Assembly: GCF_014764305.1 (NCBI RefSeq) | Contig: NZ_CP061703.1 | Location: 1,191,501 to 1,255,500 of the forward strand | Direction of reading: 5' to 3' | DNA from: Mesoflavibacter profundi | Lineage (GTDB): Bacteria; Bacteroidota; Bacteroidia; Flavobacteriales; Flavobacteriaceae | Length of the DNA stretch: 64,000 nt | In this document: positions 1 through 64,000 of the stretch, in pieces | Layout: each line of letters begins with the position of its first letter | How positions within the stretch are numbered: position 1 is the stretch's first letter | Position numbers and translations under genes: made by a program | The notes under the pieces: generated by a model | Database searches by the model: none | What the model was told of the DNA's origin: nothing | What the model saw: the letters and a program-made list of their open reading frames with translations, nothing else

Positions 1-493
1 TTTTTAGAAGTATAGAAACATTATCAAACTCTTGATTTAGTTCATTAGTAATAAAGGGATTAAAAGAAAATGGAGCAAAGTGTATTGAGTTATAAAAAGC
101 TATTAAATTGTAGATAATAAAAGTTGTAAGGCAACCATAAACAAAAACTTTTAATACTTTAATAAACGTGTCATAATCTAGCTTATAAACAGAAAAAATT
201 ATAGGTATTGCAATTAAACTTGCTTTTTGCTCAAACATTACCATACCAAACTGATAACTATCCTTAAAGTATGCTATTGCATATAAAAAATATAACGCTA
301 TAAATGGTATAAATTTTTTAAAATTATTAAAACTAAAGCTTTTTATATTAATCAAAGATAAGGCAACCAAAAGTATAAGATTTATTGTTGACCATTTTTG
401 ATTTAATGATAATAAAAAAGCAAAACTCAATAACAAAAAATTTTTGTTATTGAGTTCTTTAAATAGTGTTTTTAATTTTAAAATATTATTCAA
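1..493 (-). CDS. Wzy/O-antigen ligase-like membrane protein (partial, C-terminus off window)
   Basis: Reverse-strand frame open from 493 to the left edge, giving about 164 residues with no stop. The product is very hydrophobic: at least four candidate membrane segments rich in Leu/Ile/Phe, with short polar loops, as in the Wzy polymerase/WaaL ligase superfamily. There is an in-frame stop at 509-511 and no ATG before an internal ATGGTAATG. The best start is therefore the TTG at 493, which overlaps the stop of the preceding lipoprotein gene by 8 nt and suggests translational coupling. It is the last visible gene of the polysaccharide/sulfate-activation operon, where a polymerase or ligase would be expected. 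The family call is inferred from hydropathy and context; no diagnostic motif is visible in this N-terminal part. Confidence 0.6.
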   Translation of the reverse strand, partial: MNNILKLKTLFKELNNKNFLLLSFAFLLSLNQKWSTINLILLVALSLINIKSFSFNNFKKFIPFIALYFLYAIAYFKDSYQFGMVMFEQKASLIAIPIIFSVYKLDYDTFIKVLKVFVYGCLTTFIIYNLIAFYNSIHFAPFSFNPFITNELNQEFDNVSILLK

Positions 494-1016
494 AATTAAA
501 TAGTCTTTTTATAAAGCCTTGTCTTAATGTTAAAATAGGAATATGTTTATTATCTATTTTGGTTGTAGTAAGTGTTTTAGTTTCTTTATTAAAAGATACA
601 AACTTATTCATTGCAAAATATTTATCTAACTCTTCTCCTTTAATTATAACCTGTCTTTTATCAAATTTTAATGCTATTTGATCTACTATTAAATTTTTAG
701 GTACTTTACCTAACTTTAATTGTACTAAAGTCACAATATAGTCATCAAACATTTGATAACTATACTCTTGCATAGGATTTTGAGAGCTTATTTTATCTGT
801 AATTACATATTCTCCTTCTCTGTTATTTTTTAGTTCTATTCTATTAAAAATAACTTCTATTTTATCTGTCTTATCTGTTTTACAAGTTATAAATAGTTCT
901 AATTGTTTTGGAGCTTCTTCAACAACTATTGGTTGCTCGTTTTGAATTGGTTTCTCTTCATTTTTACAACTAAAAACTAGTGTAATTACAGTAATTAACA
1001 ATAATATTTTTTTCAT
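486..1016 (-). CDS. Uncharacterised lipoprotein
   Basis: Starts MKKILLL, then a hydrophobic stretch and the lipobox LVFSC, so it is a predicted lipid-anchored periplasmic or outer-membrane protein of 176 residues. An in-frame ATG at 1034 would add six residues and overlap the cysN stop by 8 nt; I prefer the ATG at 1016 because it gives a standard signal peptide and lies just after that stop. After a short acidic linker (NEEKP, EEAPKQ) the mature part has alternating beta-like hydrophobic segments. I recognise no family. It lies between cysN and the Wzy-like gene in a minus-strand operon, so a role in polysaccharide assembly is possible but unproven. Confidence 0.7.
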   Translation of the reverse strand: MKKILLLITVITLVFSCKNEEKPIQNEQPIVVEEAPKQLELFITCKTDKTDKIEVIFNRIELKNNREGEYVITDKISSQNPMQEYSYQMFDDYIVTLVQLKLGKVPKNLIVDQIALKFDKRQVIIKGEELDKYFAMNKFVSFNKETKTLTTTKIDNKHIPILTLRQGFIKRLFNFE

Positions 1017-1026
1017 CTTAAATGTT

Positions 1027-2280
1027 TTAAACAATCATTCCTGCAGCAACAGTCTCATTTGTAGCATCATCAACTAAGATTATGCTTCCTGTAGTTCTGT
1101 TTTCTCTATAAGAATCGATCATTAATGGTTTTGTTGTTCTAATTTTTACTTTAGAGATGTCATTCATTTTTAATTCTACATCATCATTTATTCTTTCTAA
1201 AGTATTTATATCTATTTTGTAAACAACTTCTTTTATCATCGCTTTTTGATCATTAGAAGTGTGTTTAATGGTGTATTTAGCTCTTGGTTTGGCCGGACTA
1301 TTGTTTAACCAACATAACATCACTTCAATATCTTGTGAAGGTTCTGGTTTGTTGTTTGATCTTACAATCATATCTCCGCGACTAATATCTATATCGTCTT
1401 CTAATGTCATAGATACAGACATAGGTGCAAAAGCTTCTTTTAACTCTCCATCTAATGTGTCTATAGTTTTAATCTTAGAGGTGAAACCAGATGGCATTAC
1501 TGTAACCTCATCACCTGGTCTAAAAATACCACTTGCTACTCGACCAGCATAACCACGATAGTCTATAAACTCATCTCTTTGTGGTCTTAAAACGGTTTGT
1601 ACAGGAAAACGTGCATCTACTTTATTTATGTCGCTACTAATGTGCATAGTCTCTAAAGTATGAAGCATTGGTGCTCCTTGATACCATTTCATGTTTTCAG
1701 ATTTATTAACTACGTTATCTCCTAATAGAGCACTCATAGGGATAAATCTAACGTCTTTCACTAGCATTTTTGAAGATATTTCTTCAAATTGAGATACTAT
1801 GTTGTTATAAACATCTTCTGAAAAGTCTACCAAATCCATCTTATTAATACACACAATAATGTGAGGAATCTGTAATAAAGATGCTATAAAGGCGTGTCTT
1901 TTTGTTTGTTCTATTACACCATGTCTTGCATCTACTAATATTGTTGCAACGTTAGCTGTTGAAGCTCCTGTTACCATATTACGTGTATACTGTATGTGTC
2001 CTGGTGTATCTGCTATGATGAATTTACGTTTAGGTGTTGTAAAATATCTGTAAGCTACATCTATGGTAATTCCTTGTTCTCTTTCGTCTCTTAAACCATC
2101 TGTAAACAAGGCTAAATCTACGCCATCATGACCTTTTTTCTTACTTGTATTTTCTATCGCTTCTAATTGGTCTTCAAAAATTGATTTAGAATCGTATAAT
2201 AAACGACCAATTAAAGTACTTTTTCCATCGTCTACACTTCCTGCTGTTGTAAATCTTAATAGTTGATTGTTATCTAACAT
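1027..2280 (-). CDS. cysN: Sulfate adenylyltransferase subunit 1 (GTPase)
   Basis: GTP-binding regulatory subunit of ATP sulfurylase. With CysD it makes adenosine 5'-phosphosulfate (APS) from ATP and sulfate, driven by GTP hydrolysis. Visible translation-factor GTPase motifs: P-loop GSVDDGKS (residues 14-21), DTPGH (91-95) and NKMD (146-149), followed by the beta-barrel domains typical of EF-Tu relatives. At 417 residues it is the stand-alone form, not the CysN-CysC fusion; the kinase is encoded separately nearby. It follows cysD by 25 nt in the operon cysQ-DUF2061-cysC-cysD-cysN. Confidence 0.96.
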   Translation of the reverse strand: MLDNNQLLRFTTAGSVDDGKSTLIGRLLYDSKSIFEDQLEAIENTSKKKGHDGVDLALFTDGLRDEREQGITIDVAYRYFTTPKRKFIIADTPGHIQYTRNMVTGASTANVATILVDARHGVIEQTKRHAFIASLLQIPHIIVCINKMDLVDFSEDVYNNIVSQFEEISSKMLVKDVRFIPMSALLGDNVVNKSENMKWYQGAPMLHTLETMHISSDINKVDARFPVQTVLRPQRDEFIDYRGYAGRVASGIFRPGDEVTVMPSGFTSKIKTIDTLDGELKEAFAPMSVSMTLEDDIDISRGDMIVRSNNKPEPSQDIEVMLCWLNNSPAKPRAKYTIKHTSNDQKAMIKEVVYKIDINTLERINDDVELKMNDISKVKIRTTKPLMIDSYRENRTTGSIILVDDATNETVAAGMIV

Positions 2281-2305
2281 TTTATAAGTCTTATTTGGTG
2301 TTTAA

Positions 2306-3211
2306 TTAAAAATATCCTTGTCTTTTACGATCTTCCATTGCAGATTCTGATCTTTTATCATCACTACGGTTACCTCTTTCGGTTTGACGCATTGCTGAAA
2401 CTTCTTGAGCTATTTTTTCTACTGTATCTGCATCAGATTCTATTCCTCCTGTAATGGTAATATCTCCTAAGGTTCTAAATCTAATCTTTTTGGTTTCTAT
2501 AGTTTCGTTTTCGTCTAGAATTAAAAATTCTGAATTTGGTATCCATGATCCATTACGCCATACTACTTCTCTCTCGTGTGCAAAATATAAAGATGGTATC
2601 GCAATGTTTTCTCTTTTTATGTAATTCCACACATCCATTTCTGTCCAGTTACTTATTGGGAATGCTCTAAAATGCTCTCCTTCAAAATGCTTACCATTAA
2701 AGATATTCCATAGTTCTGGTCTTTGATTTTTTGGATCCCATTGTCCAAAATCGTCTCTATGAGAGAAAAAGCGCTCTTTTGCTCTTGCTTTTTCTTCGTC
2801 ACGTCTTCCTCCACCAATTGCACAGTCTATTTTATTTGCTTCTATTGCATCTAAAAGTGTTGTGATTTGTAATGCATTTCGTGTTGCATTTTTTCCTTTT
2901 TCTTCAGCAACTCTTCCTTCATCTATAGATTCTTGTACAGATCCAACAATTAAGTTAGCGCCTAATTCTTTTATTAAATCATCTCTAAATTGAATGGTTT
3001 CTGGAAAGTTATGTCCTGTATCAACATGCATTAAAGAGAAAGGGATTTTACTTGGGTAAAATGCTTTTCTTGCCAAATGTGTTACAACTATCGAGTCTTT
3101 TCCTCCAGAAAATAATATTACTGGATTTTGAAATTGTGCCCATACTTCTCGCAATACAAAGATTGCTTCACTTTCTAATTCGTCTAAATAATTTAAATAA
3201 TATTTACTCAT
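2306..3211 (-). CDS. cysD: Sulfate adenylyltransferase subunit 2
   Basis: Catalytic subunit of ATP sulfurylase, adenylating sulfate to APS. It belongs to the PP-loop ATP pyrophosphatase superfamily, with the PP-loop SGGKDS at residues 35-40. The family region [15 protein letters not shown] and the C-terminal end [10 protein letters not shown] match CysD proteins closely. Length 301 is normal. The start overlaps the end of cysC by 8 nt, so the two are probably translationally coupled. It works as a heterodimer with the CysN encoded just downstream. Confidence 0.97.
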
Positions 3212-3830
3212 CTTTGAGTTGTAATTTTGGTTGAATATATTTTAATACTTCGTTTACAGATTGCTCTATTGTTAAGTTTTCTGTTATAATTTCTAAATCG
3301 GGATTTTCTGGCGCTTCGTATGGCGCAGAAATACCTGTCATGTTTTTTATTTCTCCTGCTCTTGCTTTTTTGTACAAGCCTTTTACGTCTCTTTTTTCAC
3401 ATTCTTCAACACTAGTATTGACGTAAATCTCGACAAAATTACTGTTTTTGAGGATATTCTTTACATTTTCTCGGTCTTTTTTATAAGGAGACACAAATGC
3501 TGCTAATACCACATTGCCTGCTTCTACCATTAGATTTGCTATTTCGGCAATTCTTCTAATGTTTTCTGTTCTATCTTCTGGTGCAAAGGTTAAATCCTTA
3601 TTTATTCCTTTTCTAATATTATCACCATCAAGAACATAGGTTTTTATTCCTTTTTTATGTAATTCTAGTTCTACTAGATTGGCTATTGTTGATTTTCCTG
3701 AGCCAGATAATCCAGTAAACCACATTAAAAAGGAATTATGATTATTTAGCTTATTTCTATCTGATTTAGTAACTTGATAATTATGTTTAATTATGTGGTT
3801 ACTAATGTCTATGTTATTTTCTTCTTTCAT
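3204..3830 (-). CDS. cysC: Adenylylsulfate (APS) kinase
   Basis: Phosphorylates APS at the 3' position to give PAPS, the universal sulfuryl donor. Walker A motif GLSGSGKST at residues 40-48; the family motifs DGDNIRKGI and FVSPY are present, as is the [13 protein letters not shown] stretch near the lid. Length 208 is normal. It overlaps the DUF2061 gene upstream by 17 nt and cysD downstream by 8 nt. No PAPS reductase (cysH) or sulfite reductase gene is in the window, so the PAPS could serve sulfotransferases. Confidence 0.96.
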
Positions 3831-4239
3831 TTAATCCATAATTTATCTTATACCATGTACGCTCATGCAGGTAATATAATATCATTTTTGTTATGACTTC
3901 TGCAAATCCAATTTTTAGTCCTGTTAATGGATCACCAGATATAATCCAAGCTAAAATCATTGTATCTAATGTTCCTATAAATCGCCATGTAATTGTCTTT
4001 GCAATATGTCTTTTGCGGCTTTCTAATATTCTACCATCTTTAGACAGGTTTATTTTAAACCATGCTCTTTCATGTAGATAATATAATAGCATTTTTGTTA
4101 TGACTTCTGCAAACCCAATTTTTAGTCCTGTAAAAGGATTACCTGATATAATCCAAGACAGAATAATAGTATCTATAGTTCCTACTATTCGCCAAGTTAT
4201 TGTTTTAGCAATATGCCTTTTATGTGATACGTCTTTCAT
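3814..4239 (-). CDS. Tandem DUF2061 membrane protein
   Basis: Two copies of a DUF2061 domain, residues 7-65 and 76-134, repeating with a 69-residue period; by eye 48 of 59 aligned residues are identical. Each copy carries [11 protein letters not shown], a short hydrophobic segment ending WIISG, the block [13 protein letters not shown] and the end YYLHER. Each copy probably makes one or two membrane helices. Function is unknown. It starts directly after the cysQ stop and overlaps cysC by 17 nt, so it sits inside the sulfate-activation genes. By context it might support sulfate handling or an enzyme of that pathway, but no catalytic motif is visible. Confidence 0.85.
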
Positions 4240-5049
4240 CTATTTAGACACTAAAAACCAAGGATTTAATAAATTTTTCTTGTTATATAATAATGCTTCA
4301 TTTGTTGCTTTAGATATTACTTCTATTCCAACTGCATTACATATGGCTTGCCCTGCTGCAGTATCCCATTCCATAGTTGGAGCAAAACGCGGATAAACAT
4401 CTGCTTTTCCTTCTGCAACTAAACAAAATTTTAAAGAACTGCCTTTAGATACTATTTCTACATTTTTTCCTTGTTGTTTTAATTGTTCTACGTAATCAAG
4501 TGTTTCTTGACTCATGTGAGAACGACTTCCAACAACTTCTACTAATGTTGATTCTTCTTGTTTTGGTGTTAGTTTAACTGCTAAACTTAAAACTTCATCT
4601 ATTGAAACATCATGAGCATTTAATTCTGCTTTAAAAGCTTGTTTGTTTTCTACATCTGCAAAATAGATAGTTTTAATTGCTGGGACATAAATTACGCCTA
4701 ATTTTGGAATTCCTTTTTGTGCCAATGCAATGTTTACTGTAAACTCTCCATTACGTTTTATAAACTCTTTTGTACCATCTACTGGATCTACAATCCAACA
4801 CATATCCCACAGCTTTCTAACTTCGTACTCTGTTTGCTTGTTTTCTTCTGAAATAACAGGAATTTTAGTTGGTACTAAAAAGGTGTTTATAATGTCATTA
4901 GCTCTTTTATCTGCTTCAGTTAAAGGTGATTTATCGTCTTTTACTTCTACAGCAAAGTCTGAATCATAAACATCCATAATTGCTTTTCCTGCATTTAAAG
5001 AGGCTTGTATTGCTGTTTTTAAGTTATCTGAAATGCTATTTTTGCTCAT
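4240..5049 (-). CDS. cysQ: 3'(2'),5'-bisphosphate nucleotidase
   Basis: Hydrolyses 3'-phosphoadenosine 5'-phosphate (PAP), the by-product left when PAPS donates its sulfate, to AMP and phosphate. It is a member of the inositol monophosphatase-like, Mg-dependent, Li-sensitive phosphatases. Metal-binding motifs are visible: SEEN (residues 67-70), DPVDGT (88-93) and WDT (228-230). Length 269 is normal. It overlaps the epimerase gene upstream by 14 nt and abuts the DUF2061 gene, so PAP clearance is co-expressed with PAPS synthesis and nucleotide-sugar synthesis. Confidence 0.94.
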   Translation of the reverse strand: MSKNSISDNLKTAIQASLNAGKAIMDVYDSDFAVEVKDDKSPLTEADKRANDIINTFLVPTKIPVISEENKQTEYEVRKLWDMCWIVDPVDGTKEFIKRNGEFTVNIALAQKGIPKLGVIYVPAIKTIYFADVENKQAFKAELNAHDVSIDEVLSLAVKLTPKQEESTLVEVVGSRSHMSQETLDYVEQLKQQGKNVEIVSKGSSLKFCLVAEGKADVYPRFAPTMEWDTAAGQAICNAVGIEVISKATNEALLYNKKNLLNPWFLVSK

Positions 5050-6049
5050 TGTTTTTGATATAATATTTTATTGTGTGTTCTATTCCTTTTAAAAAGGAGA
5101 ACTCAGGGTTGTATTCAAAATTTGTTTTGGCTTTAGATATGTCTGCTAAAGAGTGCTTTACATCACCTTGTCTTTCTGGTCCATTCGTTATTTTGGAAGA
5201 CGTTGAAATGTTTAAAGCTGAAAGTCCGTTTATAATGGCTTCAACTAATTCATTTAAATTAGTATTATCACCAAAAGCAACATTATATACTTGATTAACT
5301 GCGTTTGGGTTATCTGTTAAAGCCGCTTTTATATTGGCTTGTACTACATTTTCAATGTATGTAAAATCTCTAGAATGCTTTCCATCACCATTGATAATAA
5401 CCTCTTCATTATTTAAAAAACGTCCTATAAATTTTGGGATTACTGCAGCGTAAGCTCCGTTAGGATCTTGTCTTTGTCCAAACACATTAAAATACCTTAA
5501 ACCAATAGTTTCTAAACCATAGGTTTTATAGAATACATCTGCATAAAGCTCGTTTACAAATTTGGTAACTGCGTATGGTGATAATGGCTTACCTATGTTG
5601 TCTTCTACTTTTGGTAGTTGCTTACTATCGCCATATGTACTTGACGATGCGGCATATACTATTCGTTTTACTGTTGAAGACTCTTTAGCAGCCACCAACA
5701 TGTTTAAAAAACCAGAAATATTGACAGCGTTAGAGGTTATTGGATCGTTAATTGATCGTGGTACAGAACCTAAAGCTGCTTGATGTAAGACGTAATCTAC
5801 ATCTTGCATTGCTTGTTTACAAGTATCTAAATCTCTAATATCGCCTTCTATAAACTCGCAATTAGATTGTTTGATAAAATCGCTAATATTGGAAAGTTTT
5901 CCTGTTGAAAGATTATCTAAAACTATTACTTTTTTCGCCTGATATTTTAGTAAATATTCTACTAGATTTGAGCCAATAAATCCTGCGCCACCTGTTACTA
6001 AAAAGCACAGGTTTTTTATTTCTTTTTTATGGAATAAAGTTTTATACAT
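5036..6049 (-). CDS. UDP-N-acetylglucosamine 4-epimerase-like SDR (WbpP/TviC type)
   Basis: Extended short-chain dehydrogenase/epimerase. It has the NAD-binding motif TGGAGFIG (residues 19-26), the catalytic Tyr159-x3-Lys163 in YAVTK and the SSSTYG block (135-140). The extended N-terminus before the glycine motif and the overall sequence resemble WbpP/TviC, which interconvert UDP-GlcNAc(A) and UDP-GalNAc(A). It lies 1 nt after a WbpO/TviB-like dehydrogenase, the same pairing as in Vi antigen and Pseudomonas O6 clusters. The substrate (UDP-GlcNAc or its uronic acid) cannot be decided from sequence. Confidence 0.85.
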   Translation of the reverse strand: MYKTLFHKKEIKNLCFLVTGGAGFIGSNLVEYLLKYQAKKVIVLDNLSTGKLSNISDFIKQSNCEFIEGDIRDLDTCKQAMQDVDYVLHQAALGSVPRSINDPITSNAVNISGFLNMLVAAKESSTVKRIVYAASSSTYGDSKQLPKVEDNIGKPLSPYAVTKFVNELYADVFYKTYGLETIGLRYFNVFGQRQDPNGAYAAVIPKFIGRFLNNEEVIINGDGKHSRDFTYIENVVQANIKAALTDNPNAVNQVYNVAFGDNTNLNELVEAIINGLSALNISTSSKITNGPERQGDVKHSLADISKAKTNFEYNPEFSFLKGIEHTIKYYIKNNEQK

Positions 6050-6050
6050 T

Positions 6051-7319
6051 TTAAAGGCGTTTGTCTATTAAAGAAGTTTTTAATGTTCCTTTTACGTCGT
6101 ACACAACAGAATTATCCTTTTTAAAATTTATAAAATCAAACCCATTAAATTCATTATGAGAAACAACGTGAATTATTCCGTCGTATTTATTTTTAATATC
6201 AGAAACTAAACTAATATTATATTCTTCTTCAACTTCTTTTATATCTGCCCAAGGATCATAAACATCTACATCAATATTATAAGATTTTAAACTTTTATAT
6301 ACGTCTATTGCTTTTGTGTTTCTTATATCAGGACAATTCTCTTTAAAAGTTATACCAAGCATTAAAATCTTAGCATTTTTTATTTCTATATCCTTGCTAA
6401 GCATAAGTTTTACAAAATCTGATGCTACAAATTCTCCCATAGAGTCGTTAAGTCGTCTTCCTGCTAAAATTATTTCTGGATGATAACCTACTTCTTGAGC
6501 TTTTTGCGCCAAATAATAAGGATCTACACCTATACAATGTCCACCAACTAAACCTGGTTTAAATGGAAGAAAATTCCACTTTGTAGAGGCTGCTTCTAGA
6601 ACTGCTTGCGTATCTATTTCTAGTTTATTAAAAATTTTTGCTAGTTCGTTTACAAAAGCAATATTAATATCTCTTTGTGCATTTTCAATAACTTTTGCCG
6701 CTTCTGCAGTCTTTATAGAAGGTGCTAAATGTGTTCCTGCTGTAATAATAGAGGCGTATAAATTATCTACAATTTCTGCTGTTTTTGGCGTAGAGCCAGA
6801 AGTTACTTTTTTAATCTTGGTAATAGTATGTTTTTTATCGCCTGGATTTATTCTTTCTGGTGAATATCCACATGTAAAATCTTTATTAAAAGTAAGTCCG
6901 CTAACTTCTTCTAAAATTGGCGCACAAACTTCTTCGGTAACACCTGGATACACTGTAGACTCATAAATTACAATGTCTTCTTTTTTTAAATATTCTCCAA
7001 TGGTTTGCGAAGACTTTATTAATGGTGTTAATAATGGTCTATTATTAACATCAACAGGTGTAGGTACTGTAACTATGTATATATTACAATTGGCTAAATC
7101 TTCTTTTTGATTTGTGATTTTTAAGCCCAGTTTACTAGTCTTTAAAACAGCTTTAAGATCTTTTTCTTGAACTTCTAATGTGCTGTCTACTCCTGTATTT
7201 AACTCAGATACTCTATTGGCATTTATATCAAATCCAATAACTTTATATTTCTTTGAAAACTCTACAGCTAGAGGTAATCCTACATACCCTAACCCTATTA
7301 CAGCTATTTTAATATTCAT
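6051..7319 (-). CDS. UDP-N-acetylhexosamine 6-dehydrogenase (WbpO/TviB type)
   Basis: Nucleotide-sugar dehydrogenase that oxidises C6 of a UDP-HexNAc twice to the uronic acid. NAD-binding GLGYVGLP lies at residues 9-16. The catalytic cysteine is Cys262 in GGHCIGVDPYY, and the central dimerisation helix and C-terminal UDP-binding domain follow. The 422-residue length and sequence match the TviB/WbpO/VipA branch better than UDP-glucose dehydrogenase. It is encoded 2 nt after rfbD and 1 nt before the matching epimerase, and would supply UDP-GlcNAcA or UDP-GalNAcA for an acidic surface polysaccharide. Confidence 0.88.
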   Translation of the reverse strand: MNIKIAVIGLGYVGLPLAVEFSKKYKVIGFDINANRVSELNTGVDSTLEVQEKDLKAVLKTSKLGLKITNQKEDLANCNIYIVTVPTPVDVNNRPLLTPLIKSSQTIGEYLKKEDIVIYESTVYPGVTEEVCAPILEEVSGLTFNKDFTCGYSPERINPGDKKHTITKIKKVTSGSTPKTAEIVDNLYASIITAGTHLAPSIKTAEAAKVIENAQRDINIAFVNELAKIFNKLEIDTQAVLEAASTKWNFLPFKPGLVGGHCIGVDPYYLAQKAQEVGYHPEIILAGRRLNDSMGEFVASDFVKLMLSKDIEIKNAKILMLGITFKENCPDIRNTKAIDVYKSLKSYNIDVDVYDPWADIKEVEEEYNISLVSDIKNKYDGIIHVVSHNEFNGFDFINFKKDNSVVYDVKGTLKTSLIDKRL

Positions 7320-7321
7320 AA

Positions 7322-8191
7322 TCAGCTATTTTGGTCAAAAGTAATTGCTTTTAAACACTTATCTAAACTTTTCTGCCAATTTACAGGTTTAAAATTCAAA
7401 AGTGTATGTATTTTTTTAGTATTTAAAACACTGTATGCTGGCCTAGTAGCTAATGTTTTAAACGTTTTTGAGTCTGTTTTTTTTAGCGTAATACTTGATT
7501 TTGTTAGATTAAAAATTTCTTTTGCAAAATCATACCAAGTAATTTCTGCTTGATTAGAATAATGATAAATACCAAATTGTTGTGATTTACTATTTATAAT
7601 TTTTAAAATAACAGCTGCTAGATCTTTTGCATACGTTGGACTTCCTGTTTGATCATCAACTACACTCAATTCTTCTCTTTCTTTTGATAACCTCAACATG
7701 GTTTTTACAAAATTACTTCCAAATTCTGAATATAACCATGATGTACGAATAATAAAATATTGCGATAAAGTAGAGGTTATTTGTAGTTCTCCGTCTCGTT
7801 TTGTTTTTCCGTATACTGATATTGGATTTGTCTTATCTTCTTCGGTATAAGGTGTTTTTACTTGTCCATCAAAAACAAAATCTGTTGAAATATGTATCAA
7901 AGTCACGTTATTTTTAAAACAAGCATGCGCTAAGTTTTTAGCTCCAATTTCATTGATCTGTTTAGCTTTTTCTGTCTCTTCTTCTGCTTTATCTACTGCT
8001 GTGTATGCTGCGCAATTAATACAATAGTCAAAAGTATTATTTTTAAAATAAGCTTCTACTTCTATGTTATTAGAAATATCTAAATCGTTGCTGCCTAAAA
8101 ACACAAAATCTAACGTTTTAAAGTCGTTAGATATAGATTGCAAACATTGTCCTAATTGCCCTTTTCCTCCTGTTACTAATACTTTTGTCAT
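7322..8191 (-). CDS. rfbD: dTDP-4-dehydrorhamnose reductase
   Basis: Last step of dTDP-L-rhamnose synthesis: NAD(P)H reduction of dTDP-4-dehydro-L-rhamnose. The N-terminal Rossmann motif GGKGQLG is at residues 8-14. The catalytic Tyr127-x3-Lys131 is in YGKTK, and the STDFVFDG block typical of RmlD is present. Length 289 is normal. The start overlaps the rfbC stop by 4 nt. Together rfbB, A, C and D in this operon form the complete pathway from glucose 1-phosphate. Confidence 0.95.
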   Translation of the reverse strand: MTKVLVTGGKGQLGQCLQSISNDFKTLDFVFLGSNDLDISNNIEVEAYFKNNTFDYCINCAAYTAVDKAEEETEKAKQINEIGAKNLAHACFKNNVTLIHISTDFVFDGQVKTPYTEEDKTNPISVYGKTKRDGELQITSTLSQYFIIRTSWLYSEFGSNFVKTMLRLSKEREELSVVDDQTGSPTYAKDLAAVILKIINSKSQQFGIYHYSNQAEITWYDFAKEIFNLTKSSITLKKTDSKTFKTLATRPAYSVLNTKKIHTLLNFKPVNWQKSLDKCLKAITFDQNS

Positions 8192-8733
8192 GGTGAAAAC
8201 TGCTTTAAGGTTGGTAGTTTTAAATCTTTATCTGAAATTAACAATTCACCTTCATTTAGCAACCAATCTATATTTAAATCGGAATCATTATACATAATTC
8301 CAATTTCTGCATCTTTGTTATACCAATTATCACATTTGTAATTAAATACTGCTGTTTGACTCAACACTACAAAACCGTGTAAAAATCCTCTTGGTATAAA
8401 TAGTTGCTTTTTGTTTTTAGAAGATAGTTTTACTGAAAAATGTTGCAAGTATGTAGGTGAATCTTTTCTAAAATCTATAGCTACGTCTAGTACTTCGCCT
8501 TGTGTTACTCTTACTAATTTAGCTTGAGCAAACTCATCTTTTTGCCCGTGTAATCCTCTTAAAACTCCACGAGAAGAAAAAGACTCGTTGTCTTGTACAA
8601 AATTTATATTTTGGTTGATCAGTTTATCAAACGATTGTTTGTTGTAGCTTTCAAAAAAATAGCCTCTTGAATCACCAAAAACAGTTGGTTCTAGAATATA
8701 ACAACCTTGTAGCTTAGTTTCTTTAGCAATCAT
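8188..8733 (-). CDS. rfbC: dTDP-4-dehydrorhamnose 3,5-epimerase
   Basis: Cupin-fold epimerase of dTDP-L-rhamnose synthesis. The catalytic pair expected from the family is visible: His62 in RGLHGQ and Tyr132 in NYKCDN. The remaining blocks (ESFSSRGVLRG, LVRVTQGEVLDVAIDFR, FIPRGFLHGF) are classical RmlC. Length 181 is normal. It shares one base of a TAATG stop/start with rfbA upstream and overlaps rfbD downstream by 4 nt. Confidence 0.96.
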   Translation of the reverse strand: MIAKETKLQGCYILEPTVFGDSRGYFFESYNKQSFDKLINQNINFVQDNESFSSRGVLRGLHGQKDEFAQAKLVRVTQGEVLDVAIDFRKDSPTYLQHFSVKLSSKNKKQLFIPRGFLHGFVVLSQTAVFNYKCDNWYNKDAEIGIMYNDSDLNIDWLLNEGELLISDKDLKLPTLKQFSP

Positions 8734-9599
8734 TAGTCTTCTTTTACTAAGCTTAATAAATGTTTACCATAACCACTTTTTAAAAGTGGCGTAGCAAGGT
8801 CTATTAACTGTTGTTTAGTTATAAAACCACTTGTATATGCAGCTTCTTCTATCGCTCCTATTTTTAACCCTTGACGTTCTTCTATAACTTGAACAAATTG
8901 AGAGGCTTGCATTAAAGATTTAAATGTACCTGTATCTAACCAAGCCGTACCTTTATCTAAAATACTTACTTGTAGCTTACCTTGCTCTAAATAAGCTTTG
9001 TTTACATCGGTGATTTCTAATTCGCCTCTTTGACTTGGTTTAATATTTTTTGCAATTTTTACTACCTCATTATCATAAAAATATATTCCAGGAACTGCGT
9101 AATTGGATTTTGGATTTTCGGGCTTTTCTTCAATAGAAAGTGCTTTGCCTTCTTTATCAAAATTAACTACACCATAACGTTCTGGATCTGTAACGTGATA
9201 AGCATACACAATACCTCCATCAGGATTATTATTTGCTTTTAACAGGTCTGCAAGTCCAGTCCCATAAAAAATATTATCTCCTAAGATTAGTGCTACTTTG
9301 TCTTCTCCTATAAATTCTTCTCCTATAATAAATGCTTCTGCAAGACCGTTTGGTGCGTCTTGTACTGCATATTGAAAAGTACAGCCTAAGCTTGATCCAT
9401 CTCCTAAAAGCTGTTTAAAAAAAGGAACGTGTTCTGGTGTAGAAATTATTAGAATTTCATTTATACCAGCTTGCATTAATGTAGAAAGCGGATAATATAT
9501 CATTGGCTTATCATAAATAGGCATTAACTGCTTACTTAATACTTTTGTCAATGGGTGAAGTCTTGTTCCTGATCCGCCTGCTAAAATTATTCCTTTCAT
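8733..9599 (-). CDS. rfbA: Glucose-1-phosphate thymidylyltransferase
   Basis: First enzyme of dTDP-L-rhamnose synthesis: dTTP plus glucose 1-phosphate gives dTDP-glucose. The nucleotidyltransferase signature GGSGTRL is at residues 8-14, followed by the [16 protein letters not shown] block and GDNIFYG, all typical of RmlA. Length 288 is normal. Coupled to rfbB upstream through a one-base TAATG overlap, and likewise to rfbC downstream. Confidence 0.97.
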
Positions 9600-10615
9600 T
9601 AATCAGTATATTTTTTTAGGTACCAATCTATGGTTTTTTTTATGCCTGTTTCAAAGTTTTCGTCTGCTTTCCAACCTAATTCGTTTTCAACTTTAGAAGC
9701 ATCTATTGCGTATCTAAAATCATGACCTGGTCTGTCTGTTACAAAAGTTATTTGATCTTTATATGATTTGTCTGCAGGCTTTATTTCATCTAAAATTGAA
9801 CAGATAGTGTTTACAATGTACAGATTATTTCTTTCATTTCTACCTCCAATATTGTAAGTTTCTCCAGCTTTTCCTGTTTTAAAAACTAGGTCTATACCTT
9901 TACAGTGATCTAAGACATATAACCAATCTCTAACATTTGTTCCATCACCATAAATAGGAATATTTTCTCCTGAAATAGCTTTTCTGATGATTGTTGGTAT
10001 TAGCTTCTCGTCATGCTGTTTTGGTCCATAATTGTTAGAACAATTTGTGGTAACGACATTCATCCCATAGGTGTGAAAATAGCTTCTAATGATAAAATCT
10101 GAAGATGCTTTAGATGCACTATACGGACTATTTGGTGCATAAGGCGTGTTTTCTGTAAACAATCCTGTTTCTCCTAAGGAACCATAAACCTCATCTGTAG
10201 ATATATGATGAAACCTGTTGTTTTCGCAACCGTCTTTGTATTTAAATGGTGCTTCCATCCAATTGGATTTTGCTACATCTATCAAATTAAAGGTTCCTGA
10301 AATATTAGTATCTACAAATGCACTTGGGTTATTAATTGAATTATCAACATGAGACTCTGCAGCAAAATGTATAACGCCATCAAATTGATATTTATCAAAT
10401 AATGATTGAACTAAACTTCTATCACAAATATCGCCTTTTACAAAGCTATAATTCGGGTTATTTTCTACTTCTTTTAAATTAGAAAGCTCTCCTGCATAGG
10501 TGAGCTTATCTAAATTTACAACTTTAGTTGTTGGATTATTTTCAAGAAAATATGGGATGAAATTAGATCCTATAAATCCTGCGCCTCCAGTTACAAGTAC
10601 CGATCTATTCTTCAT
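9599..10615 (-). CDS. rfbB: dTDP-glucose 4,6-dehydratase
   Basis: Second enzyme of dTDP-L-rhamnose synthesis, converting dTDP-glucose to dTDP-4-keto-6-deoxyglucose with bound NAD. Extended SDR with TGGAGFIG (residues 9-16), the STDEVYG active-site block around 139-145 and Tyr165-x3-Lys169 in [15 protein letters not shown] and the NNYGP stretch are family hallmarks. Length 338 is normal. It overlaps the end of the Wzz-like gene by 11 nt. Confidence 0.97.
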
Positions 10616-11663
10616 AGTTTAATGTAAATGTTACTATTTTTTTAGCTACAAAAAATAATACTAATAAAACAAATGCTATAAAAGGAAAAATTATAGAGTA
10701 TTTTTCTAACCAACTTGAAGAAGCATTTCCAACTCTTTGAAAGCTAGATATAACTTCGTAGATAACATCTTGTTCTATTTTTTCTTCCTCAAGTTTTTTA
10801 ATTTGATTTCTTAATTTCTGTTCTTCTTGAAGTAACTCAAATTCCTTGGTTGTTTGTTTATCTTTTGTTGAAATAGAAAGCTCTCCCAAAGTAACATTAC
10901 TTTTCTTGTTATCGGATTCTTTCTCTAATACATTAATATATACTTTTTGTAATTCTTTAACTTGTTCAAGCTGTTCTTCTAAGTTTTTCTTCTCTATTTT
11001 AATTAATTCGTCTCTTCTTTTAATTTCTTTATTTGTATAATCGTTTGTAAAAGATGAAAGTATACCTTCTTCTAGATCTTTAAAGACATCAGACTTATAT
11101 GCATTTGCTTTAATTAAAAAATATTTACCCGCATAAACACTTCTATTCTCCAAAAACTGCTCATAAGTATATTCTTGAGCTCTTACAGAATCTAATTGTC
11201 TAATAAACTCTTCATAATGTAATAATCTATCATTTTCTGACTCAGGACCAGGCTCTATCTGAAATCCAACTAATTCTTTGATGATATCTTCTTTAACATC
11301 AAATATAGATTTAAGAGTTTCTGTTTCTTGACTTGCTATAAGCGCATTAAAATAATTAATGTTAGTGACTAATTGATATTTTGAATTAAAATAAGGTTCA
11401 ACCAACATTTCTGTACTATAAATAGTTGGTTTAGATCGCTCTAGAGCATAACCTGCTATTGCTGCAATAAATATTACACCTAAAATCACTTTCCATTTTT
11501 GTAGTAAGAATTTTAAAGAAAGTACTATAACAGAAAAAATAGACTTAAAGATTACTTTAATGAAGTTAAAAAACTTATTAAACGCTTTTCCTACCAGGTT
11601 TAATAACACTATTAAATCTACTTCTTCGTTTTGTTTTTGGTTGTTTGGTAATTCTTTACTCAT
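10605..11663 (-). CDS. Wzz/GumC-like polysaccharide chain-length determinant
   Basis: Inner-membrane protein with a long cytoplasmic-side N-terminus, a membrane helix around residues 58-74 and a second near the C-terminus (about 321-343). Between them is a largely helical, charged periplasmic stretch (about 200-310) that reads as coiled coil. This two-helix layout is that of polysaccharide co-polymerases that set chain length. There is no C-terminal tyrosine kinase domain. It is first in the minus-strand polysaccharide operon. The family is inferred from topology and context. Confidence 0.75.
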   Translation of the reverse strand: MSKELPNNQKQNEEVDLIVLLNLVGKAFNKFFNFIKVIFKSIFSVIVLSLKFLLQKWKVILGVIFIAAIAGYALERSKPTIYSTEMLVEPYFNSKYQLVTNINYFNALIASQETETLKSIFDVKEDIIKELVGFQIEPGPESENDRLLHYEEFIRQLDSVRAQEYTYEQFLENRSVYAGKYFLIKANAYKSDVFKDLEEGILSSFTNDYTNKEIKRRDELIKIEKKNLEEQLEQVKELQKVYINVLEKESDNKKSNVTLGELSISTKDKQTTKEFELLQEEQKLRNQIKKLEEEKIEQDVIYEVISSFQRVGNASSSWLEKYSIIFPFIAFVLLVLFFVAKKIVTFTLNYEE

Positions 11664-11672
11664 AATTATTTA

Positions 11673-13361
11673 TTAAGCGAATATTTGTTGTAATATCTTT
11701 CTTGTTATTAAATATGTTGGTTTAACTCCTGATGTTCCTAATCCTCCAGAAGCAAGTGTACTACCTGTTTCTAATGGGTTATCACTTGCATAATAGGCAT
11801 ATCTAACTTTTACATCTGGGTTTATACTTCTTCTTACTTTTGAAGCTGCTTGAATTGCTTTTTGATAATGCGCACCTTCCATTTCTAATCCAATAACATT
11901 CCAAGTTGAATTATAGAAAAACTTTAATATATCTTTATTTTGAAGTGATGTACCAAGAACTGTAATCATAGAGCCTTCATAAACATCTACGCCTTGTCCT
12001 TCTAAATCTGTTTTACTTAACTCGTTTGTAAATGGATAGTTATCTGCTGTACCTTCAAATATATGTGCAGATGGAATCATGATGTCTCCTTTACCACCTT
12101 CTAAAATTCCTGCTTTACCCATTATTGAAACAGACTCTATGTTTAGATGAATTTTACCTGTATCTGTATGGTAAGGTTTTAAAAATTCATCTATAGTCTC
12201 ATAAGCTTGCTCTCCAAACGCGTAATCCATAACGAATAGAACAGGTGCTTCTGTATTTTTAGTTGGTTTTGGCAAGTTTAAATCTGTTTTTAATAAATCT
12301 ATTTTTGATGTATCAAATATTTGAACATCTATATTGGTTCCAGATTCATCTTTAATATATATCATTCCTTGCTGTAACGCCTTTTGACTTACTTTATTGC
12401 GTAAGCTTGCATTTTGACTTTGACTTAAGCTTTCATAAACCTTAAAGATGTCTTTTTTACTTACTTCTGTCTTTAATGCTATAGGCGCAAATAACGTATT
12501 CATAACGCTATGTAAATTGGCACTAATTATGTGTATTGGTCTTTCTAAAAGTCCGTGTTTTTGTAAGGTGTCTTTAATTGTATTAGCCCAAATATCACCA
12601 TGTAAATGATGTCCTAATCGTTCTCTTAAAACTGGACTAAAAGTCACAGTACGTTTATTGTTATTTACAACTTCTTCTATTGCTAATTTACCTAACCAAT
12701 AAACTATGTGTAACAAACGTTCTGGTTTGTTTGGTAATGCAAAGGTGTTATAAACTGTAGTTAACTCTCTAAAAGTACGACCTAATATATTTGCAGTATG
12801 CGTTATTGCTATTTCGCGCTCTTTTTGAGTTAATTTTTTTGTTTGTAAAACAGCTTGTTCTAATTTTTGCCAATCTCTTGTTGTAGCTCCATTTTCATCT
12901 ATAAGTACACGTTTACTTATTTTATGAGACTCTACAAACATGAAGGTTAAATGGGTTAAAATATCGTAAATCTCAGATCTTCCTCTGGTAATTTCAATAT
13001 TCATTTGCTCATCGTCTATACGATAGCAGTTTCTTCTTCTTTTTGGTGGAATTATAGCTTCGAAATGAGAATCTTTATAACCTTCATCACTGGTTAAGTT
13101 AATAAACCTACATTCTTCTATACCATGTGGTAATCGATCTATAACGTAAAGTAATCCTTCTAATTCTGCTTTTTCTTCTGAGATTGAACCATAAATTTCT
13201 GGTCTTAATACCAATAATGCTTCTCTTAAGGTTTCTCCAGATACGCCCATTGGTTTATAAAACCCACGATTAAACAAGTGACGCATTGTAATATACATGC
13301 GTTCAATTGCGCTAGAACTTTCTTGAGCTCTAGTTCTTTCATGTGGTTTTCTTTTACTCAT
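11673..13361 (-). CDS. DUF6909-like conserved protein with phosphorylase-like C-terminus
   Basis: A 562-residue soluble protein without signal peptide. It resembles the conserved Bacteroidota family I recall as DUF6909, of unknown function. The N-terminal 150 residues are basic and Arg-rich. The C-terminal third has SIMGKAGILEGGKGDIMIPS, then a GLEMEGAHYQKA block and an ending ASDNP followed by a Gly/Thr-rich turn. These recall the GD(I/V)VIP and (V/L)EMEGAA blocks of the nucleoside phosphorylase/AMP nucleosidase fold, so a nucleotide or nucleoside hydrolase-like domain is a possibility. Its own -7 element lies just upstream, separating it from the GH3 gene. Confidence 0.65.
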   Translation of the reverse strand: MSKRKPHERTRAQESSSAIERMYITMRHLFNRGFYKPMGVSGETLREALLVLRPEIYGSISEEKAELEGLLYVIDRLPHGIEECRFINLTSDEGYKDSHFEAIIPPKRRRNCYRIDDEQMNIEITRGRSEIYDILTHLTFMFVESHKISKRVLIDENGATTRDWQKLEQAVLQTKKLTQKEREIAITHTANILGRTFRELTTVYNTFALPNKPERLLHIVYWLGKLAIEEVVNNNKRTVTFSPVLRERLGHHLHGDIWANTIKDTLQKHGLLERPIHIISANLHSVMNTLFAPIALKTEVSKKDIFKVYESLSQSQNASLRNKVSQKALQQGMIYIKDESGTNIDVQIFDTSKIDLLKTDLNLPKPTKNTEAPVLFVMDYAFGEQAYETIDEFLKPYHTDTGKIHLNIESVSIMGKAGILEGGKGDIMIPSAHIFEGTADNYPFTNELSKTDLEGQGVDVYEGSMITVLGTSLQNKDILKFFYNSTWNVIGLEMEGAHYQKAIQAASKVRRSINPDVKVRYAYYASDNPLETGSTLASGGLGTSGVKPTYLITRKILQQIFA

Positions 13362-13377
13362 ACATTAATTTTATGGG

Positions 13378-13385
13378 CAAATATA
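13378..13385 (-). promoter_or_regulatory. Putative -7 element of the DUF6909-like gene
   Basis: The plus strand reads CAAATATA, i.e. TATATTTG on the minus strand, matching the Bacteroidota -7 consensus TAnnTTTG. It lies 16 nt upstream of the ATG at 13361. No clear TTG at the -33 position. Confidence 0.5.
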
Positions 13386-13388
13386 ATA

Positions 13389-14891
13389 TTATTTACCTAA
13401 TAAAAAGGGATTTAAAGCGTCTGCTATTTTGCGATCATTGGACAATCTTGGTATTTTATTTTGACCGCCTAATTTGCCTATAGATTTCATATAATTTTGA
13501 AATCCGTTTTTTTCAATTTTAGTAATTTTTAAAGGCTGAAGCACTTTACCTTCAATTAAATCGAAGTAATAGCTATTTTGTTGTTGTAAAGAATTGTCTA
13601 TTTTTTTTACAAAATCTGAAACATTTTCTGGCTCATTTTCAAATTCTATAAACCATTCATGATAGGGTAATCCTGAATCTGGATTTATTTGCGGAGCAAC
13701 AGTAAATTCATTAATTCTAATTGATGTATCTGCTGTTGCATCTTTTATAGCTTGTTCTACTTCTTTACCAATAACATGCTCTCCAAATGCAGATATGAAA
13801 TGTTTTATCCTACCGGAAACAATGACTCTGTATGGTTTTGTACTTGTAAATTGAATAGTATCGCCAATATTGTACGCCCAAAGTCCTGCTGTTGTCGATA
13901 TAATCATAACGTAATTTACACCAACCTCAACATCTTTTAAAGTGATTCTTTTAGGGTTTTTATTGAAAAAATCGTCTGCTTTTACAAACTCATAAAACAT
14001 GCCTGAATCTAATTGCAGTAGCATACCTTTTTCTTCTTGTTTATCTTGAAATGCAAAAAAACCTTCACTTGCAGGATACAACTCTATACTATCTACTTTT
14101 CTACCAATAAGGTTTTCAAATTTAGCACGATACGGCTCGTAATTTACACCACCAAAAATGAATAGATTGAAATTTTTAAATACATCTCCAACCTTTTTTC
14201 CTGTTTTTTGCTGCAGTTTTTCAAAATACATTTGTACCCATGATGGTATACCGGAAATAACAGTCATGTTTTCTAGCAAGGTTTCATCTACAATAGCATC
14301 TACTTTGGTTTCCCAATCTTCAATGCAATTGGTTTCCCATGATGGCATTCGGTTTTTTTGAAGATATTTTGGTACATAATGCGCTACAATACCCGATAAT
14401 CTACCTAATTGTATTCCGTTTTTTTCTTTCAAAATTGGGCTACCTTGTAAAAAAATCATTTTACCATTTACAAAATCTGCATTACCTGTTTGATGTATGT
14501 ATAATAAAATGGCATTTCTAGCTGCTTTTACATGTGTTGGCATACTTTCTTTAGTAAGCGGAATGTATTTTGCGCCAGATGTTGTTCCTGAAGTTTTTGC
14601 AAAGTATAATGGTTTGCCTTTCCATAGTATATTTTCTTCACCTGCAACTACTAAATCTACGTAAGGTTTAAGTTGTTCATAATCTCTTATTGGAACACGT
14701 TTTACAAAATCTTGATATGTATTTATACTTATAAAATCGTGGTCTTTACCAAATTTGGTACTTGTTGCTTCAGATATTAAATGTTTAAAAACTTTTTCTT
14801 GTGTTACAAGTGGATTATTAGCCCATTTTTGGACTTTACTATGTACACGTCTAGCAAATGCTTTTGCTAATATGGATTTTATAACAGACAT
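13389..14891 (-). CDS. GH3 family acyl-adenylating protein
   Basis: 500-residue member of the GH3 family, related to plant auxin-amido synthetases and to the ANL adenylating enzymes. The ATP/AMP-binding motif TSGTTSGAKYIPLT (about residues 106-119) is followed by YPASEGFFAFQ and STTAGLWAYNIGDT, the two later GH3 motifs. By family it would adenylate a carboxylic acid and conjugate it to an amine; the bacterial substrate is unknown. It starts at the base where the M23 peptidase gene ends, suggesting co-transcription. The catalytic assignment is solid; the pathway is not. Confidence 0.85.
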   Translation of the reverse strand: MSVIKSILAKAFARRVHSKVQKWANNPLVTQEKVFKHLISEATSTKFGKDHDFISINTYQDFVKRVPIRDYEQLKPYVDLVVAGEENILWKGKPLYFAKTSGTTSGAKYIPLTKESMPTHVKAARNAILLYIHQTGNADFVNGKMIFLQGSPILKEKNGIQLGRLSGIVAHYVPKYLQKNRMPSWETNCIEDWETKVDAIVDETLLENMTVISGIPSWVQMYFEKLQQKTGKKVGDVFKNFNLFIFGGVNYEPYRAKFENLIGRKVDSIELYPASEGFFAFQDKQEEKGMLLQLDSGMFYEFVKADDFFNKNPKRITLKDVEVGVNYVMIISTTAGLWAYNIGDTIQFTSTKPYRVIVSGRIKHFISAFGEHVIGKEVEQAIKDATADTSIRINEFTVAPQINPDSGLPYHEWFIEFENEPENVSDFVKKIDNSLQQQNSYYFDLIEGKVLQPLKITKIEKNGFQNYMKSIGKLGGQNKIPRLSNDRKIADALNPFLLGK

Positions 14892-15760
14892 TACTTAAAG
14901 TCTATAAAATTAGTTGGGTTTACTGGATAACCATCGCTCCAAAGCTCGAAATGTAAATGCGGTCCAGTAGTTAATTCTCCTGTATTACCAGCTGTTGCTA
15001 TGACTTCTCCAGATTTTACTAAATCACCTTGTGTTTTGGTTAAAGATGCGTTGTGTTTATACACAGAAATTAACCCAAAGCTATGTTCTATTATGATGAC
15101 ATGACCTGTTTGAGCTGTCCACTCTGCAAATATCACTGTTCCATCTGCTGCTGCTTTTATTGGCGTATTTTCTTCTACTACAATATCTACAGCATAATGT
15201 TTTGTTTTTACATTATATGGTTCGCTAATTACACCGTTTACTGGTGGAAAAAACACAAAATTAGCTTTTGATGTTGCGGTTTCAAATAAGCTGTATTTGT
15301 CTTCTTTATCTACTTTATCTCTTAAAATTGAATCTTCTTTTATTGGTGATAAGTCTACTTCACTAGCTTCTTGTCTTACTGCTTCTATAATAGAATCTTT
15401 GTCAAAATCTGCTACACTTACCTCGCCTTGCAGTACTTGTTTAATGGATGCAAAATACTTTTCGTTAAAATCTATTACGCGTTGTAAAGAATCTGTTTTA
15501 AAACTTAGTGCTATTGCTTTTTTCTTTAAAGCTGTAGACGAATATCCCGGAATATATTCTTTTAAAGGTGTAAATGCTATTAATAGTGTTGTGAATGCTA
15601 TTAAAAATATAGCAGAAAGTGTACCTAAAACAAAGACATTAAGTCTATTTAAATTTAATGATAATCGCTCTTCAAAAGTATCTTCGTTTAGGATTACTAA
15701 TCTATACTTATGAAGTAGTTTCTTCTTAATTTTCTTAGATTTTTTTTCGCTTTTTGCCAT
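14891..15760 (-). CDS. M23 family metallopeptidase (LytM-like)
   Basis: Cell-wall peptidase with a basic cytoplasmic N-terminus (KSEKKSKKIKKK), one membrane helix around residues 40-60, a helical linker and a C-terminal M23 domain. Zinc and catalytic motifs are visible: HYAVD (HxxxD) and HLHFELW (HxH) near the end. It probably cleaves peptidoglycan cross-links or activates such enzymes from the inner membrane. An ATG at 15772 is in frame but lies inside the predicted -7 promoter element, so I place the start at the ATG at 15760 (MAKSEKK). tatA is divergent upstream. Confidence 0.9.
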   Translation of the reverse strand: MAKSEKKSKKIKKKLLHKYRLVILNEDTFEERLSLNLNRLNVFVLGTLSAIFLIAFTTLLIAFTPLKEYIPGYSSTALKKKAIALSFKTDSLQRVIDFNEKYFASIKQVLQGEVSVADFDKDSIIEAVRQEASEVDLSPIKEDSILRDKVDKEDKYSLFETATSKANFVFFPPVNGVISEPYNVKTKHYAVDIVVEENTPIKAAADGTVIFAEWTAQTGHVIIIEHSFGLISVYKHNASLTKTQGDLVKSGEVIATAGNTGELTTGPHLHFELWSDGYPVNPTNFIDFK

Positions 15761-15769
15761 AGTAAAAAA

Positions 15770-15777
15770 CAAAAGTA
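15770..15777 (-). promoter_or_regulatory. Putative -7 element of the M23 peptidase gene
   Basis: Minus-strand TACTTTTG matches TAnnTTTG. Transcription would begin a few bases before the ATG at 15760, leaving a very short leader. This element argues against the alternative ATG at 15772, which lies inside it. Confidence 0.5.
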
Positions 15778-15852
15778 ATTAAAATATTATGTTAACCGCT
15801 TTTAGTAAATGCTAAAGTTAGCATATAAACGTTATTATTAAACTTTAATTAT

Positions 15853-15860
15853 TAACTTTG
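15853..15860 (+). promoter_or_regulatory. Putative -7 element of tatA
   Basis: TAACTTTG matches the consensus TAnnTTTG and lies 19 nt before the tatA ATG. No convincing -33 TTG. Confidence 0.5.
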
Positions 15861-15879
15861 TATTCTAAATTTTAAAGTC

Positions 15880-16059
15880 ATGATAGCTAACAGTATATTT
15901 TTAGGTGTTCCAGGTGTACCACAAATTATATTAATTGTAGTAGTAATATTATTAATTTTTGGAGGTAAAAAAATACCAGAATTAATGCGTGGTTTAGGAA
16001 GCGGTATAAAAGAATTTAAAGACGCTAGCAAAGAAGATCCTAAAGAAGAAAATAAATAA
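15880..16059 (+). CDS. tatA: Sec-independent translocase subunit TatA
   Basis: A 59-residue protein: short periplasmic N-terminus, one membrane helix ([14 protein letters not shown]), the hinge [20 protein letters not shown] and a charged Lys/Glu tail. This is the classical TatA/TatE layout: FG hinge, amphipathic helix, acidic C-terminus. It forms the pore of the twin-arginine pathway that exports folded proteins. It stands alone between a divergent M23 peptidase gene and a shared bidirectional terminator; no tatC is in the window. Confidence 0.93.
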
Positions 16060-16078
16060 AACTTTTGTTTTAAAAAGT

Positions 16079-16109
16079 AAAAAGCCCAATGATTAACATT
16101 GGGCTTTTT
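16079..16109. terminator. Bidirectional terminator between tatA and the DUF4837 gene
   Basis: Perfect 13-bp inverted repeat (AAAAAGCCCAATG with its complement) around a 5-nt loop. A-tract and T-tract lie on the two sides, so it serves both convergent genes. Confidence 0.9.
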
Positions 16110-16128
16110 ACTTATATACTATTTAGTA

Positions 16129-17106
16129 TTATTTAAATTTTATAGAGTTTATAATTGCTTCTAACTCCATCACAAAATCACGCTTATTAACAGATGGTGC
16201 AAATGTAAATCCTTCGGCAACAACATATCTATTATTTGCCTTATCTTCAATCATATAATTAACAAATGGTCCTGCGTTAAAAGTACCTTCTATGTCCCAA
16301 GTACTTCTTACTTCAAAAGCTGGCTTATCATCTATTGTTGTTGTAAATAAAAACGGTGAATAGGCTTCTTCTGTTTTCATGTAAGTATTATCTAATGGAC
16401 CAGGAATATATTTTTTACCTATACTATCCCTAAATTTTACAGCTTGCTCTATAATATCTGCATTGGTATCTATAGAGTCAAAAGGTAGTGTGTAGATCAT
16501 AACATTATTGGTTCCTGTACTTAGATTTTTTCTTATCCAATAAAAGTTTTTCTCTTGTTTAGCCATTCTATAAATCGAAGGAAAGTTAATTGTTATGCCT
16601 AAGTTTTTTTCTAAATCTCCTGTGTTTAATACCGATTTACTTATTTGGCTTTGTCTCCAATTAATTTCCTGAGTTTTAAAAGCAGAAATTATTTTGTCTT
16701 TATTTGCATTTAAAATCTCTAAAATCTGGTTATTATTTTGTCCTGTAATGTAGACTACTTTTTGCGGTTTTGCATAAACGTTGTTAGCTATTTTTAATCC
16801 AGCATCTTTGCCTTTTGCTATTTTTAAAACTGTTCTATTTTTAGTTGCAAAATCTTTAAATACTTGTGGCGGTATTTGATTAATATCAAACATTGGTTCG
16901 TTTTGCGGTAAACCTGGAACATTTGCAGTTACAACGTCTCTAATAGCGTCACCAACTTTTCCTTTCCATAAATCACTATCTATAACTACAGAAAGATTGT
17001 TTAAATTTCCTGAAGAGTCTGGAATGTATCTTTGATTACCTTTTTCTTTGTTATTACAAGCAAATGCTACAAACACTAGTGCTGCAAGTAAAATTATTTT
17101 TTTCAT
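16129..17106 (-). CDS. DUF4837 family lipoprotein
   Basis: 325 residues with a lipoprotein signal peptide (MKKIILLAALVFVAFAC). The mature part contains the DUF4837 blocks: SVVIDSDLWKGKVGDAIRD near the start, GLPQNEPMFDINQI, and a C-terminal EGTFNAGPFVNYMI stretch. The family is confined to Bacteroidota and has no known function. It follows the MltD-like transglycosylase gene by 25 nt and is last in the operon with the SPOR protein and pgk, so an envelope role is likely. Confidence 0.85.
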   Translation of the reverse strand: MKKIILLAALVFVAFACNNKEKGNQRYIPDSSGNLNNLSVVIDSDLWKGKVGDAIRDVVTANVPGLPQNEPMFDINQIPPQVFKDFATKNRTVLKIAKGKDAGLKIANNVYAKPQKVVYITGQNNNQILEILNANKDKIISAFKTQEINWRQSQISKSVLNTGDLEKNLGITINFPSIYRMAKQEKNFYWIRKNLSTGTNNVMIYTLPFDSIDTNADIIEQAVKFRDSIGKKYIPGPLDNTYMKTEEAYSPFLFTTTIDDKPAFEVRSTWDIEGTFNAGPFVNYMIEDKANNRYVVAEGFTFAPSVNKRDFVMELEAIINSIKFK

Positions 17107-17131
17107 CGTGTGAGTTGTTTTAAATTGAAAT

Positions 17132-18718
17132 TTAGCTTTTAGACAATTTTAATGTCATTCCTGGTTTTAAATTAGTACCACTAATACCATTCCAATCTTT
17201 AATATTTTGAACAGAAATTCCTGAAAATTTTTGAGAGATACTCCATAAACTATCTCCTTTTTGCACAATATATGTTTTTCCTTTGTAAGAATTATTACCA
17301 GAGCTACTTGAAGATGAAGCATTTACCTTTTGGATAGATGCGCCATTACGCGGGTAAATCGTAAGTCTTTGTCCTATTTTTAAGTTATTACTTCTTAAAC
17401 CATTCCATTGCTTAATCTGACTAACTCTTACTCCAAATTTTCTAGCTATTTTCCCTAAATAATCACCTTGCTTAACTCTATATCTAGTTTTTGTATCAGA
17501 TTCGAAAAATTGAGGTAACGGTTTTTCGCGTTTATCAAATTCGGCTTTTGCATAAGCATACATTTGGTCTTCATTATTTACAAATGCACCTACAACATGT
17601 CTTGGTAAACGTAAGGTATAATTTTCATCTTTTATAAATGGAATTATATCTAACTTATAAGAGGGATTTAAAAACTGTAAGGTTTCTATTTTTACACCAG
17701 TAAACTCAGATACTTGGTCTAATGTAATCATTTGTTTTACATGTATTGTATCTGTATCTATGTAATTAAATTCTGGTCTATGTTGTACAAAACCATGTTC
17801 TTTTGCATATTCAAAAATATACATTGTCGCTAAAAATGCTGGCACATAACCTGCTGTTTCACGTGGAAGATGTGGACGAATATTCCAATAGTTTTGATAT
17901 CCTCCAGAACGTCTTATAGCTTTGCTAACGTTACCTGGTCCAGAGTTATATGCTGCCAAAGCTAAATCCCAATCGCCAAATAACTCATATAATTTTGCTA
18001 AGTATTTTGCTGCTGCTTCAGTAGATTTTATAGGATCACTTCTTTCGTCTACATAACTACTTACATCCAAACCATATTGTTTACCTGTAGCAAACATAAA
18101 TTGCCAAAGTCCTGTTGCTCCTACTCTAGATTTTGCTCTTGGTTTTAAGGCAGATTCTACAATTGCAAGGTATTTCATCTCTAACGGAATATCGTAATTG
18201 TCAAACTCGCGTTCAAACATTGGAAAATAATAATTGCTTAATCCCATTAACCGTTCAAAAGATTGATGTCTATTTTTTAAAAACGATTTAATTACATTTT
18301 CTAACGACGGATTGTATTCTACATTAAAAGGTGTTTTTGCATTAAGCCGTTTTAATCTTGCTTTTAAAGTATCTGTTGGCAATTCTGGATAATAAACAGC
18401 AGTGTATTTTAAATCTGTTACATCTCTATAAATCGTATCAAAAAGTGTGTTGCTATAAAGCTCTTCTAACCATTTTTTATCTATTTGCGCCGCATAATCG
18501 TTATCTAAAAGCTGTTCTGGAATAGTACCAGAAACAGCTTTTATTGTTTTTTTAAAATATGTTTGTCCATCTATAATTGTATCTATTTCATAGCTTTCTC
18601 CAGAGACTAATTGGTCTTGACGCAGTCTTATTGTCTCTTGTAACGTATCTTGAGCAAAGATATAACCACTAAAAAGTGAAAATAATAATACGATTATATT
18701 GGAATTGTTTTTTAACAT
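17132..18718 (-). CDS. MltD-like membrane-bound lytic transglycosylase with two LysM domains
   Basis: Periplasmic peptidoglycan-cleaving enzyme of 528 residues. It has a signal peptide ending near IFAQ, an SLT domain with catalytic Glu188 in AIVESALKPRA, followed by GATGLWQFM and AYNSGPGNV, all classic. Two LysM repeats bind glycan: about residues 408-452 (YRVKQGDYLGKIA) and 482-526 (YIVQKGDSLWSIS). It lies between pgk (39 nt) and the DUF4837 gene (25 nt) in one operon; the SPOR-domain protein at the head of that operon may act on the same denuded glycan. Confidence 0.94.
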   Translation of the reverse strand: MLKNNSNIIVLLFSLFSGYIFAQDTLQETIRLRQDQLVSGESYEIDTIIDGQTYFKKTIKAVSGTIPEQLLDNDYAAQIDKKWLEELYSNTLFDTIYRDVTDLKYTAVYYPELPTDTLKARLKRLNAKTPFNVEYNPSLENVIKSFLKNRHQSFERLMGLSNYYFPMFEREFDNYDIPLEMKYLAIVESALKPRAKSRVGATGLWQFMFATGKQYGLDVSSYVDERSDPIKSTEAAAKYLAKLYELFGDWDLALAAYNSGPGNVSKAIRRSGGYQNYWNIRPHLPRETAGYVPAFLATMYIFEYAKEHGFVQHRPEFNYIDTDTIHVKQMITLDQVSEFTGVKIETLQFLNPSYKLDIIPFIKDENYTLRLPRHVVGAFVNNEDQMYAYAKAEFDKREKPLPQFFESDTKTRYRVKQGDYLGKIARKFGVRVSQIKQWNGLRSNNLKIGQRLTIYPRNGASIQKVNASSSSSSGNNSYKGKTYIVQKGDSLWSISQKFSGISVQNIKDWNGISGTNLKPGMTLKLSKS

Positions 18719-18757
18719 AAAAAGATGTTTAAATACTTAACGTAAATTATGCTTAAA

Positions 18758-19945
18758 TTATTCTAAAATTGCAGCAATACCTGGTAAAGTTTTTCCTTCT
18801 AGACTTTCTAGCATTGCGCCGCCACCAGTACTTACATAACTAACCTTGTCTTCAAAACCAAATTGCTTTACAGCAGCTACAGAGTCGCCGCCACCAACTA
18901 AAGAAAATGCTCCGTTTTTAGTAGCTTGTGCTATATAATTACCCAATTGGATTGTCCCGTTTGCAAAGTTTTCCATCTCAAAAACACCTAAAGGTCCATT
19001 CCATAAAATGGTCTTACTTTCTAAAACAACCGCTTTAAAGTTTTCTAAAGATTTTGGTCCTGCATCTAATCCTTGCCAACCATCTGGTATTGCATTAATA
19101 TCACAGATTTGAGTGTTTGCATTGTTATCAAACTTATCTGCAGCAATTACATCTACAGGTAAATGTACTTGTACGTTTTTTTCTTTTGCTTGTTTTAATA
19201 TCTCTAAAGCTAAAGGCATTTTATCGTCTTCACAAATAGAATCTCCTACTTTACCACCGTTGGCTTTTGCAAACGTAAAAGACATTCCGCCACCAATTAT
19301 TAGGTGATCTACTTTATCTAAAATATTTTCTATTATCGTAATTTTTGAAGACACTTTTGCGCCGCCAAGTACTGCCAATACTGGTTTTTCTCCAGTTTTC
19401 ATAACTTTATCAATACTTTTTATTTCTTGTTCTAAAAGGTATCCAAAGCATTTACTTTCTGGGAAAAATTGCGCTACAACTGTTGTAGATGCGTGTGCAC
19501 GATGTGCTGTACCAAATGCATCATTTACATAAATATCTCCTAATTTTGATAATTGCTCTGCAAAATCTTTATCGCCTTTAGTTTCTTCTTCATGAAAACG
19601 TAAGTTCTCTAAAATTAAAATTTTACCTGGTTGAAGGTTAGATGCTGCTTGCTCTACAGTATCGCCAACACAATTGTCTATAAACTGTGTTTCTACACCA
19701 ATAATATCTTCTACTTTACTTACAATATGTTTTAAAGAAAACTCGTCTTGAGCGCCTTTTGGTCTTCCTAAATGGGACATTAAAATACAGCTACCACCAT
19801 CTTCTAAAATCTTAATTATTGTTGGTTTTGCTGCTTCTATTCTTGTAGCATCTGTTACATTAAAATTTGAATCTAAAGGCACATTAAAATCTACACGAAT
19901 TAATGCTTTTTTGTTTTTGAAATTGAAATCGTTAAGCGTTTTCAT
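18758..19945 (-). CDS. pgk: Phosphoglycerate kinase
   Basis: Glycolytic enzyme transferring phosphate from 1,3-bisphosphoglycerate to ADP. Family motifs visible: RVDFNVPLD at the N-terminus, [32 protein letters not shown] and GGGDSVAAV near the C-terminal ATP site. Length 395 is normal. It follows the SPOR-domain gene by 16 nt, so it is probably co-transcribed with envelope genes rather than with other glycolytic genes. Confidence 0.98.
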
Positions 19946-19961
19946 TAGTTGCGTTTTTGTG

Positions 19962-21536
19962 TTAATCGAGATTGGCTTTAAAAATCCATGTATCTCTGTA
20001 TCTATAATTTGTTTTAAGTTCTTCCATTAGTTTAAAGGCGTCTTCTGCTGTATCGCTTCGTAAGACATATACGTAATTCCAATTGTTTTTAGGATTTACA
20101 AATACATCTGCATCAAACCCTTTTTTTATTAGGTTTGCTGTCCAGCGTGAAGCTTTTGTTGCGTCAGAAAATACATTTGTTACCACATAATATCCGCCTT
20201 CTATACCAATTACCACTGTAGATTTTTTTCGTTTTAAATAATTAAACGACTTAGAATTTAATCCCTTTTTTGTGTATTGATATGGTTTTCTTTTTTCTAT
20301 TGTATTGTAACTAGGTTGTGTTTCTGGATTAGACCTAATTATCTCTGGCGCTACGCTAACTTGTGTTGTAGCTGTTTTTGTGTTGTCTTGGACTACATCA
20401 TTAAAATAGGCTTGAGATATCTCTGTTTGGAATGCTGTAAAATATAAATAATACCTATCTGATTGTGTATTTAATCTAAGCGTTGTTTCACTCATACTAT
20501 TATTAATCAAAGAGTTATTATAGTTTGGAATATCCAATTGGGCAATATCAAATCCTAAAGTGTTTTCACTATTTGGTAATCGATCTCTGTTAATTATCGA
20601 ATTATTGGTTATGGTACTATTAAAAAAGTTTTGCTGATATCTTGCGCCATTACTTAGTGACTGAAATTCGTTTTTATTTGCTTTTATTATTGCACATTGA
20701 TCGTATTGTAAATTATTATCACCTTCTAATGCAGACACTACAATTGAGGTTTTTACATCACCTTGATTAACAGATTTAAAATTTTTAAATGTTATATCTA
20801 CAGGTTTGTGATTTACTAATGCAAATCCGTTGTAGGTTGAAATATATTTAGGGTTATCTGTTGGTGATTGATAGATTACGTAAAGCATCCAACCTGCTGC
20901 GCTTCCGCCAGATAAAAATCCTTCTGTAGCTTTTACGTTTGCGACAGTATAATCGCCTGATGCATTGTTTAATTCTTGTAACATGTTTGTTACATCTGCA
21001 TAACATACGTAAGGCGAGTTTATAACATGTGTTGTATTTGTAGATCCATCGTAAATAACTTGACCGGTAATTGACTTGTAGTCTTGATCTGGTATTTTAA
21101 ACTGTATTTGATTTAAAACAGGCGATCTTTTTCCGTTGCCACGATAGATATAGTTTTCTTTTTGAGATTTTCTGGTGCCTTTTTCATACGCATAAGTTGC
21201 TGTCCAATACAAACCTGCATAGGCAATCTTTTTTACATCGTTTGGCAATTTAAGTGTGGCTTGACTAGAGCTAAAGGTTTCTGGATTATCATCAATATCT
21301 ACATATTTCATTTTAATATTGTCATTATCCTCTAACCTATCGTTAAATGGTTTTTTACTGTCTTTACTAAGTATATTATTACCTATTACAGCAACATCTC
21401 CAAAAATGTAAAATTCGTTTACAGATTTAAATGGTACGCCATCTATAAAAGTAGAGTCTACAATTGTTTTTTGCTCCTGCGCAAAAACATTGTAAACACT
21501 AATGTAACAGATAAAAAATAATGTTAGGCGTTTCAT
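19962..21536 (-). CDS. Secreted protein with adhesin-type N-terminal domain and C-terminal SPOR-like domain (copy 1)
   Basis: 524 residues with a signal peptide ending VFAQ. The large N-terminal part (about 35-390) has the blocks [53 protein letters not shown] and [14 protein letters not shown]. This is the pattern I know from the N-termini of very large flavobacterial adhesins carrying type IX secretion signals. Here it ends instead in a SPOR-like module (about 445-524, [16 protein letters not shown] to [10 protein letters not shown]), expected to bind denuded peptidoglycan. It heads the operon with pgk, MltD and DUF4837, and has a paralogue at 23239-24954. Function unknown. Confidence 0.75.
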
Positions 21537-21561
21537 TTAAACTCTTAAATTAAGTAAACAT

Positions 21562-21569
21562 CAAATATA
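21562..21569 (-). promoter_or_regulatory. Putative -7 element of the SPOR-protein operon
   Basis: Minus-strand TATATTTG (plus CAAATATA) matches TAnnTTTG, 25 nt upstream of the ATG at 21536. It would drive the SPOR-pgk-mltD-DUF4837 operon. Confidence 0.5.
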
Positions 21570-21646
21570 TACAATTACTATGATACATTGTAAGCTAGTT
21601 AATAAAATCAACCAGCAAGATATTCGCTTTTAATTTAGAAGAAAAC

Positions 21647-21654
21647 TATCTTTG
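21647..21654 (+). promoter_or_regulatory. Putative -7 element of holB
   Basis: TATCTTTG matches TAnnTTTG and ends only 4 nt before the ATG at 21659. If used, the transcript would start at or next to the start codon, i.e. be leaderless. Confidence 0.45.
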
Positions 21655-21658
21655 CTTT

Positions 21659-22813
21659 ATGCTTTTTAGTGAAATTTTAGGACTACAACATATAAAAAAA
21701 CACTTAACAACAAGTGCAGATCATGGTCGTGTACCACATGCACAGTTATTTGTTGGACCAGAAGGTTCTGGTACATTGCCTATGGCTATTGCATATGCGC
21801 AATATATTTTATGTAACAATACAGATGCAGAAAACTTAAATGGTAATGCAGCATGCAACTTAAAATTTAAAAACTTTTCTCATCCAGATTTACATTTTGC
21901 TTTTCCTGTAACTACTACAGAAAAAGTAAAAAAACATCCTGTTAGCAGTGCTTTTTTAGAAGAATGGAGGCAACTTTTAAACCAACAACCTTATGGCAAT
22001 TTGTTTGATTGGTACAAGCTTTTAGGTGTAGACAATAAACAAGGTCAAATTGGTGTAGACGAAGCTCAAGATATTGTAAAAGCTTTAAGCTTAAAATCAT
22101 ATGAAGGCGGCTATAAAATTATGATTATTTGGATGGCAGAAAAGTTAAATACGCAAGCCGCAAATAAACTTTTAAAATTAATCGAAGAACCGCCAAATAA
22201 GACCATTTTCTTACTAATTGCCGAAGACGAAGAGCAGATTATAAATACTATTAGATCGCGTTGCCAAATTATTCATTTTCCGCCATTAGCAGAAGAAGAC
22301 ATCAAGGACGGACTTATTAAACAATTTAATATTAACGAAACAGATGCTATAAAAATAGCTCACCAATCTGAAGGTAATTATAACAAAGCATGCGATTTAG
22401 TCTATCACGATAGTGAAGATACTCAATTTGAAAAATGGTTTATTTTTTGGATTAGAGCAGCTTTTAAAGCCAAAGGAAATAAAGCAGCAATACATGATTT
22501 AATTGGTTGGAGTGAAGAAATAGCTAAAACAGGAAGAGAAACCCAAAAGCAGTTTTTAAACTTCTGTTTAGACTTTTTTAGACAAGCCTTATTACTTAAT
22601 TATGGCGCAGAAGATTTAGTTTTTTTTGAAGCTAAAGCTGAAAAATTTGACTTAGCTAAATTTGCTCCTTTTGTACACAATAACAATATTTTAGATATTT
22701 CGGAAGAATTGCAAGATGCTATTTATCATATAGAAAGAAACGGAAATTCTAAAATTATACTTACAGATTTATCCATAAAATTAACCCGATTATTACACGC
22801 CAAACAAGAATAA
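21659..22813 (+). CDS. holB: DNA polymerase III delta' subunit
   Basis: Clamp-loader subunit of the AAA+ fold. The N-terminus (FSEILGLQHIKKHL, then HAQLFVGPEGSG) and the block NTQAANKLLKLIEEPPNKTIFLLIAE are typical of delta'/gamma proteins, followed by RSRCQIIHFPPL (SRC motif). The P-loop region lacks the usual Lys (GPEGSGTL), as expected for delta', which does not hydrolyse ATP. The zinc-binding cysteine cluster is reduced to a few Cys. Length 384 is plausible. It is followed 28 nt later by the doxX gene. Confidence 0.92.
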   Translation: MLFSEILGLQHIKKHLTTSADHGRVPHAQLFVGPEGSGTLPMAIAYAQYILCNNTDAENLNGNAACNLKFKNFSHPDLHFAFPVTTTEKVKKHPVSSAFLEEWRQLLNQQPYGNLFDWYKLLGVDNKQGQIGVDEAQDIVKALSLKSYEGGYKIMIIWMAEKLNTQAANKLLKLIEEPPNKTIFLLIAEDEEQIINTIRSRCQIIHFPPLAEEDIKDGLIKQFNINETDAIKIAHQSEGNYNKACDLVYHDSEDTQFEKWFIFWIRAAFKAKGNKAAIHDLIGWSEEIAKTGRETQKQFLNFCLDFFRQALLLNYGAEDLVFFEAKAEKFDLAKFAPFVHNNNILDISEELQDAIYHIERNGNSKIILTDLSIKLTRLLHAKQE

Positions 22814-22841
22814 CAACCATCCAATATTAACCCTTTTTACT

Positions 22842-23237
22842 ATGAATTCAATATTAGATCACATTACAGAAATTATATTATTACTTTTTTTAGCAATCAC
22901 TTTTTTACAATCTGGATTAGATAAAATTTTAGATTGGAAAGGCAATATAAATTGGTTAAAATCTCATTTTTCTAAAACTTTTATGGCAAATATGGTAGAA
23001 GTTAATGTTGCTATAATTTTAATTTTAGAAACTATAGCTGGTTTGTTAGCCATAATTGGCATCTATCAATTATTAGTAAACGACAATGCTTCTTTAGGAT
23101 TTTATGCAAGTATTTTAAGTGCTATCACTTTACTTTTACTTTTATTTGGACAACGTGTAGCTAAGGATTACGATGGAGCAAGAACAATTGTAGTTTACTT
23201 AATACCAACATTGTTTACTTTATATATTTTACAGTAA
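22842..23237 (+). CDS. DoxX-like membrane protein
   Basis: 131 residues with about four membrane helices. The first helix is followed by QSGLDKILDWKGN, the usual DoxX-like loop, and a later FGQRVAKDYDGA loop. These small proteins are sometimes linked to quinone or redox functions, but the role here is unknown. It is co-directional with holB and ends 1 nt before the end of the convergent SPOR-tailed gene, with no terminator hairpin between them. Confidence 0.8.
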   Translation: MNSILDHITEIILLLFLAITFLQSGLDKILDWKGNINWLKSHFSKTFMANMVEVNVAIILILETIAGLLAIIGIYQLLVNDNASLGFYASILSAITLLLLLFGQRVAKDYDGARTIVVYLIPTLFTLYILQ

Positions 23238-23238
23238 T

Positions 23239-24954
23239 TTAAAAATCTGTCATATTTACCTTAAATACCCAATTATCTTTAAACATACTTTGCTCTAACA
23301 ATGTTTTATGTTGCATATAAGCATCATAAAAATTCTCGGTATGAAGTAAATATACATAATATAGTTTTTTACTCTCGTCTATTAAAAATTTGGTTTCATA
23401 TCCTTTAGTTTTTAAATGTTCTTGCCATTTAAATGCATTTTCTGGTGAAGAAAAAAACTTTGTAATAACATAATAGCCTTGTTTTACACCTTTTATTTCG
23501 GCAGCATTTTTTTCTAAAATCAGTTTAAATTGTTGTGTTTCAAGTGGTTTGTCTTTAATTTTTAAAGCTTCGACATAAGTAGAAGAACTTATTATTACAT
23601 TACCGGATTGCAATTGTTGTGATTGTCCTTTTGTGATAAGTTTTGACTTAAAATTAACCTCTTTTTCACTTTGGTTTACGTCGTTATTTTCGGTTTTAAA
23701 AGATATACTATCATTAGTTTTTATACTATTTAAAGCTACCGTTTTCTCTTGTTCTTCTTCTTTTGTAATAACAGCTTTTTTTACTTCAATTATTTGATTT
23801 TCAATATTTTGACTGTTTAATTTAACCACATTTGGTTGATCATTAAGTTCTATTTTATCAAAAAATTCTTTACTTATTTCAGTTTCAAAAGCAGTAAAAA
23901 ACAAGTAAAATCGGTCTTCTTTAGTATTAAACAAGAGCTCGACTTCTTCAGTAGTATTATCCAAAACAACTTCATTAGTATTTTCTATAGTTAAGGTTGC
24001 AATATCAAATCCTAAGGTGTTTTTACTATCAGGAATCCTTTTAATATTCTGATTTACAGTACTATTAAAGAAGTTTTTTTCTACTCTAAATTCTGTTTTC
24101 AAACGTGTTGCTGTTTTTAATTTAGGATTGGCAATAAAACATTCATCTTCTGTTATATCAGAATCTCCTTCTAAAGCAGCTAATGTTAGGTTGGTTTTAA
24201 ATTCGCCTTCTTCTGGTACTTTAAACCCTTTTAAATTAATGATAACTGGATCTGTTCCTACGTGCGCAAACCCATTAAAAGTTGTAATAAATTTTGGTTG
24301 TGTTGTTGGTGCTTCGTAAACTATATAGAGCATCCAACCTGCTGAACTTCCGCCAGCTACAAAACCTTGTGTTGCATGTATATTTGCTACCGTAATTTGA
24401 CCGTCTAAATGCATTGCATTTTTAAGTAATTTTGTAACATCTGCATAACATGCATAAGGTGCATTTAAATGAAATGCAGCCTTTTTATACCCATCAAATA
24501 TTACCTTACCTTGAATATCTTGATAGTTTTGATGCGGTAATTTAAGTTTAACAGTACTTAAAACGCTTCTGTTTCTGTCTCTTTTTCCTTGAAAAAATAG
24601 CTGTCCGTTTTGTTCTCTTTTACTTCCATAAATATAGCTGTAAGTACCAGTCCAATATAAAGCTGCATAGACTATATTAGATTGATTTTCAGGTAGTTTT
24701 AATTGAGCCGAACTAGAACTAAATGTTGTAATATCTTGGTCTACATCTACATAAACCATTTCGATATCATCATTAGTAATTAGTGGTTGATTAAAAGGAA
24801 GTTTTACGTCTTTACTTAAAATATTATTACCAATAGTAGTTGCATCTCCATAAATATAAAACGACTTTTCGCTTTTAAACGGAGTTGCTTCTTGAGCACA
24901 AATAGTAGTAAAATAAGTAAAGAAAATGATGAAATGCGTTAGCAATTTTCTCAT
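23239..24954 (-). CDS. Secreted protein with adhesin-type N-terminal domain and C-terminal SPOR-like domain (copy 2)
   Basis: 571-residue paralogue of the protein at 19962-21536. It shares the signal peptide layout, [79 protein letters not shown] and NFFNSTVN. A longer low-complexity, Lys/Glu-rich linker (about 385-480) leads to the C-terminal SPOR-like module (GVKQGYYVITKFFSS to NWVFKVNMTDF). The pair flanks holB-doxX, pointing to duplication followed by insertion or rearrangement. Predicted to be exported and to bind peptidoglycan; function unknown. Confidence 0.75.
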   Translation of the reverse strand: MRKLLTHFIIFFTYFTTICAQEATPFKSEKSFYIYGDATTIGNNILSKDVKLPFNQPLITNDDIEMVYVDVDQDITTFSSSSAQLKLPENQSNIVYAALYWTGTYSYIYGSKREQNGQLFFQGKRDRNRSVLSTVKLKLPHQNYQDIQGKVIFDGYKKAAFHLNAPYACYADVTKLLKNAMHLDGQITVANIHATQGFVAGGSSAGWMLYIVYEAPTTQPKFITTFNGFAHVGTDPVIINLKGFKVPEEGEFKTNLTLAALEGDSDITEDECFIANPKLKTATRLKTEFRVEKNFFNSTVNQNIKRIPDSKNTLGFDIATLTIENTNEVVLDNTTEEVELLFNTKEDRFYLFFTAFETEISKEFFDKIELNDQPNVVKLNSQNIENQIIEVKKAVITKEEEQEKTVALNSIKTNDSISFKTENNDVNQSEKEVNFKSKLITKGQSQQLQSGNVIISSSTYVEALKIKDKPLETQQFKLILEKNAAEIKGVKQGYYVITKFFSSPENAFKWQEHLKTKGYETKFLIDESKKLYYVYLLHTENFYDAYMQHKTLLEQSMFKDNWVFKVNMTDF

Positions 24955-25037
24955 AGTCTTTTTAAAATGATTAATAGCAGGATAAATATAAGTAAAAGTG
25001 AGAAAACTACTGATAAATAAAAGGTTATATAAACAAA

Positions 25038-25066
25038 AAAAGCGTTAAACAGTGTTTAACGCTTTT
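25038..25066 (-). terminator. Terminator downstream of the OmpH-like gene
   Basis: Perfect 13-bp inverted repeat (AAAAGCGTTAAAC with its complement) around a 3-nt loop. It lies just past the end of the OmpH gene and upstream of the SPOR paralogue. Confidence 0.85.
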
Positions 25067-25086
25067 AATATTACAATAAAAGTAAC

Positions 25087-25599
25087 TTATTTTTTATATG
25101 CTTCATTTAAAGCATCTGTAATAGCTTTTGTTAGATCTTTAGCATCATCACCGTACATAACGCTACCAGCTTCGTTTTTACCTAAAATAAAAGTGTAGCC
25201 ATTAGATTTACCGTAATCTTTAACAAAATCCTTTACTTTAGTTAAAACAGAATCTATTTCTGTATTAAAAGCTTTAGACATTTGCTCTTCTTCAAATTGT
25301 AACTTTTGTTGAACAATTTGCCACTTTTGTCTAAATTCTTGTAACCCTTCTTGCTGTTTACTTTGAGATAATCTAGCTAATTTCATTTCAGTTGCTTTTG
25401 CATCTAAATTATAAGCTTGAGAAATACTATCTCTTCTTTTATCAAAAGATTCTCCTTTGGCTTTGTATTTTGCTTCTAGATCTATTTTTTGCTGAAAATC
25501 GTTAATTACTTTTCCATTATCGATAAATCCTATTTTTTGTTCTTGACAAGATGTAAATGCTAAAGCAAGTATTAAAACACCAATTATTTTTTTCATCAT
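25087..25599 (-). CDS. OmpH/Skp-like lipoprotein
   Basis: 170 residues with the lipobox AFTSC after a hydrophobic segment. It then shows the OmpH-family start QKIGFIDNGKVINDFQQ and a long Lys/Gln/Glu-rich helical region typical of the Skp coiled-coil tentacles, ending in NGYTFILGKNE and SVMYGDDAKDLT. Skp proteins chaperone outer-membrane proteins through the periplasm; a lipid anchor is common in Bacteroidota members. The start could be either of the first two ATG codons (25599 or 25596). Monocistronic by its own -7 element and terminator. Confidence 0.87.
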   Translation of the reverse strand: MMKKIIGVLILALAFTSCQEQKIGFIDNGKVINDFQQKIDLEAKYKAKGESFDKRRDSISQAYNLDAKATEMKLARLSQSKQQEGLQEFRQKWQIVQQKLQFEEEQMSKAFNTEIDSVLTKVKDFVKDYGKSNGYTFILGKNEAGSVMYGDDAKDLTKAITDALNEAYKK

Positions 25600-25618
25600 T
25601 AAATATTTTAAATTTTGG

Positions 25619-25626
25619 CAAATGTA
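25619..25626 (-). promoter_or_regulatory. Putative -7 element of the OmpH-like gene
   Basis: Minus-strand TACATTTG (plus CAAATGTA) matches TAnnTTTG, 19 nt upstream of the first ATG. Confidence 0.5.
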
Positions 25627-25825
25627 AAAAATTAAAAAAAGTGATTACCATTTTTTATCGCTTTAAAACCGATATAAGAAATATTTATAATAATATTTAA
25701 ATTATATAACTTATTACTATAAAAATCGAGTTAAAATAAAGCGTTTTAAGCGCGTTTTAAAAATTCTTAATACGTTTCCCTTAATTAAACTACTATTTAA
25801 TCTCAGTAGCTTTTATTTTAAGTTT

Positions 25826-26677
25826 TTATACTTTTTTAAGGACGTAAATTAAAGAAGAGTACTCTTTTGTACGTATTGCTTTAAAATTAGATCGTAATCC
25901 TATATAAAAAGCTTTAATTAAATTTTTACTTCCAGATTTATATTGCTCTGACAATAAACTAACGTAAAACGAATCAAACAACATTGGTTTTATACCATCT
26001 AATTTAAAATTAAAAGTGCCAAATAAATTAGAAATTGAAGTTTGATTAAAATGCCATAAATGTCTAGGTACATCATAAGCTGCCCAAAATTGCTTATAAT
26101 AAGTTGCATCAAAACTTTTATAATTTGGTACAGCAACCACTAACCTACCATTTGGTTTTAAAAGTTTTTTAAAAATTGAAATTTGATGGTCTAAATCTGG
26201 AAGATGCTCTAAAACATGCCAAAGCGTAATTACATCAAAACTATTAGCTTCATAGTTTTCTAATTGATAAATATCAAATACAGATTGATCTGTTTTTTGA
26301 TTTGCAATTGTTCTTGCATCAAAATTGGGTTCGATACCAGAAACAATCCAATTGTTTTCTTTTGCTGTTTTTAAAAAATCGCCAGTACCACAACCAACAT
26401 CTAAAAGTGTTTTAGTGTCGGTTTTAAACCCATTAATTAGTTTTAATTTTTGCTGTAAAGAAAAACGTCTTACTAAATGATATGCTTTTTCAAACCAATT
26501 TCGTTTTGCATCTGTATGCGAAATATAATCTTCGGTTTTATAATATTCTGAAAGTTGACTAGCTTTTGGCTGAGGAAAGGTTTCTAAAAAACCATAGTTT
26601 TTATTCTCTTTAAGTTGAAATAATTCTCCTGAAACAGAATGGTCTTTTATATGTAATTGTGTTTGTTCTTTACTCAT
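25826..26677 (-). CDS. Class I SAM-dependent methyltransferase
   Basis: 283 residues. SAM-binding motif I LLDVGCGTGDFL lies around residues 91-102, followed by a motif-II-like stretch and VITLWHVLEHLPDL, the usual post-II helix of the Methyltransf_11/23 group. The N-terminal 80 residues precede the fold. The substrate is not evident. It lies 76 nt downstream of mnmG with a parS palindrome in the gap, and may be read through from mnmG. Confidence 0.85.
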   Translation of the reverse strand: MSKEQTQLHIKDHSVSGELFQLKENKNYGFLETFPQPKASQLSEYYKTEDYISHTDAKRNWFEKAYHLVRRFSLQQKLKLINGFKTDTKTLLDVGCGTGDFLKTAKENNWIVSGIEPNFDARTIANQKTDQSVFDIYQLENYEANSFDVITLWHVLEHLPDLDHQISIFKKLLKPNGRLVVAVPNYKSFDATYYKQFWAAYDVPRHLWHFNQTSISNLFGTFNFKLDGIKPMLFDSFYVSLLSEQYKSGSKNLIKAFYIGLRSNFKAIRTKEYSSLIYVLKKV

Positions 26678-26726
26678 AAATTTAAAGTCTAATCAAAAAA
26701 GAAGAATTAAAACTGATAAAAAAAGT

Positions 26727-26748
26727 AAACGTTCCACGTGGAACGTTT
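26727..26748. promoter_or_regulatory. parS-like ParB-binding site 1
   Basis: A perfect 22-bp palindrome whose core is GTTCCACGTGGAAC, the parS core known from Pseudomonas and close to the B. subtilis consensus. It lies in the 76-nt gap between the end of mnmG and the methyltransferase gene. Identical 14-bp core to the second site at 28637-28652. Confidence 0.85.
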
Positions 26749-26753
26749 AAAAT

Positions 26754-28625
26754 CTATCTTCCTAAATACACTAATAAAACAGAAATATCTGCAGGAGAAA
26801 CTCCACTTACTCTAGATGCTTGAGATATAGTTACAGGTTGAATTTTATTTAATTTTTCCCTTGCTTCCATACTCATGGATTTAAGTTTAGAATAATCAAA
26901 ATTATCTGGAATTCTTATATTTTCTAGACGCGTTAATTTGTCTGCATTATTTTTTTCTTTAGCTATATATCCAGAGTATTTAACTTGAATTTCGGTCTGC
27001 TCTATTATTTCATTATCTAGATTATTATCTTTAATGTAATTAGAAACAGACTCGATTTTTTTCATGTCTTCAATATCAATATTTGGTCTAGCAAAAATCT
27101 TAAACATCTTATCTTGCTGTTTCATTAATGAAGAATTCTTAGACTCTAAAATAGGATTTATTTCACTTGTAGTCACACTAGTATTTTGGAAAAATTCTAC
27201 AAACTTTTCTGCTTGTTCGTGTTTTTCTTCCATACGTTTTAAACGTTTTTCTGAAGCTAAACCAAGCTCATATCCTTTAGGTGTTAATCTTAAATCGGCG
27301 TTATCTTGTCGCAATAACGTTCTATATTCTGCTCTAGATGTAAACATACGATAAGGCTCTTCTGTACCTTTTGTAATAAGATCGTCTATTAAAACACCTA
27401 TATAAGCTTCATCTCTTTTTAAGATAAATTCATCTCTTTCTTGAACTTTTAATGCAGCATTTATACCAGCCATTAATCCTTGAGATGCTGCTTCTTCATA
27501 TCCAGTTGTTCCGTTAATTTGACCTGCAAAGTATAATCCATCAACAAGTTTAGTCTCTAATGTATGACGTAATTGTGTCGGCGGAAAATAATCATATTCT
27601 ATAGCATAACCTGGTCTAAAAAACTTAACATTTTCAAATCCAACAACGGATCTTAACGCGTTAAATTGAACATCTTCTGGAAGTGAAGTTGAAAATCCGT
27701 TAATATAATATTCTACCGTATTCCAACCTTCAGGCTCCACAAATAATTGATGTTTATCTTTATCTGCAAAGCGATTAATTTTATCTTCTATAGATGGACA
27801 ATATCTTGGTCCTAAACTTTTAATTCGACCATTAAACATTGGTGAGCGATCAAAACCTTCTCGTAGTAAATCATGCACTTTTTCACTGGTGTAAGACATA
27901 TGACAACTACGTTGTTGGGTTAAAGGTTTTGTAATATCTAAATACGAAAATTTATCAGGATTTACATCACCAGGTTGTTCTATCATTTTAGAAAAATCTA
28001 GAGAACGACCATCTACTCTTGGTGGCGTTCCTGTTTTCATTCTTCCAGATTCAAAGCCTAAATTTACTAATTGTTCTGTGATACCTGTTGCTGCTTTTTC
28101 TCCCGCTCTTCCGCCACCAAAATTTTTATCACCAATATGTATTAAGCCATTTAAAAAAGTTCCGTTAGTTAAAACGACCGATTTAGATTTAATCTTAACT
28201 CCTAAGGAAGTAACAACTCCTTCAACCTTTCCATCGTTAACAATTAAACCACTTACCATTTCTTGATAGAAATCTAAGTTAGGTGTTTGCTCTAAAAGCA
28301 ATCTCCAATCTTCTGCAAAACGCATACGATCACTTTGGACTCTTGGACTCCACATTGCAGGTCCTTTAGATTTGTTAAGCATCTTAAACTGTATTGCAGA
28401 GGTATCACTTACAATACCAGAATAACCGCCAAGCGCATCAATTTCTCTTACAATTTGTCCTTTAGCAATTCCACCCATTGCAGGATTACAAGACATTTGA
28501 GCAATGTTTTGCAAATTCATAGTTACTAATAAGGTTTTACTTCCCATATTAGCAGCTGCAGCTGCAGCTTCGCTACCAGCATGTCCTGCACCAACAACTA
28601 TAACATCGTAAACTTCGTTAAACAT
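26754..28625 (-). CDS. mnmG: tRNA U34 carboxymethylaminomethyl modification enzyme MnmG (GidA)
   Basis: FAD-dependent enzyme that with MnmE modifies U34 of certain tRNAs. The FAD-binding motif VVGAGHAGSEAAAAAA is at the N-terminus; CNPAMGGIAKG, the GTPPRVDGRS region, FAGQINGTTGYEEAA and the C-terminal VSGVSPADISVLLVYL block are all diagnostic. Length 623 is normal. It has its own -7 element at 28681-28688 and is bracketed by two parS-like sites, one in the 5' leader and one just past the stop. In many bacteria gidA lies near oriC. Confidence 0.98.
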   Translation of the reverse strand: MFNEVYDVIVVGAGHAGSEAAAAAANMGSKTLLVTMNLQNIAQMSCNPAMGGIAKGQIVREIDALGGYSGIVSDTSAIQFKMLNKSKGPAMWSPRVQSDRMRFAEDWRLLLEQTPNLDFYQEMVSGLIVNDGKVEGVVTSLGVKIKSKSVVLTNGTFLNGLIHIGDKNFGGGRAGEKAATGITEQLVNLGFESGRMKTGTPPRVDGRSLDFSKMIEQPGDVNPDKFSYLDITKPLTQQRSCHMSYTSEKVHDLLREGFDRSPMFNGRIKSLGPRYCPSIEDKINRFADKDKHQLFVEPEGWNTVEYYINGFSTSLPEDVQFNALRSVVGFENVKFFRPGYAIEYDYFPPTQLRHTLETKLVDGLYFAGQINGTTGYEEAASQGLMAGINAALKVQERDEFILKRDEAYIGVLIDDLITKGTEEPYRMFTSRAEYRTLLRQDNADLRLTPKGYELGLASEKRLKRMEEKHEQAEKFVEFFQNTSVTTSEINPILESKNSSLMKQQDKMFKIFARPNIDIEDMKKIESVSNYIKDNNLDNEIIEQTEIQVKYSGYIAKEKNNADKLTRLENIRIPDNFDYSKLKSMSMEAREKLNKIQPVTISQASRVSGVSPADISVLLVYLGR

Positions 28626-28636
28626 AATATTTGGAT

Positions 28637-28652
28637 TGTTCCACGTGGAACG
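28637..28652. promoter_or_regulatory. parS-like ParB-binding site 2
   Basis: TGTTCCACGTGGAACG: 15 of 16 positions match the Pseudomonas parS TGTTCCACGTGGAACA. It lies between the mnmG -7 element and its ATG, so bound ParB could also affect mnmG transcription. Confidence 0.85.
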
Positions 28653-28680
28653 TTTTAAAATTCTTTAAAAAATTAGCGTG

Positions 28681-28688
28681 CAAATATA
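28681..28688 (-). promoter_or_regulatory. Putative -7 element of mnmG
   Basis: Minus-strand TATATTTG matches TAnnTTTG, in the 70-nt gap between ybeY and mnmG. Transcripts would run through parS site 2 in the leader. Confidence 0.5.
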
Positions 28689-28695
28689 CAACAAT

Positions 28696-29115
28696 CTATA
28701 ACATGGTTTGTAGTAGACTTAAAGCTTCATCTTCTTTTAAACGCATTTGTTTAGCATCAGATTCGGTTTTATCTTTAAAACCACAATAGTGTAAAATACC
28801 ATGTATGATTACACGATGTAATTCTTCTTTAAAAGTTAAACCTAAATCTTTAGCATTATCTTCTACTCTTTCAACTGAAATAAATATATCGCCTTGTAAG
28901 TTTTTACCTACAGAATAATCAAAGCTTATTATATCTGTTAATGTATCGTGATTTAAGAATTGTACATTTAATTTATGTAAATATTCATCATCACAAAACA
29001 CATAAGATATTTCATCTTCCTTACAATTATGAAGTGTAATTATAGATGATATCCATTTACTAAGTACGTCTTCGTTAGGAAGCTTAAAATCGGTTTCGTA
29101 ATTAAAGCTAATCAT
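28696..29115 (-). CDS. ybeY: Endoribonuclease YbeY (rRNA maturation)
   Basis: 139-residue member of UPF0054, a metal-dependent RNase used in 16S rRNA 3'-end processing and ribosome quality control. The signature reads HGILHYCGFKD: His105 and His109 are present, but the third usual zinc ligand position (HGxLHLxGYDH) is Asp115. As far as I recall, GYKD-type endings are common in Bacteroidota, so this is likely a family variant rather than a defect. It overlaps the DUF4175 gene by 8 nt. Confidence 0.92.
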   Translation of the reverse strand: MISFNYETDFKLPNEDVLSKWISSIITLHNCKEDEISYVFCDDEYLHKLNVQFLNHDTLTDIISFDYSVGKNLQGDIFISVERVEDNAKDLGLTFKEELHRVIIHGILHYCGFKDKTESDAKQMRLKEDEALSLLQTML

Positions 29116-32100
29116 TGGTTTGTTTAAAATATTCTTGTGCCTTTTGTTTATACACTTGTTGCAAAGGTAAACTTTGTTTGTTCAATATCTCTGTAGTATT
29201 AAAATATTGTTTTGCCTGATTAATAATATTGGTAGATGTATTATTATAATCTTTAGTGTTTGTTGTAGATTCTCTTTTTGTGTCCTGTCCTTGTTGTAAG
29301 GTAGCATTTTCTAGCTTTAGCAATTGATGCTTTATGTCCATCATTTTACTTAACGTTTGGTTGGTAAATCCTTCGTTAATTAATTTGAGTTCTACGTCTT
29401 CCATAGACTTTAATAATTGCTGAGCTTCACTACTTGTTCCTAATCCTTGTTTATCTAAGCGCTGTTCTAATTGTTGACGTAATAATTGTTGTTCTTGATA
29501 GATTTTAAATAATTCTGCATTCATTTGTTCATTAAAATCACCATCGCCTTGTTCGCTACCGCCTTGTCCTTGTCCGTCACCATCTTTTCCTCCTTCTTTA
29601 CCTTTTTTACCTTTTTCACCTTTATTTCCTTTTTCACCATCTTTCTTTCCTTTTTTATCACCTTCGTTTTGACCTTCTTCTCCAGGTTTTTGTTCACCTT
29701 GCTGACCTTGTTGTCCATCTTGTCCTTTTTTACCTTTTTTCATTGCTTCTTCCATTTTCTTAGCTAAATCTTCTTGACTAATAATTATATCTGGAAGTGG
29801 CATACCGCCTTCGCCTTGTCCTGGTGATGGCATACCCATTTGCATTTGCATATTATCTAAAGCAGAGTTTAGTAAATTGGCTAAATTGTTAGCAGAAGTT
29901 AATGCATATTGTTGAGAAGAAACACCTTGGTATAAAAGGTTTTCTGAAAGATGATCTAATGCTTTATCAATATTAAAATACACATCATTAATCTCTTTAG
30001 TTATTTGCTGAGAAAAGTCTGGTTGACGTAAAGAGATTGCGAACAAACTATCATCTACGTGCTCAAAATGAGTTCTTAATTCGTGTTGCTTTTTAAGATA
30101 TTTAGCATATTCGTTATGGTTAACTTCTATGTTTTTAAAGCGATTCATTACGTCTTCTTCATCAAAAGAAAACACAACTAAATTATCTATAATTTGACGT
30201 AGCATTTCTGCATCTTCTTGTAACTGTTGCATACCAGAAGCCGACATTTGCATTTGCATACTCATACTCATCTGTTTCATTTTTTGAGCTGCACTTTTTT
30301 GTTTTTTCTTAGCAGAATTTTGTTTGTCTTGTTTTTGTTGTTGGTCTGAAGATTGTTCCTTTTTCTCTAGTTCGTCACTTGCCTCTTGCTGTTCCTTTTT
30401 TATGTTTTCCTCGGTATTTGCGTTTCGAGGTAAATCCATAGGAGATTTTAGGTCTTTATTTTCTTTTTCTAAATCTACTAATTGTTGCTGTAAATCTTCA
30501 AACTTTTTATTGAGTTCGTCTTGCTTTTCTTTAGTGTTTTTTTCTGGATCTTCGTTAGCTAATTTGTCTTGTTCCTTAGCTAATTTGTCTAAATCTTCAC
30601 TAATTTTTTCCATCTTTTTAGATACGTAGTAACGCTTGGTCAATTCTAATAATTGTTCCATACTACGCTTTTGGTTTTTAGCCTGTTTAGCAAGATTGTC
30701 TAGTTTTTCTGAAAATTCTTCCTTTTCAAATTTTTCTTTAAGTTTTTCTAATTCTTCAAGTAGCTTTTCATCTTTTTTTAATTGTGCTTCATTCTCTTTT
30801 AAACGCTCTTGCAACTTTTCTTTAAACGGATCTTCCTTTTGATTTTCCTTTTGAAATTCTTCTAAATTATTTTGAAGCTTTTTATTGAATTGCTTCATCA
30901 TCTCTTCTTGTTGCTTTTGGCGCTTCAAGAAATTTTCAAGCTTCTTTTTATCGTTATAATTGAGCTCTGATTTTTCTTTTTGAGTTTTTGATATCTGACT
31001 AAGTTGCTCTTCTTGTTTTTCAAAATTTTCAAGAGATTTATTTAAATCTTGGATGGTCTTATTTTGCTCGTTAAGTTGCTTTTGCTCTTCTTCATCTTTT
31101 GTACGCTTTCTGTATGTGAACACCGAACTTTTTGTGCTTTTATTTTTATTTACCGCATCATTATCAAAAACTTCAAAATACAGATCGTATGGAATACCAG
31201 CTTCTATCTCTAGATTATTTGGAAAAGCAGTTAAAAATTCATCAAAATTAGAAGATGAAATTGGTATGTTTTTTACAGTTTTATTCGTTTCGTTTTCTGA
31301 AGGATAATAGACTAACTGTAATTTAGATAAACCATAATCGTCACTAACTTGACCTTTAAAATACAAAGTTTGTTGGTCTAAACTATCTGTTTTAGATTCA
31401 ATTTTAAGTTCTGGATATTGATCTTTAATAACAGAAATACTATACGCTAAATTCTCGTAATTTTTAAGGTTTTTATTACTTGTGCTAATGTTGTAGTCTA
31501 AATTATTATAAACGCGTTTAGAGGCTTTAAAAACACCGTTTTCTTCTGTAGTAAAGGCTAAAGTATCTTTACTAATTAAATCTACTTGATCAGTTGCTTT
31601 GGTATTAAGTTGCCAAGTAATTTGTGTGCCTTGTGGTACAACAGCATTACCAATGCCTTTTAAAACTTCGTTACGTTTATTGGTGTAATTTGGATAGTTT
31701 AGAACAATCTGAAAATTTAACAATGTTGGGACTTCTACAACATGTAATTTATATGGTTTTGAGTTAACACCATTAGCAGATAAATTAAAAGTAATGTCTT
31801 GTTTTGGTTGTTCAAAAACATACTCAAAAGTACCTGGTTGTCGTTGTTGCAAAAAGTATGACTGATCGTTAAAATTGATTTGTGCGTCTTCTGGAACAAC
31901 ATCTCCTTCGGTTTGTACAAATAACCTGAAGGTTTTGTTTTCTTCGGTTTGCAGGCTTTCATTTATAACAAAAAAACTGAAAGGTGCTGGCGGCTCAAAA
32001 GCGGTTTGATAATTAACTACTCTTTTATAACTATCTGTAAACCAATTATTTTTACCTAAAACAAAACTTAATAATAAAATAGCAATTGGGATAACTGTGT

Positions 32101-32569
32101 ATTTTAAATATTTAGTGTTGTGTTTAAAATTAATCGCAAAATTAAAAGGAATTGGGCTTAATTCTTCAGCTTTTTGATCGATGCTGGCTAAAAGTAATTC
32201 GCTATTATCGTTAGTCTCTTTTAGCTGAAGTACATTCAATAACTTATCATTAACTTCAGGAAAATGATTACCAATAATTGCCGATGCTTGTTTATAGTTA
32301 ATGCCTTTTTGAAGCTTAAATAACTTGGCTAATGGCAATGTAATAAATTTGATAAATAAACCAACCTCAACAGCAATAAACAACCAAAATAAAACTGTAC
32401 GTAAACCAGAATTTAACCACAGAAAATATTCAATAAGTAGTGTAATAATTAAATATAACAAGCCAATACTAAAAAACAGGATAGCGCCTTTAATCAACTC
32501 ATTAGTATAATATTTTCTAATAAATTGTTCTAATTTGGTTTGTATGATATTGAAGTTATTCAAAGCCAT
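29108..32569 (-). CDS. Giant DUF4175 family membrane protein
   Basis: 1153 residues. Hydrophobic N-terminus with about three membrane helices (about 20-75 and 150-170), then a domain rich in beta-strand (200-480). From about 490 to 750 there is a long Lys/Glu/Gln coiled coil, followed by a Met/Gln-rich stretch and a Gly/Lys/Asp/Gln low-complexity region (about 945-1015). The layout fits the DUF4175 family of Bacteroidota and Alphaproteobacteria, whose function is unknown. It sits upstream of ybeY with an 8-nt overlap. It is probably anchored in the inner membrane with a long extended periplasmic part. Confidence 0.85.
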   Translation of the reverse strand: MALNNFNIIQTKLEQFIRKYYTNELIKGAILFFSIGLLYLIITLLIEYFLWLNSGLRTVLFWLFIAVEVGLFIKFITLPLAKLFKLQKGINYKQASAIIGNHFPEVNDKLLNVLQLKETNDNSELLLASIDQKAEELSPIPFNFAINFKHNTKYLKYTVIPIAILLLSFVLGKNNWFTDSYKRVVNYQTAFEPPAPFSFFVINESLQTEENKTFRLFVQTEGDVVPEDAQINFNDQSYFLQQRQPGTFEYVFEQPKQDITFNLSANGVNSKPYKLHVVEVPTLLNFQIVLNYPNYTNKRNEVLKGIGNAVVPQGTQITWQLNTKATDQVDLISKDTLAFTTEENGVFKASKRVYNNLDYNISTSNKNLKNYENLAYSISVIKDQYPELKIESKTDSLDQQTLYFKGQVSDDYGLSKLQLVYYPSENETNKTVKNIPISSSNFDEFLTAFPNNLEIEAGIPYDLYFEVFDNDAVNKNKSTKSSVFTYRKRTKDEEEQKQLNEQNKTIQDLNKSLENFEKQEEQLSQISKTQKEKSELNYNDKKKLENFLKRQKQQEEMMKQFNKKLQNNLEEFQKENQKEDPFKEKLQERLKENEAQLKKDEKLLEELEKLKEKFEKEEFSEKLDNLAKQAKNQKRSMEQLLELTKRYYVSKKMEKISEDLDKLAKEQDKLANEDPEKNTKEKQDELNKKFEDLQQQLVDLEKENKDLKSPMDLPRNANTEENIKKEQQEASDELEKKEQSSDQQQKQDKQNSAKKKQKSAAQKMKQMSMSMQMQMSASGMQQLQEDAEMLRQIIDNLVVFSFDEEDVMNRFKNIEVNHNEYAKYLKKQHELRTHFEHVDDSLFAISLRQPDFSQQITKEINDVYFNIDKALDHLSENLLYQGVSSQQYALTSANNLANLLNSALDNMQMQMGMPSPGQGEGGMPLPDIIISQEDLAKKMEEAMKKGKKGQDGQQGQQGEQKPGEEGQNEGDKKGKKDGEKGNKGEKGKKGKEGGKDGDGQGQGGSEQGDGDFNEQMNAELFKIYQEQQLLRQQLEQRLDKQGLGTSSEAQQLLKSMEDVELKLINEGFTNQTLSKMMDIKHQLLKLENATLQQGQDTKRESTTNTKDYNNTSTNIINQAKQYFNTTEILNKQSLPLQQVYKQKAQEYFKQTND

Positions 32570-32650
32570 TTTTTTATTTAACTTACTAAAATACAGTTTT
32601 TATTTTTTTATGTCTGTTAAAGGCGCTTAAAACTTGTTTTAAAATAGTTC

Positions 32651-32681
32651 TTTGTGTTTCTTCTACTCTATTCTATCTTTG
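32651..32681 (+). promoter_or_regulatory. Promoter of gltX
   Basis: TTTG (32651-32654), 19-nt spacer, then TATCTTTG (32674-32681). This is the only site in the window where I see both halves of the Bacteroidota promoter (TTTG, N17-23, TAnnTTTG). It ends 19 nt before the ATG. Confidence 0.7.
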
Positions 32682-32700
32682 CACTTTCAAACCAAAAGAA

Positions 32701-34212
32701 ATGTCAAAACAAGTTAGAGTGCGTTTTGCACCAAGTCCTACAGGACCTTTACATATTGGCGGTGTACGTACCGCATTATTTAATTATTTATTTGCAAAAA
32801 AACACAACGGTACTTTTGTGTTACGTATAGAAGATACAGACCAAAACCGTTATGTAGAAGGTGCAGAACAGTATATTATAGATAGTTTAAATTGGTGTAA
32901 TATTCCGTTTGACGAAGGTCCAAATAAAAATGAAAAATTTGGTCCGTACAGACAAAGCGAACGTAAAGACTTATACAAACAATATGCAGATCAATTAATA
33001 AAAAGTGGTCATGCGTATTATGCATTTGATACTGCAGAAGCACTTGATGCACACAGAAAAGACCATGAAGCTCAAGGAAAAACGTTTATCTACAATTGGC
33101 ATAACAGAGAAAAGTTAAGCAACTCTTTATCGCTTAGCGCAGAAGACGTGCAAGCTAAATTAGATGCTGGTGAAGATTATGTAATCAGATTTAAAAGTCC
33201 GCAAGATCAAACGCTTCATCTTAAAGATATTATTCGTGGTGATATAAAAATTGATACCAACATTTTAGATGATAAAGTTTTGTTTAAAGCAGACGGAATG
33301 CCAACTTATCACCTAGCTAATATTGTTGATGACCATTTAATGGAAATTACGCACGTTATTAGAGGTGAAGAATGGCTACCAAGTCTTGCTTTACATTACC
33401 AATTATACGATGCTTTTGGTTGGGAAGCACCAGAATTTGCACATTTACCGTTAATCCTAAAACCAACAGGAAAAGGAAAATTAAGTAAACGTGATGGCGA
33501 TAAATTAGGATTTCCTGTATTTCCTTTAGAATATACGTCTCCAGAAGGTGATGTGTCTAAAGGGTATAAAGAAGATGGATATTTTGCTGAAGCTGTTGTT
33601 AACTTTTTAGCCTTTTTAGGATGGAATCCTGGTACAGAACAAGAAATTTTTAGTTTAGAAGAACTTATAGAAGCGTTTGATTTATCTAAAGTGAATAAAG
33701 CCGGAGCACGTTTTGATCCAGATAAAATTAAATGGTTTAATCACCATTACATGCAAGAACAAAGTAATGATGATTTAGCTGAAGCGTTTAAACAAAATCA
33801 TGATTCATTAAAAGACATAGATGTTAATTACATATCAATGGTTGTTGGATTAATTAAAGAACGAGCAACATTTGTAAACGACTTTTGGGACTTAAGTAAT
33901 TTCTTCTTTGAAGCTCCAACAGAATACGATGAAAAAGCCTTTAAAAAAGCCATTAAAGACGATACAAAATCTATAATGACAGAGGTAAAATCTATCATAA
34001 ATAACATTGAAAATTTTGAAGTTGAAACACTTCAAAACGATGTAAAAGGTTGGATTACGTCTAACAACATTGGCTTTGGTAAAGTGATGATGCCACTACG
34101 TTTAGCCTTAGTTGGTGCATTACAAGGACCTGATGTTTTTGACATCATGTATATGATTGGTAAAAACGAAACTGTTAAACGTATTGATAATTTAATTGAA
34201 AAAATAGGTTAA
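32701..34212 (+). CDS. gltX: Glutamyl-tRNA synthetase
   Basis: Class I aminoacyl-tRNA synthetase charging tRNA-Glu. The HIGH-type motif is HIGG at residues 18-21 in PSPTGPLHIGG, and the KMSKS-type motif is KLSKRDGD. Length 503 is normal for Bacteroidota. A separate glnS lies 4 kb downstream, so a discriminating GluRS is expected rather than the transamidation route. It has a two-part promoter upstream and a bidirectional terminator downstream. Confidence 0.98.
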   Translation: MSKQVRVRFAPSPTGPLHIGGVRTALFNYLFAKKHNGTFVLRIEDTDQNRYVEGAEQYIIDSLNWCNIPFDEGPNKNEKFGPYRQSERKDLYKQYADQLIKSGHAYYAFDTAEALDAHRKDHEAQGKTFIYNWHNREKLSNSLSLSAEDVQAKLDAGEDYVIRFKSPQDQTLHLKDIIRGDIKIDTNILDDKVLFKADGMPTYHLANIVDDHLMEITHVIRGEEWLPSLALHYQLYDAFGWEAPEFAHLPLILKPTGKGKLSKRDGDKLGFPVFPLEYTSPEGDVSKGYKEDGYFAEAVVNFLAFLGWNPGTEQEIFSLEELIEAFDLSKVNKAGARFDPDKIKWFNHHYMQEQSNDDLAEAFKQNHDSLKDIDVNYISMVVGLIKERATFVNDFWDLSNFFFEAPTEYDEKAFKKAIKDDTKSIMTEVKSIINNIENFEVETLQNDVKGWITSNNIGFGKVMMPLRLALVGALQGPDVFDIMYMIGKNETVKRIDNLIEKIG

Positions 34213-34232
34213 AATATTAATCAACTATCAAT

Positions 34233-34263
34233 AAAAAAGCCTCTATTATTTAGAGGCTTTTTT
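34233..34263. terminator. Bidirectional terminator between gltX and an outer-membrane protein gene
   Basis: Perfect 13-bp stem (AAAAAAGCCTCTA with its complement) and a 5-nt loop, with T-tracts for both directions. Confidence 0.9.
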
Positions 34264-34286
34264 GATTAATTTATTAGGTATAAACT

Positions 34287-34967
34287 TTAAAACGTGATTA
34301 ATAATGCTAAAGCTAACATACTTTGGTTTCCTTTAAATTTCTTTTCTAAATTTTGACTAAACTGAGCATCGTTTAAATCATTTAAAATGTTTGTAAATCC
34401 GTAAATGTATTGTCCTCTAACTTTAAAGTTTTCAAAACCAGCAGTTAAACCTACAACACCATTCACATTAAAATTAGTAAGATCTACAAAGTCTTTTGCT
34501 AATACGCTATCAAATTCGGCAATAAACCATTCTTCTTGACCATCGTCATCAAATTCTAAATCACTATTGTATTGCAACATTGGTCCAAAATCTAAAGTTA
34601 AATAAGGTCCAGCTAATTTTGCATGAAGTAAAAAAGCTATTTGAGCCGTTAATACTTTATAATCTATAGGTTCAAAATTAGAACTTAAATTAGATGCTAA
34701 ACCATTAATACTTAATCTGTTTTCAGATAATTGCATACCATAACTTACGTTGTACCATTTATGCGGTAAATCTACAGTTGCAGACATATGTGCTAACCAA
34801 CCTGTACCACTTTTTGTATTAAAATTATCTGTGTTAATATTAAATTGTGTAAATCCACCACCAAGAGCAAATCCGTTTTTTATATTGTAAGAACTTCTTT
34901 GTGCAAAAGAAAATGTAACAAATAGAGTACAAATTGCTACTAATAGATAAAGTTTAAAATTTTTCAT
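34287..34967 (-). CDS. Putative outer-membrane beta-barrel protein
   Basis: 226 residues with a signal peptide ending SFAQ, then alternating short amphipathic strands with glycine and aromatic residues (FALGGGFTQFNI, WYNVSYGMQL, PYLTLDFGPML, KVRGQYIYGFTNI). The last residues LALALLITF end in Phe, as typical of barrels inserted by BamA. It resembles small porin or PorT-like flavobacterial proteins, but I cannot place the family. Own -7 element and terminator, so probably monocistronic. Confidence 0.65.
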   Translation of the reverse strand: MKNFKLYLLVAICTLFVTFSFAQRSSYNIKNGFALGGGFTQFNINTDNFNTKSGTGWLAHMSATVDLPHKWYNVSYGMQLSENRLSINGLASNLSSNFEPIDYKVLTAQIAFLLHAKLAGPYLTLDFGPMLQYNSDLEFDDDGQEEWFIAEFDSVLAKDFVDLTNFNVNGVVGLTAGFENFKVRGQYIYGFTNILNDLNDAQFSQNLEKKFKGNQSMLALALLITF

Positions 34968-34990
34968 TAATAATAGTATAGATTAGTGAA

Positions 34991-34998
34991 CAAATATA
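34991..34998 (-). promoter_or_regulatory. Putative -7 element of the outer-membrane protein gene
   Basis: Minus-strand TATATTTG (plus CAAATATA), 23 nt upstream of the ATG at 34967. Confidence 0.5.
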
Positions 34999-35043
34999 AC
35001 TTAAATTAGTAATCAATAAAGTAAAACTAAAAAACCATTAATT

Positions 35044-35967
35044 ATGCCATTTTTAATTCCTTTTGTAGTCTTAGGACTAATCCTTTTAATTTCAGCATTT
35101 TTTGTTGTTAAACAACAAACTGCAGTAATTATAGAACGCTTTGGTAAATTTCATAGTATTAGACAATCTGGTCTACACTTAAAAATTCCTTTAATAGATA
35201 AAATTGCTGGTCGATTAAGCTTAAAAATTCAGCAATTAGATGTAATTGTAGAAACAAAAACATTAGACGATGTATTTGTTAGACTTAAAGTATCTGTACA
35301 ATACCGTGTGTTAAGTCAAAAAGTGTACGATGCATTTTATAAGTTAGATTATCCACATGAGCAAATTACAAGTTATGTATTTGATGTGGTACGTGCAGAA
35401 GTACCAAAGATGAAATTAGACGACGTTTTTGTTAAAAAAGATGATATTGCATTAGCGGTAAAAGCTGAGCTAAACGATGCGATGTTAGACTACGGATTTG
35501 ACATTATTAAAACTCTTGTAACAGATATAGATCCTGATGCACAAGTAAAAGCTGCAATGAACCGTATTAACGCTGCAGAACGTGAAAAAACTGCTGCACA
35601 ATATGAAGGTGATGCACAACGTATCTTAATTGTTGAAAAAGCTAAAGCTGAAGCAGAAAGTAAACGTTTACAAGGTCAAGGTATTGCAGATCAAAGACGC
35701 GAGATTGCGCGTGGATTAGAAGAGTCTGTAGAAGTTTTAAACCGCGTTGGTATTAACAGTCAAGAAGCATCTGCTTTAATTGTTGTAACGCAGCATTACG
35801 ATACGCTTCAATCGTTAGGTGAAGAAACTAATAGTAACTTAATCTTATTACCTAATGCGCCACAAGCTGGAAGTAATATGCTAAACGAAATGGTTGCAAG
35901 TTTTACGGCAAGTAACCAAATTGGTGAAGCTATGAAAGAAGCTAAACGTAAAAAAGAAGAAGAATAA
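35044..35967 (+). CDS. SPFH/band 7 domain protein (stomatin-like)
   Basis: 307 residues. One N-terminal membrane helix (residues 2-22) is followed by an SPFH domain (VVKQQTAVIIERFGKFHSIRQSGLHLKIPLID) and a long Ala/Glu/Lys helical region (AAMNRINAAEREKTAAQYEGDAQR) that would oligomerise. The layout is that of stomatin/HflK-like scaffold proteins that form ring assemblies and organise membrane microdomains or protease access. No NfeD partner gene is adjacent. It ends at a bidirectional terminator. Confidence 0.9.
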   Translation: MPFLIPFVVLGLILLISAFFVVKQQTAVIIERFGKFHSIRQSGLHLKIPLIDKIAGRLSLKIQQLDVIVETKTLDDVFVRLKVSVQYRVLSQKVYDAFYKLDYPHEQITSYVFDVVRAEVPKMKLDDVFVKKDDIALAVKAELNDAMLDYGFDIIKTLVTDIDPDAQVKAAMNRINAAEREKTAAQYEGDAQRILIVEKAKAEAESKRLQGQGIADQRREIARGLEESVEVLNRVGINSQEASALIVVTQHYDTLQSLGEETNSNLILLPNAPQAGSNMLNEMVASFTASNQIGEAMKEAKRKKEEE

Positions 35968-35985
35968 AACTTACCTAATAAACAC

Positions 35986-36015
35986 AAAAAAAGCCTCTTA
36001 ATAGAGGCTTTTTTT
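35986..36015. terminator. Bidirectional terminator after the SPFH gene
   Basis: 13-bp perfect stem (AAAAAAAGCCTCT with its complement) and a 4-nt loop TAAT. Its last 2 bases overlap the stop codon of the convergent 69-residue gene. Confidence 0.88.
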
Positions 36016-36223
36016 ATTGACTTTCTTTTTCATAATTATCAATTAAACTCTGTAAAGAATTTAGATAATCTTCTAAAGATTGTTTATCTATTGTATTACT
36101 AGAACTATCTTTTGGTAGTGTAATACGTTGCTCGTCTAAGTACTTTTGTAACTCGGGATAATCTTCTTCTATTTCTCTTGTCTTAACCGATATTTTGGTT
36201 AATAAATCTTGTATTGCATCCAT
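36014..36223 (-). CDS. Small acidic protein of unknown function
   Basis: 69 residues, predicted mainly helical and acidic (IEEDYPELQKYLDEQ, DYLNSLQSLIDNYEKES), with no signal peptide or membrane helix. Its stop lies within a terminator stem and it is co-directional with the GNAT gene upstream (87 nt). No family recognised. Codon use looks like that of its neighbours, and an ordered hydrophobic pattern supports real coding. Confidence 0.6.
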   Translation of the reverse strand: MDAIQDLLTKISVKTREIEEDYPELQKYLDEQRITLPKDSSSNTIDKQSLEDYLNSLQSLIDNYEKESQ

Positions 36224-36310
36224 AATAATTTTTGATTAAAGTTATCCATTCAAATTAAGTTAAATCACTTATAAATCAAAAGATTATATACTAAATGGTT
36301 GTTAAAATTT

Positions 36311-37468
36311 TTATTTAAAAGGATGTCTTTGTTCCCATTTTTTAACAGGATTTAAAGTATTAACTACAAACTTTAACAATGGGTTTATAAAAAGTGTATT
36401 AGTATGTTTCATGTAAATAAACATATCGTTAGGATTAGCACCAACAGAACTTTTAATTTCCATTGCTGTTCTTGCATAAACAACAGATTTAAATTTATGA
36501 TCAATACCATACTCTAACATATCGTAAAGCATATTTAAATACATTTGATACTCTTGTTGATATCTAGGATTGTAACCTAAAAAATAAGTTTCTAGTTGAC
36601 TATTGTTTAAAATAAGCGTGTAAAATCCAATTAGCTCATTGTTTAGATAGTATCCAAAGATTTTAAAATTGGATTGTAAATCTAATTTTAGTTGATAAAA
36701 ATGATTACGTTTTAGTATAAACGAATTCACTTTTGCCTGATCCGATACATGTTTATAAAGCTTATACAAAGCATTACCTTGCAACTTAATATCTTCTAAT
36801 AAAAGTTCTTTTTTTACAATAGCACTAGATTTTTTAATCGCTGTATTATAACGCCTTTTATATTTTTTATTCAATGCTATTTTGTAGTCTGAAATCGAGT
36901 TAAAATGTGAAGGAATATTAAATATCATGTTAGGTTGTACTTTAACCTTATACATGCTATTTTTATCAAATATGTGTGTATTTAAATGAATAACATCATC
37001 TTTAAAATAGTCTTTAAACCCAATAATTCTAATCGTTTTATTGGATTCTTTTTTTATAGTCTTTTCTAAGCTTTTTAAAGCTTTAAATACGGTTTCAAAA
37101 AAAACAGTAGCATGTATTTTATTTGAATTAAAATAATACCCATGTTGTCCAGTATGCATTAAATTACCAACAATTAATGCATTACCTCTTACAATTCTAG
37201 CAATTGCAGCTTTACCTAAGCGTTTTAATGTATGATCTGATGTTTTTCTAAAGATATTATCCAAATACATCTCTACGCGTTGGATAATGGCAATTCCAAC
37301 CAATTCTTGATTATTATAAATAGCTAAATAAAATGAAGATATATGATCTGGGCTTGATAATTCTAAAGCATTTAAAAAGTTAGTTTTTAAAAAAATATCC
37401 TTAACAGTTAACTTATCCCAAGACGTAGGAATATTTATAACAGAATTATATAATTTATATGAAATCAA
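36311..37468 (-). CDS. GNAT/FemAB-like acyltransferase
   Basis: 385 residues, soluble. The C-terminal half has the layout of the GNAT-fold Acetyltransf_6/FemAB-like group: HVSDQAKVNSFILKR, then FKIFGYYLNNELIGFYTLILN and ETYFLGYNPRYQQEYQMYLNMLYDMLEYG. The Tyr-Asn-Pro plus Leu-rich helix is typical. The substrate is unknown; relatives move acyl or aminoacyl groups to lipids or peptidoglycan. A hairpin terminator for the upstream gene separates it from the DUF1761 gene. Confidence 0.65.
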   Translation of the reverse strand: MISYKLYNSVINIPTSWDKLTVKDIFLKTNFLNALELSSPDHISSFYLAIYNNQELVGIAIIQRVEMYLDNIFRKTSDHTLKRLGKAAIARIVRGNALIVGNLMHTGQHGYYFNSNKIHATVFFETVFKALKSLEKTIKKESNKTIRIIGFKDYFKDDVIHLNTHIFDKNSMYKVKVQPNMIFNIPSHFNSISDYKIALNKKYKRRYNTAIKKSSAIVKKELLLEDIKLQGNALYKLYKHVSDQAKVNSFILKRNHFYQLKLDLQSNFKIFGYYLNNELIGFYTLILNNSQLETYFLGYNPRYQQEYQMYLNMLYDMLEYGIDHKFKSVVYARTAMEIKSSVGANPNDMFIYMKHTNTLFINPLLKFVVNTLNPVKKWEQRHPFK

Positions 37469-37480
37469 ATTGAAAAATAA

Positions 37481-37508
37481 AAAGACTGAAAGTTACCTAT
37501 CAGTCTTT
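37481..37508 (-). terminator. Terminator of the DUF1761 gene
   Basis: 9-bp stem (AAAGACTGA with TCAGTCTTT) and a 10-nt loop, between the DUF1761 stop and the GNAT gene. Confidence 0.7.
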
Positions 37509-37530
37509 AAAATTATTAAAAGTTACAAAA

Positions 37531-38010
37531 TTATCTCCAGCCACAAACAATTGCTCCCATAATAGCAAGTGTTACAGTCCAATATCCAACATTGATTAGT
37601 GTATATTTCAAGCTTTTTCTTTCAAATAAAGCATTAATACCTAAAATAGGTAAGACTATAAATAATCCAGCTATAACACCATGAAAAGCACCATGTTTAA
37701 AGGTTCTAAATTCATCTTTATATTCTGCCATAAAAGTTTCATAAGAAGGCTGAATACCTAAATCGCCTTGTACTAAACTAAATGCGCCCATTTGATGAAC
37801 AGTAATTGAAGGCAGTATAAAAGCTAATACAAACGAAAGAATTAATGTAACACCAAAAATTTTTAACATGTTTGCAGACTGCATTTTTTGCTCAGTCATT
37901 TCAGCATGTTTCATCCAAACGGTTCCAAAAGTTTTAGGGTTATACCAAATAAAGCCAATTATTAACGGTACAATTGCAGCAACAAAAACTGCTAGATAAT
38001 TAAATTCCAT
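37531..38010 (-). CDS. DUF1761 family membrane protein
   Basis: 159 residues with four membrane helices. The N-terminus shows the family pattern: NYLAVFVAAIVPLIIGFIWYNPKTFGTVWMKH, and the C-terminus NVGYWTVTLAIMGAIVCGWR matches the Tyr-Trp plus final helix of DUF1761. No known function. It is flanked by its own terminator and by the glnS terminator, so it is likely transcribed alone. Confidence 0.82.
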   Translation of the reverse strand: MEFNYLAVFVAAIVPLIIGFIWYNPKTFGTVWMKHAEMTEQKMQSANMLKIFGVTLILSFVLAFILPSITVHQMGAFSLVQGDLGIQPSYETFMAEYKDEFRTFKHGAFHGVIAGLFIVLPILGINALFERKSLKYTLINVGYWTVTLAIMGAIVCGWR

Positions 38011-38052
38011 AATATTAATTTTTAATTAGTTAGTAATTTAAAAGTACAAAAA

Positions 38053-38077
38053 AACCGCTAAGATTAACTTAGCGGTT
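38053..38077 (-). terminator. Terminator of glnS
   Basis: 10-bp perfect stem (AACCGCTAAG with its complement) and a 5-nt loop, 19 nt past the glnS stop. Confidence 0.8.
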
Positions 38078-38095
38078 AATAATTATGTCATTGTC

Positions 38096-40096
38096 TTAAG
38101 CTAACTGTTGCGCTTCTTCTACTAATAACTTGTTTTTGTCTTCTAATGCTTTGTTGATAAACTCATTAATCGCTTCATTTTTTTCTAAGCCATTTTTAAG
38201 TAAAACACCAAGCGTAATCATAGTGATAATTCGTGTACCGCTTTTCTTAACCGAAGTATTAAAAAGTGGCTCTACATCTTCATAAGAAACGTCTTTAGCT
38301 AATTCTAAAATCTGTGCTTTTGCTTTTGCTCTAGCATCGTCTGGTAGTCTATCGTACTTTTTACCAAAAGACTTTATTTGCTCTATCGCAGGACGATTAT
38401 TGGTTTGCTTTTGAGGCTGATTTTGATTTTGTTTTGGTGCTTGTTTTGCCCAACTATCACGTAAACCAACGGTTTTATTAAATACTAAGGCATCAGATTT
38501 AGAATCGTCATCCACATTAAAATACCCTAAACGTTGAAACTGAAACTGCTCTCCTACTTTAGCTTCTTTTAAACTTGGCTCAACAAATGCATTGATGATG
38601 TTTAAAGAATTTGGATTTAAAAATTCCATAAAATCTTTACCGTCATGACTGTCAGGCGCTTCGTCCATAAACAGTCTATCGTATTCTCTAACTTCAGCTT
38701 TTACTGCATGTTTTATAGAAACCCAATGTAACGTTCCTTTTACTTTTTTAGAGGTATCTGTATCGTAGGTACAATGTACTTCGGTAATATTTCCTTCAGC
38801 ATCTTTTACTACGTTTTCAGCTTTGATGATGTACGCATTTTTAAGTCGAACTTCGCCGCCTAATTTCAATCTAAAAAACTTACTTCCTGCTTCTTCTTTA
38901 AAGTCGTCTTTTTCGATATAAATTTCTTTTGAAAAAGGTACTTTTCTAAATCCAGCACTATCGTCTTCTGGGTTATTTTCTGCTTCTAACCATTCTTCTT
39001 TATCGTCTGGATAATTAGTAATGACTACTTTTAAAGGATCTAAAACCGCCATAACACGTGGTGCAGTTTTGTTTAAATCCTCACGTACACAGAATTCTAA
39101 AAGCGCCACATCAATCACGTTTTCACGCTTTGCAACACCTACTTTTTCTATAAATTGTCTAATTGAATTTGGTGTATAACCTCTACGTCGTAAACCTGAA
39201 ATGGTTGGCATTCTCGGATCGTCCCAACCAGAAACTACCTTCTCTTCTACCAATTTAAGCAACTTACGCTTACTCATAATGGTATAAGACAGATTTAAAC
39301 GCGCAAATTCGCGCTGTTTTGGCTGCATTGGATAGGTTTCCTTAGAATAGTCATAAACTTGCTCTTTAAACCAATCGTAAAGCTCTCTATGTGGTTTAAA
39401 TTCTAAAGAACATAAACTATGACTAATTTGCTCGATATAATCACTTTCGCCATGCGTCCAATCGTACATTGGATAAATGCACCAATCGTTACCAGTACGA
39501 TGATGATGCTTCTTTAAAATACGATACATAATAGGATCACGCATTAACATATTAGGATGTTGCATGTCTATTTTTGCACGTAAAATATGTTCACCTTCGT
39601 TGAATTCGCCATTTTTCATGCGTTCAAAAAGGTCTAAATTTTCTTCTACAGATCGGTTACGATAAGGACCATCTACACCAGGTTGCGTTGGTGTTCCTTT
39701 TTGTTCTGCCATCGCTTCAGAAGATTGGCTATCTACATAAGCCTTTCCGTCTTTAATCAATTGTACAGCCCAATCGTATAACTGTTGAAAATAATCTGAA
39801 GAATACAGCTCGTTTTCCCATTGGTAACCTAACCAAGCCACATCTTTTTTAATCGCATCTACATACTCTTGCTCTTCTTTTGCTGGGTTAGTATCGTCAA
39901 ATCTAAGATTAACAGGCGCATTGTACTTTAATCCTAAACCAAAACTAATACCTATAGCTTTGGTATGACCAATGTGCAAATAGCCATTAGGTTCTGGCGG
40001 AAAACGAAAACGTAATTTATCCTTAGCTAATCCGTTAGCTAAATCTTCTTCTATAATATGCTCAATAAAATTGAGTGATTTTGTTTCTTCAGACAT
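38096..40096 (-). CDS. glnS: Glutaminyl-tRNA synthetase with C-terminal extension
   Basis: Class I synthetase charging tRNA-Gln. HIGH motif in PEPNGYLHIGHTKA near residues 33-46, and KMSKS-type MSKRKLLKLV. The catalytic and anticodon-binding parts end around residue 555; a Gln/Asn/Lys-rich linker (KQNQNQPQKQ) then leads to about 100 residues of mostly helical sequence ending in KNEAINEFINKALEDKNKLL. E. coli GlnS is about 554 residues, so this extra domain is not part of the core. Bacteroidota members are often annotated as fused to a YqeY-like (GatB-tail) domain, which could aid tRNA binding; I cannot confirm that here. Confidence 0.95.
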   Translation of the reverse strand: MSEETKSLNFIEHIIEEDLANGLAKDKLRFRFPPEPNGYLHIGHTKAIGISFGLGLKYNAPVNLRFDDTNPAKEEQEYVDAIKKDVAWLGYQWENELYSSDYFQQLYDWAVQLIKDGKAYVDSQSSEAMAEQKGTPTQPGVDGPYRNRSVEENLDLFERMKNGEFNEGEHILRAKIDMQHPNMLMRDPIMYRILKKHHHRTGNDWCIYPMYDWTHGESDYIEQISHSLCSLEFKPHRELYDWFKEQVYDYSKETYPMQPKQREFARLNLSYTIMSKRKLLKLVEEKVVSGWDDPRMPTISGLRRRGYTPNSIRQFIEKVGVAKRENVIDVALLEFCVREDLNKTAPRVMAVLDPLKVVITNYPDDKEEWLEAENNPEDDSAGFRKVPFSKEIYIEKDDFKEEAGSKFFRLKLGGEVRLKNAYIIKAENVVKDAEGNITEVHCTYDTDTSKKVKGTLHWVSIKHAVKAEVREYDRLFMDEAPDSHDGKDFMEFLNPNSLNIINAFVEPSLKEAKVGEQFQFQRLGYFNVDDDSKSDALVFNKTVGLRDSWAKQAPKQNQNQPQKQTNNRPAIEQIKSFGKKYDRLPDDARAKAKAQILELAKDVSYEDVEPLFNTSVKKSGTRIITMITLGVLLKNGLEKNEAINEFINKALEDKNKLLVEEAQQLA

Positions 40097-40224
40097 GTAA
40101 TTAGGTTTATTTTTAAGTGATTACTGCTATTAATCTACTTTAATAATAAAGTGTAAAATTAAATATTTTTTAGTTGAAATGAATTGTTCTTTCCTTTAAA
40201 AATAAAGCACGTATAATTTTTAGG

Positions 40225-40232
40225 TATTTTTG
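40225..40232 (+). promoter_or_regulatory. Putative -7 element of folB
   Basis: TATTTTTG matches TAnnTTTG, 17 nt before the ATG at 40250. Confidence 0.45.
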
Positions 40233-40249
40233 CATAAATTTTTATTGAA

Positions 40250-40621
40250 ATGGGAAAAATTAAAGTTGAAAATATTAGAGTATTTGCGCATCACGGTTGT
40301 TTAAAAGAAGAAACTGCTATTGGTAGTGATTATCGTGTAGATTTAGAAATTACAGCCAATTTACAGCATAGTGCAAAGACAGATCAACTAAAAGATACGG
40401 TAGATTACGTGTTTTTAAATAGAATTATTTTTGAAGAAATGAAAGTACCAAGCGCACTTTTAGAGCATGTAGCACGACGCATTTTAAACCGAATTTTTAC
40501 TGAAGATCAAATGATTAAAAAAGCAACAGTTAGTGTAAGTAAAATAAATCCGCCAATTGGTGGCGATGTAGAGCAAGTAACAATTGTTATGAGTGACAAA
40601 AGAAAAAACTTCAAGAAATAG
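40250..40621 (+). CDS. folB: Dihydroneopterin aldolase
   Basis: 123 residues. Folate pathway enzyme splitting dihydroneopterin into 6-hydroxymethyl-dihydropterin and glycolaldehyde. Starts GKIKVENIRVFAHHGCLKEE (the family's xxxHHGxxxxE signature), then YRVDLEI and LKDTVDYVFLN, and ends in ATVSVSKINPPIGGDVEQVTIV, the usual pterin-binding end. Length is normal. tRNA-Cys follows 44 nt later with its own -7 element. Confidence 0.95.
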   Translation: MGKIKVENIRVFAHHGCLKEETAIGSDYRVDLEITANLQHSAKTDQLKDTVDYVFLNRIIFEEMKVPSALLEHVARRILNRIFTEDQMIKKATVSVSKINPPIGGDVEQVTIVMSDKRKNFKK

Positions 40622-40641
40622 TGTAAAAAGTTTATTTTTTT

Positions 40642-40649
40642 TACATTTG
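40642..40649 (+). promoter_or_regulatory. Putative -7 element of tRNA-Cys
   Basis: TACATTTG matches TAnnTTTG, 16 nt before the first base of the tRNA. Confidence 0.5.
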
Positions 40650-40665
40650 CTGTCCAATTACAATT

Positions 40666-40736
40666 GGCGTCTTGGCCGAGTGGCTAGGCAGAGGTCTGCA
40701 AAACCTTGTACAGCGGTTCGAATCCGCTAGACGCCT
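40666..40736 (+). tRNA. tRNA-Cys (GCA)
   Basis: 71 nt. Acceptor stem GGCGTCT/AGACGCC with U discriminator (the Cys identity base). D-stem GCC/GGC; anticodon stem GAGGT/ACCTT with loop CTGCAAA, giving anticodon GCA at 698-700 of the 40-kb block (40698-40700). T arm AGCGGTTCGAATCCGCT. CCA is not encoded. Confidence 0.96.
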
Positions 40737-40738
40737 CT

Positions 40739-40770
40739 AAAAGCTTTCAGAAAATCTGGAAGCTTTTTTT
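40739..40770 (+). terminator. Terminator of tRNA-Cys
   Basis: Stem of 13 pairs with one G-U (AAAAGCTTTCAGA with TCTGGAAGCTTTT) around an AAA loop, followed by a T-tract. Confidence 0.85.
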
Positions 40771-40804
40771 GTTTACAATTTTTAGAAAATAAGATTGAAT
40801 TATT

Positions 40805-40833
40805 TTGGATTCCGAATCAAGTGCGGAATGACA
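40805..40833. repeat. Possible dispersed palindromic intergenic element
   Basis: Contains GGATTCCG, a 9-nt loop, then CGGAATGACA: a 6-bp stem ATTCCG/CGGAAT. This resembles the short elements ending in GGAATGACA that recur between genes in many bacterial genomes. Only one copy is seen in this window, just past the LysE-type gene stop, so the repeat status is inferred. Confidence 0.4.
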
Positions 40834-40836
40834 AGC

Positions 40837-41517
40837 TTAATCCAAAGGATTAATCTGTTCTATTTTTTCTTTAAGTAATTCTTTTTCTTTTGGGAAGAAA
40901 CCTTGGACTAGTAATAGTACGCCAAAGCCTAATATTACTAATGCTACGATCTTTTTAGTCTTGTAAATAAGTCTTGGTGTAAGCTTATTTTTTAAAGCTT
41001 TTGCAGCTGTAATTTTTACTAAATCTGCTAAAAAATAAGTTATTAACATGGTACTAATAAAGACAATAACACCATTTTTAGACGTGGTTATAGAATTAGC
41101 AATTACAATAAATGCTACCCAACCTAACAGTACACCAATGTTAATAAAGTTGAGCAAAAAGCCTTTTAAGAATAATTTACCATAGCCTTTTTTAATTTCT
41201 ACTTTATGATATTCTCTTACTATTTCTCTAAACGATTTTGATGTTTTTATAAATGAAATAAAGCCATAAATAGCTAATAAAACACCTCCAAAAATTAAAA
41301 AATTAGGATCTTTTTCAATTTTACCTACCAATTTTTCGGTACTAAAAAATGCAACTACAATAAATAAAATATCTGCTAGAATTACTCCTGCATCAAATAT
41401 TAAAGCACTTTTAAACCCTTTGGTTGCAGCAGTTTCTAACAAAACAAAAAATACTGGTCCAATAGTAAAAGATAGAATGATACCAAAAGGAATTGCAGTA
41501 AGAATATCGTCAAACAT
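40837..41517 (-). CDS. LysE family translocator
   Basis: 226 residues with about six membrane helices. The N-terminus AIPFGIILSFTIGPVFFVLLETAATKGFKSALIFDAGVILAD carries the LysE/RhtB GPxxFxxxxxxxxxG(F)xxA motif followed by an Asp. Family members export amino acids or similar small metabolites; the substrate is unknown here. Its Lys-rich C-terminus (FFPKEKELLKEKIEQ) is soluble. It stands alone. Confidence 0.85.
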   Translation of the reverse strand: MFDDILTAIPFGIILSFTIGPVFFVLLETAATKGFKSALIFDAGVILADILFIVVAFFSTEKLVGKIEKDPNFLIFGGVLLAIYGFISFIKTSKSFREIVREYHKVEIKKGYGKLFLKGFLLNFINIGVLLGWVAFIVIANSITTSKNGVIVFISTMLITYFLADLVKITAAKALKNKLTPRLIYKTKKIVALVILGFGVLLLVQGFFPKEKELLKEKIEQINPLD

Positions 41518-41590
41518 GTTGTATAGCTGGATTGTCTTACAAAGTAAAGAAATTATTTATTGATTATAGAATGCTTATTAACAGAAATAA

Positions 41591-41619
41591 AAAAGCTTCA
41601 ATTTAAAACTGAAGCTTTT
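41591..41619 (-). terminator. Terminator of the DUF2807 gene
   Basis: 10-bp stem (AAAAGCTTCA with TGAAGCTTTT) and a 9-nt loop, A/T-tracts at both sides. Located after the DUF2807 stop. Confidence 0.75.
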
Positions 41620-41675
41620 GTTTTTTTATTTAGGTTTAGACTTCGCTTAACCTAACTTTACTTTAATTAAGTTAT

Positions 41676-42350
41676 TTATTCTTTAACTGTAATTGATCCG
41701 CCAAAAGTATTTTTTTTAGTAACGGTTCTAGGATTACCATAGATATCAATATCTCCACCAGCAGTGATACGCGCATCTACAGTATCGCTTGCGGTTACTT
41801 CTGCTTCTCCTGCAGCTCTTACTTTTATGTTTGTATTTTTAGTTTGAAAATCTCTTCCTTCGTAAATTCCACCTGTATTTAATGTAATATTTTGAGTGTT
41901 AGCTTTACCTCTAGTTTCTATAATTCCGCCAGTTACAGCTCTTACATTTACTGTGTTTACATCTAATCCTGCAATAATTGTAGCACCTTCTTGGGCACGT
42001 AATTCGATTGCGTCTTGTGTGATAAGCTCGTTACCTACAATTTTAGATCCTTCATTAGCATCAATAACTTTTATATCTTTATAATGCACAGCAACAAAGG
42101 TTTTTGTACCATCAAAAATACGGTCTATATCCATGCGTATTTTTAACATATCGTTTTTAATTACTACTTCTACATCGTCTACATCTTCACCAGTAATAAT
42201 CACTTTATTTTCGTCAGATTTTACTAGACTTACTTTTATTAAATCGAAAACTTTAACCGTTGTAAAGTCACCTACATGCTGACTTTTTGGGTTTTGTGCA
42301 AAGGTATTTAAGCTAAAAACTAAAGCTAAAATAGACAGTAAATATTTCAT
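41676..42350 (-). CDS. DUF2807 (head-GIN domain) exported protein
   Basis: 224 residues with a signal peptide ending TFAQ. The mature part is a series of short beta repeats (KVIDANEGSKIVGNELITQ, LRAQEGATIIAGLDVNTVNVRAVTGGIIETRG, LNTGGIYEGRD), the beta-helix pattern of DUF2807/GIN-domain proteins. Probably periplasmic or surface-associated. Function unknown; such proteins are common in Bacteroidota. Confidence 0.82.
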   Translation of the reverse strand: MKYLLSILALVFSLNTFAQNPKSQHVGDFTTVKVFDLIKVSLVKSDENKVIITGEDVDDVEVVIKNDMLKIRMDIDRIFDGTKTFVAVHYKDIKVIDANEGSKIVGNELITQDAIELRAQEGATIIAGLDVNTVNVRAVTGGIIETRGKANTQNITLNTGGIYEGRDFQTKNTNIKVRAAGEAEVTASDTVDARITAGGDIDIYGNPRTVTKKNTFGGSITVKE

Positions 42351-42470
42351 AATATTGAAGGTTTTGTTTGTATTAAGAGTCTATTTTTTAATTAGTGTTA
42401 CAGTTTTATAAATATTTTGTTCTTGATATGATTTTTTAAGTATTAAAAAATCACTCGAATCGTTGATTAA

Positions 42471-42764
42471 TTATGCAACATTTACTGCTGTTCCAACTAC
42501 TGAAACAAAAAAATAAGAGCCATTTACAGTTTCTATATCAAAACTAATTCCAACTACAGCATTAGCATTTAAATTTTTAGCATTGTCTTGTAACTCTTGA
42601 AACGCATGTTCCTTAGCTTCGTTAATTACCGCTTTTGTGATGTCTTTACTTTTTTCGACTTTAAAAGAAAACTTTGTTTTCATTTCAAAAGAAGTACCAG
42701 TTACAATGCCTTTATATTCTATTATTTTAAAGCCTTCTATAGTATTTGTTGTGGTTAAAATCAT
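42471..42764 (-). CDS. YbjQ/UPF0145 family protein
   Basis: 97 residues. The family pattern is clear: TTNTIEGFKIIEYKGIVTG at the start, then HAFQELQDNAKNLNANAVVGISFDIETV and SVVGTAV at the end. YbjQ proteins form pentamers and are annotated as possible heavy-metal-binding, without an established function. It lies between the DUF2807 gene and rnr, with gaps of 120 and 81 nt. Confidence 0.87.
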   Translation of the reverse strand: MILTTTNTIEGFKIIEYKGIVTGTSFEMKTKFSFKVEKSKDITKAVINEAKEHAFQELQDNAKNLNANAVVGISFDIETVNGSYFFVSVVGTAVNVA

Positions 42765-42845
42765 GGTTTATATTTTATTGATTAGTCCGTAAAATTTTAT
42801 AAATGTTACAAGTTTATTTTGCTAATAAATCTTTAATTTAAAAAT

Positions 42846-45089
42846 CTACGCTTCGTGTTTACCAACTAAATCAAAATCTAAATGACGTTTTACTAAATCT
42901 GCTTGTTTTACTTTTACAACAACTTCGTCTCCTAATTGGTACATGTTTTTTGTGTCGCGTCCAACAAGTGCAAATTGGTCTTGATCAAACTCATAATAAT
43001 CGTCTTTTATATCTCTAATACGCACCATTCCTTCGCATTTATTGGAGATAATTTCGACATAAATTCCCCAATCGGTTACACCAGAAATTACACCAACAAA
43101 TTCTTCGTCTTTATGATCTTGCATAAACTTAATTTGCATGTATTTTATGCTATCACGTTCGGCTTTTGTCGCTAAATTTTCCATGTTACTTGAGTGCATA
43201 CATTTTTCTTCATAAATCTCTTCGTTTGCACTTTTTTCGCCATCTAAATAACGTTGTAATAAACGATGCGCCATAACGTCTGGATAACGTCTAATTGGCG
43301 ATGTAAAATGGCTGTAATAATCAAAAGCTAATCCGTAATGTCCTATGTTATGCGTAGTATATTCGGCTTTAGCCATAGTACGAATTGCTAAAGTATCTAC
43401 TAAATTTTGCTCTTTTTGACCTTGAACATCTTCTAATAATTTGTTTAATGAAGATGAAATACTATCACGACTTTTAAAGTTAAGTTTATGACCAAATCTA
43501 GCAACTACACCTTGTAAAGCAGCTAATTTACTTTCGTCTGGCTCGTCATGAACACGATAAACAAAGGTTTTTGAAGGTTTCATTTTAGAAACAAACTCTG
43601 ATACTTTACGGTTAGCTAATAGCATAAATTCTTCTATTAACTTGTTAGCATCTTTACTGGTCTTAAAATGAACACCTGTAGGATTTGCTTGTTCATCTAA
43701 AGTAAATCTTACTTCTACTTTATCAAAACTAATTGCTCCAGAACGCATACGTTTGCTTCGCATTTTCTTTGCTAATCGGTCTAAAACTAAAATTGCCTCA
43801 GCTATTTCTGGTTGCGTATTGTATGTTTTACCAGTAAGTGAAACGTCTTCTGGAATTTCGGTTTTTATGGATGACATTTCTGTATTATTAGAAATGACAA
43901 AATCTGTGTTATTTTCTATAACAGCTTGCGCTTCTTCGTAAGCAAATCTTGCATCACTATACGTTACTGTTCTACCAAACCATTGGTCTTTGATTTCAGC
44001 TTTATCATTTAATTTAAAAACTGCCGAGAACGTATATTTTTCTTCATGCGGACGTAAAGAACATGCGCCATTACTTAATATTTCTGGTAGCATTGGTACT
44101 ACTCTATCTACTAAATAAACAGATGTTGCACGCTCGTAAGCTTCATCATCTAAAATAGTACCTTCTTCTAAATAATGAGATACGTCTGCAATGTGTATTC
44201 CTATCTCAAATAAGCCATTTTCTAGAACTTTAATGGATAATGCATCATCAAAATCTTTTGCGTCTTTAGGATCTATGGTAAAGGTTAAATCTTTACGCAT
44301 ATCGCGACGTTTTTTAATTTCTTCTGGCTTAATAGAGGTATCTATTTGATTTGCAAAATCTTCGACTTCTTTTGGGAATTCATACGGTAAACCATATTCG
44401 GCTAAAATAGCATGGATTTCTGTATTATGTTCTCCTGGTTTACCAAGGACTTCTTTTACACGTCCGTTTGGTGAATCTGCTTTTTCTGGCCAATCTACTA
44501 ACTCTACTAAGACTTTATCACCATCTTCAGCTTTATTAATTTTGTTAATAGGTACAAAAATATCTGTAGTCATTTTGTTAGAATCTGGGACTACAAATGC
44601 AAAATTATTCTTTTCGTGTATTTGTATAACACCAACATATTGCGTTTTTGCACGCTTAATAATTTGTGTGATTTCACCTTCTAACTTACCGCGTTTACGA
44701 CGTTTAAAGACGTAAAGTTCTACTTCGTCACCATCTAATGCTTTATTAACATTGTTAGAAGCAATAAATATATCTTCTTCAAAAGCGTCACAAATTACAT
44801 AGCCAGATCCACGTGATGACGCATCAAAAATACCAGTGTGATACTCGGTATTTACAATAGCTTTAAATTTACCACGATCTACTTCTTCAATCTCTTGCTT
44901 AGCTTTAAGCTGCGCAAGTTTTTTTATAATTTGGTTACGACTACTAGCATCATTAACGCCTAATTTGGCAGCAATTTGCTTGTAGTTAAAGGGTTTATTA
45001 CGTTCTTTTCTAAGTATGTTTAGAATAGTCTCTGTTAGATTGGAAATCTTATTATGACTAGGTTTCCTTTTCTTTTTCTTCTTTGACAT
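42846..45089 (-). CDS. rnr: Ribonuclease R
   Basis: 3'-5' exoribonuclease that degrades structured RNA. 747 residues: N-terminal basic HTH-like region (KKKKKRKPSHN, then AAKLGVNDASSRNQIIKKL), cold-shock domains, the RNB catalytic domain with FTIDPKDAKDFDDALSI (the Asp cluster) and IADVSHYL, and a C-terminal S1 domain (EFVGVISGVTDWGIYVEI). Length is normal. It is divergent from rpiB across the 709-bp candidate origin region. Confidence 0.96.
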   Translation of the reverse strand: MSKKKKKRKPSHNKISNLTETILNILRKERNKPFNYKQIAAKLGVNDASSRNQIIKKLAQLKAKQEIEEVDRGKFKAIVNTEYHTGIFDASSRGSGYVICDAFEEDIFIASNNVNKALDGDEVELYVFKRRKRGKLEGEITQIIKRAKTQYVGVIQIHEKNNFAFVVPDSNKMTTDIFVPINKINKAEDGDKVLVELVDWPEKADSPNGRVKEVLGKPGEHNTEIHAILAEYGLPYEFPKEVEDFANQIDTSIKPEEIKKRRDMRKDLTFTIDPKDAKDFDDALSIKVLENGLFEIGIHIADVSHYLEEGTILDDEAYERATSVYLVDRVVPMLPEILSNGACSLRPHEEKYTFSAVFKLNDKAEIKDQWFGRTVTYSDARFAYEEAQAVIENNTDFVISNNTEMSSIKTEIPEDVSLTGKTYNTQPEIAEAILVLDRLAKKMRSKRMRSGAISFDKVEVRFTLDEQANPTGVHFKTSKDANKLIEEFMLLANRKVSEFVSKMKPSKTFVYRVHDEPDESKLAALQGVVARFGHKLNFKSRDSISSSLNKLLEDVQGQKEQNLVDTLAIRTMAKAEYTTHNIGHYGLAFDYYSHFTSPIRRYPDVMAHRLLQRYLDGEKSANEEIYEEKCMHSSNMENLATKAERDSIKYMQIKFMQDHKDEEFVGVISGVTDWGIYVEIISNKCEGMVRIRDIKDDYYEFDQDQFALVGRDTKNMYQLGDEVVVKVKQADLVKRHLDFDLVGKHEA

Positions 45090-45798
45090 TTATATTTTTT
45101 AATGTATTGAATTTCTTTAAAGTTAAATGAAATTCGGTTATGTTTTAAACTTAAATTTAAAGGAGAGACGATTTTTAAGTTTATACAAAGCTACATTTTT
45201 AAATTTAAAATAAAATTAAGGAAGCGTTAAATAAAAAACTTTATTCACATTTATATTATATATACTTTCTTTTCTTTTAAAAATTTAAAAAAATAATGAT
45301 GATGATTATTGTTTGTTAATAACGGTATAACTTTTTCAAATTTTTGTTTGATTTGTTAGTTAACAAAATCTATTAACAGCTTATTAGCTATTTAACTTAT
45401 TGATTTTTAAGCATACTAATTAGGTTATTAACAGTTGTTAAAAACGTAAACTAACATCTAATTTTTAATAAATACTTATAAAATTGACGTTGAAAATTGA
45501 CTTTTTAGTGCTAATAACTTTACAAAAAATTAAGGTTAACTAATTTTGATGTTAACTAAACGTTACGGATTGTAATTTTTAAGTTGAAATCCAAATAAAT
45601 CTTTTAAAAAACAATAAGAAGATATTAACAAGTAATTAATAGTATTAAAAGAGTAATTAACAATTATTGTAGTTATTAACAGGTATGCTATAAAATACCG
45701 TTGGTTTTAATTTTTATGAATAAGTTAACCGCTTTATTTTATTAATAATGACAAGCAATTAGTAACTTTGAAACACAATTAACAACACAACAATTATT
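45090..45798. other. Gene-free AT-rich region, candidate oriC
   Basis: 709 bp without a credible gene, the longest such gap in the window, between the divergent rnr and rpiB genes. It holds one perfect DnaA-box match TTATTCACA at 45241-45249. Near-matches TTATTAACA (one difference) lie at 45425-45433 and 45673-45681 and, on the minus strand, at 45314-45322. CTATTAACA is at 45370-45378, and further TTAACA variants follow, for example at 45621-45631. A very AT-rich stretch with ATATTATATATA follows the perfect box. The two parS-like sites (26.7 and 28.6 kb), mnmG and rnpA are nearby, as around many origins. No dnaA gene is in the window, so this stays a candidate. Confidence 0.4.
45763..45770 (+). 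promoter_or_regulatory. Putative -7 element of the rpiB operon
   Basis: TAACTTTG matches TAnnTTTG, 28 nt before the rpiB ATG. Confidence 0.45.
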
Positions 45799-46233
45799 AT
45801 GAAAATTTCAATAGGAAACGATCACGCTGGTACCGAATATAAATTTGCTATCAAAAAGCATTTAGAAGCTAAAGGTATTACAGTTATTAATTATGGTACA
45901 GATGCATCAGATAGTGTAGATTATCCAGATTTTGTACATCCAGTCGCTAAAGATGTAACAGATAATGCTGCCGATTTTGGTATACTTATTTGCGGTAGTG
46001 CAAATGGTGTAGCAATAACTGCTAACAAACACCAAAAGGTTAGAGCAGGTGTTTGTTGGACTAAAGAAATTACAGAATTAACGCGATTGCATAACAACGC
46101 CAACGTAATGTGTATACCTGCTAGATATACTGCTTTACAACAAGCCATAGCAATGGTAGATACGTTTTTAGATACAAAATTTGAAGGCGGAAGACACCAA
46201 AATAGAGTGGATAAAATTCCTGTTTGCTCTTAA
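45799..46233 (+). CDS. rpiB: Ribose-5-phosphate isomerase B
   Basis: 144 residues. Pentose phosphate enzyme interconverting ribose 5-phosphate and ribulose 5-phosphate. RpiB motifs: GNDHAGTEYK at the N-terminus, catalytic Cys65 in ILICGSANG, His98 in LHNNANV, and the phosphate-binding Arg-containing tail RHQNRVDKI. First gene of a three-gene plus-strand operon; the CDF transporter starts 2 nt after its stop. Confidence 0.96.
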   Translation: MKISIGNDHAGTEYKFAIKKHLEAKGITVINYGTDASDSVDYPDFVHPVAKDVTDNAADFGILICGSANGVAITANKHQKVRAGVCWTKEITELTRLHNNANVMCIPARYTALQQAIAMVDTFLDTKFEGGRHQNRVDKIPVCS

Positions 46234-46235
46234 AA

Positions 46236-47150
46236 ATGGGACATAATCATGCACATAACCATGCTCATGATCACGATTTAAAAGGGAAGAAATTATTAAT
46301 TTCTATCTTTTTAAATATAGGAATTACTGTAGCGCAAATTATTGGAGGATTTATATCTGGTAGTTTAGCATTATTAAGTGATGCTTTACACAATTTAAGC
46401 GATGTAATATCTTTAATTGTTAGTTATGCAGCTTCTAAACTAGCAAAACGTAAAGCGTCTAATAATAAAACTTTTGGTTATAAACGTGCCGAAATTTTAG
46501 CTGCTTTTATTAATGCGGCAACTTTAATTATTGTAGCTATTTTATTAATTATAGAAGCCATTAAGCGATTTGAAAATCCGCAAAATATTGCTTCTAACTT
46601 AGTTATTTGGTTATCCTTTATAGCTATACTATTTAACGGGTTAAGTGTTTTATTATTAAGAAAAGATTCTAAAAACAACATCAATATAAAATCGGCTTAT
46701 TTACATTTACTAACAGATATGTTAGCAAGTGTGGCTGTATTAATTGGTGGTTTATTAATGAAGTATTACCAAATATTTTGGATAGATAGCGTATTAACGT
46801 TTTTAATAGGTTTATATTTAATTTGGGTTGGATACGATTTGTTAAAAACCTCAACAAAAATGCTAATGTTATTTACACCTTCGCATATTAATGTAGAAGA
46901 TGTTGTAAGACGTGTTAATAGCTTAGATCATATTAAAAAATTACATCATGTACATATATGGAATTTAAATGATGACGAACTTCATTTAGAAGCGCATTTA
47001 GATTTAGAAAGTAATATGACTATAACCCAATTTGATGTTATTTTACAGCAAATTGAGCAGTTATTACATGACGAATTTGATATTAATCACGTAAACATTC
47101 AACCAGAATATAAAAAGGAAGATCCTAAAGATATTATCGTTCAAGACTAA
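46236..47150 (+). CDS. CDF family cation efflux transporter
   Basis: 304 residues from the ATG at 46236. A TTG 12 nt upstream is in frame but overlaps rpiB, and the ATG gives the usual His-rich N-terminus (MGHNHAHNHAHDHD), so I prefer it. Six membrane helices carry the CDF metal sites LLSDALHNLSDV and HLLTDMLASV, and the C-terminal cytoplasmic domain has HHVHIWNLNDDELHLEAHL. By family it exports Zn2+ or other divalent metals in exchange for protons. It lies 2 nt after rpiB and 6 nt before elaA. Confidence 0.94.
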   Translation: MGHNHAHNHAHDHDLKGKKLLISIFLNIGITVAQIIGGFISGSLALLSDALHNLSDVISLIVSYAASKLAKRKASNNKTFGYKRAEILAAFINAATLIIVAILLIIEAIKRFENPQNIASNLVIWLSFIAILFNGLSVLLLRKDSKNNINIKSAYLHLLTDMLASVAVLIGGLLMKYYQIFWIDSVLTFLIGLYLIWVGYDLLKTSTKMLMLFTPSHINVEDVVRRVNSLDHIKKLHHVHIWNLNDDELHLEAHLDLESNMTITQFDVILQQIEQLLHDEFDINHVNIQPEYKKEDPKDIIVQD

Positions 47151-47156
47151 AATTTT

Positions 47157-47603
47157 ATGCTAAATATTACAGTAAAATCCTTTAATCAATTAACTATAAA
47201 TGAATTGTATGAAGTATTGCAATTACGAAGTGAAGTCTTTGTTGTCGAGCAAGATTGTGTGTATCAAGATATAGATGGAAAAGATCAAAACGCATTACAT
47301 GTATTAGGAATAAAGGATAATAAAATTGTGGCTTATACACGCTTATTTAAACCTGGTGATTATTTTAATTTAGCAAGTATTGGTAGAGTAGTAGTTAAAG
47401 AAAACCAGCGTATGCATAAGTATGGATATGATATCATGGAAGCATCTATAAAGGCTATTAAAACCAATTATAATACTACAGATATTAAAATATCTGCACA
47501 ATGTTACTTAAAACGATTTTATAATAATCTAAACTTTTTTGAAGTAGGCGAACAATATCTAGAAGATGATATACCGCATATTGCCATGCTATATAAAAAC
47601 TAA
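47157..47603 (+). CDS. elaA: ElaA-type GNAT acetyltransferase
   Basis: 148 residues. The ElaA pattern is clear: FNQLTINELYEVLQLRSEVFVVEQDCVYQDIDGKDQNALHV, then ARLFKP-like TRLFKPGDYF and SIGRVVVKENQR, the acetyl-CoA-binding strand-loop. The substrate is unknown. Last gene of the rpiB operon, ended by a perfect bidirectional hairpin. Confidence 0.9.
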   Translation: MLNITVKSFNQLTINELYEVLQLRSEVFVVEQDCVYQDIDGKDQNALHVLGIKDNKIVAYTRLFKPGDYFNLASIGRVVVKENQRMHKYGYDIMEASIKAIKTNYNTTDIKISAQCYLKRFYNNLNFFEVGEQYLEDDIPHIAMLYKN

Positions 47604-47634
47604 AAAAACCGCATTTGGCACAATGCGGTTTTTT
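47603..47634. terminator. Bidirectional terminator between elaA and an OmpA-domain gene
   Basis: 13-bp perfect stem (AAAAAACCGCATT with its complement) around a 6-nt loop, T-tracts on both sides. Confidence 0.9.
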
Positions 47635-47668
47635 ATAAATAAAGTTAAAAAACTTAACTAACTCAACT

Positions 47669-48508
47669 TTACTTAGAAATATGTCTTATTAAAATTTCTA
47701 CTCTTCTATCTTCTTTTGTAGATCCACCTAAGTTATATTTTCCGGCTAATCCTTGATATCTCACTCTTTTAGCATCTACTCCTGCTTTTACTAAATAATC
47801 TCTAATATATTTAGCTCTTACAACGCTTAAGTTTAATTTACCAGTTTCTCTATCTCTAGATTCTCTACCATTTTCTGTACAACATACATGTCCATTAATA
47901 GTAAAAAAGATATCTGTTCTTTTAACTAAAAAGTCTGCTAATTCCTGTAAAGCTTTTTTAGATTCTGGAGTTAAGTAACGATACCCTAAAACAAAATTTA
48001 AACTTTTAAGATTTATTAAATCACCTTTATTAACATCTTCTGCAAAAAAAGAACCAGCTATTAATTTTTTAGGAGCAATAACAATAGATACTTTTCTGTT
48101 TAAAGCTCTTAATTCTTTAAATAAAGCTTCTTCTTTAGTATTTAAAGCAACTTCACCTTTACCTTTTACATTTAATATTTCTGGTTGTTTAGTGCTATTT
48201 CTATAAGAAATAATAATTTTCTTAATTGCTTCTGCACGTTTATTTGATAATGTTTTGTTGTAATTAGCATTACCTCTATCATCACAATATCCAACTATAG
48301 ACATTCTTTCTATATCAACATCTTTAGTTTCATTTAAAAATTGTACAAGTTTTGTAAATTCTTCTTTTGTGATTTGGTGTTTATCTGTATCAAAATAAAC
48401 ATCATGCTTAACTACTTTACTAGATTTTGTTTTTAAAGTAGTGTTATTAGCATTAACAAAATTGTTAACCGAAACAATAAATAAAAATATGTAGCTTAAG
48501 TTTTTCAT
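47669..48508 (-). CDS. Double OmpA-domain exported protein (copy 1)
   Basis: 279 residues with a signal peptide (through about residue 20, FVNAN), no beta barrel and two OmpA-like peptidoglycan-binding domains. The first (about 32-145) keeps the usual GYCDDRGNANYNKTLSNKRA block, with the Asp and Arg that bind diaminopimelate. The second (about 165-279) has GHVCCTENGRESRD and LSVVRAKYIRDYL: the Arg remains but the Asp of the usual GHTD is Cys, next to a second Cys. It ends in the DRRVEILI strand. Own -7 element. Paralogue of the next gene upstream (48747-49604). Confidence 0.78.
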   Translation of the reverse strand: MKNLSYIFLFIVSVNNFVNANNTTLKTKSSKVVKHDVYFDTDKHQITKEEFTKLVQFLNETKDVDIERMSIVGYCDDRGNANYNKTLSNKRAEAIKKIIISYRNSTKQPEILNVKGKGEVALNTKEEALFKELRALNRKVSIVIAPKKLIAGSFFAEDVNKGDLINLKSLNFVLGYRYLTPESKKALQELADFLVKRTDIFFTINGHVCCTENGRESRDRETGKLNLSVVRAKYIRDYLVKAGVDAKRVRYQGLAGKYNLGGSTKEDRRVEILIRHISK

Positions 48509-48531
48509 TTCAATAGTTATCTAAGGCGGCG

Positions 48532-48539
48532 CAAATGTA
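48532..48539 (-). promoter_or_regulatory. Putative -7 element of OmpA-domain gene copy 1
   Basis: Minus-strand TACATTTG (plus CAAATGTA), 23 nt upstream of the ATG at 48508. Confidence 0.5.
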
Positions 48540-48689
48540 CTGGCACACTTTAGTTTGCTGAAAATTTTTTGATTAACAACACTATTTTTAGATGAAAAAC
48601 ACCATTTAAGACAAGTGGTAAAATTTTACCGTTGAATCACTATTTTGTTTATCCGATTTTTTGAACCGTTAATGGATGTTTTTTACGAA

Positions 48690-48730
48690 TTCAAAAAAAA
48701 AGAGGTTGTAAAAACCTCCTTTTTTGAATT
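48690..48730 (-). terminator. Terminator of OmpA-domain gene copy 2
   Basis: Imperfect hairpin, AAAAAAGAGGTT paired with AACCTCCTTTTTT across a short loop, flanked by TTC/GAA. Located just past the stop at 48747. Confidence 0.7.
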
Positions 48731-48746
48731 ATTTTTTTAAAAAAGA

Positions 48747-49604
48747 TTATTCTTCTGCAATATATGTAATCACAATTTCTACTCTTCTATCGTATTTTGG
48801 ATCGCCACCAAGCGGAAATTTTCTTCGCATTCCGACATACTTCATTCGTTTTTTATCTACACCTTTTCGCGCTAAATAATCGTAAATATATTTGGCTCTT
48901 GCTACAGATAAATTTCGTTTTTGAGTTTTTTTATCTACTGCATCACGACTATTTTGTGTACAGCAAACATGTCCTTGTATGGTAAAGTATATATTTTTTT
49001 TAGCTACTAATATTTTTGCTAATTCTTCCAGAGTTTTTTTAGAGTCTGAAGTAACATAGCTGTAATTAGTTTTAAAGTAGATATTTTCTAATCTTATCTT
49101 ATCTCCTTTTTTTACTGTACCATTTGCTATGTCTTGTGTAGTTACTTTTTTGTCTTTTGTTGCAGTAGTTGTAACTTCTGGTTTTGCTGTTTCTTTGGTT
49201 TTATCCTTTGGTTTAACAATAATCTCTACTTTACGATTTAAACCTCTTATTTTATGGACTTCGTCTTCATTTAAAACTTTTAAAAGTATTTCGCCTTTAC
49301 CATTTACATTTGTTATTAAAGATTTATCTATCCCATAACTAGAAAACATGTCTTTTATAGCATCTGCTCTATTTTGCGATAATTCTAAATTATAATCGTT
49401 AGTACCACGATCGTCACAAAATCCATAAATAGAAATTTTATCTATTGCTATAGTGTCTAATGAAGAAATAAAAAGCAAAAGTCTGTTCTCTTCGGTTAAA
49501 GGTACATCGTATTCGTCTGTGTTAAAATATACATCGTGTTTTAACTCGTTTTGTGATATAACCGAACCTGTAATTAATAAAAATAGGATTAAAAATGATT
49601 TCAT
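48747..49604 (-). CDS. Double OmpA-domain exported protein (copy 2)
   Basis: 285 residues from the ATG at 49604 (MKSFLILFLLITGSVISQ, a normal signal peptide); an upstream in-frame ATG at 49634 would break this signal. Two OmpA-like domains with a Thr/Lys-rich linker between them (about 140-170). The first carries GFCDDRGTNDYNLELSQNRA; the second has GHVCCTQNSRDAVD and LSVARAKYIYDYLARKG, the same Cys-Cys variant as copy 1. It ends in DRRVEIVI. Adjacent to copy 1 in the same direction but with its own terminator, so a tandem duplication with separate transcription. Confidence 0.78.
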   Translation of the reverse strand: MKSFLILFLLITGSVISQNELKHDVYFNTDEYDVPLTEENRLLLFISSLDTIAIDKISIYGFCDDRGTNDYNLELSQNRADAIKDMFSSYGIDKSLITNVNGKGEILLKVLNEDEVHKIRGLNRKVEIIVKPKDKTKETAKPEVTTTATKDKKVTTQDIANGTVKKGDKIRLENIYFKTNYSYVTSDSKKTLEELAKILVAKKNIYFTIQGHVCCTQNSRDAVDKKTQKRNLSVARAKYIYDYLARKGVDKKRMKYVGMRRKFPLGGDPKYDRRVEIVITYIAEE

Positions 49605-49638
49605 TTTAAGTAAGATAACTTCTAAATATAGCAATTTT

Positions 49639-51273
49639 TTAATTAAGATATTTATTGTATTGGTTTGGATTTGCTAGTATTTGTGTTGCTGTTTTAATTT
49701 CTTGATTATTTATTTTATAATACTCGTAAAGTCCTTCTCTGTACACGTAACGTTTAACAATCTCGTCGGTTAGTAAGTTTACTAATTGTGTTTTGTTTTG
49801 GTCTACGGTTTTTATTTTTACCTGTTCTAGATGTTGTTGTAAATTATTGTATTCTTTTTTAATATCGTCGTCTAGATTTTCGGTTTTAGAGACTTCTAAA
49901 GCTTTTTTTAAGGCTTTTTCGGTTTCGGTTTCAAATTCAAAACTAGAAGTTTTTAAATGCGCTTTAAATGCGTTAAAATCTGAATCGGAAAGCTGAAAAT
50001 TATTAATATTTTCAATAGAATTATTGTAGTAGAATTGTGTTGCAAAATCAAAAATGGCTTGACTATTTAAAATGGCGTCTGTGATTGCCGAATTTTTGGT
50101 AGTTTCTAAAGCTTCATCTGGAAAAACGCCGCCACCATCATAGACTTTTCGTCCGTTTTTAGTTTTAAATTCATGATAATTTTCTTGTTTTATTCTTACC
50201 GCGTTACCATTTTCGTCACGATTCCAATAATCTAAAGACTGTATACAACGTCCAGAAGGCGTATAATATCTAGAAATTGTAACCTTAAGTTGTGTACCGT
50301 AAGTTAGCTTTTTTGGTCGCTGTACTAAACCTTTACCAAAACTACGTGCGCCAACAATTACTGCTCTATCTAAGTCTTGTAAAGCACCAGAAACAATCTC
50401 GGAAGCAGATGCGCTACGACCATTAATTAATACCACAACTGGAATTTTTGTATCTATTGGCTCTTGTTTTGTGTAATAGGTTTTATTGTATTTTTTTACC
50501 TTAGATTTTGTAGTTACTACCAATTGTCCTTTTGGTACAAAAAGGTTTACAATATTTATAGCTTCGCGAAGTAATCCACCAGGATTATTACGTAAATCTA
50601 ATATAATACTTTTTGCGCCTTGCGCCTTTAAATCTTTTAATGCATACTCGGTTTGCATAGAGGCTTTTGCATTAAATTTTTGAAGTACAATGTAGCCTGT
50701 AGTTTCATTAATCATAGAAAAATGAGGTACAGCATTAATTTCAATTTCAGAACGTGTTAAGGTTGTCGTATTGGTTTTTCCTTGACGTTTGTAGGTTACA
50801 TTTAATGTTGAATTTGGCGCGCCTTTTAATAGGTTAGAGGCATCATCTTCATAACCATCTACTTTTATACCATCTATTTCTATAATTTCGTCACCAGCTT
50901 TAAGACCAGCTTTGTCTGCTGGATAATCTTTATACGGTTCTACAACAACCAATTTATCTTTTAAAGTTCTAATTTTTGCACCAACGCCAGTATAATCTCC
51001 TGTACGACGTATACGCTCTGCTTCTACATCTTGCTCGTTATAAAATTTAGTATACGGATCTAAATCGTTAAGCATATTTTTAATGGCATTATCCATTAAA
51101 TCTGCAGGATTAGTCTCGTCTACGTAATTCATATTAAGCTCTTTAAAAAGCGTGGTAAAAATTTCGATTTGTTTAGCTATTTCGAAAAAATCACTTTTAA
51201 AGGCGCTTCCAGTTATAAATATTGTTAACGCAAAAACAGGAATTAAAATGCGTTTTTTAAATATCTTTTTCAT
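49639..51273 (-). CDS. C-terminal processing peptidase (S41 family) with PDZ domain
   Basis: 544 residues. N-terminal signal or membrane segment (ILIPVFALTIFITGSAF), a PDZ domain (GVGAKIRTLKDKLVVVEPYKDYPADKAGLKAGDEIIEI) and an S41 catalytic domain. The nucleophile is in GRSASASEIVSGAL and the catalytic Lys in GARSFGKGLVQ. Periplasmic protease of the Prc/CtpA type that trims the C-termini of exported proteins. It overlaps rnpA by 17 nt, so the two are translationally linked. Confidence 0.93.
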   Translation of the reverse strand: MKKIFKKRILIPVFALTIFITGSAFKSDFFEIAKQIEIFTTLFKELNMNYVDETNPADLMDNAIKNMLNDLDPYTKFYNEQDVEAERIRRTGDYTGVGAKIRTLKDKLVVVEPYKDYPADKAGLKAGDEIIEIDGIKVDGYEDDASNLLKGAPNSTLNVTYKRQGKTNTTTLTRSEIEINAVPHFSMINETTGYIVLQKFNAKASMQTEYALKDLKAQGAKSIILDLRNNPGGLLREAINIVNLFVPKGQLVVTTKSKVKKYNKTYYTKQEPIDTKIPVVVLINGRSASASEIVSGALQDLDRAVIVGARSFGKGLVQRPKKLTYGTQLKVTISRYYTPSGRCIQSLDYWNRDENGNAVRIKQENYHEFKTKNGRKVYDGGGVFPDEALETTKNSAITDAILNSQAIFDFATQFYYNNSIENINNFQLSDSDFNAFKAHLKTSSFEFETETEKALKKALEVSKTENLDDDIKKEYNNLQQHLEQVKIKTVDQNKTQLVNLLTDEIVKRYVYREGLYEYYKINNQEIKTATQILANPNQYNKYLN

Positions 51274-51643
51274 TCTTCTTTATATTAGAAACTTGGTCAT
51301 TAAATTTAGTGAGTAATGCCTTCATTTTTTTATCAATAATCTTAAAATCGGGCATTTCTTTACTAATATATAAAATCATTAGCGTGTAATGGTCTAACTT
51401 ATTGTCTATTAACAGATTTTTATTAAGTCTGTAGCCTTCACGTAGCAAGCGTTTTACTCGGTTACGATGTACCGCTAATTTAAAATTTCTTTTACTTACA
51501 GATACACCAACTTTTAATTGCGTTTGGTTATCTAGATAGACCATACGCAAAGGATATGCCGAAACAGATTTTCCTTCGGCAAATAACTGCTCAATTGCTT
51601 TTTGGCTTTTAAGTTTTTCGTCTTTATTGTATGTGTAGTGCAT
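51257..51643 (-). CDS. rnpA: Ribonuclease P protein component
   Basis: 128-residue basic protein assisting the RNase P RNA in 5'-processing of tRNA precursors. Signature RNRVKRLLREGYRLNK plus SVSKRNFKLAVHRN, and the usual start SQKAIEQLFAEGKSVSAYPLRMVYL. Length is normal. It lies between the S24 regulator (4 nt) and the Prc-type peptidase (17-nt overlap). rpmH is not seen, unlike the classic dnaA-rpmH-rnpA order. Confidence 0.95.
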   Translation of the reverse strand: MHYTYNKDEKLKSQKAIEQLFAEGKSVSAYPLRMVYLDNQTQLKVGVSVSKRNFKLAVHRNRVKRLLREGYRLNKNLLIDNKLDHYTLMILYISKEMPDFKIIDKKMKALLTKFNDQVSNIKKNEKDI

Positions 51644-51647
51644 TAAT

Positions 51648-52445
51648 TTAGTTTTTTAATGCTTCTTGAAGTTGTATCAATTTACTTTCAAGTTCGTGTA
51701 AACGGTCGTAAACATCTATTGGTTCTGGCATTTGTTTGGATGCAAACATAGTGACGTACCATACTTCCATAATATCTTCTGCATCTATCGTATAGGTTGG
51801 ATAGTTACCGTCTTTATTATCACTTTTTAAGATAAGTTTACCACGCTCTTCAATACGATTGATAACACGTTTTAAAACAATACCATCGTTTTTACTAACA
51901 ACTATATACACACGACCATCTTTAATATCTGATAAATCTTCTACGAACTTACCAAACACTAAATCGCCATCAAAAAATGTACGTACCATAGAGTTACCTT
52001 GCACTTCAAAACATCTATAGGTTCCGTTTGTAAGATGTGGCATATGGAAAGATGGTAAAGTCTCGATATACTCGCTATCTCCATAACCATCTAAATAACC
52101 AGCTCTTGCTTTTACAGGAACGTAAACTACGTTTTCTTCATCGTTTTGATTAACAGCAACGACTTGAGGAACTCCAGAATATGTTTGAATTTTAGCCACA
52201 TCTTGCTTTAACATCACATCACTTTTACCAAAAAGATAGTCAGGATTGATGTTAAATTGATCTATAATCGCACTTAACACATCATAACCAGGTTTGGTTT
52301 TTTTACGTGTCCCATCTGGTTGAGGTCTACCGTTAACAATACTGTCTATAGTTGTTCCGGTAACACCAATACGTTTTGAAAACGCATAATTATTAAGCTG
52401 AAAATGATTGATTATAGCGGTTATTTTTTGATCTATTTGCTGCAT
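51648..52445 (-). CDS. XRE-HTH regulator with LexA-like S24 peptidase domain
   Basis: 265 residues. N-terminal helix-turn-helix of the XRE type (AFSKRIGVTGTTIDSIVNGR, about 21-40). The C-terminal S24 domain has a possible self-cleavage Ala115-Gly116 pair, catalytic Ser152 in GNSMVRTFFDGD and Lys192 in LKRVINR. Spacing from cleavage site to Ser (36-37) and Ser to Lys (40) is close to LexA. The C-terminal tail (residues 240-265) forms a Leu-rich helix. It could repress a regulon and respond to RecA, but the targets are unknown; no phage genes are nearby. Upstream of rnpA in the same operon. Confidence 0.87.
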   Translation of the reverse strand: MQQIDQKITAIINHFQLNNYAFSKRIGVTGTTIDSIVNGRPQPDGTRKKTKPGYDVLSAIIDQFNINPDYLFGKSDVMLKQDVAKIQTYSGVPQVVAVNQNDEENVVYVPVKARAGYLDGYGDSEYIETLPSFHMPHLTNGTYRCFEVQGNSMVRTFFDGDLVFGKFVEDLSDIKDGRVYIVVSKNDGIVLKRVINRIEERGKLILKSDNKDGNYPTYTIDAEDIMEVWYVTMFASKQMPEPIDVYDRLHELESKLIQLQEALKN

Positions 52446-52527
52446 GTTTCTTAAAAGAAAGGTCTTGAAGACTTAAAATTTAAGCTAAGATATGAAAATT
52501 CAAACATTTGTAGATATTGTGGCTTAT

Positions 52528-53034
52528 CTAATCAAACAAAAACAGCAAACGTTCTTGACCATCTGGTAAACCAATAATATTGTTTGCATAATCGTTTTGA
52601 TATACTAAGTCTCCTTTTTTAATATAACCTTCAGCTTTTGGCATGCAAGCGCTCCAAGCACTAGAAGGTTTACAATCGTTAACATCTAATTTTACAATGG
52701 TATGATTATCTACAGTAATGACTACATTTTTAAAGTCTTTAGCTTTAGCTAAAGCATCTTTAATATTGTCTTTATTAAGTTTAACAACTTCGGTTGCAAT
52801 GTTTGTCGCTTTTGTTTTAAACGCTTCAATTGGATTAGCAGATTTGTCTTTTTCTAAGCTTTTAATATCTTTTAGAAAAGGTAAATCTGCGGTAGTTTCA
52901 GTATTTTTTTCAGTGTTTTGTGTAGAGGTTTCTGTATGTGTTGTGGTTTCTACTGTGGTTTCTACTTTTTCTTTTTGATTGTCTTTACAACTAAAAGCTA
53001 ATACTAGAATTAATACGTAGGCTAAATGTTTCAT
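52528..53034 (-). CDS. Uncharacterised lipoprotein
   Basis: 168 residues. The signal MKHLAYVLILVLAFSC has a lipobox (LAFSC). A Thr/Glu-rich linker (about 20-55) follows, then a compact C-terminal domain (LKDIKSLEKD, DVNDCKPSSAWSACMPKAEGY, GLPDGQERLLFLFD) with three Cys, of which two could form a disulfide. No family recognised. It has its own -7 element. Confidence 0.65.
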   Translation of the reverse strand: MKHLAYVLILVLAFSCKDNQKEKVETTVETTTHTETSTQNTEKNTETTADLPFLKDIKSLEKDKSANPIEAFKTKATNIATEVVKLNKDNIKDALAKAKDFKNVVITVDNHTIVKLDVNDCKPSSAWSACMPKAEGYIKKGDLVYQNDYANNIIGLPDGQERLLFLFD

Positions 53035-53061
53035 CTTTTTTCAGTTTTATTGATAGCTTTT

Positions 53062-53069
53062 CAAATATA
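53062..53069 (-). promoter_or_regulatory. Putative -7 element of the lipoprotein gene
   Basis: Minus-strand TATATTTG (plus CAAATATA), 27 nt upstream of the ATG at 53034. Confidence 0.5.
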
Positions 53070-53085
53070 AAGGATTAAGAATAAA

Positions 53086-53113
53086 AAAAGCTTCAACAAT
53101 TGTTGAAGCTTTT
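53086..53113 (-). terminator. Terminator of the M1 peptidase gene
   Basis: Perfect 14-bp palindrome arms (AAAAGCTTCAACAA with its complement), a tight loop formed from the centre bases, and a T-tract on each side. It lies past the M1 gene stop at 53136. Confidence 0.88.
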
Positions 53114-53135
53114 AATTTCATTTAAATAGACAGTA

Positions 53136-54959
53136 TTACTCTAATGTATTGTTGGTTTTATCAACATCTGCCATTAGTTGTTTTGGATCTATTGTTATGC
53201 TTTTTATGGCGCTTTTTGGCTTGTTTATACTAAAACTATAGGTTGGATATGCCCAAGCCCAATCGTTTAATATTTTTACGTTTGAAGCTAACGGTTTTTC
53301 GCCTCTCATAATTCTTAAAGGAATATTATACCATTCAGATGTTCCATCAGTATATTCTACTTCAATATCTAAAGGCATTGGCATTAAGCCTTTACGCTCT
53401 AAATTTACTGTTGTTATGCTATTATTTTCTTCTGTAGAAGTTACTGCATAATCAATAGTATTGGTTGTTTGTGTCCAATCTATTAAGTACCAATCTAATT
53501 CTAAACCTGATACTTTTTCGGCAGTTCTAATAATATCAATTGGTGTTGGATGTTTAAAAGCAAAATCGTTAAAGTACTTTTTTAGTGTTTTTTTAAGATT
53601 GTCTTCACCAATAATGTAACCTAATTGAGATAAAAATACAGAACCTTTGTTATAAGCTGTTATACCATAAGCCATATTAGTTTCGTAACGATCTGCATGT
53701 GTAGTTTGTGGTTTTTCTTTACCAGATTTTGCTAAATAAATGTAACCTCTATAAGCATTTGCGTTAGGAATTTCTTTTCCTTCGTTCATCACAACATTCA
53801 TAGCATGATCACTAATGTAGCTTGTAAAACCTTCGTCCATCCACTCGTGTCTAGCCTCGTTTGTCGCTAATAAAAATTGAAACCAAGTATGTGCTAACTC
53901 ATGTGCTGTTACACCAACTAAACTACCAAAGCTACGTTTACCTGTAATTAAAGTACACATAGCGTATTCCATACCGCCATCACCACCTTGAATAACAGAA
54001 TATTGATCGTAAGGATATTTACCTACGTTTTTAGAAAAATATTGCATTAACTCAACGGTTTTAGGTTGTAAATCTTTCCAATATTTTAAGTTATCTGCAG
54101 GTAAATCTTTTTTGTAATAAAAATGAAGCATTGGACCGTTTGGAACTTGCATCGAATCATGAATATAATCCGGATCTGCAGCCCAGGTAAAGTCATGCAC
54201 ATTAGGCGCTAAAAATTGCATTGTTTTTTTGTCGCCTTTAATTTCAGGTTCGCCCTGTAAGTAACCAGTACCACCAACAACATAATCTTTATCTATGGTT
54301 AAGTTAACTTCAAAATCTCCCCAAACACCATGAAACTCGCGTCCTATGTAAGGATCTGCATGCCAACCTTCAAAATCATATTCAGCTAACTTAGGATACC
54401 ATTGTGTCATAGAAAGCGCAACGCCTTCTGCATTATCACGTCCAGAACGACGAATTTGAACTGGTACTTGCGCATCAAAATCCATTGTAAATGTTACACT
54501 TTGACCTGGTTGAATAGGTTGAGCTAATTCTACTTCTAAAACAGTACCAACCGTTTCATAATTAATTTTTTTACCGTCTTGCTTTAGGCTATTTACGTTT
54601 ATGTAACCAATCTCGTTTGGTTTTAATTTACTTATACGATCACCAACTCTAGAATCTGGATCTTCAATAGTGCGAGAACGCACATCCATTTCGCTACCTG
54701 GTTGAAATGCATTAAAGTATAAATGATAAAATACTTTATTTAAAACGTCTGGTGAGTTATTTGTATACACCAATGTTTGTTTTCCTTGGTATTGATAATT
54801 GTTTACATCCATATCAATATCCATTTTATAATCTACATGTTGTTGCCAATATGTAGAGTTTTTTTCAGTTGAACTTTCTGAAGTTGAAACCGCTTGTTTT
54901 GTCGAACTACAAGCAGTTAAAAAACCGAAAGCAACGGTAAGAAGCAATAATTTTTTCAT
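53136..54959 (-). CDS. M1 family zinc aminopeptidase-like lipoprotein
   Basis: 607 residues. The signal MKKLLLLTVAFGFLTAC carries a lipobox, so it is probably on the periplasmic side. Zinc site HELAH (residues 353-357) and Glu376 in WMDEGF, i.e. HExxH-x18-E. The GAMEN-type block is GGMEYAM (328-334). The C-terminal region lacks the long ERAP1-like domain, as in many Bacteroidota M1 proteins. It would remove N-terminal residues from peptides. Monocistronic between two terminators. Confidence 0.93.
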   Translation of the reverse strand: MKKLLLLTVAFGFLTACSSTKQAVSTSESSTEKNSTYWQQHVDYKMDIDMDVNNYQYQGKQTLVYTNNSPDVLNKVFYHLYFNAFQPGSEMDVRSRTIEDPDSRVGDRISKLKPNEIGYINVNSLKQDGKKINYETVGTVLEVELAQPIQPGQSVTFTMDFDAQVPVQIRRSGRDNAEGVALSMTQWYPKLAEYDFEGWHADPYIGREFHGVWGDFEVNLTIDKDYVVGGTGYLQGEPEIKGDKKTMQFLAPNVHDFTWAADPDYIHDSMQVPNGPMLHFYYKKDLPADNLKYWKDLQPKTVELMQYFSKNVGKYPYDQYSVIQGGDGGMEYAMCTLITGKRSFGSLVGVTAHELAHTWFQFLLATNEARHEWMDEGFTSYISDHAMNVVMNEGKEIPNANAYRGYIYLAKSGKEKPQTTHADRYETNMAYGITAYNKGSVFLSQLGYIIGEDNLKKTLKKYFNDFAFKHPTPIDIIRTAEKVSGLELDWYLIDWTQTTNTIDYAVTSTEENNSITTVNLERKGLMPMPLDIEVEYTDGTSEWYNIPLRIMRGEKPLASNVKILNDWAWAYPTYSFSINKPKSAIKSITIDPKQLMADVDKTNNTLE

Positions 54960-54981
54960 AAGTTAATTTTTAGTTGAAATA

Positions 54982-55015
54982 AAAAAGCCTCAACAGAATA
55001 GGGTTGAGGCTTTTT
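54982..55015 (-). terminator. Terminator of the subtilase gene
   Basis: 13-bp perfect stem (AAAAAGCCTCAAC with its complement) and an 8-nt loop, located past the S8 stop at 55030. Confidence 0.88.
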
Positions 55016-55029
55016 AAATTTTATATAAA

Positions 55030-56643
55030 TTATTTAGAAATTTGAGACGCCATAATTAATGCGTTGTAAGCATTAACAATTTTAGCAGATTTACTAATTT
55101 CTGATAATGATTTAATATTATTTGCATCACCACCAACAATAAGCTTTGATTTAACTGGTAAACCAGAATCCATAATTATTTGTTTTACTTGAGATGCTTT
55201 TAATTTAGGGTATTGTGACCAAACTAAAGCAGCAACACCAGCAACTGCAGGAGCAGCCATACTTGTTCCACCTTTTGTGTCATATTCGTTTTCTGGAGTT
55301 GTAGAGTATACTTGTGCTCCTGGAGCAAATACATCTACGTTTTTAAGTCCGTAGTTAGAAAATCCAGCAATCATTTTAGTCCCATAACTTGGCGCTAATG
55401 CTCCAACACGAATGTAAGTATCTGAAATTTCAACAAAATCTACATTATCATCAGGGAAATTTGGTTCTACATCTACATTTTTACTGTCGTTACCTGCTGC
55501 GTGAACAAAAATAACGTTATTATCACTTGCGTATTTAATAGCATCTCTTACCCACTCAGAATGTGGAGAAAAGCTTTTACCAAAACTACCATTAATTACT
55601 TTTGCACCGTTATCTACAGCATATCTAATAGCTTTTGCGATGTCTTTATCATACTCGTCACCATTTGGTACAGCTCGTAAAGACATTATTTGTACGTTAT
55701 TTGCAACACCATTAGCACCTAATCCATTATTACGCTCGGCAGCGATAATACCAGCAACGTGTGTACCGTGACTTTCAGATTTTACTGAAGGCATTACGTT
55801 GTTGTTACCATAACCTGGTTTGTCATTAAAATCGTCTGGATTATCACCAGTAGTACGACCTTTAAAATCTTTGTTTAAGTTATAGTTTAATTGGTCTGTA
55901 AAATATTCGATACCACCTTTTAATTGCTTTTTAGCTTCTGTCATAGATGTTAATCCGTAACCGTAAAGCATAGTAGCAGCTGCTTTAGCTTCGACTACTT
56001 TTTGATCTTCTGAGGTAATTTCACTTACTTCTTTTGGTGTATAATCTTCTTTTCCAAAATGTTTTGATAAAACATCATGAGCATTAGTTACTTGAGTGTA
56101 TAATTGATCGTAACGTTGTTTGTTAGATAAAGCACGTTGGTAATCTTGTTCTACTTTTTCTACAGCTTCGTTATATCTTGCTATGCTTGTGTTACCACTA
56201 GCTGCGATACGCGTCATTTCTAACTGCTCGTTGTAAGCATCGCCTAAAAAATTCCAACCGTGTATATCGTCTATGTAACCATTTTTATCATCGTCAATAC
56301 CGTTACCTGGAATTTCGTCTGTATTTGTCCATAAAACACCATCTAAATCTTCATGCTCGATGTCTATACCAGAGTCTATTACAGCAACAATAATTTGTTG
56401 TCCTTTTTTACCTTTAATAATTTCGGCGTAAGCCTTATCAACACTCATTCCAGGAATCGTGTCTTTTACTAAATCTAAATGTCCCCAATTGTGTGCTTCG
56501 GCTTCTGTTAATTCAGATTCTTTAATAGGTGTATTGTCAATATTTTCTATTGGTGTAGATAAGATTGGTGCATTACCACCACAACTTGAAAGCACAACTG
56601 CTGCAAATGCAGACAGCATTAATGGCTTGTAATTAATTGTCAT
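55030..56643 (-). CDS. S8 family serine protease (subtilase) lipoprotein
   Basis: 537 residues. The signal ends in the lipobox VLSSC (residue 21). Catalytic triad: Asp90 in VAVIDSGIDIEHEDL, His292 in SHGTHVAGI and Ser461 in GGTSMAAP. Between Asp90 and His292 lie about 200 residues, far more than the roughly 35 in subtilisin. They include a Lys/Glu/Tyr-rich helical insertion (about 137-260), which may act as a built-in propeptide or substrate lid. It starts 23 nt after the MBL-fold gene and ends at a hairpin. Confidence 0.93.
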   Translation of the reverse strand: MTINYKPLMLSAFAAVVLSSCGGNAPILSTPIENIDNTPIKESELTEAEAHNWGHLDLVKDTIPGMSVDKAYAEIIKGKKGQQIIVAVIDSGIDIEHEDLDGVLWTNTDEIPGNGIDDDKNGYIDDIHGWNFLGDAYNEQLEMTRIAASGNTSIARYNEAVEKVEQDYQRALSNKQRYDQLYTQVTNAHDVLSKHFGKEDYTPKEVSEITSEDQKVVEAKAAATMLYGYGLTSMTEAKKQLKGGIEYFTDQLNYNLNKDFKGRTTGDNPDDFNDKPGYGNNNVMPSVKSESHGTHVAGIIAAERNNGLGANGVANNVQIMSLRAVPNGDEYDKDIAKAIRYAVDNGAKVINGSFGKSFSPHSEWVRDAIKYASDNNVIFVHAAGNDSKNVDVEPNFPDDNVDFVEISDTYIRVGALAPSYGTKMIAGFSNYGLKNVDVFAPGAQVYSTTPENEYDTKGGTSMAAPAVAGVAALVWSQYPKLKASQVKQIIMDSGLPVKSKLIVGGDANNIKSLSEISKSAKIVNAYNALIMASQISK

Positions 56644-56666
56644 TGCGTTTTATTGTTTAGTAATTG

Positions 56667-57527
56667 TTAATTAAATATATCGTTGCACGTAAATGTGTCT
56701 TTTAATCGTACGCCTTTTTCGGTATGTTGTACGGTTATAATTTCGTTATGTGCATCGTGTTCCAAAAATAAGTAATAATTGTTATCTGCTGCTAGGTTTA
56801 AGAATTTTTCTTTTTCATCTAAGGTCAGTAATGGTCTTGTATCATAACCCATTACAAAAGGTAAAGGTAAATGCCCAACAGTTGGTAAAAGATCTGCCAT
56901 AAAACAAATGGTTTTTCCTTTATAGTTAATCATAGGAATCATTTGTTTTTCTGTATGTCCATCTGCAAAAAAGATGTCAAAACCAAGCTCTGAGTTTTTT
57001 AATATGTCGTTTTGCGGAATACTTGTAAATTTTAAGTGACCGCTGTCTTGCATTGGTAAAATGTTTTCTTTTAAAAAGGATGCAACTTCACGTCGATTAG
57101 GTTGTGTTGCCCATTGCCAATGATTTTTATTACTCCAAAAGTGAGCGTTTTTAAAAGCAGGTTCTAATTTTGTACGGTCTTTATTGTAATTTATGCTTCC
57201 TCCACAATGGTCAAAATGAAGATGCGTCATGAATACATCTGTAACATCATCTGTAGAAAAACCTGCATTATTAAGCGATTTTTCTAAGGAATAATCTCCC
57301 CAAAGATGGTAGTATCCATAAAATTTTTCGCTTTGTTTGTTGCCCATTCCAGTATCTATTAATATTAACCGATTACCGTCTTCTATTAATAAGCATCTAG
57401 CAGCAATATCTATCATATTATTACTATCTGCAGGATTAGTTCTGGTCCATAAAGATTTTGGGACTACGCCAAACATTGCGCCGCCATCTAATTTAAAATT
57501 TCCAGATTCTATTGGATATAATTTCAT
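56667..57527 (-). CDS. MBL-fold metallohydrolase
   Basis: 286 residues, no signal peptide. The metallo-beta-lactamase motif THLHFDHCGG (HxHxDH) lies near residue 100, with later His residues (FFADGHTEKQM and FLEHDAHNE) completing a dinuclear metal site. Substrate unknown; relatives include lactonases and thiol hydrolases. First gene of a two-gene operon with the subtilase. Confidence 0.88.
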   Translation of the reverse strand: MKLYPIESGNFKLDGGAMFGVVPKSLWTRTNPADSNNMIDIAARCLLIEDGNRLILIDTGMGNKQSEKFYGYYHLWGDYSLEKSLNNAGFSTDDVTDVFMTHLHFDHCGGSINYNKDRTKLEPAFKNAHFWSNKNHWQWATQPNRREVASFLKENILPMQDSGHLKFTSIPQNDILKNSELGFDIFFADGHTEKQMIPMINYKGKTICFMADLLPTVGHLPLPFVMGYDTRPLLTLDEKEKFLNLAADNNYYLFLEHDAHNEIITVQHTEKGVRLKDTFTCNDIFN

Positions 57528-57749
57528 GTAAAATGAATAATTGTAAGACTTAATATTTGTTGCAAATTACTAATTATAGACTAATACATATTAAATATTA
57601 AGGATTTATTAAGAAATATGGTTATTCCTGCATTATAATTAGAGTTCTTCTAAATTTTTCATTATACATTTTCATATTATTATCTAAATTTGGGTTAAAT
57701 GTTATTGAAAAATTAACATTATTAGTATTTTCACGAAAAATCAAATTAA

Positions 57750-59609
57750 ATGTTAGAACTAGCCGGCATAATTATTTTAGGAATTTTAGCGCAATGGGTT
57801 GCATGGAAATTTAAAATACCTGCAATTTTACCATTAATCTTAATTGGGTTATTAGTTGGTCCAATTGCTGCAGAATTTTTATCCTTTGATGGAAAAAAAT
57901 GGATAGAACCTATTTGGAATGGAGAAGAAGGTCTTTTTCCTGGAGAAAGTTTATTCTACTTTGTCTCTTTAGCCATAAGTATAATTCTGTTTGAAGGTGG
58001 ACTAACCCTAAAAATGGCCGAAATAAAAAACGTAGGTCCTGTAATTACTAAATTAATATCTATTGGATCTATTGTTACTTTTTTTGGAGCAGGAATTGCA
58101 GCACATTACATTTTTGGATTAAGTTGGGAAATCTCATTTTTATTTGCTGGTTTAATCATAGTAACTGGACCAACGGTAATTACACCAATTTTAAGAAATA
58201 TTCCTTTAAAAAAGGATGTTTCAGCAGTTTTAAAATGGGAAGGTATTTTAATAGATCCTATAGGTGCTTTAGTAGCCGTATTAGTATTTGAATTTATTAG
58301 TGTAGATGCTGGCGGAGAATTTACAAAAACAGCTTTAATCGAATTTGGTAAAATTGTACTTTTTGGTGCTACTTTTGGATTTACATTTGCTCATGCATTA
58401 AACTTTATTATTAATAAAAAATGGGTACCACATTATTTACTTAATGTTTTTTCTTTAGCTGCAGTTTTAGGTGTATTTGTTTTATCAGATGCATTTGCGC
58501 ACGAATCTGGTTTATTAGCAGTTGTAGTTATGGGTATGGTTTTAGGTAACTCTAAATCACCTTACTTAAAAGATTTACTTTATTTTAAAGAGTCTTTAAG
58601 TGTACTATTAATTTCAATTTTATTTATTCTTTTAGCTGCTAATATTAATTACAGCGATTTACTTTTAATCTATAATTGGCAAACAGTAGCATTATTTTCT
58701 GTAGTTGTATTTTTAATTAGACCATTAGGCGTATTTATTAGTACTCATGGTTCTAAATTAAAACTAAACGAAAAGCTTTTTATTAGTTGGGTTGGACCAA
58801 GAGGTATTGTTGCTGCAGGTATTGCCTCTTTATTTGGATTAAAGCTAGCTAAAAAAGGCGTTTATGGTGCAGAATATATTACACCTTTAGTTTTTGTAAT
58901 TGTACTAGGTACAGTTTTATTAAATGCCACAACAGCTAGATTATTTGCTAGATTAGTTGGTGTATTTTTAAATAAATCTAGCGGAATTTTAATTGTTGGC
59001 GCTTCTAAAGTTTCTAGATTAATAGGGCATTATTTAGAATCTAATGGCAGACATGTTGTTTTAATAGATAGCAACCAAACCAATATTAATAAAGCTAAGG
59101 AGCTTGGTCTAGAAGCATTAAATACAGATATTTATTCTCAAACTTTATTAGATAATATAGAATTAAATGACGTTGGTTATCTTATGGCATTAACAGGAAA
59201 TAGTGATATTAATAAATATGCTATAAATAAGTTTGCTAAACAATTTGGAGAAAATGGTGCTTTTAGATTAGTCTCTACTGCAGAAATATTAGACGAAACA
59301 AATAGTCCCAAAGAAGGATTATTTTCTCATACAGATGATTATAATTCTTTATCTGCGGTTACTAGAAAATTTCCAAGTATTCAAGAAATTGAAATTATTG
59401 ATAAAGCTCACTTAGAAGACTTGATAAAGACTACAAATAATGATAAAGATATTATTCCTTTATTTATAAAAGATGATGAAGGCGAATTACATATAATAGC
59501 TTCTGATAATACCGATTTAGGTGATGTAAAAGCAGGTTTTAAACTTGTGTATTTAGGAAAACCTTTAGATGTAGAAAAAGTAGATACAGTTCAAAACCAA
59601 ACTAATTAA
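57750..59609 (+). CDS. NhaP-type cation:proton antiporter with C-terminal TrkA-N (RCK) domain
   Basis: 619 residues. An N-terminal block of about 12 membrane helices carries CPA1 features (FEGGLTLKMAEIKNVGPV, GILIDPIGALVAVLVFE, WVGPRGIVAAGIASLFGLKLA). A cytoplasmic nucleotide-binding TrkA-N domain starts GILIVGASKVSRLIGHYLESNGRHVVLID. This is the layout of NhaP2/CvrA-like proteins that exchange Na+ or K+ for H+ under nucleotide control. The 222-bp gap upstream shows no clear gene or TAnnTTTG element. A bidirectional terminator follows. Confidence 0.92.
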   Translation: MLELAGIIILGILAQWVAWKFKIPAILPLILIGLLVGPIAAEFLSFDGKKWIEPIWNGEEGLFPGESLFYFVSLAISIILFEGGLTLKMAEIKNVGPVITKLISIGSIVTFFGAGIAAHYIFGLSWEISFLFAGLIIVTGPTVITPILRNIPLKKDVSAVLKWEGILIDPIGALVAVLVFEFISVDAGGEFTKTALIEFGKIVLFGATFGFTFAHALNFIINKKWVPHYLLNVFSLAAVLGVFVLSDAFAHESGLLAVVVMGMVLGNSKSPYLKDLLYFKESLSVLLISILFILLAANINYSDLLLIYNWQTVALFSVVVFLIRPLGVFISTHGSKLKLNEKLFISWVGPRGIVAAGIASLFGLKLAKKGVYGAEYITPLVFVIVLGTVLLNATTARLFARLVGVFLNKSSGILIVGASKVSRLIGHYLESNGRHVVLIDSNQTNINKAKELGLEALNTDIYSQTLLDNIELNDVGYLMALTGNSDINKYAINKFAKQFGENGAFRLVSTAEILDETNSPKEGLFSHTDDYNSLSAVTRKFPSIQEIEIIDKAHLEDLIKTTNNDKDIIPLFIKDDEGELHIIASDNTDLGDVKAGFKLVYLGKPLDVEKVDTVQNQTN

Positions 59610-59612
59610 AAT

Positions 59613-59644
59613 AAAAAAAGCCTTCTAAAAAGAAGGCTTTTTTT
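59613..59644. terminator. Bidirectional terminator between the antiporter gene and lepA
   Basis: 14-bp perfect stem (AAAAAAAGCCTTCT with its complement) and an AAAA loop; T-tracts on both sides. Confidence 0.92.
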
Positions 59645-59649
59645 ATTGG

Positions 59650-61446
59650 TTAATCATTTAGCTTTAATACAGCCATAAATGCTTGCTGAGGTATTTCTAC
59701 GTTACCAACTTGGCGCATACGTTTTTTACCTTTTTTCTGTTTTTCTAGAAGTTTACGTTTACGCGAAATATCTCCACCGTAACATTTAGCAGTTACATCT
59801 TTACGTAAAGCTTTTATGGTTTCTCTAGCAATAATTTTTGCTCCAATTGCAGCTTGAACAGGAATATCAAATTGTTGTCTAGGAATTAATTCTTTAAGTT
59901 TTTCGCACATCTTTTTACCAATGTAATAAGCATTATCTGCATGTATTAAAGCCGATAGTGCATCTACATTTTGTGCGTTAAGTAATATGTCAACACGTAC
60001 TAATTTTGAAGCTCGCATACCAATTGGATGATAATCAAAAGACGCATAACCTTTAGATACGGTTTTTAGACGGTCGTAAAAGTCAAAAACAATTTCAGCT
60101 AAAGGCATATCAAAACTAAGTTCAACACGTTCTGGTGTTAAATACGTTTGATTTGTAATTTGTCCACGTTTTTCTATACACAAACTCATTACGTTTCCTA
60201 CAAAGTCTGCTTTTGTAATTATAGTAGCTTTTATGTAAGGTTCTTCAACGCGATTTAAGGTAGAAGGTTCTGGTAAATCAGATGGATTATTAACTATAAT
60301 AATATCATCTGGATTTTTGTTTGTAAATGCATGATAACTTACGTTAGGTACAGTAGTAATAACAGTCATGTTAAACTCACGTTCCAGACGCTCTTGGATA
60401 ATTTCCATATGTAACATTCCTAAGAATCCACAACGAAAACCAAATCCTAATGCAGCCGAGCTTTCTGGTTGAAACACTAACGAAGCATCATTTAACTGAA
60501 GCTTTTCCATAGAGCTTCTTAACTCTTCATAATCTTCTGTGTCTACAGGATAAATACCAGCAAATACCATTGGTTTTACATCTTCAAAACCACCAATAGC
60601 ATTTTTTGTTGGGTTTTTAGCATCTGTAATTGTATCACCAACTTTAACTTCTTTAGCTTCTTTTATCCCTGTAATTACGTAACCAACATCTCCAGCTTTT
60701 ATTTCTTGTTTAGGTTGTTGTTTAAGTTTTAAGGTTCCTACTTCGTCTGCGCCATAAGTTTTTCCGGTAGCGATAAACTTAATTTCTTGATTCTTTTTTA
60801 TAGACCCATTAATTACTCTAAAGTAAGTTTCTACACCTCTAAATGGATTGTAAACTGAGTCAAAAATTAAGGCTTGTAAAGGTTCATTTTCGTTCCCTTT
60901 TGGAGCAGGAATACGTTCTATAATGGCTTTTAGAATATTGTCTACACCAAAACCAGTTTTTCCACTGGCGTGAATTACATCTTCTGGAGAACAACCTAAT
61001 AAGTCAACAATATCGTCTGTAACTTCTTCAGGATTTGCACTAGGTAAATCTACTTTATTTAAGACAGGAATAATTTCTAAATCATTTTCTAATGCCAAAT
61101 AAAGGTTAGATATAGTTTGCGCTTGTATACTTTGTGCAGCATCTACTATTAGTAATGCACCTTCACAAGCAGCAATAGATCTTGATACTTCATAAGAAAA
61201 ATCTACGTGTCCTGGCGTATCTATTAGGTTTAAAATATATTTTTCTCCTTCAAAATTATAGTCCATTTGTATGGCATGCGATTTAATGGTAATACCACGT
61301 TCTCGCTCCAAGTCCATATTATCTAAAAGTTGATCTTGCTTTTCTCTTTCTGTAACAGATCCAGTATAATCTAAAAGTCTATCTGCAAGTGTACTTTTAC
61401 CATGGTCTATATGTGCAATTATGCAAAAGTTTCTAATGTTCTTCAT
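59650..61446 (-). CDS. lepA: Elongation factor 4 (LepA)
   Basis: Ribosomal GTPase that back-translocates or rescues stalled ribosomes. 598 residues from the ATG at 61446 ([19 protein letters not shown], the normal LepA start); another ATG two codons upstream is possible. GTPase motifs [16 protein letters not shown] and NKVDLPSA; the LepA-specific C-terminal region ends [35 protein letters not shown]. Length is normal. Own -7 element at 61478-61485. Confidence 0.97.
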
Positions 61447-61477
61447 AGTCAATATTCATCTTTATTAAAAGATGTTG

Positions 61478-61485
61478 CAAATATA
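61478..61485 (-). promoter_or_regulatory. Putative -7 element of lepA
   Basis: Minus-strand TATATTTG (plus CAAATATA) matches TAnnTTTG, about 30 nt upstream of the preferred ATG. Confidence 0.5.
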
Positions 61486-61604
61486 ACGTAAATATTAAGG
61501 ATTTTAAGATTTTTATTTTAGTACCATTGGTTAAAAAAATTGCGGTTTTTCCCACAAGAAAATGTTAATAAGTATTATTATCTTGCATGCCTACTTTTAT
61601 ATAA

Positions 61605-64000
61605 ATGAAATACTTAGCAACACTTTTTACTTGTATATTCTCGGTTTTAGCAATAGCGCAAGATGCAGTTGTTTCTGGTCAAGTTTTGGATCAAAATAAT
61701 TTGCCTTTACCGTTTGTTAACGTTTTACTTACAGATGCCAATGACGTTACTAGTGTAAAAGGCGCTAGTACAGACGAAGCAGGAAAATTTACTATTACAG
61801 GATTAGATTTTAAAGCTTACATTTTAAAAGCTTCTTTTTTGGGTTACGAAAGTTTTACTAATACCATAACGATCAACTCTAGTGGATTGGATCAAATTAT
61901 TGTTTTAAAACCTTCTGCAGAGAATTTAGACGAAGTGGTTTTAAGTGCTAAAAAACCAACATTAGTAAAAACAGCAGATCGATTAACATTTAATGTTGCT
62001 AACACTGCTTTGGTTGAAGGAAATATATTAGATGTTTTAAGAAGTACGCCAGGTATTTTAATTTTAGATAATAATTTATCTGTTAAAAACACTTCGCCAA
62101 CAGTTTTTATAAATGGCAGAAAGGTGCAATTATCTGCATCTGAAGTGACACAGCTATTAGAAAATTCGCCAGCAAATTCTATTCAAAAAATAGATGTAAT
62201 TACTAATCCATCTGCTAAATATGACGCAGATAATGGAGTTGTCATTGATATTGTAATGAGTAAAAATTTAATTACAGGTTATAGAGGTAATGTATTTTCT
62301 AATTACACACAAGGTGTATTTCCTAGATATAATGCTGGAATAAACCAGTTTTTTAAAACAGAAAAGATAAATGTTAATTTAAATTACAGTTATAACCATA
62401 GTAAGATAAATAGAGATAATATAAACGAAATTAATTATTTTGAAACTGATAATTCAATTTCAGAAAATTGGCTGTCTGCTTTAAACAGAAATACAACTTC
62501 AAAAACACATAACACCAACTTAAATTTTGATTACTTTTTAAGTGATAACAGCACATTAAGTCTAACAACTAACGTTTTATATTTACCGTCTTACGACTAT
62601 AATACAAACGGAAATACAATTGTAACAAACTTTACAACAAACAACGATTATAATTTTATTGTTAATAATAATTCTAATGATAATAAATACAATTTAGCAT
62701 TAGATTTAGACTTTGTACAAAAGTTTAAAAATAAAAGTACTTTATCTGTAAATGCGCATATGACAAAGTATGATTATGAAAGACACCAACAAGTAAACTC
62801 TCAATATTATTTTGCAAATAGCAGCTCTAATTTTGATACTGCTTTTAAAACAGATAATAATCAAGTTACAGATATATTTACATCGCAATTAGATTACGAG
62901 ACACCATTAAATGAAACATCTACATTATCTGCAGGTGTTAAAACGTCTGTAATAAACACTGCAAGTGATATTATACAGTTTGATATTGATCCTACAACAG
63001 GAAACACAACATACAATGCACAAGATTCTGATAATTACAATTACGATGAAGCTATTTTTGCAGCTTATTTAAACTATAATATAGATTGGGAAAAATGGAG
63101 TTTTTCTGCTGGACTTAGAGCAGAGCAAACAGATATTGAAGGTCAATCTTTAAGCACAAATGTGTTAAATAAACAAGACTATTTAGAATGGTTTCCAACA
63201 CTTAATTTAAGCTGGCAAACTACCGAAAATTTAAGCCTGTATTCAAATTTTAAAAGAAGTATAAATAGACCAAATTATCAAAATTTAAATCCTTTTAATT
63301 TTTTCTTGAATGATAATACAATTGTAACTGGTAATCCCTTTTTACAGCCAACATTTACCAACAAAATTGTATTAGGTACAACTATACATGGTAATTATAC
63401 TTTTGAATTTTATTACAAAGATATTTCTCAAGGTATTTACGAAATTCCTATACAAGACAACACTAATAATATTATTATTTATCAGCCTAAAAATATAGGT
63501 ACAGCAATAGAATTTGGATTGGATTTTGTCACGTATTTTGACGTAGTAGATAATTGGTCTTTATATTTTGTAACTTCTATGTATAATATGCAAGAAGAAG
63601 CTATTTTAGATAATCAAAACGTTAAACAAAGCCAATGGACTAATTACTCTGTATTAAGTAATGATTTTACATTTTTAAAGGACAGAAGTTTAACAGCAAA
63701 TTTTTCTTTAATTTATATAAGTAAAAATTTACAAGGATTTCAAACTGTAGATGGACGTTTAATTTCAGATCTTTCATTATCTAAAAAGCTATTTAAAAAT
63801 AAAGCAACATTGTCTTTAGCTTTTGCAGATTTGTTTAACAAACAAGATTTTACGGTTAGAACTAAATACGGTAGACAAGATAATTTAAGTTTTCATAACC
63901 AAGATAACAGGTATGTAAAATTAGGCTTTAGTTACAAATTTGGTAACACTACTTTACAAACCAACGAGCGTACTAAAAGCAAAAAAGAACGCGATAGATT
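61605..64000 (+). CDS. TonB-dependent receptor-like outer-membrane protein (partial, C-terminus off window)
   Basis: About 798 residues visible, frame open to the right edge. Signal peptide MKYLATLFTCIFSVLAIAQ; then a CarboxypepD_reg-like domain (about 20-110: VVSGQVLDQNNLPLPFVNVLL, GKFTITGLDFKAYILKASFLGYE); a plug-like domain (about 115-215: TPGILILDNNLSVK, VFINGRKVQL, IQKIDVITNPSAKYDADN); and a long beta-barrel (OMP_b-brl type, for example AYLNYNIDWEKWSFSAGLRAEQT). The visible end, KLGFSYKFGNT, is the last barrel strand, so only a short tail is missing. The substrate is unknown. Divergent from lepA. Confidence 0.88.
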   Translation, partial: MKYLATLFTCIFSVLAIAQDAVVSGQVLDQNNLPLPFVNVLLTDANDVTSVKGASTDEAGKFTITGLDFKAYILKASFLGYESFTNTITINSSGLDQIIVLKPSAENLDEVVLSAKKPTLVKTADRLTFNVANTALVEGNILDVLRSTPGILILDNNLSVKNTSPTVFINGRKVQLSASEVTQLLENSPANSIQKIDVITNPSAKYDADNGVVIDIVMSKNLITGYRGNVFSNYTQGVFPRYNAGINQFFKTEKINVNLNYSYNHSKINRDNINEINYFETDNSISENWLSALNRNTTSKTHNTNLNFDYFLSDNSTLSLTTNVLYLPSYDYNTNGNTIVTNFTTNNDYNFIVNNNSNDNKYNLALDLDFVQKFKNKSTLSVNAHMTKYDYERHQQVNSQYYFANSSSNFDTAFKTDNNQVTDIFTSQLDYETPLNETSTLSAGVKTSVINTASDIIQFDIDPTTGNTTYNAQDSDNYNYDEAIFAAYLNYNIDWEKWSFSAGLRAEQTDIEGQSLSTNVLNKQDYLEWFPTLNLSWQTTENLSLYSNFKRSINRPNYQNLNPFNFFLNDNTIVTGNPFLQPTFTNKIVLGTTIHGNYTFEFYYKDISQGIYEIPIQDNTNNIIIYQPKNIGTAIEFGLDFVTYFDVVDNWSLYFVTSMYNMQEEAILDNQNVKQSQWTNYSVLSNDFTFLKDRSLTANFSLIYISKNLQGFQTVDGRLISDLSLSKKLFKNKATLSLAFADLFNKQDFTVRTKYGRQDNLSFHNQDNRYVKLGFSYKFGNTTLQTNERTKSKKERDR

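Follow-up and report, generated by a model that had tools for sequence, protein, structure and literature searches.

Introduction

Replication origins of the kind known from Escherichia coli and Bacillus subtilis are recognised by a cluster of DnaA boxes, an AT-rich core, a GC-skew minimum and parS nearby, and a DnaA of the usual make-up. A position beside dnaA is common and is not a defining trait of oriC. The box consensus of E. coli is TTWTNCACA, and the available part of PMC5043019 describes variation among boxes together with it. In the family of the present genome, predictions made with Ori-Finder 2022 place the origin neighbourhood at mnmG. In the available text on Mariniflexile litorale (PMC11278836), dnaA does not fit the skew plot and Ori-Finder points to mnmG, with the labels of the figure legend reversed relative to the text; for Algorimicrobium, the available text of PMC12843772 likewise gives a predicted oriC at mnmG. 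An excerpt on Elizabethkingia meningoseptica (PMC8994065) reports a 649-bp predicted oriC located at 0.741 Mb of the record and dnaA located at 2.613 Mb. In the parts of other papers that were available, Blattabacterium is described as having neither dnaA nor boxes (PMC2768785), an oriC is merely stated to have been predicted (PMC4759079), and TTATCCACA is used as the default box while indicator genes are scored (PMC10225481).

Here, the gap between rnr and rpiB in Mesoflavibacter profundi is analysed. The window, which is the whole stretch of 64,000 nucleotides that was analysed, covers bases 1,191,501–1,255,500 of a chromosome that consists of a single contig of 3,088,198 bp, and the gap occupies bases 1,236,590–1,237,298. 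The first-pass annotation had put this gap forward as a candidate origin, which is supported by the box density, the skew plateau, the uniqueness of the core and its conservation. The gap holds a cluster of DnaA boxes that is conserved and unique and lies close to the skew minimum and to parS, and it is very probably the place where chromosome copying starts.

The region has in common with the oriC of E. coli and B. subtilis the five features named above; unlike origins of that kind, it is not beside dnaA and shows no excess of DnaA-trios. Five of its six boxes read NTATTAACA, carry A as the sixth letter of the box and fall outside the E. coli consensus as given in the available part of PMC5043019. 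The oriC of E. meningoseptica, as described in the excerpt, resembles the gap in its intergenic size and its distance from dnaA. Whereas the predictions for Mariniflexile and Algorimicrobium, in the text available, name mnmG, here mnmG is the site of parS and has no box, and the cluster lies 16.5 kb away. Among the matches listed for open-licence PMC text, rnr–rpiB was not named as an origin, and a joint search of that text for ribonuclease R, ribose 5-phosphate isomerase B and oriC returned 0 papers; DoriC may hold the interval.

Structure of the intergenic region

The gap is 709 bp long with 19% G+C and is flanked by the divergent genes rnr (42846–45089, minus strand) and rpiB (45799–46233, plus strand), both names being backed by NCBIfam, in agreement with the earlier description of an AT-rich gap between divergent genes. 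An Rfam scan of 44900–46000 gave no match at E up to 1. The nearest match of rpiB among the named loci was an uncultured Olleya (88%). The features of the gap, in window coordinates, are as follows.

45090..45798, no strand: proposed oriC, intergenic, 19% G+C, between divergent rnr and rpiB
45238..45681 (approximate), plus strand: proposed oriC core, first to last DnaA box, profile positions ~150–600
45241..45249, plus strand: DnaA box TTATTCACA; a box here in 34 of 39 relatives
45250..45300, no strand: candidate DNA-unwinding element, most AT-rich stretch of the gap
45314..45322, minus strand: DnaA box TTATTAACA; relatives with a box here: 35 of 39
45370..45378, plus strand: DnaA box CTATTAACA; relatives with a box here: 9 of 39
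45425..45433, plus strand: DnaA box TTATTAACA; relatives with a box here: 27 of 39 (consensus CTATTAACAACTGTTAATAAC)
45622..45630, plus strand: DnaA box ATATTAACA; relatives with a box here: 35 of 39
45673..45681, plus strand: DnaA box TTATTAACA; a box at the aligned place in 0 of 39 relatives

The core is the portion that remains in one piece when DNA has been inserted on one side of it or the other. The candidate unwinding element has 10–14% G+C in 50-bp windows, compared with 16–24% elsewhere in the gap, which is a modest contrast. The five boxes that had been named at the outset (45241, 45314, 45370, 45425 and 45673) are all present; the list was incomplete in that the sixth, ATATTAACA at 45622 on the plus strand, had been overlooked.

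The number of boxes is beyond chance. The pattern NTAT[TC][AC]ACA occurs 6 times in the gap, compared with a mean of 0.32 and a maximum of 3 in dinucleotide shuffles, none of the 2000 shuffles reaching 6. When 709-bp windows were scanned over 1.14 Mb (37%) of the chromosome, the gap was the highest, one window overlapping its rnr side held 5 boxes, and the non-overlapping windows held 3 or fewer. Both comparisons had been named beforehand as checks, against shuffled sequence and against other AT-rich gaps, and both came out in favour of an origin. Over the whole window, TTATTAACA occurs 13 times compared with 4.37 expected (0 of 100 shuffles reached 13), and TTATNCACA shows no enrichment (3 compared with 4.78). 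The chromosome carries 187 sites of TTATTAACA, and among the 100 of these places that were listed, three forward copies within 1 kb were found at the gap only, one of the three falling inside rnr.

The cluster might alternatively titrate or reset DnaA, in the manner of datA or DARS, near an origin that escaped detection, and boxes are indeed frequent around the gap as well (34.8–48.3 kb of the window). Such a reading is very improbable, given that the limit of 3 boxes per 709-bp window, overlaps with the gap and its rnr side excepted, holds across the 1.14 Mb, in which 1.08–1.41 Mb is unbroken, and that loci of the datA and DARS type in E. coli are located away from oriC.

Several other patterns were scanned. 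The canonical box TTATCCACA alone was rejected as an origin marker, as none is present in the gap and two never occur within 5 kb; it is found 22 times on the chromosome compared with 55 times for the reversed pattern, as if canonical boxes were avoided. In a scan for DnaA-trios, the mean longest run was 2.42 in 40 gaps compared with 2.48 in Markov sequences, which is no excess. Further boxes near the gap lie at 41040, 41139, 41575, 44543, 44743, 46913 and 48027 of the window, and three copies of TTATTAACA fall within 544 bp at 41.0–41.6 kb.

Conservation of the core

The comparison was made on 80 named rpiB loci, in 72 of which rnr lies divergently upstream within 10 kb; of the remaining eight, L067 and L092 end near rpiB and six show no rnr. 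The rnr–rpiB spacing is at least 605 bp in the 72 loci and goes down to 424 bp in unnamed loci of the family. Words were counted in 49 of the 72 gaps (550–1450 bp), and 39 gaps (550–1050 bp) were aligned together with the window. A model, R1, was built from 38 of the 39 aligned gaps, after a length filter, and the window; it is composed of 226 core positions, takes only sequence into account and includes 45238–45448, the first 211 bases of the core. The alignment and R1 are biased in being built from gaps adjacent to rpiB; the R1 searches spanned whole genomes, and the filters applied to them drop some weak matches.

In the 49 gaps, TATTAACA occurs 166 times compared with 14.1 expected and is present in every gap. 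Of the six box positions, four are occupied by a box in 27–35 of the 39 relatives, one in 9 and one in 0. Where the first box lies, the relatives carry TTATCCACA (15), TTATCAACA (12), TTATTCACA (6) or TTATTAACA (1), so that the letters interchange while the position itself is kept; the remaining positions mostly hold [CTA]TATTAACA. Well-kept blocks other than boxes flank the second box in relatives (window 45300–45337), reading approximately T[TG]ATTAT[AT]G before it and ATAACTTTT after it.

A match to the gap profile is present in 78 of the 80 named loci. L092, which stops 125 bp upstream of rpiB, is without a profile match, and L114, a named locus from the Flavobacteriaceae, has neither the core nor rnr in the 10 kb upstream of rpiB. 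Within 1.14 Mb of the present genome, the gap is the sole significant match. In the 1 kb upstream of rpiB of 38 unnamed or own loci of the family, 162 boxes were counted compared with 16.5 expected, the reversed words giving 26. The whole-genome searches with R1 returned one match in this genome and matches in 54 genomes of the 60 in the family sample, representing 53 of 59 genera, which describes a core that occurs once per chromosome and is conserved in relatives; a second, weaker match was found in each of G018, G049 and G055. The best match lies 193–521 bp upstream of rpiB in the same orientation in 50 of the 54 genomes, the other four being G002 (2.6 kb), G053, G051 and G014 (at a contig end). 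R1 found no match in six of the 60 genomes (G003, G004, G020, G032, G043 and G058).

The position of the gap between divergent genes also fits a promoter-regulatory region shared by rnr and rpiB, in which TATTAACA would be bound by a transcription factor. The profile match is split into two pieces in 28 of the 80 named loci, the first ending at 120–202 and the second starting at 113–155, approximately at the first box, with extra DNA ranging from less than 100 bp to ~9 kb; the rnr-side part that is separate in these loci is perhaps rnr's own promoter. The core, however, is kept where DNA lies between it and rpiB (1.3–3.1 kb from rpiB in L079, L085, L091 and L113, and 8 kb in L078), where DNA separates it from the rnr side (the remaining split loci), and in four Flavivirga loci that have no rnr match within 10 kb (L097, L098, L103 and L110). 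In G053, the core (5626–5844 of locus L257) lies 18 kb from rpiB in a ~740-bp gap of the mnmG neighbourhood, flanked by homologues of the window genes 29108–32569 and 32701–34212, and the 12 kb around it contain no rnr match. In G051, an assembly with 8% contamination, the core (11956–12153 of locus L258) shares a contig with parS while rpiB is on a different one, and this contig ends 139 bp past the core, on the expected rnr side. The interchange of boxes with TTATCCACA also speaks against a promoter. Since the core persists with inserted genes or with rnr elsewhere, it is not simply a promoter, and we regard that reading as highly unlikely.

In a sample of the wider order Flavobacteriales, R1 matched 22 of 59 genomes: 9 of 9 in family f1 and 13 of 50 in the other families (f2, 2 of 2; f4, 2 of 7; f6, 6 of 8; f13, 2 of 2; f14, 1 of 4), with no match in f3, f5, f7–f12 and f15 of this sample. 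Eleven of the 13 matches outside f1 lie 256–327 bp upstream of rpiB in the same orientation, and the two in f2 are on contigs other than that of rpiB; for 7 of these 11, the analysis covered 1.5 kb of upstream sequence, and it contained no rnr match. Box words upstream of rpiB numbered 16 in f6 (0.8 expected, reversed words 1), 9 in f7 (1.4 expected, reversed words 3), 15 in f4 (1.5 expected) and 2 in f3 (0.4 expected, reversed words 3), and none were present in f2, f8 and f11; the excess in f4 is weak because the reversed words also reach 9. We would give an even chance to an ancestral Flavobacteriales origin that is tied to rpiB and uncoupled from dnaA, has a DnaA recognising the relaxed box NTAT[TC][AC]ACA, and can occupy a different gap of the mnmG neighbourhood without being lost, as in G053.

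Position on the chromosome

The GC skew was sampled in 40 stretches of 20 kb for this chromosome and in 20 samples for each relative. The sampled cumulative skew has its minimum at 1.32–1.40 Mb and its maximum at 2.79–2.87 Mb. In the contiguous sequence of 1.08–1.41 Mb, the lowest point is at 1,248,870, which is 12 kb to the right of the gap, and the minimum forms a broad plateau of ~1.235–1.35 Mb that begins about at the gap (1.237 Mb). In the contiguous sequence of 2.70–2.88 Mb, the maximum is reached at 2.765 Mb and a shoulder extends to 2.81 Mb, and the antipode of the gap, 2.781 Mb, falls within the skew maximum of 2.76–2.81 Mb. The gap is at the skew minimum and opposite the maximum, as far as a partly sampled chromosome and a broad plateau define them; a minimum next to dnaA, which would have spoken against the first-pass annotation, was not what was found. 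With the gap as origin, the contrast between the arms was equalled by 0 of 5000 permutations, whereas with dnaA as origin the contrast is negative, i.e., of the wrong sign. On the antipodal axis, 5% of positions slightly beat the gap, and the sampled optimum is 1.325–1.395 Mb.

In two of three relatives, the sampled minimum brackets rpiB: 0.78–0.97 Mb in G013 (rpiB at 0.911 Mb; 0 of 5000 permutations reach the contrast) and 2.67–2.85 Mb in G050 (rpiB at 2.741 Mb; 5 of 5000). In G029, the minimum is 1.16–1.35 Mb with rpiB outside at 1.628 Mb, where the curve is nearly as low; 28 of 5000 permutations reach the contrast at rpiB and 15% of positions are better. When two breakpoints were fitted freely, the axes came out differently in this genome (ori 2.17–2.25 Mb) and in G050 (2.31–2.49 Mb), and rpiB fell within the fitted ori in G013 and G029; because this fit is noisy, it was set aside for the antipodal axis test. 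The fourfold-site skew by strand was too noisy for use. As the earlier description had conceded, the genes to the right of the gap (window 47669–61452) are mostly on the minus strand, head-on to a rightward fork.

Two parS sites lie in the window.

26731..26744, no strand: parS GTTCCACGTGGAAC, exact consensus
28638..28651, no strand: parS GTTCCACGTGGAAC, exact consensus

They flank mnmG (26754–28625) close by, 16.4 and 18.4 kb from the gap, and bear out the parS-like pair reported earlier; GTTCCACGTGGAAC has no other occurrence on the whole chromosome, and the looser pattern GTTNNACGTNNAAC finds one further site, at base 19,245. In the family sample, GTTCCACGTGGAAC is present in 51 of 60 genomes. 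Taking the first parS site of each of 44 of these 51 genomes, the present one included, parS and rpiB share a contig in 38 of the 44, 4–65 kb apart with a median of 18 kb, and parS and dnaA do so in 8. In seven single-contig genomes, again including this one, dnaA lies 0.47–0.95 of a half-chromosome from rpiB. In the present record, dnaA is at base 1, 1.24 Mb from the gap, and is not beside the box cluster. A strict dif-like pattern was absent from the 1.14 Mb covered, and a loose one gave 21 scattered matches there, singling out no dif site.

That the real origin lies at dnaA, where the record begins following annotation habit, or at mnmG, next to which published Ori-Finder predictions place oriC in related genera (available text of PMC11278836 and PMC12843772), is extremely unlikely in view of the wrong skew sign for dnaA and of the absence of boxes from the last 1.3 kb before dnaA and from mnmG with its flanks (25600–29200). 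As mnmG is only 16.5 kb from the gap, the published and present predictions agree at the scale of the chromosome.

Proposed mechanism and its implications

We have high confidence in the full explanation, in which the gap is oriC, opened by DnaA, with two forks and with segregation through parS and ParB. DnaA, encoded 1.24 Mb away, would bind the array of NTAT[TC][AC]ACA boxes and would then open the AT-rich stretch 45250–45300, the putative unwinding site, in the ordinary DnaA-driven manner. Following initiation, two forks would travel away from each other and converge near 2.78 Mb, while ParB bound to the parS pair at mnmG may assist the segregation of the new origins.

The origin proposed here is ordinary in kind, and its detail is useful in giving an exact, testable origin for a large bacterial group. 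Base 1 of the record is at dnaA, 1.24 Mb off, and a correct origin is needed to estimate growth rate from coverage, to analyse the replication arms and to construct replicating vectors. The shift in the box further prompts the question of how recognition by DnaA changed. The protein has the usual make-up; among solved structures it is matched best by 8btg, which we take to be the DnaA of B. subtilis, and it has RDHATV where 8btg has RDHTTV, the threonine of which presumably contacts the box, judging from the E. coli structure.
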